A stretch of DNA of 34,252 nt from Prolixibacteraceae bacterium (GTDB lineage: Bacteria; Bacteroidota; Bacteroidia; Bacteroidales; Prolixibacteraceae). Shown here one piece after another: positions 1 to 34,252 of this stretch. The DNA is taken from assembly GCA_947475715.1 (NCBI GenBank), contig CANJNY010000042.1, positions 1 through 34,252 on the forward strand. Reading direction: 5' to 3'. Below the pieces are notes generated by a model. That model did not search any database, had not been told where the DNA came from, and saw only the letters and a program-made list of their open reading frames with translations. A program made the translations under genes and the position numbers. The stretch's first letter is position 1. Every line of letters starts with the position of its first letter.

Positions 1-402
1 AGAAAAAAACTTCTACTTCTGCAAAATGGTTTTTAGGTGCAGCAAAGCTATTTTAGGGTATAACATAGATGATTTTGGGTAAAGCAAAGCTATTTTTAGG
101 TGGCGTCTAAAGATTTTTGATCAATACAACCTGAGTCAAGGTTCAACCCGCTGTCGGGGTTGCAGGATCATCGCCATCTTTTACCCCCGGTTCCGTAAAC
201 TCCACCGGAGGTTATTCAAATTAATCCCGGTTCCCGGGATCGGACTTTTCGAAGAGTCGATGAGATGGAGCATGGCTAAACCTGTAGTACATCAAACGAC
301 CAAAATAGCCGTTGTGCGGGATTGTCTTATGAAAAGCCGGGTTTAAAGCACTAATTTTGAAACCTCATTTTGAATCAGTAAATTCGATAAAAAAATATCT
401 TT
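1..402. other. Gene-free left edge with short repeats and hairpins
   Basis: I see no convincing coding region here. Three related copies of a roughly 20-bp direct repeat (core GCAAAGCTATTTTAGG, the first copy more degenerate) lie at 21-40, 42-60 and 84-103. A stem CAACCC/GGGTTG is at 144-162, and a perfect tri-loop hairpin TCCCGG-TTC-CCGGGA is at 225-239, the same architecture as the hairpins at 6789-6935. The stretch looks like decayed mobile or repeat DNA, but no transposase fragment is recognisable. Confidence 0.5.
352..359 (+). promoter_or_regulatory. Possible Bacteroidota -7 box
   Basis: The octamer TAATTTTG matches the Bacteroidota sigma-ABfr -7 consensus TAnnTTTG and lies 43 bp before the start of the small gene at 403. 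I see no good -33 TTG box at the usual spacing, so this is a weak prediction. Confidence 0.3.
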
Positions 403-612
403 ATGAGAACACTAAATATTCAGATATCAGAGTTGGAACTAACCCGGTTCGGAATTAAAAAAGATCAATTGTCTTTTTCTGAATTTGTAGATATTGTAAA
501 TAAGGAAATTACAAAGCAAGCTCTTGTGCGTAGTTTGAAACTGGCCGAAAGATTTCAACTGTCAAAAATGTCAATGGACGATATTACCAAGGAGGTAAAA
601 AGATATATTTAA
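403..612 (+). CDS. Small antitoxin-like protein, orphan
   Basis: This 69-residue protein has the size and style of small Bacteroidota antitoxins encoded just upstream of PIN-domain toxins: an N-terminal beta-strand (TLNIQIS), a helix-rich middle, and a C-terminal LSKMSMDDITKEV segment of the kind those proteins carry. The resemblance is from memory of the family and not from a search. No PIN gene follows; the next gene, 41 bp on, is a different small antitoxin. If the assignment is right, the toxin has been lost. The ATG start follows a TAnnTTTG-like box. It could also simply be a conserved hypothetical protein. Confidence 0.5.
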   Translation: MRTLNIQISELELTRFGIKKDQLSFSEFVDIVNKEITKQALVRSLKLAERFQLSKMSMDDITKEVKRYI

Positions 613-629
613 TCCTCATTCAAATTCAT

Positions 630-637
630 TACCTTTG
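630..637 (+). promoter_or_regulatory. Likely Bacteroidota -7 box
   Basis: TACCTTTG matches the TAnnTTTG -7 consensus exactly and ends 16 bp before the ATG at 654, which leaves room for a short leader. The -33 region is not convincing. It would drive the small antitoxin gene and the toxin stub behind it. Confidence 0.4.
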
Positions 638-653
638 ATTTAAAATAAATCGA

Positions 654-836
654 ATGATAACAAAAACTCAAATAAAAAATTCATTAGATAACCTTCCCGA
701 AAATGTGACGGTTGATCAGGTTATTGATCAGTTGATATTTATAGAAAAAATCCAAAAAGGATTGGACGATTCCAGGAATGGTCGCGTTAATTCAAAAGAA
801 GATTCAAAAGAGAAATTAAGTAAATGGATAAAGTAA
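654..836 (+). CDS. ParD/RelB-like antitoxin of a broken TA pair
   Basis: This 60-residue, charged protein (DNLPENVTVDQVIDQLIFIEKIQKGLDD at its middle, Lys/Glu-rich end) resembles the short antitoxins that Bacteroidota encode ahead of RelE/ParE toxins. Its last 13 bases overlap the start of a reading frame beginning at 824 that encodes a ParE-like N-terminus, the usual arrangement of antitoxin followed by overlapping toxin. That toxin stops after 19 codons, so the antitoxin now stands alone. The identification rests mainly on this linkage. It may still repress its own promoter. Confidence 0.55.
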   Translation: MITKTQIKNSLDNLPENVTVDQVIDQLIFIEKIQKGLDDSRNGRVNSKEDSKEKLSKWIK

Positions 837-883
837 TTTGGACAGATAATGCGCTTCAGGATTTAAATGATATCGCTGAATAA
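824..883 (+). pseudogene. ParE/RelE toxin stub, 19 codons
   Basis: The frame starting at 824 reads MDKVIWTDNALQDLNDIAE and then TAA. This is the characteristic opening of ParE-family toxins (V.W...A..dL..I..YI). The bases after the TAA read Tyr-Ile, exactly what should follow in an intact toxin, so the TAA looks like a three-base insertion or the edge of a rearrangement; beyond that the similarity ends. The ATG overlaps the antitoxin gene by 13 bases. By chance, the frame past the stop is the same frame as the rhamnosidase gene that starts at 950. The toxin cannot be functional. Confidence 0.6.
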
Positions 884-949
884 TATATCATTATTTTTAT
901 CCGGACAATCACAACCAGTCTGTTTCGGATAACCGCTACAATAACAAAG

Positions 950-3418
950 ATGAAACCTCTCAACCTCTTCCTCCTCCTTTCTCTCTTTATATCCCCGATC
1001 TGCCATGCCGACCAACAGGATCCGGATTCAATAACCAGCATCCAGTCTTCCATGATCTGGTCCACTTCAACACCTGACGGAAAGCAGGCTTATGTTGCTT
1101 TTCGGAAGCGATTTGAGCTGAGTGAATCTTCAACATCGGCAAAACTCCAGTTGTTTGTCGACTCCCGCTACCTGCTGTGGATAAACGGGAAATATGTTTT
1201 ACGCGGTCCCTGCCGGTTTAATCCGAAACGACCTGAATATGATGTGGTTGATGTGCACGCTTATCTGAAAAAGGGAAATAATGTGATTGTCGTTTTGGCA
1301 CATAATTATGGCGGTGCAGTCAATGGTCACATTATGAAGCATGTGCCGGGATTAACCGCCGTGTTGGAAATAGCCGGAAAGGAGATTCTTCACACCGATC
1401 CAACCTGGCGATGCAACGAAAATACGCGTTATTTGGCTTCACCCGAATCGTGGAATACCGTCCCGGATGTGATCGATGGCCGGATCGATGATGCAGCATG
1501 GATAACCCCCGACTTTGATGATACCTCCTGGCGGTTTGCCAAACAGGTCGATGGAAATCAGTGGGGGAGGATGTACCCGAGTCAGATTCCCCTTGCCCGG
1601 GAAACGGAACTTAAGGAGCTTAAATTATTGCCATCTGGTAAATCAGTTAGCAGTGCATTGCCCCTTGAACTGAAAGTTGGGGAAGAGGTATTGGTTAATT
1701 TTGGTCAGATGGCAATGGCCTATACTTCGATGGAACTTGATGCTCAGGCCGGAAGTAAGTTAACCATGCAATATGCCCTGCGATATAAAAACGGGAAGCC
1801 TGAGGAGATGTATGGCGATGGCAATCACTATACCTGTCGCCCTGGTGTTCAGAGTTTTATGACTACAGACCAGTGGGGATCGCACTATATGCTAGTGAAA
1901 TGTACATCCGGGCGTGTGAAACTGCTTGGATTAAAAATTACCGACCGAAGTTATCCTTTTAACCGGATTGGAAACTTCAGGTGCAGCGATGAGGTGCTGA
2001 CCAATCTTTGGACAATGGCCCAAAACACAATTGAAATCACGAGCGATGATGGCTATGGCTCGGATGCTCGCGAGCGGAATGAGTGGATCCAGGATGCCGG
2101 GAAGGCAAGTTTTTCAACAACGAGAGTTGGTTCTGCCGGACCAGGAAAAGATGGGAAACCTGTTTATTCAGACCCCCGCCTGCTTAAAAATATGCTACGC
2201 CATGCTGCCCAGTCACAATTGCCAAACGGGCAGCTACTCGCAACTTTTCCTACCGATCGTGGTCCGGAAGACTGCCATTACATCATCGATGATTATTCGT
2301 GTCAGTGGTTCGAAGGGCTGAAAACTTATTACAATGTTACCGGAGATAAGGAGTTTGTGCGGGAGATGTGGCCGACCCTCTTTGCCCAGATCAACTGGTT
2401 TCTGAAAAACCGGACAGAACGCGGACTTTTGCTTGCACGTGAATACACCTCCTTCGATAATCCTTTTGCCTACATTACTTGTGAAGGAGCCACTATTAAC
2501 GCCTTTTTCTATTCGGCTTTAAAAAATTGTGAGGAGCTAGCCCTTGTTGCCGGAGAAACGCAGAAATCAATGGAATATAAAAATGCAGCAGAGGAATTTA
2601 AAATTGCCTTCAATTACCAATTTTGGAACGATTCAGAGTTAGCCTATAATTCGGCATTTTATCAAAACAAGCTTTATCCACCCACCGTGCATGCTCAGCT
2701 GATTGCCTTGCACTATAATCTGGTTCCTGAAAACCGTAAGGCATCAGTCGAGAAATGGTTTCTGGCAAATTATAAAAATCCGGGGATGAAACATTGCTGT
2801 ACAAATGGTGATTTCGAAAAGATGGTGAATCAAAAGGCGGGGGTTGAAATGCCGGTGGTTTATTTCTGGGTGTTCAGTCAGCTTTACAGGATGGACTCAG
2901 AGGATCTGGATAACGAGGCTATCGGGGAGATGCGCCGCCGTTGGACACCAATGGTGAAATATATGCAGGATGCCGGAACCTTATGCGAATCGTTTACCGA
3001 TGAAAAAGGGGAGGGGGCAAGCGAATCGTGCCATAACTACGGTTCTGTTCCTGCTTATTTCCTGAGCACTAATGTTCTTGGAGTGCAAATGGATGGAGCC
3101 ATTTGGGAGAAAAAACTGGTGATTGAGCCCCGACTGGGTGATCTCGCTTTTGCCGAAGGGGTCGTAGTGACCCCTCATGGTGCAGTGCCGGTGTCGTGGA
3201 AAAAATCATCCGATGGAAAATCACTTTACTATAAAATAACTATTCCCAAAGGGATTCACGCGACGCTTCATCTTCCAATACTGTCGGATAAAACCACACT
3301 GATGATGAACGGAAAGGTTTTAGCAAAAGATGGAAATCTGTCAAATGGAATTACCACGGATGGTAGGTGGATCGTTATTCCCAAATTAACGGGCGAATAT
3401 TCCGGAAGTTTAAAATAA
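950..3418 (+). CDS. GH78-like alpha-L-rhamnosidase, secreted
   Basis: Predicted to remove non-reducing alpha-L-rhamnose from oligosaccharides in the periplasm or at the surface. The 822-residue protein has a signal peptide (about 1-20, ending ICHA), N-terminal beta-sandwich modules typical of bacterial rhamnosidases (about 45-215 with VDSRYLLWINGKYV, and 220-335), an (alpha/alpha)6 barrel (about 345-690) and a C-terminal beta-sandwich (about 715-820). The catalytic loop reads DARERNEWIQDAG at 372-384, a variant of the family's D.xxRDERxGWxGD signature. The helical barrel ends in SESCHNYGSVPAYFL, the usual C-terminal family landmark. It directly follows toxin-antitoxin debris and is followed by a palindromic repeat, so it is probably monocistronic. 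Activity on rhamnose is a family inference; the altered motif could mean another substrate. Confidence 0.83.
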   Translation: MKPLNLFLLLSLFISPICHADQQDPDSITSIQSSMIWSTSTPDGKQAYVAFRKRFELSESSTSAKLQLFVDSRYLLWINGKYVLRGPCRFNPKRPEYDVVDVHAYLKKGNNVIVVLAHNYGGAVNGHIMKHVPGLTAVLEIAGKEILHTDPTWRCNENTRYLASPESWNTVPDVIDGRIDDAAWITPDFDDTSWRFAKQVDGNQWGRMYPSQIPLARETELKELKLLPSGKSVSSALPLELKVGEEVLVNFGQMAMAYTSMELDAQAGSKLTMQYALRYKNGKPEEMYGDGNHYTCRPGVQSFMTTDQWGSHYMLVKCTSGRVKLLGLKITDRSYPFNRIGNFRCSDEVLTNLWTMAQNTIEITSDDGYGSDARERNEWIQDAGKASFSTTRVGSAGPGKDGKPVYSDPRLLKNMLRHAAQSQLPNGQLLATFPTDRGPEDCHYIIDDYSCQWFEGLKTYYNVTGDKEFVREMWPTLFAQINWFLKNRTERGLLLAREYTSFDNPFAYITCEGATINAFFYSALKNCEELALVAGETQKSMEYKNAAEEFKIAFNYQFWNDSELAYNSAFYQNKLYPPTVHAQLIALHYNLVPENRKASVEKWFLANYKNPGMKHCCTNGDFEKMVNQKAGVEMPVVYFWVFSQLYRMDSEDLDNEAIGEMRRRWTPMVKYMQDAGTLCESFTDEKGEGASESCHNYGSVPAYFLSTNVLGVQMDGAIWEKKLVIEPRLGDLAFAEGVVVTPHGAVPVSWKKSSDGKSLYYKITIPKGIHATLHLPILSDKTTLMMNGKVLAKDGNLSNGITTDGRWIVIPKLTGEYSGSLK

Positions 3419-3424
3419 AAAAGC

Positions 3425-3513
3425 GCCACCAAAACTCCAAGACACCAAATAGGCGCCAAATTCCTCCTTTACATCATCTTTGGTGAAATTTGGTGTTTTC
3501 GTGATTTGGTGAC
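3425..3513. repeat. Imperfect palindromic element, copy 1
   Basis: Arms of 26 bp (3425-3450 and 3488-3513) pair with five mismatches; the arms contain repeated CACCAAA / TTTGGTG words. A second copy with the same layout and the same flanking CATATTTTT is at 31338-31430. The element starts 7 bp after the GH78 stop codon. It could be a non-autonomous mobile element, an RNA hairpin or a terminator; no T-run ends it cleanly. Confidence 0.7.
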
Positions 3514-3618
3514 ATATTTTTATTGTGATTATTTCAGAACGTAGTTAATTCCGGAAATACGATATTTTTTCATCATATCACTTAATACCCTTTACTTATT
3601 TAATATATTTATAAACCA

Positions 3619-5850
3619 ATGATAATGAGATTACCGTTACTACTCCTGACGACTTTTCTATTGCTTTTATTATCTGTTCCTTCATATGGACAGAAGGGAA
3701 TTGATAAAAAACAAAATCCTGACAAACAGGTATTCATTACCCTTTCTGGTCAGGTATTATCCGGTAAAAATCAAATTAAAGGTGATTGGAATACCGCTGC
3801 TCCATTGTTGCATCTTTTCCGAACACAAGCAAAACCTAACAGGGGAACTATTTTGCTGCTTTCCGGAAATAAAATCAAGCATCCAAAAGCGGGAGATAAA
3901 AATGCAAAGATGATCCAGTTTCTTATTGACGAGGGTTTTGATGTCGCGAACCTTGAATACACTAGCAAACCGGCAAATTCACCAGCTCCAAATCTTGCAC
4001 TCACAAATTCACTAAAAGCATTCAGAGCTCTTCGGGAGAATGCGAAAAAGCTGGGATTGTTAGCCAATCATTTTAGCATTATGGGTGTTGCATCAGATGG
4101 TCACCTTGCTGCACGCACAGTACAAAAACTAGACACTAATGAGCAACCCGAGGATTTGATACTGGTTGATCCGTCACACTTTGATGAAATAATTCCCGGA
4201 ACAGTATTTCCGGCAATTATGCCACCGCTGAGTCCCATAGGAAGGTTGCTTTGCACCTTTTCATCGGATGGAAATAAGGAGTGGATCAGAACCGCCCGGG
4301 AATACACCAAAACGTGGATCGGATATGACGGAGAGGCCACCTTTAAGCTGATAGCCGATAGCGCCACTGTTTTAAATGGCGGTAAAGCTTTGATTGAAAG
4401 CGAGCCTAAGCTGGTCGAGATCCTTAAATCCTTTTTTGAGACGAAGGGAGAACTAAAATCAACGGTTGTAAATCCGGCCGCTATTCCGGTTGCAGGTTAT
4501 AGCCCTGACCGACATGCAGAGAAACTGTCGCTGGTTGCCAAAGAGAAGTTTGACCTGGTTCTGATCGGGAATTCAATCACCAATAATTTTGAGAAACCTG
4601 AATATCAGCCGGTCTGGAAACAGTTTTTTGAACCCAGAAAAGCGATTAATCTGGGTTATTCGGGGTATCGTACCGAGAATCTTCTCTGGAATATTGAGCA
4701 TGGCGAACTTGAAGGTCAATCTCCGAAAGTTATCATCGTGGAGATAGGAACCAATAATATCGATGAGAAGAATTACCCGACACGCCATACCGCGGGTCAG
4801 CTTGCAGGAGGGATAGCGGCAATTGTGAAATTGCTGCGTGAAAAATGTCCCGATTCAAAGATAATTGTGATGCGTTGTTTCCCCGGATGTTATGGCGGAC
4901 CAAATCCAACCTCGCATCGTGCAATACTTGAACGGGCATCTGACCTGGTTTCCCGTATTGCCGATGGCAAGCATGTTTTCTATTGCGATGTAAATCATGT
5001 ATTCCTCAATATGGACGGATCGATCAACCACGAGATGATGCCTGACTGGTTGCATCCGAGTCCTGAGGGGGCAAAGCGGTGGGCCCAGGCTATGGAGCCG
5101 CTGCTCTCTGAACTGATGGGTGACAAATCGCTTGATACTGAAATTCCGTCAAATTCAGCCATTGTCCCTGCCTCAAAACTTGAGCAGGACAGCTATAACT
5201 GGTGGGGGCGTCATGCCGAGATTTTGCAAATTAAGGATTCCATAAATCCGGAGGTTGTATTAATCGGCAATTCGATTACCCATTTCTGGGGTGGCCTGCC
5301 TCAGGTCAGAAATGCAGACGGAAGCGCCAGAATTCCGAACGGCCCCAAAACATATGCTTCACTATTGGGAAAATACCGGGCTTTGAATCTGGGTTTTGGC
5401 TGGGACAGGACTCAAAATGCACTGTGGCGTCTCGACCACGGTGAGCTTGACGGACTTCACCCCGGGAAGGTGATTATCGACATCGGGACTAACAATACCA
5501 GTGGGACCTCCAATGCCCGGATGAACAGCACAGCTGAGATTGTTGAAGGGATTCGGGAGGTTTGTCTGAGAGTGAGGTCCAAGGTTCCGGGTACCAAAAT
5601 CATCCTGATGGCGGTATTCCCGCGCGAACAAATGCCCGAAAATCCCCGAAGAATTCTGATCAATGAGATAAACCGTCAACTGGAACTGTTTGCAAAATCT
5701 GAAAAAATCACATTCGTGGATATCGGTCCCAAAATGCTTTCGCCCGATGGGACTATTTCAAAAGAGATCATGGGTGATTTTTGCCATCCCACCGAAAAAG
5801 GGTATCAGATTTGGGCGGATGGGATCAGATCCTTGATCGAAGAGCCTTAA
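3619..5850 (+). CDS. Three-domain esterase: degenerate alpha/beta-hydrolase plus two SGNH domains
   Basis: Likely removes acetyl or other acyl groups from glycans outside the cytoplasm. The 743-residue protein has a signal peptide (1-24, SYGQ), then an alpha/beta-hydrolase-like domain (about 40-280), then two GDSL/SGNH domains. The first SGNH domain (about 310-500) has GNSIT with Ser319, NLGYSG, GTNN at 377-380 and DWLHP with Asp476/His479. The second (about 540-740) has GNSIT with Ser552, NLGFG, GTNN at 623-626 and DFCHP with Asp720/His723. Both look catalytically complete and resemble the platelet-activating-factor acetylhydrolase-like branch. In the N-terminal domain the nucleophile elbow reads GVASDGHLAA (156-165), where family members such as BD-FAE have GFSAGGHLAA, and no HG motif follows, so it is probably inactive or a binding module. 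Start chosen at the ATG before the hydrophobic core. Confidence 0.85.
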   Translation: MIMRLPLLLLTTFLLLLLSVPSYGQKGIDKKQNPDKQVFITLSGQVLSGKNQIKGDWNTAAPLLHLFRTQAKPNRGTILLLSGNKIKHPKAGDKNAKMIQFLIDEGFDVANLEYTSKPANSPAPNLALTNSLKAFRALRENAKKLGLLANHFSIMGVASDGHLAARTVQKLDTNEQPEDLILVDPSHFDEIIPGTVFPAIMPPLSPIGRLLCTFSSDGNKEWIRTAREYTKTWIGYDGEATFKLIADSATVLNGGKALIESEPKLVEILKSFFETKGELKSTVVNPAAIPVAGYSPDRHAEKLSLVAKEKFDLVLIGNSITNNFEKPEYQPVWKQFFEPRKAINLGYSGYRTENLLWNIEHGELEGQSPKVIIVEIGTNNIDEKNYPTRHTAGQLAGGIAAIVKLLREKCPDSKIIVMRCFPGCYGGPNPTSHRAILERASDLVSRIADGKHVFYCDVNHVFLNMDGSINHEMMPDWLHPSPEGAKRWAQAMEPLLSELMGDKSLDTEIPSNSAIVPASKLEQDSYNWWGRHAEILQIKDSINPEVVLIGNSITHFWGGLPQVRNADGSARIPNGPKTYASLLGKYRALNLGFGWDRTQNALWRLDHGELDGLHPGKVIIDIGTNNTSGTSNARMNSTAEIVEGIREVCLRVRSKVPGTKIILMAVFPREQMPENPRRILINEINRQLELFAKSEKITFVDIGPKMLSPDGTISKEIMGDFCHPTEKGYQIWADGIRSLIEEP

Positions 5851-6276
5851 TGCCATAGTTATCGTAAAAATTATTTGTTGCGGTGAATAACAGCGTTAAT
5901 CTCATTAAATATGCAGTGAATAAAACGCATTCTTTTAAACTGGTTGTTTCGTGTAATGAAATCAACTGACGAAACTTTGAAAAGAGTTCTTCAGAAAAAA
6001 AAATCTGGGATAAACCTAAAGAAATGAATTTAAATAGCACGCAAAGGTTGATGTTAACTGAAATTTTTAGTGGGATTTGAGGATAAATTAAAAACTTGAG
6101 GTCACAATTTGTGATCTCAGGTAGGGGGAGAGATCCATATTCACCTTTGGTGTTTGCATCTAAATGCATATCCCAATGAATTAAGAAAGAATATATTCTT
6201 ACCCGGGAATTTTGTATCTTAGGATTAAAATATAGACTTGTTTTAGTTTGGATTATTACCACTAAAAGCCAACCTT
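5851..6276. other. Gene-free stretch of 426 bp
   Basis: No coding region is convincing on either strand; the + strand is broken by stops in all frames. The one structured element is a near-perfect 23-bp palindrome at 6097-6119, listed separately. The low-complexity, A-rich segment around 5990-6010 suggests decayed sequence. Confidence 0.5.
6097..6119. promoter_or_regulatory. Near-perfect 23-bp palindrome
   Basis: Two 11-bp arms (TGAGGTCACAA and TTGTGATCTCA) flank a single central T, with 10 of 11 positions pairing. It lies 158 bp before the ORF6N gene and 247 bp after the esterase gene. It could be an operator for a dimeric regulator or a hairpin; no T-run follows that would make it a terminator. 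Confidence 0.4.
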
Positions 6277-6897
6277 ATGTCAATAGAAGTTCGAAGTACT
6301 TTGATACCCGATGAAATTATCAGCAATAAGATATTTTTAATCAGAGGCCTTAAGGTCATGCTTGATAAAGATCTTGCAGAAATGTATGGGGTTTCAACAG
6401 GAAATTTAAATAAGGCAGTAAAACGAAATATCAAACGGTTTCCTGAAGATTTTATGTTTCAACTGAACAGTAATGAATTTGAAATCTTGCTATTCCAATT
6501 TGGAATAGCAAGATGGGGCGGAACCCGAAGTTTTCCATACGCGTTTACAGAACAGGGAGTTGCGATGTTGTCAGGGATTTTAAATAGTGATCGGGCAATC
6601 GCTGTCAATATCCAGATTATGCGGATTTTTACAAAACTTAGATTGATGTTGACCGATACCCTTGAACTAAAACTTGAAATCGAAGAGATCAGGAAAAAGC
6701 TTCAAAACCAGGATAAAAATATTGAACTGGTTTTCAGCTATCTCGATGAACTAATTAACAAACAGGTAAATCCAACTACAAAGATTTCGCCACAACGTGG
6801 CTTGATTTTTTCTTTTATAGATAATTCTACAATCCCGCAAGGCGGGATGGCTGCTCTGCAGCCTGATTATTGCAACGTAGTTGCTATATCTTTGTAG
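6277..6897 (+). CDS. ORF6N-domain DNA-binding protein
   Basis: ORF6N proteins are phage-type DNA-binding proteins related to KilA-N/antirepressor modules and are widespread in Bacteroidota accessory DNA. Residues about 15-105 form the ORF6N domain: IFLIRGLKVMLDKDLAEMYG, then NIKRFPEDFMFQL and AFTEQGVAMLSGIL. A helical, probably coiled-coil tail follows (about 125-160, LELKLEIEEIRKKL). Family members usually stop soon after this helix. Here the frame runs on into a cluster of tri-loop hairpins, so roughly the last 35 residues (from SPQRGL on) are encoded by repeat DNA and are probably acquired. Target and function are unknown; host-phage conflict or element regulation are both possible. Confidence 0.85.
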   Translation: MSIEVRSTLIPDEIISNKIFLIRGLKVMLDKDLAEMYGVSTGNLNKAVKRNIKRFPEDFMFQLNSNEFEILLFQFGIARWGGTRSFPYAFTEQGVAMLSGILNSDRAIAVNIQIMRIFTKLRLMLTDTLELKLEIEEIRKKLQNQDKNIELVFSYLDELINKQVNPTTKISPQRGLIFSFIDNSTIPQGGMAALQPDYCNVVAISL

Positions 6898-6935
6898 ATT
6901 GATTTTTTACAGAAATTTTAAAGCAACGTAGTTGC
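6789..6935. repeat. Cluster of five tri-loop hairpins
   Basis: Five perfect short hairpins, each with a three-base loop, occur in under 150 bp: GCCAC-AAC-GTGGC (6789-6801), TCCCGC-AAG-GCGGGA (6833-6847), GGCTGC-TCT-GCAGCC (6849-6863) and GCAAC-GTA-GTTGC twice (6872-6884 and 6923-6935). The first four are inside the ORF6N reading frame and the last is downstream. The two GCAAC copies share flanking words (TATATC/GACATC then TTTGTAG/TTGAGTAG). This looks like a REP-type intergenic element that has extended the upstream gene. Confidence 0.7.
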
Positions 6936-6991
6936 GACATCTTGAGTAGGTCAACATTTAAACCGGACAATTGTGATTTAAAATAGATGAT

Positions 6992-8923
6992 ATGAACAGA
7001 AAGGTATTGATTGTAATGCTGATTCTTATCTTCGGCTCAGTGCATTTGGGTTTTGCCCAGCAACAAATCATTATAGATCCTTCAGGCAAAGGGCGCGTGT
7101 TTGAAGGGATCGGCGCTCTGAGTGCCGGAGCATCCTCAAAGCTATTGATCGATTACGCGGAGCCCTACCGGAGTCAGGTGCTCGATTTCCTGTTTAAACC
7201 CAAATTCGGGGCAAGCCTTCAGCACCTTAAGGTTGAGATTGGGGGTGATGCAAATTCAACCTGCGGTACCGAGCCCAGCCATGCCCGGACCCGCGAAGAG
7301 TTTGACCATCCCAAACCGGAGTATTTCGACCGTGGCTACGAATGGTGGCTCATGAAGGAGGCCCAGAAGCGGAATCCCGAAATCTTTCTGGACTGTCTTG
7401 AATGGGGCGCTCCGGGATGGATCGGTGACGGTAAATACTATTCTCAGGATAATATCAATTACATGATTGCCTTTATCAAAGGGGCGAAGGATTACCACCA
7501 TCTGAAAATCGACTATGCCGGTATCTGGAATGAGCGGATGTACGACATTGAATTTATTAAAAATCTGCGAAAAGCATTAAATGAGAATGTATTAAATGAT
7601 GTTAAACTGGTGGCTGCCGACCTTTGCTGTCATATGCAGTGGCAGATTGCCGATGATATGAGAACGGATACCGTACTCCGAAAGGCCGTCGATGTGATCG
7701 GTGATCATTACACCGAAAGGGACAGAGCTTACAACAGCAGCGAAAATGCCAAAAGTTTTGGAATCCCGGTCTGGAATAACGAAGGTGGTCCCTGGAAAGG
7801 GGACTGGAGCGGTTTTGAATACCTCGCCAAAATGTACAACCGCGACTATATTGAAGGGCGCATGACCAAAAATATCACCTGGAGTCTTATTACCTCTTAC
7901 TTTAATAATCTTTCGCTTCCCAACTCTGGACTCATGACCGCGAATTCTCCATGGTCCGGATACTACGAAGTTGAACCGGCTATCTGGTCTGTAGCCCATA
8001 CGACACAATTTGCTGAACCGGGATGGAGATATGTCGATTCAGCATGCGGCTACCTGGATCAGAAAGGAAGTTTTGTCACCCTGGTTTCACCCAATGTAAA
8101 GAACGACTTTAGTATTGTGGCTGAGACCATGGACTCGGATAAACCTCAGAAAGTCACTTTCAAAATTGATAAACGTGTTAAAGCCGCAAAGGTATTTGTC
8201 TGGCAGACGGTCGTCAAAGGCAAAATCTTCGAACAACGGTCTCCAATCAAGATAAGTCACGGCGAATTTGCAATAACGCTGCAACCTAAATCACTTTATA
8301 CATTTACTACAACCACCGGTCAGCAGAAGGGAATCGCCACACCTGCAGAAAACAAACCTTTCCCGTTTCCTTACACGGCTGGTTTTGAAGATGAAAAGGT
8401 AAATACCACACCTAAATATTTCATGGATCAGGGTGGTGCTTTTGAGGTTGCGAGACGGAACGACGGAAAAGGGAATTGCCTGCGTCAGCAAATTACCCGA
8501 AGAACAATCGAGTGGGAGGATTCCCCTGTGTTTAATCAGACGGTTGTTGGTGATACGTTATGGCAGGATTATTCCGTGAAATGTGAGGTGTTCTTTTCCG
8601 AACCCTACAGTTATGCCTCGGTTTTATCCCGGGCCACAGAAATGCACCGGTCGCATCAATTGGCTGAGGCCTATCAGTTGAAACTCCAATCCTCGGGCAA
8701 ATGGGAACTTATGGCGGGGACCAAAAGACTGGCTTCAGGATTGGTCATTTTGCCTGAAAATAGCTGGCATTCACTTCAACTCGATGCAAAGGACGATCAA
8801 ATTACGGCTATAATTAATGGTCAGACGGTTATCAAAATTACCGATTCTACCTATTCGCATGGGATGATAGGCCTTGGAAGCAGCTTTAATGAGGTCGATT
8901 TTGATAATGTGAAAGTTCATTAG
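6992..8923 (+). CDS. GH59-like galactosylceramidase homologue, secreted
   Basis: Family members hydrolyse terminal beta-galactose; the animal enzyme acts on galactosylceramide. The 643-residue protein has a signal peptide (1-22, GFAQ), a TIM-barrel domain opening with FEGIGALSAGASSKLL (37-52) and including IGGDANSTCGTEPSHAR (83-99), then a C-terminal lectin-like beta-sandwich (about 455-643) like the one in GH59. Glu181 in GIWNER is the expected acid/base and Glu264 in WNNEGG the expected nucleophile. The ATG is 94 bp after the ORF6N gene, past the hairpin cluster. In this setting the natural substrate is more likely a beta-galactosyl or related unit of a polysaccharide than a sphingolipid, but that is inference. 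Confidence 0.82.
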   Translation: MNRKVLIVMLILIFGSVHLGFAQQQIIIDPSGKGRVFEGIGALSAGASSKLLIDYAEPYRSQVLDFLFKPKFGASLQHLKVEIGGDANSTCGTEPSHARTREEFDHPKPEYFDRGYEWWLMKEAQKRNPEIFLDCLEWGAPGWIGDGKYYSQDNINYMIAFIKGAKDYHHLKIDYAGIWNERMYDIEFIKNLRKALNENVLNDVKLVAADLCCHMQWQIADDMRTDTVLRKAVDVIGDHYTERDRAYNSSENAKSFGIPVWNNEGGPWKGDWSGFEYLAKMYNRDYIEGRMTKNITWSLITSYFNNLSLPNSGLMTANSPWSGYYEVEPAIWSVAHTTQFAEPGWRYVDSACGYLDQKGSFVTLVSPNVKNDFSIVAETMDSDKPQKVTFKIDKRVKAAKVFVWQTVVKGKIFEQRSPIKISHGEFAITLQPKSLYTFTTTTGQQKGIATPAENKPFPFPYTAGFEDEKVNTTPKYFMDQGGAFEVARRNDGKGNCLRQQITRRTIEWEDSPVFNQTVVGDTLWQDYSVKCEVFFSEPYSYASVLSRATEMHRSHQLAEAYQLKLQSSGKWELMAGTKRLASGLVILPENSWHSLQLDAKDDQITAIINGQTVIKITDSTYSHGMIGLGSSFNEVDFDNVKVH

Positions 8924-9054
8924 AAATTAAATCCGATAGATCTTATAAGATTAAAAATAGTTCTTATATTTAAATTAATAATGGTTAATATATTATCTGT
9001 AAAACGAATAAATTAAATATAACAGCTAATAATATATCCTCTAATGATTTTAGA

Positions 9055-9306
9055 TTGGATGATTTTAACCCTGACGCGATTTTAAAGAAAATTGCACAAC
9101 AAGTTAAAAGAAACAGGTTAGAGCTAAATCTGAGCCAAAATGCACTTGCAATTCGTTCCGGATTAACTCTTGGAAGCCTTAAGCGGTTTGAACAAACGGC
9201 CGAAATATCGCTTAAGAGTCTTCTAATGCTGGCCGTCGCCCTGGATTCAACGGAGGAATTTGGATTGCTTTTTTCGGGTAAGAAATATCAAAGCATTGAC
9301 GAATGA
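9055..9306 (+). CDS. hipB: HipB-like XRE-family antitoxin
   Basis: This 83-residue protein carries an XRE helix-turn-helix (about residues 8-70: ILKKIAQQVKRNRLELNLSQ, then LAIRSGLTLGSLKRFEQT) of the HipB type. HipB binds operators upstream of hipBA, represses the operon and neutralises the HipA kinase. The start is TTG at 9055; no in-frame ATG is nearby. The downstream hipA is a pseudogene, so this is an orphan regulator that may still bind DNA. The 131 bp before it are very AT-rich and contain a 12-bp palindrome (8940-8951), a possible but unproven operator. Confidence 0.75.
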   Translation: MDDFNPDAILKKIAQQVKRNRLELNLSQNALAIRSGLTLGSLKRFEQTAEISLKSLLMLAVALDSTEEFGLLFSGKKYQSIDE

Positions 9307-9328
9307 TTAACATTGGAGAATAAACATT

Positions 9329-9927
9329 TTGCAAAGCAGGGAAGACGAAATTTTTAGCAAACCACGATCTGAAAATGTTTTTCTGAATCAAAAGTTTGTG
9401 GGAAGGTTGGCCTCAACTCCGGAAAACCTATGTGCATTTGACTATGATTCTAACTATCTAAAGGGCGGATATTCCATTTCGCCATTCTTTCTTCCCTTGA
9501 AACAGGGTGTTTTTGTAGCCAGGCGAGATCCGTTTTCATGTAATTTTGGAGTATTCAATGATTCACTTCCGGATGGTTGGGGCAACCTGCTCCTTGATCG
9601 TTTTCTGATCTCTCAAAATATTAACCCTGCCGAATTGTCTGTGCTTGATAGGCTGAGCCTTGTCGGTTCGTCGGGAATGGGAGCTCTTGAATATAAGCCC
9701 GATAATAGTTTTATTTCAAATGGAAATTATCACCAGCTTATGATATCCTTCCAGGTAGTGAATTTAATGGTTTTCATACAACTACAATTTCAGGGAATGG
9801 TGATCCTGGATATTCAGATATTCAGGCTGTTGCTGATAGCTTGGGATTATACACAAAAAGAGCAAAGGCTATTTATGAAATGATTCTGGAAAAGTGTATT
9901 CAATTCCGGGTTTATCGAAATTACTAA
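9329..9927 (+). pseudogene. hipA: hipA remnant with kinase core deleted and a frameshift
   Basis: HipA is a Ser/Thr kinase toxin. Residues about 17-125 here are a good HipA N-terminal domain (VGRLAS, GGYSISPFFLPL, FGVFNDSLPDGWGNLLLDR, VGSSGMGALEYKPD). Just after this (near 9705) the sequence jumps to the end of the protein: SFISNGNYHQL matches the segment preceding the APAYDLLPS motif. A one-base shift near 9737-9740 then moves the frame, and YDILPGSEFNGFHTTTISGNG continues to the stop at 9925-9927, a typical HipA C-terminus. The missing part, on the order of 200 residues, contains the catalytic and ATP-binding motifs (such as GNxDDHxKN). The toxin is dead. The start is uncertain (TTG at 9329 is the best in frame). 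Confidence 0.75.
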
Positions 9928-9940
9928 ATTATCGATAATG

Positions 9941-9984
9941 TATATTTGAAATATATACTAATTTGAAATATATGATAATTTTCT
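9941..9984. repeat. Short AT-rich direct repeat with TAnnTTTG word
   Basis: The word TTTGAAATATAT occurs twice within about 30 bp just after the hipA remnant, and the first copy is preceded by TA, giving TATATTTG, a TAnnTTTG match. It is more than 220 bp from the next gene. It may be decayed regulatory DNA or chance in an AT-rich spacer. Confidence 0.3.
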
Positions 9985-10143
9985 GTCTTAGGATAACAAT
10001 CTGTTAAAGAATACTTTAAGATAATAATCTCAGCATTGAAATGGATGGAATGCAAGCCAATATTTATCGTAGGATTTCTTCCGAAATATTTCCCAAAACG
10101 CTGGTATAATTTGACGAAAAAGCCTTAATATTAAGCTTCATAA

Positions 10144-10151
10144 TATATTTG
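10144..10151 (+). promoter_or_regulatory. Possible -7 box for the GH38 gene
   Basis: TATATTTG matches TAnnTTTG and lies 60 bp before the ATG at 10212, leaving a leader of about 50 bases. A TTTG at 10110-10113 is too far upstream (30 bp) to be a good -33 box. Confidence 0.35.
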
Positions 10152-10211
10152 CCTGAAAATTGATTTTGACAACCACCTTTTTCCTGCTTTAAACTTAAAA
10201 TCAACAATCTT

Positions 10212-13103
10212 ATGAGAAAAATTCGTCTTATTCTTGCAGCCTCTCTGCTGGCAGCGATGATCTCTCTTCATGCCCAAACGGCTAAAACCACCTCCGTAAC
10301 ATTCAGAAATGCACCTGTTTTGTTCAAACAGGGTGGAAAAATGGTCCAGCAAATTATCGCTGATATCAAAGCCGACCAACCCGCCGAACTCCTGTTTTCC
10401 GTTTCCGGAGAAAAGGCTCAAAAAGACTCAGTTAAAAAAGGGGATAATCTGCTATTATTAACAGTATCGGCAGTTACTTCGGCAAAAAAGGTTGAGATAC
10501 TTGTTAAAGGTGAAAAAGTTTTGGCCGGAAAATATCCGTTAACGCTAACTCCGGTTAAAAAATGGGAAATTGATTTGGTTCAGCATGCACATACCGACAT
10601 CGGTTATACACGCCCCCAGTCTGAAATCCTTGCCGAACATATGCGCTATATCGACTATGCACTCGATTATTGCGATCAGACAGATCCCCTTCCTGATGCC
10701 GCAAAATTCCGCTGGAGTTGCGAATCATCGTGGGTGACCAGGGAATACCTCCGTTCACGTCCATCGTCCCAAATTGAGCGGTTCAAAAAACGGATTGCTG
10801 AAGGTCGGATTGAAGTCACAGGAATGTATTGCAATATGGCAGAGATTTCGGATGAGAATATTATGGTTGACTTTCTACAACCACTCAAGGAGTTTGGCAA
10901 ACTTGGAATCCCTGTAAAAACTGCCATGCAGAATGATGTCAACGGTATTGCCTGGTGCCTGCCCGATTATTTTAAGAATACAGGGTTAAAATACCTGGAC
11001 ATGGGTATCAATGAAACCCGCTCAATACTTCCATTTGATATACCTACCCTATTCTGGTGGGAAGCACCATCGGGCGCCAGATTGCTCGCTTTCAGGGCAG
11101 ACCATTACATGACCGGGAATTTCTTCGGGATGGAATCCAAAGCGATTAAAGTCGCAAATATGCTCAATCACCTGGCAAAGCTGGATGAAAAGAATTATCC
11201 CTTTGACAAGATAGGGATTCAATTTTCAGGTTATTTTACAGATAACTCACCACCCTCAACCGCTGCATGCCTGTTGGTTAAAAATTGGAATGAAACCCAT
11301 GAATCTCCTAAACTGCGGTTGTCTGTTGTGAGTGAATTTTTCGAATATATTGAAAATAAATATGGCGCCACCCTTCCTGTTTATAAAAATGCCTGGCTTG
11401 ACTGGTGGACTGATGGATATGGATCAACATCACGCGAGACCGCTGAAGTCAGAAAGACCCAGAATATGAAACAGGTTGACGAAGGTCTTTTTGCTATGGT
11501 TTCCATGATGGGTGGAGAACAATCTCCTTCATTGGAAACGAATATGAACCATATCAGTGAAAATGCGATTTTCTTTGATGAACATACCTGTGGCGCCGAC
11601 GAAAGCATCGACCATCCTTATTCCGAAAATTCGACCCGTCAGTGGTTGCAAAAAGGGGCTTATGCCTGGGAAGCGCTGAAAAAGGTTACCTTACTTCATG
11701 AGGAGGGGCTTGCCCGTTTTCAGCAATACCTTAAAAAAGCTGATTTTCCGGTGATCTATGTGATTAACTCTATGGGATGGAATCGTTCAGGTGATATTAA
11801 TTTATTCATTGACAATGAGATTCTTCCAATTTCCCAAAAAACCAGGATAACCGATATTTCAACTGGTAAAGAGGTGCCTGCACAGATGGTATCCAAAAGG
11901 GCAGAGGGAGCTTATTGGGTACTTGAAGTAAAAGATATTCCGGCCCTGGGATATAAGGCTTTAAAGATTGAGTCGGGTGAAACTCAAACGAAGGCTGACA
12001 GTAATACCAACGAAACGGTGCTTGAAAACCGCTTTTATAAGGTTGTTATTAATAAATCAACCGGGGCGGTGAGTAGTCTGTATGATAAAGAATTGAATCA
12101 GGAACTTGCCGATGGACAAAATTTGTATAACATCGGACAACCCGTAAAGGAGACCACAAAGAAACGGGATGAATCGGCACCTTTTATCAGGACAACGGTC
12201 TCGAATGTTAAGCTTGAAAACGGTGTAAACGGTGTGGTATGGGAGAGTGTAAAGATTGGATCCGATCTGGAGGGATTTGAAAAAGGGGATCAGGGCTCAC
12301 CAAAGGGAATTGACCTGGAGATTCGTCTCTATAAAAATGTGAAGAAGATTGAGTTCAAATATATGGCCCGAAAGGTGATCGTCACAGATCCTGAGGCCCT
12401 TTATGTGGCATTCCCGTTCTCAATGCCCGATTCGAGAATCGTTTTTGAGACAATCGGGGGTATATTAACCCAGGGAGAGCAGCTCCCCGGATCTTCCTCT
12501 GATTGGAATGCAGCACAGAACTTTGTCTCGGTGCGCGGAAAAAAAGGACAGGTAGTGATCGTAAGTAATGAAGTGCCGCTATGGCAATTCAGTGATTTCA
12601 ATATGAAGAAGTATGACCGATATCCCAAACAAGGGAAGACGTGGCTCTACTCGTATGTGATGAATAATTACTGGTTTACCAATTTCCGTGCTTTCCAGGA
12701 GGGTGCCTTTAGCTGGAGCTATCAGATTACTTCGACTGCTGATACCACGAATACTTTTGCTACAAAGTATGCCTGGAACGAACGAAATATGTTTCCTACA
12801 AGGACCTTTCCTGCCGGCACCAATGAGTTTAAGACGCCATCAATGGAGACTATTAAGATTTCAGGACCGCCAAATGGAATGCTAATTAACAGTCGCCCAT
12901 CGTTTAAAAATCCACAATCCGTTGTATTACATTTCAGAGAACTGGAAGGAAAAACGGCAGAACTAACCCTTGAATCTAAGATTGCTGGTCGTCCGGTAAA
13001 ACAAATTATTGAGGTAAGTGCAATTGGAAAAGAGTTGGGGAATCCGGTTCAATCCATAAAGCTAAATCCTTTTGAAGTGAAATTTGTGGAGGTTCAGTTT
13101 TAA
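10212..13103 (+). CDS. Atypical GH38 alpha-mannosidase-like enzyme, secreted
   Basis: A 963-residue exported protein (signal peptide 1-21, SLHAQ) with an N-terminal beta-sandwich extension (about 25-115), a GH38 catalytic domain (about 118-470) and C-terminal beta-domains (about 510-960). The zinc-site motif HAHTDIGYT (125-133) gives His127 and Asp129; Asp242 in MQNDVNGIAW takes the place of the nucleophile; FFDEHTCGAD gives His458. The usual DPFGHS nucleophile block is therefore replaced by NDVNG, and the last His lies in an EHTxGA block instead of HHD. All four zinc ligands are still accounted for. It shares this architecture with the gene at 28322. GH92 follows after 62 bp, probably in the same transcript. 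Alpha-mannosidase activity is likely, but the specificity may differ. Confidence 0.8.
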   Translation: MRKIRLILAASLLAAMISLHAQTAKTTSVTFRNAPVLFKQGGKMVQQIIADIKADQPAELLFSVSGEKAQKDSVKKGDNLLLLTVSAVTSAKKVEILVKGEKVLAGKYPLTLTPVKKWEIDLVQHAHTDIGYTRPQSEILAEHMRYIDYALDYCDQTDPLPDAAKFRWSCESSWVTREYLRSRPSSQIERFKKRIAEGRIEVTGMYCNMAEISDENIMVDFLQPLKEFGKLGIPVKTAMQNDVNGIAWCLPDYFKNTGLKYLDMGINETRSILPFDIPTLFWWEAPSGARLLAFRADHYMTGNFFGMESKAIKVANMLNHLAKLDEKNYPFDKIGIQFSGYFTDNSPPSTAACLLVKNWNETHESPKLRLSVVSEFFEYIENKYGATLPVYKNAWLDWWTDGYGSTSRETAEVRKTQNMKQVDEGLFAMVSMMGGEQSPSLETNMNHISENAIFFDEHTCGADESIDHPYSENSTRQWLQKGAYAWEALKKVTLLHEEGLARFQQYLKKADFPVIYVINSMGWNRSGDINLFIDNEILPISQKTRITDISTGKEVPAQMVSKRAEGAYWVLEVKDIPALGYKALKIESGETQTKADSNTNETVLENRFYKVVINKSTGAVSSLYDKELNQELADGQNLYNIGQPVKETTKKRDESAPFIRTTVSNVKLENGVNGVVWESVKIGSDLEGFEKGDQGSPKGIDLEIRLYKNVKKIEFKYMARKVIVTDPEALYVAFPFSMPDSRIVFETIGGILTQGEQLPGSSSDWNAAQNFVSVRGKKGQVVIVSNEVPLWQFSDFNMKKYDRYPKQGKTWLYSYVMNNYWFTNFRAFQEGAFSWSYQITSTADTTNTFATKYAWNERNMFPTRTFPAGTNEFKTPSMETIKISGPPNGMLINSRPSFKNPQSVVLHFRELEGKTAELTLESKIAGRPVKQIIEVSAIGKELGNPVQSIKLNPFEVKFVEVQF

Positions 13104-13165
13104 TATTTGCAGATTTTTTTTATGAATTTAAATATCAAACTAATAACATCTTAAATAATTATTAA

Positions 13166-15391
13166 ATGAATCGAATAACGAATATCCTCCTGCTTTTTAT
13201 ACTGTTTCTCAGTGCCTGCACCCAGAAAGATGTTACGGTCTATGTTGACCCAAATATCGGTAGCGTGGCCACCTTATTGACCACTAAAAATCCCACGGTG
13301 CATCGACCCCACTCCATGATTCGGGTGTTTCCGGTTACAAAATCGGGTCTGGGCGACCGTTACCTGAGTGATAAAATCTACGGATTTGCCTTGAATATGC
13401 CCGCCTACCGCATGGGGCATGTTACCGAGATTATGCCAACAACCGGTAAATTAAACTTAAATCGGGACCAAAATGGTGCCCTTTATGACCACGATCAGGA
13501 GGAGGTTCACCCTTACTACCATAGAGTTTGGCTGGAAGATTCAAATATTGAAGCCGATTGGACTACGACTGAACGTGCTGTAATTTATCGTTTTAACTAC
13601 AAAACCAAGGATGCCGATAACTTGATTTTTAGATCTGAAGGGAAAGCTAATTTTAAGGTTACCGGAAATAATGTTGTCCAGGGATGGGAAGAATTTGAAA
13701 AGCGGAAACAATATTTCTATGCTGAATTTAGTCGGCCGTTTGAAAAATCAGGGTCATTTGCACAAGGAAATCTGCAGGATAAAGGTGAAATTTCCGGCGA
13801 TGGAATTGGGGTTTACGTTGGGTATTCTGCTCTTGATCAACCTTTGGAAGTACGTGTTGGCATCTCGCTGATCGACGAAAAACAGGCGGCTGCCAATCTG
13901 AATAAGGAGACTCAGAACCAGAAATTTGAAGCGATTAAAGGTGAGAGTCATAAAATCTGGGCCGCTGAACTTGGTAAAATCCAGGTTAAAGGGGGAAGTG
14001 AACGTGAGAGAAGGATTTTTTACACTTCCCTTTATCGTTGCAACGAACGGATGGTCAATATTTCGGAAGATGGACGTTATTTCAGTGGATATGACGGTAA
14101 GGTACACGATGACGGAGGACGCCCCTTCTTCGTAGACGACTGGCTATGGGATACCTACCGCGGTCTGCATCCTTTAATGTTAATTCTTAATCCTGCCCAG
14201 CAGTCCGACATGGTTGGTTCCTATGTGAGGATGTATGAGCAAGGTGGCTGGATGCCTGGTTTTCCTCAGTTTTACGGTGATTTTCCGGCGATGGTAGGAT
14301 TTCACTCTGCGGCATTGGTTTGGGATTCCTATCAGAAGGGGGCGACCAATTTCGATGTGGAAAAAGCCTATGAAGGGTTAAGGAAAAATGCGACTCAGGC
14401 CACCATGCTTCCCTGGCGTAATGGTCCGATGTGTTCGTTGGACAGCTTTTATACCAAAAACGGGTGGTATCCGGCTTTACCCGAAGATAGTATTGAAACC
14501 GTCTCACGTGTTGATGGTTTTGAAAAACGGCAGGCAGTTACCCTCACCCTGGAGCATAGCTATGACGACTGGTGCCTTGCTCAACTCGCCAAAGCGCTCG
14601 GCAAAAATGAGGATTATACCTATTTTGAAAAGCGGTCTAAGAATTATCGCAATGTCTTTAATCCGGCAACCGGTTTTATGGCACCCAAAATGGCCAATGG
14701 TAAATGGATCGAGCCTTTTGATCCGCAATTGTCCGGTGGCGTTGGAAGCCGTGCCTACTATGCTGAAAACAATGCGTGGACCTGGAATTACAGCGTAACC
14801 CAGGATATTCCCGATCTGATAAACCTTTTAGGTGGAAACAAGGCATTTGTCGAAAGGCTGGATGCCCTGTTTAATGAACCGACACATATTTCCAAATGGC
14901 AGTTTATGGGTAAGTTCCCCGATTCAACGGGTCTTAACGGACAGTTTGTAACCGGCAATGAACCCTCATTTCATATTCCTTACCTGTATAATTATGCAGG
15001 CCAACCCTGGAAAACCCAGCGACGTATCCGCGAAATCATGGATATGTGGTTCGATGATCGTCCGATAGGAATCCCTGGAGACGAGGATGGTGGCGGACTC
15101 TGCGCATGGTATGTCTTTTCTGCCATGGGCTTCTTCCCTGTTACCCCCGGAAGCGGAATTTATGCCATTGGAAGTCCGTTTTTTGAATGTATAAATATAC
15201 AATTGCCGGATAATAAGAAATTTCAGGTTATTGCAGAAAATTGTTCCAAAAAATTCAAATATATCAAATCTGCAACACTCAATGGAAAAGAGCTGAATAC
15301 TCCGTTTATTCGTCATACCGATATTATGCAGGGCGGTAAACTTCATCTGGTGATGAGCGATAAACCGAATAAGGAGTGGGGGAGTAATTAG
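13166..15391 (+). CDS. GH92 alpha-mannosidase, lipoprotein
   Basis: GH92 enzymes are calcium-dependent exo-alpha-mannosidases, many specific for alpha-1,2 linkages. The 741-residue protein starts with a lipoprotein signal (LSAC, Cys18), so it should be membrane-anchored. The N-terminal beta-sandwich (about 22-260) includes VDPNIGS and MGHVTEIMPT; the (alpha/alpha)6 domain has WLWDTYRGLHPL (326-337), GNEPSFHIPYLYNYAGQPW (597-615, Glu599 the expected general acid) and GIPGDEDGGGLCAWYVFSAM (635-654, with the catalytic-base/calcium aspartates). The length agrees with the family. It is paired with the upstream GH38, consistent with trimming of a mannose-containing glycan. Substrate linkage cannot be read from sequence. 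Confidence 0.92.
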   Translation: MNRITNILLLFILFLSACTQKDVTVYVDPNIGSVATLLTTKNPTVHRPHSMIRVFPVTKSGLGDRYLSDKIYGFALNMPAYRMGHVTEIMPTTGKLNLNRDQNGALYDHDQEEVHPYYHRVWLEDSNIEADWTTTERAVIYRFNYKTKDADNLIFRSEGKANFKVTGNNVVQGWEEFEKRKQYFYAEFSRPFEKSGSFAQGNLQDKGEISGDGIGVYVGYSALDQPLEVRVGISLIDEKQAAANLNKETQNQKFEAIKGESHKIWAAELGKIQVKGGSERERRIFYTSLYRCNERMVNISEDGRYFSGYDGKVHDDGGRPFFVDDWLWDTYRGLHPLMLILNPAQQSDMVGSYVRMYEQGGWMPGFPQFYGDFPAMVGFHSAALVWDSYQKGATNFDVEKAYEGLRKNATQATMLPWRNGPMCSLDSFYTKNGWYPALPEDSIETVSRVDGFEKRQAVTLTLEHSYDDWCLAQLAKALGKNEDYTYFEKRSKNYRNVFNPATGFMAPKMANGKWIEPFDPQLSGGVGSRAYYAENNAWTWNYSVTQDIPDLINLLGGNKAFVERLDALFNEPTHISKWQFMGKFPDSTGLNGQFVTGNEPSFHIPYLYNYAGQPWKTQRRIREIMDMWFDDRPIGIPGDEDGGGLCAWYVFSAMGFFPVTPGSGIYAIGSPFFECINIQLPDNKKFQVIAENCSKKFKYIKSATLNGKELNTPFIRHTDIMQGGKLHLVMSDKPNKEWGSN

Positions 15392-15420
15392 ACTATTCGA
15401 CAATTTGGTAATTAGTCTAA
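15388..15420. repeat. Inverted repeat after GH92
   Basis: An 8-bp perfect inverted repeat (TTAGACTA at 15388-15395, TAGTCTAA at 15413-15420) with a 17-base loop overlaps the GH92 stop codon. It could be a weak terminator that separates GH92 from the operon starting at 15511, but no T-run follows. Confidence 0.35.
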
Positions 15421-15510
15421 CTTCGTAACAGTTTAAATACTAGCAACCTGAAAGTCTTAGAGCCAGTCAGAAAAGGAAGATTTTAAATTATAATACTAAC
15501 AACAAAGAGG

Positions 15511-16752
15511 ATGAACTCACGTGAACGCATTCTTGCTGCCATTAATCACCAACAACCTGACAGGGTTCCAATCGATCTGGGAGCAACACCAAGTTCCGGC
15601 ATTTCAGTGGTTGCCTATCAGAACCTGATCAAATACATGGGGAAGACACATCTCAAAACCTATGCCTATGATGTGATTCAGGAGGTTGCCCAACCCGAAA
15701 TGGAGTTGCTCGATTATTTCAATGTTGATGTGATTGATATTGGAAGACACTTTAATACGGATGAAAATTACTGGAAGGAGATGGAGATCATATCGGGTCA
15801 CAAAGCCCTTTATCCCAATTGGCTCAAGAGCGAACGACTTCCGGATGATTCCAACATTATTTATGGATCAACTGGTGAGATCATTGGCCGAATGCCCGTT
15901 GGAGCAACATTTTTTGATCAGACGATTTTCCCTTACCTCAATGGGTATCCGGATAATTACAACGATCTGGCAAGGGATATGAAACGGGTTATCTGGGGAG
16001 GTGTTGGCTTTACTCCCTGGGACTGGTCCGAGGAAAAGGATTTTTATAAAATCTTACGCGAAAAAACCATCGATCTTAAAAGAAATAGTGATAAAGCTTT
16101 ACTTCTCGGCATTGGATGCAACCTTTTCGAATGGGGCACATTTATCCGCAGAATGGACAATTTTCTCATGGATTTGCTCGCGGATCCGTCCAATGTTCAT
16201 GCATTTCTGGATGCTTTGATGGAAAGTCATATGTCAGCCCTTCAAAAAACAATCGAAGCCGTTGGGGATGTAGTGGATATTATTAAATTTGGCGATGATC
16301 TGGGAATGACTAACGGCCCGTTTATGTCGGTTGAAATGTATCAGGAATTTTTTAAGCCGCGACATAAGCAACTTTGTGATTATGTAAAAAATAATTCCAC
16401 TGCTCATACGATGTTGCATTGCTGTGGAGGAGTTTATGAATTGATTCCTGAATTAATTGAAGCCGGATTTGAAATTCTGAATCCGGTCCAGATTAACGCA
16501 GTGAATATGGAGCCTGAACGGTTAAAAAATGAATTTGGAAAGGATATTGTCTTCTGGGGCGGAGGTTGTGATACAAAAAGTATCCTCAATAATGCCACAC
16601 CGCAGAAGGTAAAGGATCATGTCAAACATAACCTGGAGATATTCAGTGCAGGTGGAGGGTATGTATTTAATACGGTTCATAATATTATGCCGGATGTCCC
16701 TCCGCAGAATATCGTAGCCATGTTTGAGGCTGTAAATGAATTTAATGCTTAA
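15511..16752 (+). CDS. URO-D/MtaA-superfamily protein, first gene of the mannose operon
   Basis: A 413-residue cytoplasmic protein of the uroporphyrinogen decarboxylase fold (COG0407), which also contains the MtaA/MtbA methylcobamide methyltransferases. Landmarks are NSRERILAAINHQQPDRVPID at the N-terminus, GDDLGMTNGPFMS (261-273), MLHCCGG (301-307), FWGGGCDT (348-355) and a GGGYVFNTVHNIMPDVPP C-terminal end. His303/Cys305 with Cys353 could form the H-x-C...C zinc site seen in methyltransferase members, which argues against haem synthesis. It is 34 bp ahead of the GH38 gene and opens the operon running to 23661. Its substrate is unknown; demethylation of a methylated sugar or an unrecognised lyase/aldolase-type role are only hypotheses. 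No corrinoid-protein gene is in the window. Confidence 0.8.
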   Translation: MNSRERILAAINHQQPDRVPIDLGATPSSGISVVAYQNLIKYMGKTHLKTYAYDVIQEVAQPEMELLDYFNVDVIDIGRHFNTDENYWKEMEIISGHKALYPNWLKSERLPDDSNIIYGSTGEIIGRMPVGATFFDQTIFPYLNGYPDNYNDLARDMKRVIWGGVGFTPWDWSEEKDFYKILREKTIDLKRNSDKALLLGIGCNLFEWGTFIRRMDNFLMDLLADPSNVHAFLDALMESHMSALQKTIEAVGDVVDIIKFGDDLGMTNGPFMSVEMYQEFFKPRHKQLCDYVKNNSTAHTMLHCCGGVYELIPELIEAGFEILNPVQINAVNMEPERLKNEFGKDIVFWGGGCDTKSILNNATPQKVKDHVKHNLEIFSAGGGYVFNTVHNIMPDVPPQNIVAMFEAVNEFNA

Positions 16753-16786
16753 ACTAAGATAAAAACGATCAATAACTAAACTGACA

Positions 16787-19456
16787 ATGAAAAGATTTAT
16801 TTTGAAGAATATAGCAGTTATCATGCTGATATTTATGGTGATGCCATTGGTAGTAGCTGCCAAAGGGAGTAGTGCAGATGCTGCATCAAAAGATACCGTT
16901 CATGTTGTAGGTCATGCCCATATGGATATGAACTGGCTCTGGACCTATTCCGAAACAATGAAGATGGCCAACGATAATCTCCGCCAAACGGTTGCTTTTA
17001 TGGATGAGTTTCCCGATTTTACGATGATCCAAAGTCAGGCCTCGGTTTATAATTTTGTTGAGAAGGTTGACCCTCCGTTGTTTGAACTGGTGAAAAAATA
17101 TGTAAGGGCGGGAAGGCTTGAATTAGGGGGCGGGATGTGGACCGAAGGGGATGTAAATCTTTCTTCCGGTGAGGCGATTGGCCGCTCATTTCTTTTGGGA
17201 CAGCGATATTTTCAAAATCATTTTGGCAAAATGGCGCATGTAGGTTGGTTGCCTGATAATTTTGGTCATATTTCACAAATGCCTCAGATTCTGAAACAGG
17301 CAGGTTGTGAATATTTTTATTTCCATCGTACCAAACCTTTTAAAGGTTCATTCTGGTGGATCGGAAGCGATTCTACCAAGGTATTGTGTTATGCCAATGA
17401 TGGTTATAATGGGGATATTAAACCAGACCTTAAAGACGAATTCAAAAAAATCACCCCAGACAAACACCGTTTACTGCAAATTACCGGCGTAGGAGACCAT
17501 GGTGGTGGTCCGACCCGTGCAAATATTGATATGGTCCATCAACTCGATAAAACACCCGGCTATCCGGCCGTTAAATTTACCTCTGCGGGAACATTTTTTG
17601 ACAAAATTTCTAAAGAGATGGAGGGGAGACCAACCCATCGCGGCGAAATGCAATTTATCTTCGAAGGGTGTTACACCAATGTATCCGATATTAAAGAGGG
17701 GAACAGGAACTGTGAGAACATGCTTTACAGCAGCGAATTTTTCAATTCTCTTCGGTGGCTGAACGGAGATAAATATCCGGATGCTGAACTTCGCGACCTT
17801 TGGACAACGGTAGCTTTTAACCAGTTTCATGACATTCTTCCAGGCTCTGCAATCAATGAAGCTAACAAGGAGGCAGTAGCCCGTTATGCCGACGTTCTGC
17901 GTAAATCAACCGATCTGCGCGACAATGCATTTCGTAAAATGGCCGATGAGGTGAATTTTAAAACCGGCATGGGACAACCTATTGTGGCATATAATCTCCA
18001 TCCTTCTACCCGAAAAACCATTATTGAGGCAAGTGTCTATTCCCATACTGAACCTGTAACCGTTAAGGTAAACAGTTGGGGCGATTTCTATGGTTCCAAA
18101 AATATTAAACCCATCGATAAGGGACAGGGAAAAGTGGCAACGGTGTTGGTTCGCGATGGTTCTGGCAAAAGCTATCCCGCTCAGATTGTCTGGGCAAAGG
18201 TTACCCCTCCGGGATTTACCTCAAAAGTGCAATTCATTGTAGATGATCTTCCTGCAGGTGGTTATAAAACCTTTTATGTAGATGTGACTAAACCCGGAGA
18301 GTACAATGAACCGATTTCATTTAAAGATAAAACCTTTGAAACCGATTTTTTCACGATTAAAATTGATATGAAAACCGGTGGCATAGTAAGTCTGTATGAT
18401 AAGCGTACAAAGACCGAATGTGTAAAAAAAGGGGGTCAGCTTAATACCCTTCGGATGTTTCAGGAGGATAAAAAAGGGGGAATGAAGTCCTGGGTATTGA
18501 ATAAAAATATGAAAATCGAGGATGTTAAAAATATAGTAAGTGTTAAAGTTGTCGAAGATGGACCTGTCAGAGCCTGTATCGAAACGGTAAAGACCTGGGG
18601 AAAATCAAGATTCATAGAACGGGCTTATATCTATCGTTCTTATCCACGTATCACCTACGACATGGAGGTGCATTGGCTGGAGACCGGATCAGATTCAACC
18701 AACTCTCCGATGTTACGTGCCGTATTCCCGCTTGCAATTCAAAAATCGGGCTTTTATTGCCAGGTCCCTTTTGACATTGTTGAAAGACCGGCTGATGGAT
18801 TAATTGCCGGAAAGCCCATTGCCGAATCGCTCAAGCATCGCAACGACTATGGAATTATCTCAGAACCTAATGATGGACAGGAAGTTCCTGCTCAGAAATG
18901 GGTTGATGTAAATGACGGAAAAACGGGTATTGCCCTTCTGAATAAAACCAAATATGGCCATTCCTTTGAAAAGGGAGAATTGAGAATCACCCTGATGAGA
19001 TCTGCCGGTGACCCCGATATTTATCCTAATCTTGGTAAATTCAACATTAGCTATGCCCTTTATCCTCACGCTGCAGATTGGAAAAACGACGTCTGGGCCG
19101 AAGGAGATGATTTTAATGTCCCGGTTTATGCCGCTGAACCCCCTTCACTGGCACTGGTTAAAGCTCATGCAACACGCCCCGAAGAGGCCTCGTTTTTCTC
19201 CGTTTTACCTTCAAATGTAATTATGAGTGGTGTAAAACAGTCGGAGGAAGGGGATGAACTTATCGTTCGGTTGGTTGAAATTACGGGAAAAGAAGCCTCA
19301 ACAACTGTTATGCTTCCTTTCGCTGCAAAATCGGTGCGCAGGCTTAATATCCTTGAGTTTCCTATGGAAAATACACAAGCCCCTGAAATTCAAGGGACGA
19401 AAGTCAATATTAAATTAAAACCACACGAAATAATTACACTTGGTATAAAGCAATAA
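16787..19456 (+). CDS. GH38 alpha-mannosidase, canonical, secreted
   Basis: An 889-residue retaining, zinc-dependent alpha-mannosidase. The signal peptide covers about 1-25. The catalytic domain shows HAHMDMNWLW (43-52; zinc His45, Asp47), the nucleophile block WLPDNFGHISQMPQIL (154-169, Asp157) and FNQFHDILPG (344-353, zinc His348). The C-terminal beta-rich GH38 domains follow from about 500. Compared with the two other GH38-like proteins here, it lacks an N-terminal beta-sandwich and keeps a classical D-x-FGHS-type block. It sits between a URO-D gene (34 bp) and a DUF4432 gene (5 bp), so it is the only exported enzyme in an otherwise cytoplasmic operon and presumably supplies mannose to it. 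Confidence 0.9.
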   Translation: MKRFILKNIAVIMLIFMVMPLVVAAKGSSADAASKDTVHVVGHAHMDMNWLWTYSETMKMANDNLRQTVAFMDEFPDFTMIQSQASVYNFVEKVDPPLFELVKKYVRAGRLELGGGMWTEGDVNLSSGEAIGRSFLLGQRYFQNHFGKMAHVGWLPDNFGHISQMPQILKQAGCEYFYFHRTKPFKGSFWWIGSDSTKVLCYANDGYNGDIKPDLKDEFKKITPDKHRLLQITGVGDHGGGPTRANIDMVHQLDKTPGYPAVKFTSAGTFFDKISKEMEGRPTHRGEMQFIFEGCYTNVSDIKEGNRNCENMLYSSEFFNSLRWLNGDKYPDAELRDLWTTVAFNQFHDILPGSAINEANKEAVARYADVLRKSTDLRDNAFRKMADEVNFKTGMGQPIVAYNLHPSTRKTIIEASVYSHTEPVTVKVNSWGDFYGSKNIKPIDKGQGKVATVLVRDGSGKSYPAQIVWAKVTPPGFTSKVQFIVDDLPAGGYKTFYVDVTKPGEYNEPISFKDKTFETDFFTIKIDMKTGGIVSLYDKRTKTECVKKGGQLNTLRMFQEDKKGGMKSWVLNKNMKIEDVKNIVSVKVVEDGPVRACIETVKTWGKSRFIERAYIYRSYPRITYDMEVHWLETGSDSTNSPMLRAVFPLAIQKSGFYCQVPFDIVERPADGLIAGKPIAESLKHRNDYGIISEPNDGQEVPAQKWVDVNDGKTGIALLNKTKYGHSFEKGELRITLMRSAGDPDIYPNLGKFNISYALYPHAADWKNDVWAEGDDFNVPVYAAEPPSLALVKAHATRPEEASFFSVLPSNVIMSGVKQSEEGDELIVRLVEITGKEASTTVMLPFAAKSVRRLNILEFPMENTQAPEIQGTKVNIKLKPHEIITLGIKQ

Positions 19457-19461
19457 AATTT

Positions 19462-20523
19462 ATGACAGCAAAAAATGTGAATAAAAGGGAGATGCTCCGT
19501 TATGTCGGGGATGTTAGTCAACTATTTGGAATTAAGGAATATGTCCTTGTTGATGGAAAAGCCAAAGGGGTGAGGGCTTTTGATGTAAAAAACGGTTCCG
19601 GCCTTGAGTTTACAATTCTGGCTGATCGCTGCCTTGATATTGCCGGATTATCGTTCAACGGAATTAACTGCAGTTATATCACCAAAGCAGGTATTGTTGC
19701 CCCTGAATATTATGATGATAATGGTATCGGGTTTCTGCGCAGTTATTTGGCCGGTTTTCTCACCACTTGTGGGTTGCGTAATGTTGGCTCACCATGCGAA
19801 GAAAACGGAGAGTATTTTCCGCTTCACGGAAGAATGGGCAACACCCCTGCGGAACAGGTAAATGCTTCAACCGAATGGATTGATGACGTTCCTACCCTTA
19901 CAATCAGCGGGCAAATGCGTGAGGCACGGCTTTTTGGCGAGAACCTTGTTCTGAGTAGAAAAATCATCTCAAAATATGGCGAAAATAAAATAATCCTTAA
20001 AAATTCCATTGAAAATCTGGGTTTTAAACGTGAGGAACTGAATCTGCTGTTTCACTTTAACATGGGTTATCCGCTTTTAGATGCCGATTCAATTCTGGTC
20101 ACTCCAACGGCAAAACTTATTCCGAGGGATCAGGAGGCAATCAACGGTGCTGCACTATCGGGCGAATGCCAGTCGCCAACTCCAGATTATGCAGAACAGG
20201 TGTTCTATCATGATTTAAATTCAGATCAGGATGGTAATACCTGTGTGGCCCTGATTAATAAACGACTTGAAATAGGTGTTGTTCTGAATTACAGTAAAAA
20301 CGAACTCTTCAATTTTGCACAGTGGAAGCAAATGGGAGAAGGGGATTATGTAATGGGAATGGAACCTTGTAATTGTTTCGTCGGCGGTCGCATCGATCCC
20401 CGAAATGCAGATGTAAAGGAGTATCTCGAACCGGGTGAAATCCGAAATATTGATCTGACCATTGAACTTCTCAATGGAATGGAGCAGATTAATGCGATGA
20501 TCCGAAAAATAAAGGAATTATAA
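19462..20523 (+). CDS. DUF4432 aldose-1-epimerase-like protein
   Basis: A 353-residue cytoplasmic protein of the DUF4432 family, a branch of the galactose mutarotase-like fold. Landmarks: ILADRCLDIAGLSFNG (about 52-67), FLTTCGLRNVGSP (about 99-111), FPLHGRMGNTPAEQV (118-132) and a C-terminal MGMEPCNCFVGGR (about 294-306). Family members are found in sugar operons and are thought to handle sugar anomers or related epimerisation, but the reaction is not settled. The ATG is 5 bp after the GH38 stop, so it is cotranscribed. In this operon it could interconvert anomers of mannose or fructose before isomerisation or phosphorylation (inference). Confidence 0.82.
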   Translation: MTAKNVNKREMLRYVGDVSQLFGIKEYVLVDGKAKGVRAFDVKNGSGLEFTILADRCLDIAGLSFNGINCSYITKAGIVAPEYYDDNGIGFLRSYLAGFLTTCGLRNVGSPCEENGEYFPLHGRMGNTPAEQVNASTEWIDDVPTLTISGQMREARLFGENLVLSRKIISKYGENKIILKNSIENLGFKREELNLLFHFNMGYPLLDADSILVTPTAKLIPRDQEAINGAALSGECQSPTPDYAEQVFYHDLNSDQDGNTCVALINKRLEIGVVLNYSKNELFNFAQWKQMGEGDYVMGMEPCNCFVGGRIDPRNADVKEYLEPGEIRNIDLTIELLNGMEQINAMIRKIKEL

Positions 20524-20590
20524 TAACCTTAAGTAGATTTCTAATTGCAGATATAAAATGCATTTAATTAAATTATAAAATAACAACCAT

Positions 20591-21265
20591 ATGAAGCGCA
20601 GCGAAATAAACAAGATCCTGTTGGATGCAAAGGTATTTATGGCCGAAAAACAATTTATCTTACCTCCATGGGCGTACTGGAGTGTTGAGGATTGGAAAGA
20701 AAATAAGGAAAGTGCTCACGAAGTTATTGAAAATATGCTTGGCTGGGATATTACCGACTTTGGGTCAGGTGATTTCTATAAAAGAGGCCTGTTTTTGTTC
20801 ACCATCCGCAATGGGAAATTGAATGTCGATAAGAAGCCCTATGCCGAGAAAATCATGATTGTGGAGGAAAATCAGGAAACACCCATGCATTTTCACTGGG
20901 CTAAAATGGAAGATATCATCAATCGTGGCGGAGGTAACCTGGTTATTGATTTATACCAGTCGGATAAAGAAGAGGATTTTTCTGACCTCCCGTTCAGTGT
21001 AAAAACTGACGGAATTGTGCGTCACATGCAACCCGGCGACTCGGTAATACTAAACCCTGGTGAAAGTATTTGCCTTGAACAGGGAATTTATCATCGCTTT
21101 TATGGGGAGCCCGGAAAAGGAAAGGTGCTTGTGGGAGAGGTGAGCAGCGTAAACGATGATTCATCCGATAACCGCTTCCACGAAACAATTGGACGTTTTC
21201 CTGTAATCGAAGAGGATGAGCAGCCGATCCATTTAATGGCCTCCGATTATAAGAAATTTTTGTAG
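20591..21265 (+). CDS. D-lyxose/D-mannose isomerase
   Basis: A 224-residue cupin-fold ketol-isomerase. Family members convert D-lyxose to D-xylulose and D-mannose to D-fructose with a divalent metal. The sequence is strongly family-like: MKRSEIN, NMLGWDITDFGSGDF (48-62), KPYAEKIMIVEE, TPMHFHWAKMEDIINRGGGN (97-116), GIYHRFYGEPGKG and VGEVSSVNDDSSDNRF. His100, His102, Glu107 and His168 are the probable metal ligands or active-site residues. The start is the ATG at 20591, 67 bp after DUF4432. In an operon with alpha-mannosidase and sugar kinase, mannose-to-fructose isomerisation is the likely physiological role. Confidence 0.88.
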   Translation: MKRSEINKILLDAKVFMAEKQFILPPWAYWSVEDWKENKESAHEVIENMLGWDITDFGSGDFYKRGLFLFTIRNGKLNVDKKPYAEKIMIVEENQETPMHFHWAKMEDIINRGGGNLVIDLYQSDKEEDFSDLPFSVKTDGIVRHMQPGDSVILNPGESICLEQGIYHRFYGEPGKGKVLVGEVSSVNDDSSDNRFHETIGRFPVIEEDEQPIHLMASDYKKFL

Positions 21266-21268
21266 GCG

Positions 21269-22471
21269 ATGAGCAAAAAAATTATTGTGGCTGGTACCGG
21301 ATGTGCACTTGCTGATTATTTGTATACCGGAGTTCGTTTTAATTCTCCTGTTTTTGAAAAATACCTCTCGCACAATGCCGGGGATGGTGGTCTTGCTCCC
21401 GGAAGACTCGTTTTCACAGAAGAACTCGAGAAATTCTCAGGTGTTTCGTATGCTGAAATAAGCAGTGAACTAACAGGTGGCGAATCACCTGAGGCAGTAA
21501 ATATTGGCGGACCGGGGTTGGTTTCATTGATTAATGCAGCACAGCTGCTTCCTCAGGAAGATTTTGAAGTGCACTTTTACGGTGGAACAGGAAAGGATGA
21601 AACTGCTGATTTTATTGAAAAACTGGTGCGGAAAACACCTCTGAACATCGATCATTACCATCGGATTTCCGAAAAGCGAACTCCGTTTACCGATGTGCTT
21701 TCTGATTCTACCTACGATAACAATCATGGAGAGCGGACATTTATTAATAACATTGGTGCTGCATGGGATTATACCCCTGACCTGCTTGGGGACGATTTTT
21801 TCAACGCGGATATCGTCTGTTTTGGTGGAACGGCACTTGTTCCACGGATACACGATAATCTCACAAGCTTGCTGTCCCGGGCTAAAGAAAGTGGCTGTAT
21901 AACAGTGGTTAATACCGTTTTTGATTTTAGGAATGAGAAATTAAATCCGGGGAAACCCTGGCCGCTTGTTGAAACTCCGGAGGATTATAAACTCATTGAT
22001 TTACTGATCATGGATTGTGAAGAATCACTCAAAATCAGCGGTCAAAAAACGATTGATGAAGCTGCCCAATATTTTGTAGATCTCGATGTTTCAACATTGG
22101 TGATCACAAACGGGGCTCAGCACTTCTACATCTTCTCGAACGGGAAATTATTTGAAAAATCAGAATTGAAAAAGCTTCCGGTTTCTCAAAAGGTGAACGA
22201 AGATTTTAAACACAACCCCTCTTCCAAAGGGGATACCACAGGTTGCGGCGATAACTTTGCCGGGGGAATCATCACCTCAGTGGCACATCAGTTAAAAACC
22301 GGGATAATTGGAGAATTTAATTTGACCGAAGCGATTGCCTGGGGTGTAGCCTCAGGAGGCTTTGCCTGTTATTATATTGGAGGGACCTATATTGAACGGG
22401 AACCACGTGAGAAATATACAATTCTGGAAATATTTAAACTTCAGTACCTAATGCAAATTTCTACGAGGTGA
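21269..22471 (+). CDS. PfkB-family sugar kinase
   Basis: A 400-residue ribokinase-fold ATP-dependent kinase. It shows an N-terminal nucleotide-sugar fold start (KKIIVAGTGCALADYLY), a substrate-side NIGGPGLVSLINAAQLL (78-94) and GGTGKD (105-110), and the ATP/anion-hole motif GDTTGCGDNFAGG (321-333) with Asp328 as catalytic base. It is longer than a typical fructokinase because of an insert around residues 23-75. The ATG is 3 bp after the isomerase stop and its TGA overlaps the GTG start of the next gene, so translation is coupled. Phosphorylation of fructose made by the isomerase is the simplest reading; the substrate cannot be proven from sequence. Confidence 0.88.
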   Translation: MSKKIIVAGTGCALADYLYTGVRFNSPVFEKYLSHNAGDGGLAPGRLVFTEELEKFSGVSYAEISSELTGGESPEAVNIGGPGLVSLINAAQLLPQEDFEVHFYGGTGKDETADFIEKLVRKTPLNIDHYHRISEKRTPFTDVLSDSTYDNNHGERTFINNIGAAWDYTPDLLGDDFFNADIVCFGGTALVPRIHDNLTSLLSRAKESGCITVVNTVFDFRNEKLNPGKPWPLVETPEDYKLIDLLIMDCEESLKISGQKTIDEAAQYFVDLDVSTLVITNGAQHFYIFSNGKLFEKSELKKLPVSQKVNEDFKHNPSSKGDTTGCGDNFAGGIITSVAHQLKTGIIGEFNLTEAIAWGVASGGFACYYIGGTYIEREPREKYTILEIFKLQYLMQISTR

Positions 22472-23661
22472 TTAATGATTCCGAAAATAAATTAGTCCTT
22501 TTCGGAGCGGGTAAAATTGGCCGCTCATTCATCGGTCAGCTCTTTAGCAAAGGTGGCTATGAAGTTGTTTTTATTGACGTTTTTAAACCTGTAATCGACG
22601 AATTAAATAGTCGTCACAGCTATCGAGTGGTGGTTAAAGACGAAGTTGAATCGGTTATTCTGGTAAATAATGTCAGGGGTGTTTTTGGCGGTGACGAGGA
22701 TCAGGTGATCCGCGAAATTGCAACCGCGCGAATTGTTGCTGTGTCGGTTGGGTTGCACGGCTTAAAGGCAATCATGCATTTGATCGCCAAAGGTTTGGTG
22801 GCACGATATGAAGTGCCGGATGCAGCACCACTGGATATAATCATCGCCGAGAATCTAAGGAATGCCGCTGAATTTATCCATGAGGAGCTTAAAACACATT
22901 TACCCGAAGGATATCTTTTGAATGAACGGGTGGGGCTGATTGAAACAAGTATCGGCAAAATGGTTCCGATCATGCTGAAAAAAGAGATGGAGGCTGATAT
23001 TCTGCAGGTTTTTGCGGAGCCTTACAATACACTGATCCTCGATAAGCTGGCATTTAAGAATCTGATTCCGCAGATCGAGGGGCTTGCTCCCAAGGAGAAT
23101 ATGAAGGCGTGGGTAGACCGAAAACTGTTTATCCACAATCTGGGTCATGCGGCTACGGCTTATTTTGGTTTTATTGCCCATCCGGAGTCCACCTTTTTAT
23201 ATGAAGTTTTATCTGGTCAATCGATAAAAGATAAGGTTCGCCAAACCATGCTTCAGGCAGCGGCTATCTTGCTGGCAAAGTACCCTGATGAATTTACGAT
23301 GGAGGCACTTATTGATCATACCGATGATCTGATCCGCAGGTTTCAAAACAAAGCCTTGGGAGATACAGTTTTCCGTGTTGGGTGTGATTTGCAGCGTAAA
23401 CTTGGAAAAGAGGACCGGATGGCCGGAGCAATCCATCTGGCGCGTGAATTGCACCTCCCGTATGATTTGATTTTACAGGCTTTGGTTGCGGGATTTCACT
23501 TCAGGGCTAAAGATGAAGCAGGCAATCTTTTGCCTGCTGACATGGAATTTGCGGCTATTTATGCTAAAGGTATAACGGAGGTGATGACCACTGTTTGTGG
23601 ATTTGAGGAAAACAGAGATGATGAAGTGATTAAGGAAGCAATTATACTTGATAAAATATGA
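22468..23661 (+). CDS. Mannitol-1-phosphate 5-dehydrogenase-like protein
   Basis: A 397-residue NAD-dependent polyol dehydrogenase of the mannitol dehydrogenase superfamily; the length matches the mannitol-1-phosphate type and not the longer mannitol 2-dehydrogenases. The Rossmann motif is FGAGKIGRSFIG (12-23); the catalytic signature is DRKLFIHNLGHAATAYFG (217-234) with Lys219, Asn224 and His227. It starts with GTG in a GTGA overlap with the kinase gene. It could interconvert fructose-6-phosphate and mannitol-1-phosphate, giving mannitol as a sink or source in the mannose/fructose route (inference). Its end may mark an insertion boundary: a 26-codon open stretch follows in another frame. Confidence 0.87.
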   Translation: MINDSENKLVLFGAGKIGRSFIGQLFSKGGYEVVFIDVFKPVIDELNSRHSYRVVVKDEVESVILVNNVRGVFGGDEDQVIREIATARIVAVSVGLHGLKAIMHLIAKGLVARYEVPDAAPLDIIIAENLRNAAEFIHEELKTHLPEGYLLNERVGLIETSIGKMVPIMLKKEMEADILQVFAEPYNTLILDKLAFKNLIPQIEGLAPKENMKAWVDRKLFIHNLGHAATAYFGFIAHPESTFLYEVLSGQSIKDKVRQTMLQAAAILLAKYPDEFTMEALIDHTDDLIRRFQNKALGDTVFRVGCDLQRKLGKEDRMAGAIHLARELHLPYDLILQALVAGFHFRAKDEAGNLLPADMEFAAIYAKGITEVMTTVCGFEENRDDEVIKEAIILDKI

Positions 23662-23737
23662 AAATGAGATCGAGGAAGAATTAAGTATAACGGCTGAGAG
23701 TGAAGTCGAATATGAAATGGACAAAAATCCTATTTAA
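23657..23737 (+). pseudogene. Possible C-terminal remnant ahead of the Bro-N/Fic gene
   Basis: Between the dehydrogenase stop and the Bro-N/Fic start, one frame reads YENEIEEELSITAESEVEYE and ends MDKNPI before TAA, three bases before the Bro-N/Fic ATG. It has no start codon of its own upstream and an acidic, protein-like composition. It may be the tail of the gene that originally preceded the Bro-N/Fic gene, carried in with it, but the stretch is short and could be chance. Confidence 0.25.
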
Positions 23738-23740
23738 AAA

Positions 23741-24643
23741 ATGAACGCGCAGCAAAAAATATCCATCCGTTTTTTTGACGACCGCGAAGTGCGGGCAATC
23801 TGGGACGAGCAAAACGCCAAGTGGTGGTTTTCGGTGCTGGATATAGTAGCCGTTCTTACCAATCAAAACGACTATACGAAAACCCGAAACTATTGGAAAT
23901 ACCTAAAAGCCAGGTTAAAGAAAGAAAATAGTGAAGTGGGTAGTGCCACTACCCAGTTGGTTAGTATAACTACCCAACTGAAATTGCTTGCCCCTGATGG
24001 TAAAAGGCGTTTGTCAGATATGCTTGATTACAAAGGAATTATTGCATTGGGCAAACAGTTTCCGGGCAAAAAGGCAAACCGATTTATTGAATGGTTTACC
24101 TTTAGTGATGAAAGCATCGACGGAAAAAGCAAAACAAAGGCTTATGCACTGTTTGAAAGTAGCTTGATCGACAGCATAGAGGTCGGCACAACTAATGGGT
24201 TAAAGCAAATTCACGCTTACTTGTTTGGTGGCTTGTATGATTTTGCCGGGCAAATCAGACAAAAAAACATTTCGAAAGGCGGTTTCCAATTTGCAGTTTC
24301 ACAATTCCTTGGTGCCACATTAAAACAAATAGAACAAATGCCCGAAAATACCTTTGATGAAATTGTTGAAAAATATGTTGAAATGAACATTGCTCACCCA
24401 TTTATGGAAGGCAACGGCAGAACCACCCGAATATGGCTGGATTTGATATTGAAAAAACGGCTGAAAAAATGCGTGGATTGGAGCAAAATAAGCAAAACAG
24501 ATTATATGAACGCAATGGTAAAGAGTGCCGTAAACAGCAGCACCCTAAACGAGTTGCTGAAAAATGCCCTTACCGACCAAATAAACAGCAGGGAAATGTA
24601 TATGAAAGGAATTGATTACTCTTATTATTATGAGGAAAATTAA
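23741..24643 (+). CDS. Bro-N/Fic fusion protein, probable AMP-transferase
   Basis: A 300-residue protein joining a Bro-N-like, antirepressor-type DNA-binding domain (about 5-120: [62 protein letters not shown]) to a Fic domain (about 130-300). The Fic active-site loop [12 protein letters not shown] (219-230) is complete, with His219 as expected catalyst. The C-terminus ends SYYYEEN, which resembles the C-terminal inhibitory (S/T)xxxE(G/N) helix of class III Fic proteins such as NmFic, so it may be self-inhibited. Inside Bro-N, TTQL is duplicated (residues 68-80, [13 protein letters not shown]), and the DNA there has two inverted repeats (23939-23953, 23954-23980). It is accessory in the glycan locus; a stress or phage-defence toxin is plausible. 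Confidence 0.85.
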
Positions 24644-24670
24644 TAAAAAAATGATTACCCCAAAAAAAGA

Positions 24671-26854
24671 ATGAAAAAAATCGGACTTACCCTATTTCTT
24701 CTCGTTGTTTGGATTGGCTTGCATGCCCAGGCCAAATCAGGCAAATCTGTCACTTCTGTTCCATTCAAAAATTACTGGACTAAGGCTCCTGAGCGGACAC
24801 CAAGCGATTTTTCTGTTGATGCACCATTGATGGGAAACGGCGATCTTACAATGAGCGTCGGTTTTCAGGATAATCGTCTTCGGTTTTATCTCTCCAAGAA
24901 TGATTTCTGGCGGCTTAGATCTCAGGCCGATGGGTTGTCAGGTCCGCGGGTGGTCGGATTTGTTGACCTGGAAATTGACGGGTTTACGAATGCCGGTTTT
25001 ACTGCCGTACAACTTATTAAAAATGGGATAACTACCTGTCAACTTAAGAAAGGGGAACAAAGTATCGAATCAAGATCTTGGGTTTCGGCTACCGGAAACC
25101 TGATTTTTATTGAAGTAAATTCACCTGATAAAGACGCAAAGATTACCGTAAGTCTAACAGCCCCGCAAAACAGGCAGGCCATTCTAAAAACAGGAAATAA
25201 AAATGATTTATTCTGGCTCACGAGAGCTTTTACCGATAGCGTTGATATTCCGACAGAGGTCGCGGTAGCCTTGAAGATGTTTAATTACAAGGGTGAAACG
25301 ATAACGATTCAACCGGGTAAAAAACTCAGAATGGCCTTAGCAGTCGAAAGCAAATTCAAAAAAACCGATCCGCTGGGATATGTGCAGAAACGGTTAACTG
25401 CTTTTAATTCAAATTCAGAAGCGGAATTACTTAAAGAACACAATCAATGGTGGCAGAATTATTGGAACAGGTCATCTGTTACAATTGAAGATACTGTTTT
25501 GATGAAGTCGTGGTACCAGGGGCTTTATACCATGGCTGCATGCAGTGGTGATCCGAAATTTCCTCCGGGATTATTTGGCTGGACAACCAATGACACCCCT
25601 GCCTGGAATGGGGATTATCACCTGAATTATAATTTTCAGGCCCCATTTTATAGCCTTTGTTCGAGCAACCACCTGGAACAGATTGAACCTCATGATCAAC
25701 CTTTACTTGATTTTATGCCGCGCGGTGAATATTATGGCAAAAATGCAACCAAAACCCGTGGAATTATGTACCCGGTTGGGATTGGCCCATTGGGTATTGA
25801 GGTAACCCGCAACTTTGCCGTCGGTGGTTATCAGACGAATGACGATATCGAATTTGAAGGATTGTTTTATGGTCAACGCTCAAATGCAGCCTATGGATTG
25901 ATCAACATGGCCCAACAATGGCGTTGCACCTACGATATTGAATACGGTAAAAAGATTTATCCCTATGCTTTAGCCGTTGCCAGTTTTTGGGAGGACTACC
26001 TGAAATTTGAAAATGGGCGGTATGTAATTTATGGGGATGCCATTCACGAGGGGTCGGGAAAGGACAAGAATCCCGTTTTGTCACTGGGACTGATCCGCAA
26101 TGCACTTGATCTGATGATTGATCTTAGTTCAGCCTTGAAAAGAGATGAAGAGAGGCAACCAAAATGGAGAGATATTCTGGCTAAACTGAGTGAATTTCCT
26201 ATTCAACAGCGAAACGGTCGGGATGTATTTCGATATAGCGAAGAGGGTGTCGACTGGGTTGACGGGAACGGTCTGGGGATTCAGCAAATATTTCCCTGTA
26301 ATGCCATCACCCCCGACAGCAAACCTGAATTGTTGGCAGTGGCACGTAATACAATCGATGTGATGCAACGGTGGCACGACCAAAACACCAGTAATAGTTT
26401 TTTTGCTGCTGCGATAAGGGTCGGATACGATTCTTCGGTCGTGTTAAAGGAGTTGCATAAATATTCATTACATACTTTCCCGAATGGTTTTCAGCTTGAC
26501 AATCCCCATGGTATCGAAAATAGTTGCACGGTAACCAATGCAATAAACGAGATGTTTTGCATGAGCGTGGCCAATGTAATCCGCATTTTCAGCCATTTCC
26601 CAAATAATCAAAAGGGAAGCTTTAATAATATCCGGACTTGGGGGGGCTTTCTCGTTTCTGCGCGTATTACAAACGGAGTTATTTCGAATGTGCTTCTTTT
26701 AAGCGAAAAGGGAAAACTTTGTACTATGGTAAATCCCTGGCCCGGTAAAAAGATAATTTTAGTGAGAAACAGTAAACCTGGTGAAGTAGTTTATGGCGAC
26801 AGAATAACTTTTAAAACATCAGTCAACGAAAAAATTGAATTGAAATCAGAATAA
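24671..26854 (+). CDS. GH95-like glycoside hydrolase, secreted
   Basis: A 727-residue exported protein (signal peptide 1-20, GLHAQ) with the GH95-type layout: N-terminal beta-sandwich (about 40-250, with MGNGDLTMSVGF in place of the family's GNGxLGAMVfG), an (alpha/alpha)6 barrel, and a C-terminal beta region with ISNVLLLSEKGKLCTMVNPW. GH95 uses two Asn residues, a Glu and an Asp: here NDTPAWNGDYHLNYNFQAPF gives Asn319/Asn321, DAIHEGSG gives Glu460, and FPNGFQLDNPHG gives Asp610 as likely equivalents. Similarity is moderate, so alpha-L-fucosidase or alpha-galactosidase activity (both known in GH95) is uncertain. It lies 27 bp after the Fic gene and 90 bp before the GH29 fucosidase. Confidence 0.65.
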   Translation: MKKIGLTLFLLVVWIGLHAQAKSGKSVTSVPFKNYWTKAPERTPSDFSVDAPLMGNGDLTMSVGFQDNRLRFYLSKNDFWRLRSQADGLSGPRVVGFVDLEIDGFTNAGFTAVQLIKNGITTCQLKKGEQSIESRSWVSATGNLIFIEVNSPDKDAKITVSLTAPQNRQAILKTGNKNDLFWLTRAFTDSVDIPTEVAVALKMFNYKGETITIQPGKKLRMALAVESKFKKTDPLGYVQKRLTAFNSNSEAELLKEHNQWWQNYWNRSSVTIEDTVLMKSWYQGLYTMAACSGDPKFPPGLFGWTTNDTPAWNGDYHLNYNFQAPFYSLCSSNHLEQIEPHDQPLLDFMPRGEYYGKNATKTRGIMYPVGIGPLGIEVTRNFAVGGYQTNDDIEFEGLFYGQRSNAAYGLINMAQQWRCTYDIEYGKKIYPYALAVASFWEDYLKFENGRYVIYGDAIHEGSGKDKNPVLSLGLIRNALDLMIDLSSALKRDEERQPKWRDILAKLSEFPIQQRNGRDVFRYSEEGVDWVDGNGLGIQQIFPCNAITPDSKPELLAVARNTIDVMQRWHDQNTSNSFFAAAIRVGYDSSVVLKELHKYSLHTFPNGFQLDNPHGIENSCTVTNAINEMFCMSVANVIRIFSHFPNNQKGSFNNIRTWGGFLVSARITNGVISNVLLLSEKGKLCTMVNPWPGKKIILVRNSKPGEVVYGDRITFKTSVNEKIELKSE

Positions 26855-26944
26855 TTAGTGTCGTAATTTTAGTGTTTTGGCTAAAAATAAATTTTATTTT
26901 ATTGATAATTAGTTGTACAGGTAAATCCTGAATAAATTATTTCT

Positions 26945-28243
26945 ATGAAGAAACTACTCCTTGCAATTCTTGGTTTGTTATTGATTAACTCTGCTTTCAG
27001 CGCAAATGATGCCGCCAACGCTGAACGGATGAAATGGTGGCGTGATGCCCGATTTGGTATGTTTATCCATTGGGATATGTCAAGTGTTGCAGGTACTGAG
27101 ATCAGCTGGTCGCGACTTGGTCCAAAACCGCTGGATGGTTCATGGGGCGCCCCTGCCGGCACAGGTGGTGATTCAATCTATGACAACCTCTATAAACGAT
27201 TTAATCCAACGAAATACGATGCGAAAAAATGGGTTAAGATTGCCAAAGATGCAGGGATGAAATACCTTGTCTTTACCGCTAAGCATCATGGTGGATTTTG
27301 CATGTGGGATACCCGATATACCGATTATTCCATTATGAATACTCCATATGGTAAAGATGTCATTAAAGAGCTCGCAGCAGAATGTCATAAGGCAGGATTG
27401 CACTTTGGTCTTTATTACTCACCACGTGACTGGCATCATCCGGACTATGGAATGGGTGATAACAGTAAATATGAGACCTATATGACAGGACAGCTTAACG
27501 AATTGCTAACTAATTATGGCCAGGTTGATGTGGTGTGGTTTGATAGTTTTGGCACCGGTGAATCGATCAATTACTGGCATGCCGATAAAGTTCTGGAACT
27601 GGTACGAAAACTTCAACCTCAAACGATCATTAACAACCGGTGCAGCTTTTTTGCAGAGCAGGTTCCATCCCTTCAGGCCGATTTCGATACCCCGGAACAG
27701 ACCATCGGCTCTTATCAGACCAATCGCAACTGGGAATCGTGTATGTGCGTGGTTGAGGCTCCCAATGGTGGGTGGTCATACCGGAAAGACGGTAAAGTCA
27801 AACCTTTTGATGAGTGTATCCAAAATCTTGTAGGTTGTGCAACCGGTGACGGCAATTTGCTGCTCGATGTTGGTCCCGATTCTTTTGGAGAAATACCTGC
27901 CGACCAGTCAAACCGGCTGGCTCAGATAGGCGCCTGGATCCGCAAATATGGTGTTTCAATCTATGGAACGGCTGGCGGGCCTGTCCGCAACGGCAAGTGG
28001 GGTGGAACCACCTTCAAGGGGAACAAGGTATATGTTCACCTCTTTACGTCTGCCCCTGATTCCTTAGAATTACCGGTCCTCAAAGAAAACCTTGTAAAGG
28101 CAAAAAACCTTTCGCACTCAAATATTAAAGTAAAAACTGAAAACGGCAGGATCAAAATAATCAGCACACCGAAAGATCGTAATGCACCCGATACAATCGT
28201 TGAACTGTCATTTGATAAGGCTGTAACCAGAGTAGACAACTAA
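26945..28243 (+). CDS. GH29 alpha-L-fucosidase, secreted
   Basis: GH29 enzymes are retaining exo-alpha-L-fucosidases. The 432-residue protein has a signal peptide (1-20, AFSA), a TIM-barrel catalytic domain (about 28-340: RDARFGMFIHWD, FTAKHHGGFCMWDT, FGLYYSPRDWHHPDY) and a short C-terminal beta-domain (about 350-430). Asp200 in VVWFDSF is the expected nucleophile. GNLLLDVGPDSFGEIP follows near the barrel end, a strong family landmark. The protein is at the shorter end of the family, without extra carbohydrate-binding modules. Adjacent to the GH95-like gene, it suggests the target glycan carries fucose. Confidence 0.93.
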   Translation: MKKLLLAILGLLLINSAFSANDAANAERMKWWRDARFGMFIHWDMSSVAGTEISWSRLGPKPLDGSWGAPAGTGGDSIYDNLYKRFNPTKYDAKKWVKIAKDAGMKYLVFTAKHHGGFCMWDTRYTDYSIMNTPYGKDVIKELAAECHKAGLHFGLYYSPRDWHHPDYGMGDNSKYETYMTGQLNELLTNYGQVDVVWFDSFGTGESINYWHADKVLELVRKLQPQTIINNRCSFFAEQVPSLQADFDTPEQTIGSYQTNRNWESCMCVVEAPNGGWSYRKDGKVKPFDECIQNLVGCATGDGNLLLDVGPDSFGEIPADQSNRLAQIGAWIRKYGVSIYGTAGGPVRNGKWGGTTFKGNKVYVHLFTSAPDSLELPVLKENLVKAKNLSHSNIKVKTENGRIKIISTPKDRNAPDTIVELSFDKAVTRVDN

Positions 28244-28321
28244 GCCTGAGAATTATATCCTAATCTTTTTATTTTCACTAATTAAAACTTCGAACCAATC
28301 ATAATTAATTTGATATTTCCA

Positions 28322-31255
28322 ATGAAAAAATTAAACCTCCTTTTTTTAATGCTTCTCAGCCTGGCAACATTTGGTCAAAATAGTCCGGCGGCAGAAACCG
28401 GTTTATTGTTTCCCTCAGAGGTGATTTGCAAACCACAACCCTATTATCGCTACCGAGATGATGGAAAGCCCGGCAGGGAGATCACCCTTGATTTTAAAGG
28501 GGTAAAACTTTCTGGGAAGGTCAGGTTTGAAGTGACTGCCGATAAAGTGTCAGAATCGACTGAGTTGACATTGCCATCATCCGGGCAATCGTCAAGTAAG
28601 ATTCTTTTGCCCGCTAATGTTGGTCTGAAAAAAGAATCCCGGGTTTCGGTTATTATTCGTCAGGGAAAAAATTCATTAAAGAAAAGCTTTATCGTTCCGG
28701 CAATGCGCGATTGGACAGTTTACATATATCCCCATTCTCATGTCGACATCGGTTATACGAACACTCAGGCTAATGTTGAGATTATTCATAAACGGAATAT
28801 TGACGAGGGGATCAAGCTCGCCCAGGCAACGAAGAGTAATCCGGAAGGGTCTCGCTACCGCTGGAATCCCGAAATCACGTGGCCACTTGAACGGTACTGG
28901 CAGGGCGCCTCAACGGAACAAAAAGATAAGGTTGTAAATGCAATAAAGGATGGTTCATTGTGTATTGATGCAAGTTATTTAAACTTAAATACAAGCAGCT
29001 GTTCGGGGGAAGAGTTGTTCCAGGTATTGCGGTTCAGCCGCGAAATGCAAAATCTTACAGGTACTCCGATGAAAACCTACCAACAAATGGATATTCCCGG
29101 TATATCGTGGGGATTGGTCCCGGTGATGGCGCAACAGGGTGTTCATTACATCATGATGTGGCCAAATGGCTGCCGTGCCGGCAATGGTCATGGTGTGGAT
29201 GAAAAACCTTTCTGGTGGGTTGGGCCTGACGGGAAATCAAAGATCCTCTATTTCCAGCCAGGAAGCTACAGCAACAGCGGAAGCATGTCAAAAGGCGGTA
29301 CAACCGGACGCCCATGGTTCGGTCAGCGTGACCTGGATAAGGTTCCAGCGGTTATTAAAACCGATAGTGCGAATGTGAATTTTACCGCGGCATTGGAAAA
29401 ACGTGAACGCCCGGATAATATGTTTAATTTTTATGTCGTTTCCTGGTGCCTCTGGGATAATTGTCCACTTGATGCTGACGTTCCGGAGGCTGTGAAAAAA
29501 TGGAATGAGCAATATGCCTTTCCTCACCTTGTGATCGCAGGGGGGACCGAGATCATGGAGATGATTGAGAAAAATTACGGGGATAAGCTTCCTGTTGTGA
29601 AAGGTGATTTTACCGAATACTGGACCGATGGTTTAGGAACTGCTGCCGGTCTTACCGCGATCAACCGTAATGCTAAGGAACGTCTTGTTCAGGCCGAAAC
29701 ACTCTGGACTATGCTTCGTCCGGGCAAAGGAGCCCCTCGTGCCGAATTTGATGATGCCTGGCGATTTATCGCTCTGGGATCTGAACATACCTGGTGTGCT
29801 GAAAATCCAACCGAACCATTTTTCCAGGACGCCATCTGGAAGGTTAAACAAAGCTACTTTCATACGGCAGACGAGCGGACTCAAACCCTTTTAGAAGAGG
29901 CTATTGCTCCTGCCACCGACCGGTCAGCCGGTGCACTTGGACCTGCTGAAGGCCCTTCCGAAGGTGGAATTGCTGTAATCAATACCCAGTCGTGGCCGCA
30001 TGGTGGTTTGGTTACCCTTTCAAAATCAGAAAGCTCACGTGGCGACAGGGTAACCGACAGTCAGGGGAAGGATGTCATGTCACAAAGACTCTCAACCGGT
30101 GAACTGGTCTTCCTGGCGAAGGATGTGCCTGCGCTGGGCTCTGATCATTACCAGGTAATGGCCGGAAAATCGCCCCTTAATGATGGTTGTAAATTAGACG
30201 GAAACACATTAATGAATAAAGATCTTCAGGTGAAAGTTGATCCTTTGTCAGGAAACATAACACAACTTCAGAACAGATCAACCGGACGCAATTTTGCAGA
30301 TGCTAAAATAAACGGAGGACTAAATGCCTTTCGGTGGATGTCGGGCGATAATGATAATGCCATTGCAGATTCAGCAATCTCAATTTCAACTGTTGAATCA
30401 GGTCCGTTGGTTGTTGAATTGCGTGTAACCTCGAAAGCTACCGGATGCCGTTCCGTTTCCCGTTCGGTTCGTCTTGTTCAGGGAGAGCCGTGGGTTGAGA
30501 TTTCAAATGTTGTGGATAAACTTCCTCTGCCCGCCAAGGACGGAATCCATTTTGGTTTTGGATTTGATATTCCCAAAGGAATAACCCATGTGGATATTCC
30601 ATGGGGGGTGATGGAGGTTGAAAAAGATCAGTTGCCCGGAGCTAACCGGAACTGGCTTACGATGCAACGGTGGTCCGACATCTCAAACGATAAAGATGGC
30701 ATAACCTGGTGCTCCCTTGATGCCCCATTAATTGAAAGTGGTTCAATGACTGCCAATCAGTCGGGTACCTGGAGCGGCGAGCGCAAACCCTGGCTTAAAA
30801 AGCTGGAACCGGCCCCTGCAATCTACTCCTGGGTGATGAATAATCATTGGTTTACTAATTTCCCTCTGACACAGGATGGTCCGGTCACATTCCGTTACCG
30901 GATCCTTCCTCATGGGGCTTATGATGTGGCGGCGGCTAACCGTTTTGGATTGGAACAGGCCCAGCCTTTGATCACTTTTGCAGCGAAGAATAATGCGGTT
31001 TCAAAACCGTTGTTTGCACTGGATGGATCACCGGCTGTAACGGTTTCAATTCTTAAATCGCCTTCCTCGAAAAATTCGGTGATTATTCGTCTGCGCTCGG
31101 TTTCGGATAAGGATGAAGCAGTCAGATTATCGTGGCCTGCCGGAAATCCTGCTTCAGTAAATCTCTGCGAAACGGAAGAGGTACCAGGTCTTAAAATCAA
31201 TAATGAATTATCGGTCCCTGCAAACGGAATGGCTACGTTAAAGGTTGTTTGGTAA
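28322..31255 (+). CDS. Second atypical GH38-like enzyme, secreted
   Basis: A 977-residue protein from the ATG at 28322, which directly precedes the signal peptide (MKKLNLLFLMLLSLATFGQ); an upstream TTG in frame at 28310 is less likely. It repeats the architecture of the protein at 10212: N-terminal beta-sandwich (about 30-130), GH38 catalytic domain, C-terminal beta-domains. Zinc and catalytic positions are PHSHVDIGYT (137-146; His140, Asp142), QQMDIPGISWG (Asp257) and SEHTWCAENP (His489). The nucleophile block is MDIPG, different again from NDVNG in the other one. The long shared design but divergent loops suggest two paralogues with different linkages or sugars. Alpha-mannosidase activity is probable but untested. 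Confidence 0.77.
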   Translation: MKKLNLLFLMLLSLATFGQNSPAAETGLLFPSEVICKPQPYYRYRDDGKPGREITLDFKGVKLSGKVRFEVTADKVSESTELTLPSSGQSSSKILLPANVGLKKESRVSVIIRQGKNSLKKSFIVPAMRDWTVYIYPHSHVDIGYTNTQANVEIIHKRNIDEGIKLAQATKSNPEGSRYRWNPEITWPLERYWQGASTEQKDKVVNAIKDGSLCIDASYLNLNTSSCSGEELFQVLRFSREMQNLTGTPMKTYQQMDIPGISWGLVPVMAQQGVHYIMMWPNGCRAGNGHGVDEKPFWWVGPDGKSKILYFQPGSYSNSGSMSKGGTTGRPWFGQRDLDKVPAVIKTDSANVNFTAALEKRERPDNMFNFYVVSWCLWDNCPLDADVPEAVKKWNEQYAFPHLVIAGGTEIMEMIEKNYGDKLPVVKGDFTEYWTDGLGTAAGLTAINRNAKERLVQAETLWTMLRPGKGAPRAEFDDAWRFIALGSEHTWCAENPTEPFFQDAIWKVKQSYFHTADERTQTLLEEAIAPATDRSAGALGPAEGPSEGGIAVINTQSWPHGGLVTLSKSESSRGDRVTDSQGKDVMSQRLSTGELVFLAKDVPALGSDHYQVMAGKSPLNDGCKLDGNTLMNKDLQVKVDPLSGNITQLQNRSTGRNFADAKINGGLNAFRWMSGDNDNAIADSAISISTVESGPLVVELRVTSKATGCRSVSRSVRLVQGEPWVEISNVVDKLPLPAKDGIHFGFGFDIPKGITHVDIPWGVMEVEKDQLPGANRNWLTMQRWSDISNDKDGITWCSLDAPLIESGSMTANQSGTWSGERKPWLKKLEPAPAIYSWVMNNHWFTNFPLTQDGPVTFRYRILPHGAYDVAAANRFGLEQAQPLITFAAKNNAVSKPLFALDGSPAVTVSILKSPSSKNSVIIRLRSVSDKDEAVRLSWPAGNPASVNLCETEEVPGLKINNELSVPANGMATLKVVW

Positions 31256-31337
31256 TGCATTAATAGATTTGCCTTTACCTTAATTACAATATCTCAAAAC
31301 AATAAAAAATTGATTAAATTTGAAAATGTAATTTTTT

Positions 31338-31430
31338 TGCCACCAAAACACTAATACACCAAATTTCACTAATAAAGATTTGGTAAAGACGGCTTTGGTG
31401 CCTTTTTGGTGACTTGGTGATTTGGTGGCA
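31338..31430. repeat. Imperfect palindromic element, copy 2
   Basis: Arms of 25 bp (31338-31362 and 31406-31430) pair at 21 of 25 positions. The layout, the CACCAAA/TTTGGTG words and the right flank CATATTTTT match copy 1 at 3425-3513, in the same orientation, while the loop sequence differs. It lies in the 253-bp spacer between the GH38-like gene and the URO-D gene. The identical arm design with a free loop is what a conserved fold or a MITE-like element would leave. Confidence 0.7.
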
Positions 31431-31508
31431 TATTTTTCATTTAGGTCTTAAGGGAAGCAATAAATTATAAAAATACGAGATTATTTAATTCTTAAAACTA
31501 GTTAATTG

Positions 31509-32564
31509 ATGAGTTTCGAACCAAATTATCTCAACCTTCTTCAGGTCCTGAATAATCAGCGACCGGACCGTCTGCCCTTGTACGAACACCATATCGATGC
31601 CCCGTTTATCTCAAAAGTATTGGGTGAGACAATCTCTTCTCAGGGTTTAAAAAATCATGAACTTGAAGATTATTACCGCAAAGTGATCGGCTTCTGGAAA
31701 GAGATGACCTATGACAGCTTCGATTTTGAAGCGGCAATCTGTGATATATTACCCGGGCACGGGGCAATAGTGGGTGGAATGGCTGGACCGATTCAAACCC
31801 GCGAAGATTTTGATAACTACCCTTGGAATGAGATTCCAAAGATATTCTGGGAAACCTATACCCCCCATTTTGAAGCAATACGTAAAACATTGCCTGTCGG
31901 AATGAAAGCCTATGGCGGTTGCGGATACGGCATCTTTGAAGCTAGTCAGGATTTGGTGGGATATGAATATTTATGCGTAATGCAATGCCTCGATCCTGAA
32001 CTTTTCGGCGATATTTTTAAGAAGATCGGAGACCTTTGGGAGTTACTCTGGACCGGGGTGATCGAAAAATATTCGGATATCTTCGTTTTTTTCAGAATGG
32101 GTGACGACCTTGGTCATAAGACTTCTACCTTGCTCGAACCCGATATTATCCGTGAACATATTTTCCCGCAATATAAAAAGGTGATCAACCTGATTCATCG
32201 CTCCAATCATAAATTTTTGCTTCATTCATGCGGAAATATCTTTCCATTGATGGAGGACATCATTAACCTTGGAATAGATGCCAAACACTCCAACGAGGAT
32301 CAGATCGCTGCTTTCCCGGTATGGATTGAAAAATACAGCGACCGGATAGGTCTCTTTGGCGGCTTTGACCTGAACCTGCTCGTTTTGGAAAAGCCGGAAG
32401 TCGTTCGTCAGTCCGTTTTGACACGGGGAGCTCAGTATCGTAATTCAGCCAAAGGATATGGGCTCGGATCGGGGAATTCAATTCCGGGATATATCCCTGT
32501 CGATGGTTTTATGGCGATGGTTGAGGCGGTAAAGGAGATAAGATTTAATGAAAAGGGTAGTTAA
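31509..32564 (+). CDS. Second URO-D/MtaA-superfamily protein, divergent
   Basis: A 351-residue protein from the ATG at 31509 (a TTG directly before it is also in frame). It has the URO-D fold landmarks: LQVLNNQRPDRLPLYEHH at the start, FFRMGDDLGHKTS in the middle, FLLHSCGNIFPLMEDII (from about residue 236) and LFGGFDLNLL. The HxC pair of the putative zinc site is present in HSCG, but the third ligand found as Cys in the 15511 protein is absent: the block is GGFD instead of GGCD. The C-terminal GYGLGSGNSIPGYIPVDGFM replaces the VHNIMPDVPP end. It is shorter and lacks a signal peptide. Located 36 bp before the GH36-like gene, probably in one transcript with it. Function unknown; not a convincing haem-synthesis enzyme. 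Confidence 0.75.
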   Translation: MSFEPNYLNLLQVLNNQRPDRLPLYEHHIDAPFISKVLGETISSQGLKNHELEDYYRKVIGFWKEMTYDSFDFEAAICDILPGHGAIVGGMAGPIQTREDFDNYPWNEIPKIFWETYTPHFEAIRKTLPVGMKAYGGCGYGIFEASQDLVGYEYLCVMQCLDPELFGDIFKKIGDLWELLWTGVIEKYSDIFVFFRMGDDLGHKTSTLLEPDIIREHIFPQYKKVINLIHRSNHKFLLHSCGNIFPLMEDIINLGIDAKHSNEDQIAAFPVWIEKYSDRIGLFGGFDLNLLVLEKPEVVRQSVLTRGAQYRNSAKGYGLGSGNSIPGYIPVDGFMAMVEAVKEIRFNEKGS

Positions 32565-32600
32565 ATTAATGGTTAACTGTTAATGCTTAATTTTTTTAGG

Positions 32601-34252
32601 ATGAGGATATTTTGTTTAATAGGGCTTTTCCTCCTTGTCACTTCTGTAAGGGGGGAGGAGTTTGCCTCGTGGAAGAATAATTCGCTGATTCTTGATAATG
32701 GGCTTGTATCGCGTGAGATTGTGGTTGATAATGGCCATATTCATACCAAAAGTCTTAAAATCAAGGGTAATGACCTCAATTTTGATTCTGAACAATCCAA
32801 GGAGTTTTCCCTTGAAGTTGACGGGAAAATTTGTGACGGGGAATCGGGATGGAATTTAATCTCGTTTTCAGCAGCCGGCGATTCCCGCAAAGGGAAAGGA
32901 GCAACGGTAAAACTTCAGGGAACTAATGAGTTCACAGGTATTGAAGCCGATATTACTTACCTCCTCTATCCTGATCTGCCGGTGATCCGCAAACAAATAA
33001 AGCTGCAAAATAATTCAGGAAAGGAGATTCGCATCGAATCGTTTGATGTTGAGAAATTAATCCTTGGATTTAGTTTTGTTGAGTCGGTTACCTATGCGAA
33101 TTACGGCAGGCAAAAACATTTAAGTACTTATGTGAGCGATTGGGACGATCCGGTGATTGCCGTCCATTCCTATTCCCAAAACGCCGGAATCCTCCTTGGA
33201 AATGAATCTCCGGGAGTGCTCAAACGAACAGCTTATAATACCGGTTACAACAATGCCGACATCGGTCTTACTCATAAAGGGGAAAACTACCCTTTTCGGA
33301 AATACATTAAGCATGGTGAAAGTTGGACTACCCCTCAGGTATTTGTTATTCCCTATGCCAATTCTGCCGATCCCTGGAAGATCATGAACAGTTCGCTCGC
33401 CGATTTTGTCCGTCGTCACATGGGGCTTCGGATTAACGAAATTGCTAAGCGACCCACGATAATGTATAATAACTATGTCCCATTTTATGACAATTTTAAA
33501 GACTCTTTACTGGTAAACCTTTCTAATCTGGCATCGGAATGTGGGATCAAACAGTTTGAAATCGATTGCGGGTGGCATACCACTGAGGGAAATACGGGTA
33601 AATCGGTTTCATGGATTGAGAATACGGGGGACTGGATTGCGGATAAAACAAAATTCCCCAATGGTTTAAAACCTGTTTTTGATCAAATCCGAAAAAAAGG
33701 GATGGAGCCGGGATTATGGATCAGCGTGGGATCTGCAGCCACTAAATCAAAGGTGTTTACCGATCATCCCGAATGGGCTGCCCGAAATGAAAAGGGAGAA
33801 GCGGTTGATCTTCATACAACCGGTGGAATTGACCTGAATACCATGTGCTTCGGAACAGCATGGAGTGGCTATATTAAAAATAAGATTCTTGGGTTGGTTG
33901 AAAATGAAGGACTTGGCTTCGTAAAACTCGATTTAACAGTAGCCACAAGCGCCTATGTTACTGACTATAAGAAATCGGGTTGCAGTGCAAAAGATCACCC
34001 TTATCACAAAGACAGGGAAGAGTCATTGATCGTTATTTATGAACGTCTGTTTAAATTATTTGATGAATTACATGCTGAGGCTCCGAATCTCTATATCGAT
34101 TGTACCTTCGAAACCGCGGGTAAGCTTCAGCTGATTGATTACGCTTTTTGCCAGCATGCCGAGGGGAACTGGCTTACAAACATCGGGGAATCCTTTCCGG
34201 TGGGAGCTTTTCGGATCCGGAATTTAACCTGGTGGAAATCGCCGGCAATCCC
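32601..34252 (+). CDS. GH36-like alpha-galactosidase, 3' end cut by window
   Basis: The frame is open from the ATG at 32601 to the window end (550 codons seen). An ATG 18 bases upstream (32583) is also in frame, but the one at 32601 sits directly before a signal peptide (RIFCLIGLFLLVTSVRG). The N-terminal beta-sandwich (about 25-275: LILDNGLVSREI) precedes a TIM barrel with FEIDCGWHTTEG (319-330), GDWIADKTKFPNGLKPVF (343-360) and GMEPGLWI, all typical of GH36. VKLDLT (442-447) holds the probable nucleophile Asp444 in the K-x-D motif. The expected acid/base block reads IDCTFETAG, unlike the family's usual C.SGG.R form, so the substrate may be unusual. It is probably cotranscribed with the URO-D gene. 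Confidence 0.8.
   Translation, partial: MRIFCLIGLFLLVTSVRGEEFASWKNNSLILDNGLVSREIVVDNGHIHTKSLKIKGNDLNFDSEQSKEFSLEVDGKICDGESGWNLISFSAAGDSRKGKGATVKLQGTNEFTGIEADITYLLYPDLPVIRKQIKLQNNSGKEIRIESFDVEKLILGFSFVESVTYANYGRQKHLSTYVSDWDDPVIAVHSYSQNAGILLGNESPGVLKRTAYNTGYNNADIGLTHKGENYPFRKYIKHGESWTTPQVFVIPYANSADPWKIMNSSLADFVRRHMGLRINEIAKRPTIMYNNYVPFYDNFKDSLLVNLSNLASECGIKQFEIDCGWHTTEGNTGKSVSWIENTGDWIADKTKFPNGLKPVFDQIRKKGMEPGLWISVGSAATKSKVFTDHPEWAARNEKGEAVDLHTTGGIDLNTMCFGTAWSGYIKNKILGLVENEGLGFVKLDLTVATSAYVTDYKKSGCSAKDHPYHKDREESLIVIYERLFKLFDELHAEAPNLYIDCTFETAGKLQLIDYAFCQHAEGNWLTNIGESFPVGAFRIRNLTWWKSPAI

Follow-up and report, generated by a model that had tools for sequence, protein, structure and literature searches.

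A long URO-D-superfamily protein linked to mannosidase genes in a Prolixibacteraceae bacterium: a candidate corrinoid-dependent O-demethylase of methylated mannose

We propose that a gene cluster of a Prolixibacteraceae bacterium frees and consumes the mannose of a glycan that is fucosylated and in part O-methylated, and that a long URO-D-superfamily protein encoded in the cluster (UROD1) may act as a corrinoid-dependent O-demethylase of methylated mannose. The probability of this reading is, in our estimate, roughly 50%.

The window (the whole stretch of DNA analysed, 34,252 nucleotides) contains the features listed in Table 1. A sequence-only reading had described positions 15511-23661 as a compact six-gene operon. 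Its genes, their order and their spacing (gaps of 34, 5, 67 and 3 bp and, for the last pair, an overlap of 4 bp) are confirmed by the ORF coordinates and by Pfam matches, all six above the curated cut-offs, and the set is a real, conserved and mannose-linked one. As an operon it was drawn too narrowly: the genes continue on the forward strand on both sides, with GH38 a and GH92 directly upstream and, downstream, genes for a Fic protein, a GH95-like protein, a GH29 fucosidase, a third GH38 protein and a second URO-D protein (UROD2). The six-gene set is part of a conserved unit extending both ways with alpha-mannosidases, fucosidases and the second URO-D protein, and its borders are arbitrary. 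Neither promoter-like (41 against a mean of 42.1) nor terminator-like matches (19 against 20.4) exceed those in shuffled sequence. The solved chains nearest to GH38 b are Ams1-type alpha-mannosidases; judged by eye, its N-terminus resembles a signal peptide. The DUF4432 protein matches PDB 3ty1 ('hypothetical aldose 1-epimerase', E 1.7e-28), which suggests that it is a probable mutarotase.

Table 1. Genes of the window considered here, with their supporting matches.
Feature	Position	Strand	Support
GH38 alpha-mannosidase a	10212..13103	+	Pfam GH38N/C; such a gene in UROD1 directon in 16/41 clade loci
GH92 alpha-mannosidase	13166..15391	+	Pfam GH92; in UROD1 directon in 14/41 clade loci
UROD1, long URO-D-superfamily protein, 413 aa	15511..16752	+	Pfam URO-D 96.6 bits
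GH38 alpha-mannosidase b, 889 aa	16787..19456	+	Pfam GH38 N/mid/C domains
DUF4432, 353 aa, aldose-1-epimerase-like	19462..20523	+	Pfam 305.7 bits
D-lyxose/D-mannose-type isomerase, 224 aa	20591..21265	+	Pfam Lyx_isomer 329.2 bits; PDB 3kmh E 1.9e-61
PfkB-family sugar kinase, 400 aa	21269..22471	+	Pfam PfkB 78 bits
MtlD-like polyol-phosphate dehydrogenase, 397 aa, GTG start	22468..23661	+	Pfam Mannitol_dh N+C; PDB 3h2z E 2e-55
GH95-like fucosidase-family protein	24671..26854	+	Pfam GH95 catalytic domain 72.9 bits
GH29 alpha-L-fucosidase	26945..28243	+	Pfam 275.7 bits
GH38 family protein c	28310..31255	+	Pfam
UROD2, short URO-D protein, about 351 aa	31509..32564	+	Pfam URO-D 58.4 bits; HSC motif

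As had been claimed, a mannose/lyxose-type isomerase stands beside a PfkB kinase and an MtlD-like dehydrogenase, and catalytic-type motifs are kept: among sequences more than 40% identical to the protein of the window (itself included), the metal-site motif of the isomerase occurs in 18 of 19 relatives (the single miss being a 101-aa fragment), G[AC]GD of the kinase in 21/21 and KxxxxNxGH of the dehydrogenase in 17/17. The isomerase is the sole Lyx_isomer match in the genome and lies next to the kinase in 16 loci of the UROD1 clade described below. It scores below its NCBIfam equivalog cut-off (281.5 against 350 bits), as do the kinase for fructokinase (27.2 against 450 bits) and the MtlD-like protein for mannitol-1-phosphate 5-dehydrogenase (227.7 against 356 bits); a fructokinase function is proposed for the kinase. 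A D-mannose isomerase/fructokinase route exists elsewhere. The adjacent isomerase and PfkB kinase resemble it, whereas the present set is tied to a URO-D protein, DUF4432 and an MtlD-like dehydrogenase, and its kinase substrate is a candidate only. Titles and abstract openings found in a literature search held nothing on point for mannose isomerase with fructokinase, or for URO-D with lyxose isomerase. The proposal that this route is used instead of ManA is rejected, because the genome has one match to the PMI_typeI catalytic domain (the C-terminal model PF01238 has no match in the genome).

The three enzymes might also serve another sugar, converting D-lyxose to xylulose or using mannitol. 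Both D-lyxose and D-mannose appear in the name of the isomerase family, neither the kinase nor the dehydrogenase attains an equivalog cut-off, and an MtlD-type enzyme can work in the direction of mannitol-phosphate oxidation. Nonetheless, GH38/GH92 alpha-mannosidases are often found alongside, and mannose isomerisation gives fructose, whose phosphate serves the MtlD reaction as keto partner; we regard a sugar other than mannose as unlikely.

UROD1 has the URO-D superfamily fold according to Pfam and to its predicted model (AlphaFold, pLDDT 95.7). Compared with solved folds, this model is closest to MtaA (4ay8/4ay7), then UroD and then MetE. The pair H303-x-C305 is present in 46/46 aligned homologs (an invariance inflated by one of the two retrieval motifs, which itself contains H-x-C) and aligns with that of MtaA, unlike HemE. 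The MtaA-type zinc site presumably has a His, a Cys and a second Cys as ligands; the third metal-site residue of UROD1, C353, is kept in 26/46 homologs. Membership of either named family is rejected: UROD1 scores 40.1 bits to NCBIfam hemE (cut-off 302.95), which argues against a heme enzyme, and 58.9 bits to mtaA_cmuA (cut-off 235.4). Another gene of the genome (at C57) reaches 334.5 bits to Pfam URO-D.

The nearest fold and the aligned H-x-C are shared with the MtaA/MtbA methylcobalamin:CoM methyltransferases and the MtaA-like Mlp proteins, and count in favour of the O-demethylase reading. They also fit a UROD1 that is corrinoid-linked on the acceptor side, passing methyl from a methyl-corrinoid to a thiol in methyl-sulfur metabolism as MtaA-like proteins of type 1 mlp clusters are proposed to do for methyl-sulfur/selenide (PMC10418091, available text). 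Still, UROD1 lies far below the family cut-offs, its third metal-site Cys is often replaced, the linkage to mannose genes would have no obvious reason, and two rows with a long URO-D (L069, L071) already hold a separate short MtaA-like URO-D together with a homocysteine methyltransferase. An acceptor-side role therefore appears improbable.

O-demethylases occur within the superfamily (PMC10418091, available text), which again speaks for demethylation. With the UroD-superfamily corrinoid O-demethylases MtoB, MtvB, OdmB and VdmB and the chloromethane demethylase CdmB, UROD1 shares the long form and a proposed role as methyltransferase I with a corrinoid protein: the methoxy-aromatic O-demethylases MtoB1/2 measure 47-48 kDa (PMC8630106, available text), and the CdmB chain has 429 aa against 413 for UROD1, though the profile match to CdmB (9rui) is weak (E 1.5e-4). 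The substrates of these known enzymes are aromatic methoxy groups or halomethanes, and corrinoid genes lie in their clusters, whereas the UROD1 cluster holds mannosidases and mannose catabolism, with the corrinoid gene usually elsewhere.

A search for conserved co-occurrence of the six families, called for in the sequence-only reading, was run on 78 retrieved loci, of which 69 gave tree rows; L132, L135, L137, L139, L148, L149, L153, L154 and L158 were dropped (gene cut, shorter than 330 aa or missed by ORF picking), and L135 and L137, at 71% and 68% identity, would be placed close to the mannose clade. UROD1 groups with other long URO-D proteins in a clade of 41 members (SH-aLRT 100, in a midpoint-rooted tree from a quick method with a long-branch warning). 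An isomerase, kinase or dehydrogenase gene or a GH38/GH92 gene lies within 9 kb in 35/41 clade rows against 6/50 outside, where the labels use only the window's own genes as markers and count other mannosidases as 'other'; GH29 fucosidase is present in 18/50 of the outside rows. Some loci are the same records under two labels (e.g. G026:C50 is L096; G064 is the same genome), and the mannose-clade rows use one copy of these, from the retrieval set. The order of the window recurs in 7/41 clade loci (two with one small extra ORF), while elsewhere parts of the set share the UROD1 directon in other, varying orders. The association of UROD1 with mannose genes is more than chance, and its persistence through several gene orders supports the O-demethylase reading.

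The label 'trio' (at least one of the isomerase, kinase and dehydrogenase genes within 9 kb) needs 10 changes on the tree against a shuffled mean of 21.6. These genes were thus gained or lost often, which we counted against that reading. UROD2 homologs (71-78% identity) adjoin UROD1 in 8 loci. A related branch with 56-60% identity to UROD1 goes mostly with GH29 fucosidase (9/11 rows) and, in the one locus scanned, with a RhaT-type transporter, suggesting that the URO-D type follows the sugar. That UROD1 is a passenger without a role in the mannose pathway would agree with its changing neighbours and with the 6/41 clade rows lacking the mannose markers tested (contig ends cut many loci, so absences are soft). 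Given the linkage in several orders and the sugar-associated subclades, such a passenger is very improbable.

Stand-alone corrinoid proteins (B12-binding_2 matches in open frames of 200-270 aa, read by eye; a 293-aa frame in G058, without UROD1, is excluded by this rule) are encoded in 17/19 genomes with UROD1-type genes (E <= 1e-60, fucose-type group included) against 13/42 without. At completeness of at least 90% the figures are 15/15 (own genome included) against 11/36, and by genus 9/9 against 12/35. Activase is present in 14/19 against 4/42 genomes. The tests ignore kinship between genomes, and the co-occurrence could stem from kinship or a shared anaerobic, glycan-eating life. No stand-alone corrinoid protein was found in G002 and G017 (82% and 78% complete) or in 4 of the 15 genomes traced from loci. 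Activase was not found in the near-complete G026, G033 and G042, and on these three exceptions we reject that RACo activase is strictly required.

In one Bacteroidales genome the corrinoid gene lies inside the mannosidase/UROD1 (GH38) locus itself (L128/L188); among the clade flanks fetched, only L128 had one. The row of one more distant long URO-D gene (L069) also contains genes for GH120, a homocysteine methyltransferase and a corrinoid protein; that of another (L150) combines a corrinoid protein with sugar kinases and a xylose-isomerase-like protein. In four UROD1-clade genomes the genes for a corrinoid protein, a pterin-binding methyltransferase and MTHFR adjoin one another. Together with the co-occurrence, these rows argue for demethylation by UROD1, and the corrinoid evidence favours the earlier hint at O-methylated mannose. 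The source genome has one stand-alone corrinoid protein (C84, beside an MtaB-like gene), a RACo activase (C84) and, at C113, a homocysteine S-methyltransferase as well as a Met_synt_B12 match that is weak (28.2 bits against a cut-off of 25). A stand-alone tetrahydrofolate methyltransferase is rejected for this genome, as no match was found at E <= 1e-15. Against the O-demethylase reading we counted this missing match, the MtaB-like neighbour of the sole corrinoid protein, the gaps in some genomes, the possible kinship or shared lifestyle, the variable C353, the inflated H-x-C invariance and the absence of a corrinoid gene within the window.

That absence, the decarboxylases of the superfamily and a weak similarity in fold to L-rhamnose isomerase (matches from rank 36 downwards) would suit a UROD1 acting on an unmethylated mannose-derived compound (by decarboxylation, isomerisation or C-C bond chemistry), with methyl groups uninvolved. 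The corrinoid co-occurrence, the L128/L188 locus, the paralog rows with methyl-transfer genes and the MtaA-like H-x-C oppose this, and we hold it to be rather unlikely, if the least so of the alternatives.

Methylated mannose exists, which adds to the case for the O-demethylase: in Chlorella vulgaris, oligomannosidic N-glycans end in 3-O-methyl- and 3,6-di-O-methyl-mannose, and the methylation gives resistance to jack bean mannosidase (PMC6344472, available text). Sugar demethylation as met in the literature search is a monooxygenase route: a cytochrome P450 of marine Flavobacteriia demethylates 6-O-methyl-galactose (PMC10033563, available text). There too an algal sugar loses its O-methyl group, but the enzyme differs in being a monooxygenase that yields formaldehyde. 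P450 demethylation is rejected here, as the source genome has no P450 match, a result that also favours the corrinoid reading. For corrinoid or anaerobic sugar demethylation, the titles and abstract openings retrieved held nothing on point.

In the proposed pathway, exported GH38/GH92 enzymes would release mannose together with O-methyl-mannose. Conversion of mannose to fructose would follow in the cytosol through the isomerase and the DUF4432 mutarotase, and the PfkB kinase would yield fructose phosphate, which the MtlD-like enzyme may connect to mannitol phosphate as a storage or redox side branch. UROD1 would be a sugar-specific, oxygen-independent methyltransferase I, moving the O-methyl of methyl-mannose (alternatively of its isomerised or phosphorylated form) to the Co(I) of a corrinoid protein whose gene lies elsewhere in the genome. 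From the corrinoid the methyl would pass on to homocysteine in this genus, or to tetrahydrofolate in some other UROD1 genomes. UROD2 may be a partner in the same transfer or handle a second methylated sugar.

More tentatively, and at somewhat less than even odds, anaerobic Bacteroidota and some other phyla may own a family of long URO-D sugar O-demethylases, each specific for a single sugar such as mannose or fucose, encoded in the degradation locus for that sugar and all feeding a small number of shared corrinoid proteins. If true, such a family would do without oxygen what P450 enzymes do in demethylating methoxy sugars, and would account for the consumption of methyl-capped algal glycans in guts and anoxic waters. 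The novelty of the main reading lies in the candidate function of UROD1, a putative sugar demethylase. Such a corrinoid route would open O-methyl-capped algal glycans to anoxic bacteria, return methyl groups to methionine or one-carbon metabolism, and give a function to many sugar-cluster proteins now named after uroporphyrinogen decarboxylase.

An ORF check bore out the positions, gaps and overlap of the six genes as the sequence-only reading had given them, and each of its family names (URO-D, GH38, DUF4432, isomerase, PfkB, MtlD) is backed by Pfam. The set is a section of a longer cluster in the window with all genes in one direction (Pfam and ORFs): GH38 and GH92 lie directly upstream, and a Fic gene, a GH95-like gene, GH29, a third GH38 and a second URO-D follow downstream in this order. 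The window is one complete contig of a draft genome (315 contigs, 98.94% complete). In loci L084-L086 GH95 comes directly after MtlD, with no Fic gene there, and the Fic gene therefore looks like an insert into the cluster.

Coordinates of the features discussed (in the window unless a locus is named)
Feature	Position	Strand	Remark
GH59 (galactocerebrosidase family)	6992-8923		all three Pfam domains, in a Bacteroidota glycan cluster; homologs upstream in L085-L087
Possible HipA gene remnant	9329-9883		184 aa; HipA N-terminal coupling domain is the sole part matched
GH38a	10212-13103
Six-gene set	15511-23661	+
UROD1	15511-16752	+	long URO-D
GH38b	16787-19456	+
Isomerase	20591-21265	+
PfkB kinase	21269-22471	+
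MtlD dehydrogenase	22468-23661	+
Fic protein	23741-24643		weak BRO-N match; between MtlD and GH95
UROD2	31509-32564	+	short URO-D
C_GCAxxG_C_C redox-active protein	L116:10271-10720		after UROD1; its cluster has members near UROD1 in L100, L104, L113, L116, L130
MtaB-like row, own contig C84	L162:8000-12861		methanol-type methyltransferase row in Bacteroidota; possible methanol or methyl use
Tannerella row	L190:1348-7684		long URO-D, Gfo/Idh, 3-keto-disaccharide hydrolase, Met_synt_B12-type, corrinoid, MtaB-like proteins

Of the own genome and 60 relatives, 61 in all, 19 encode UROD1-type proteins (E <= 1e-60), and a named-genome scan gave 78 loci. In a tree built from 91 rows of long URO-D proteins (the window, 69 of the 78 loci and some additional ones) UROD1 falls in a clade of 41 rows (SH-aLRT 100), whose members are Bacteroidota by their record titles. 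Within 9 kb, 23 of these have at least one of isomerase, PfkB and MtlD (the trio), another 12 carry GH38 or GH92 alone, and the remaining 6 carry neither; the 50 rows outside comprise 1 with the trio, 5 with GH38/GH92 only, 18 with GH29 and 26 others, and five of the six with mannose-type markers are paralogs beside a UROD1. The trio label requires 10 changes on the tree, where shuffled labels average 21.6 (0/500 shuffles as low); it is therefore clustered, yet repeatedly gained or lost. Among nine loci with UROD1 paralogs (L055-L063), GH29 is present in all except L055, and the sole one scanned (L056) also has a RhaT-like transporter and an AraC-type regulator.

Genes sharing the directon of UROD1 (out of 41) are PfkB (19), isomerase (16), GH38a (16), GH38b (15), MtlD (15), GH92 (14), DUF4432 (11) and UROD2 (5); isomerase and PfkB are adjacent in 16 clade loci, PfkB and MtlD in 14. 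The neighbourhood check supports a conserved co-occurrence of the six families: the full order is found in 7/41 (the window and L084-L089, with one small extra ORF each in L085 and L087), and parts of it in other orders, such as isomerase-PfkB-MtlD-UROD1-GH38 in Tangfeifania (L096) and UROD1-?-isomerase-PfkB-MtlD in a Tannerella MAG (L134). UROD1 ends the gene row in other clade loci, and in an Alistipes MAG (L115) a ROK kinase adjoins it instead. Since linkage is kept in several gene orders, joint function is favoured. Pairs of long and short URO-D also recur (window, L069, L071, L150), with UROD1 and a close UROD2 homolog in eight loci (L093, L094, L107, L110, L112, L128, L135, L137); this recurrence makes UROD2 a probable component of the system.

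UROD1 was rejected both as HemE (40.1 bits against a cut-off of 302.95) and as MtaA/CmuA (58.9 against 235.4). The best solved folds for its confident AlphaFold model (pLDDT 95.7) are, in order, MtaA (4ay8/4ay7), UroD and the methionine synthase MetE. In the profile alignment H303-x-C305 of UROD1 aligns with the HIC motif of MtaA, whereas the two HemE chains included in it have neither residue at these positions. The pair is present in 46/46 aligned homologs (one of the two search motifs included it). C353, presumably the third ligand by analogy with MtaA, is Cys in only 26/46. This partial conservation fits the split among O-demethylases, some with zinc and others with none, described in excerpts of PMC13222342. 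Excerpts of two further papers place O-, S- and halogen-demethylases in the superfamily (PMC10418091) and give 47-48 kDa for the methoxy-aromatic O-demethylases MtoB1/2 (PMC8630106).

A stand-alone corrinoid protein is encoded once in the own genome, on contig C84, with an MtaB-like protein (413.4 of 720 bits), a CobW-type GTPase and a RACo activase; of the other two B12-binding_2 matches one is MetH-sized and one a 303-aa frame with a MerR-regulator-like start (by eye). Own contig C113 carries two URO-D proteins, one a long paralog and one MtaA-like, together with a Gfo/Idh oxidoreductase, a homocysteine S-methyltransferase and a Met_synt_B12 match of low score; a similar row in the same genus (L069) holds long URO-D, GH120, FKBP, corrinoid protein, MtaA-like URO-D, homocysteine methyltransferase and a Met_synt_B12 match. 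Across the 61 genomes, corrinoid proteins accompany UROD1-type genes in 17/19 against 13/42 without them (Fisher p 2e-5), per genus in 9/9 against 12/35 (p 4e-4), and RACo in 14/19 against 4/42 (p 1e-6), kinship and shared ecology being ignored in all three tests; in genomes at least 90% complete the corrinoid counts are 15/15 and 11/36. The loci led to 15 genomes, of which 11 encode a stand-alone corrinoid protein and four (G066, G069, G072, G074) do not. In four UROD1-clade genomes (G061, G063, G067, G070) it adjoins a pterin-binding methyltransferase and an MTHFR/MetV-type protein, likely a route to tetrahydrofolate. The strongest corrinoid-UROD1 link comes from L128, continued in L188, where UROD1-GH38-GH38-UROD2 is followed by a UROD1 paralog in reverse orientation and then by a corrinoid protein and a further GH38. 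A Caldilineae row (L150) combines long URO-D, FGGY kinase, xylose-isomerase-like protein, short URO-D, corrinoid protein and GHMP kinase.

On the sugar side, the isomerase closely resembles 3kmh, a D-lyxose isomerase of solved structure, and is the sole Lyx_isomer match of the genome. Motifs that we take to be catalytic are kept: the isomerase metal site in 18/19 sequences (the exception is a fragment), G[AC]GD of the kinase in 21/21 and KxxxxNxGH of the dehydrogenase in 17/17. None of the three reaches its NCBIfam equivalog cut-off, and we therefore infer their substrates. The DUF4432 protein resembles an aldose-1-epimerase-type structure, and in one related locus (L099) an MFS transporter gene separates DUF4432 from the isomerase. 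The suggestion that this route stands in place of the usual ManA is not supported, as the genome also encodes a PMI_typeI catalytic-domain gene; the isomerase route may therefore supplement the usual mannose route rather than replace it.

Corrinoid demethylation of sugars was not found reported in the portions of open-licence PMC literature covered, and UROD1 is a candidate demethylase by homology and context only. Excerpts of PMC6344472 describe oligomannosidic N-glycans of Chlorella vulgaris with terminal 3-O-methyl and 3,6-di-O-methyl mannose, whose methyl groups confer resistance to jack bean mannosidase; excerpts of PMC7383745 report 2-, 3- and 4-O-methyl mannose in other Chlorella samples. 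We propose such methylated Chlorella-type mannoses as the natural substrate. Overall, the gene set is conserved and functionally coherent, and is probably an undescribed demethylating mannose pathway.
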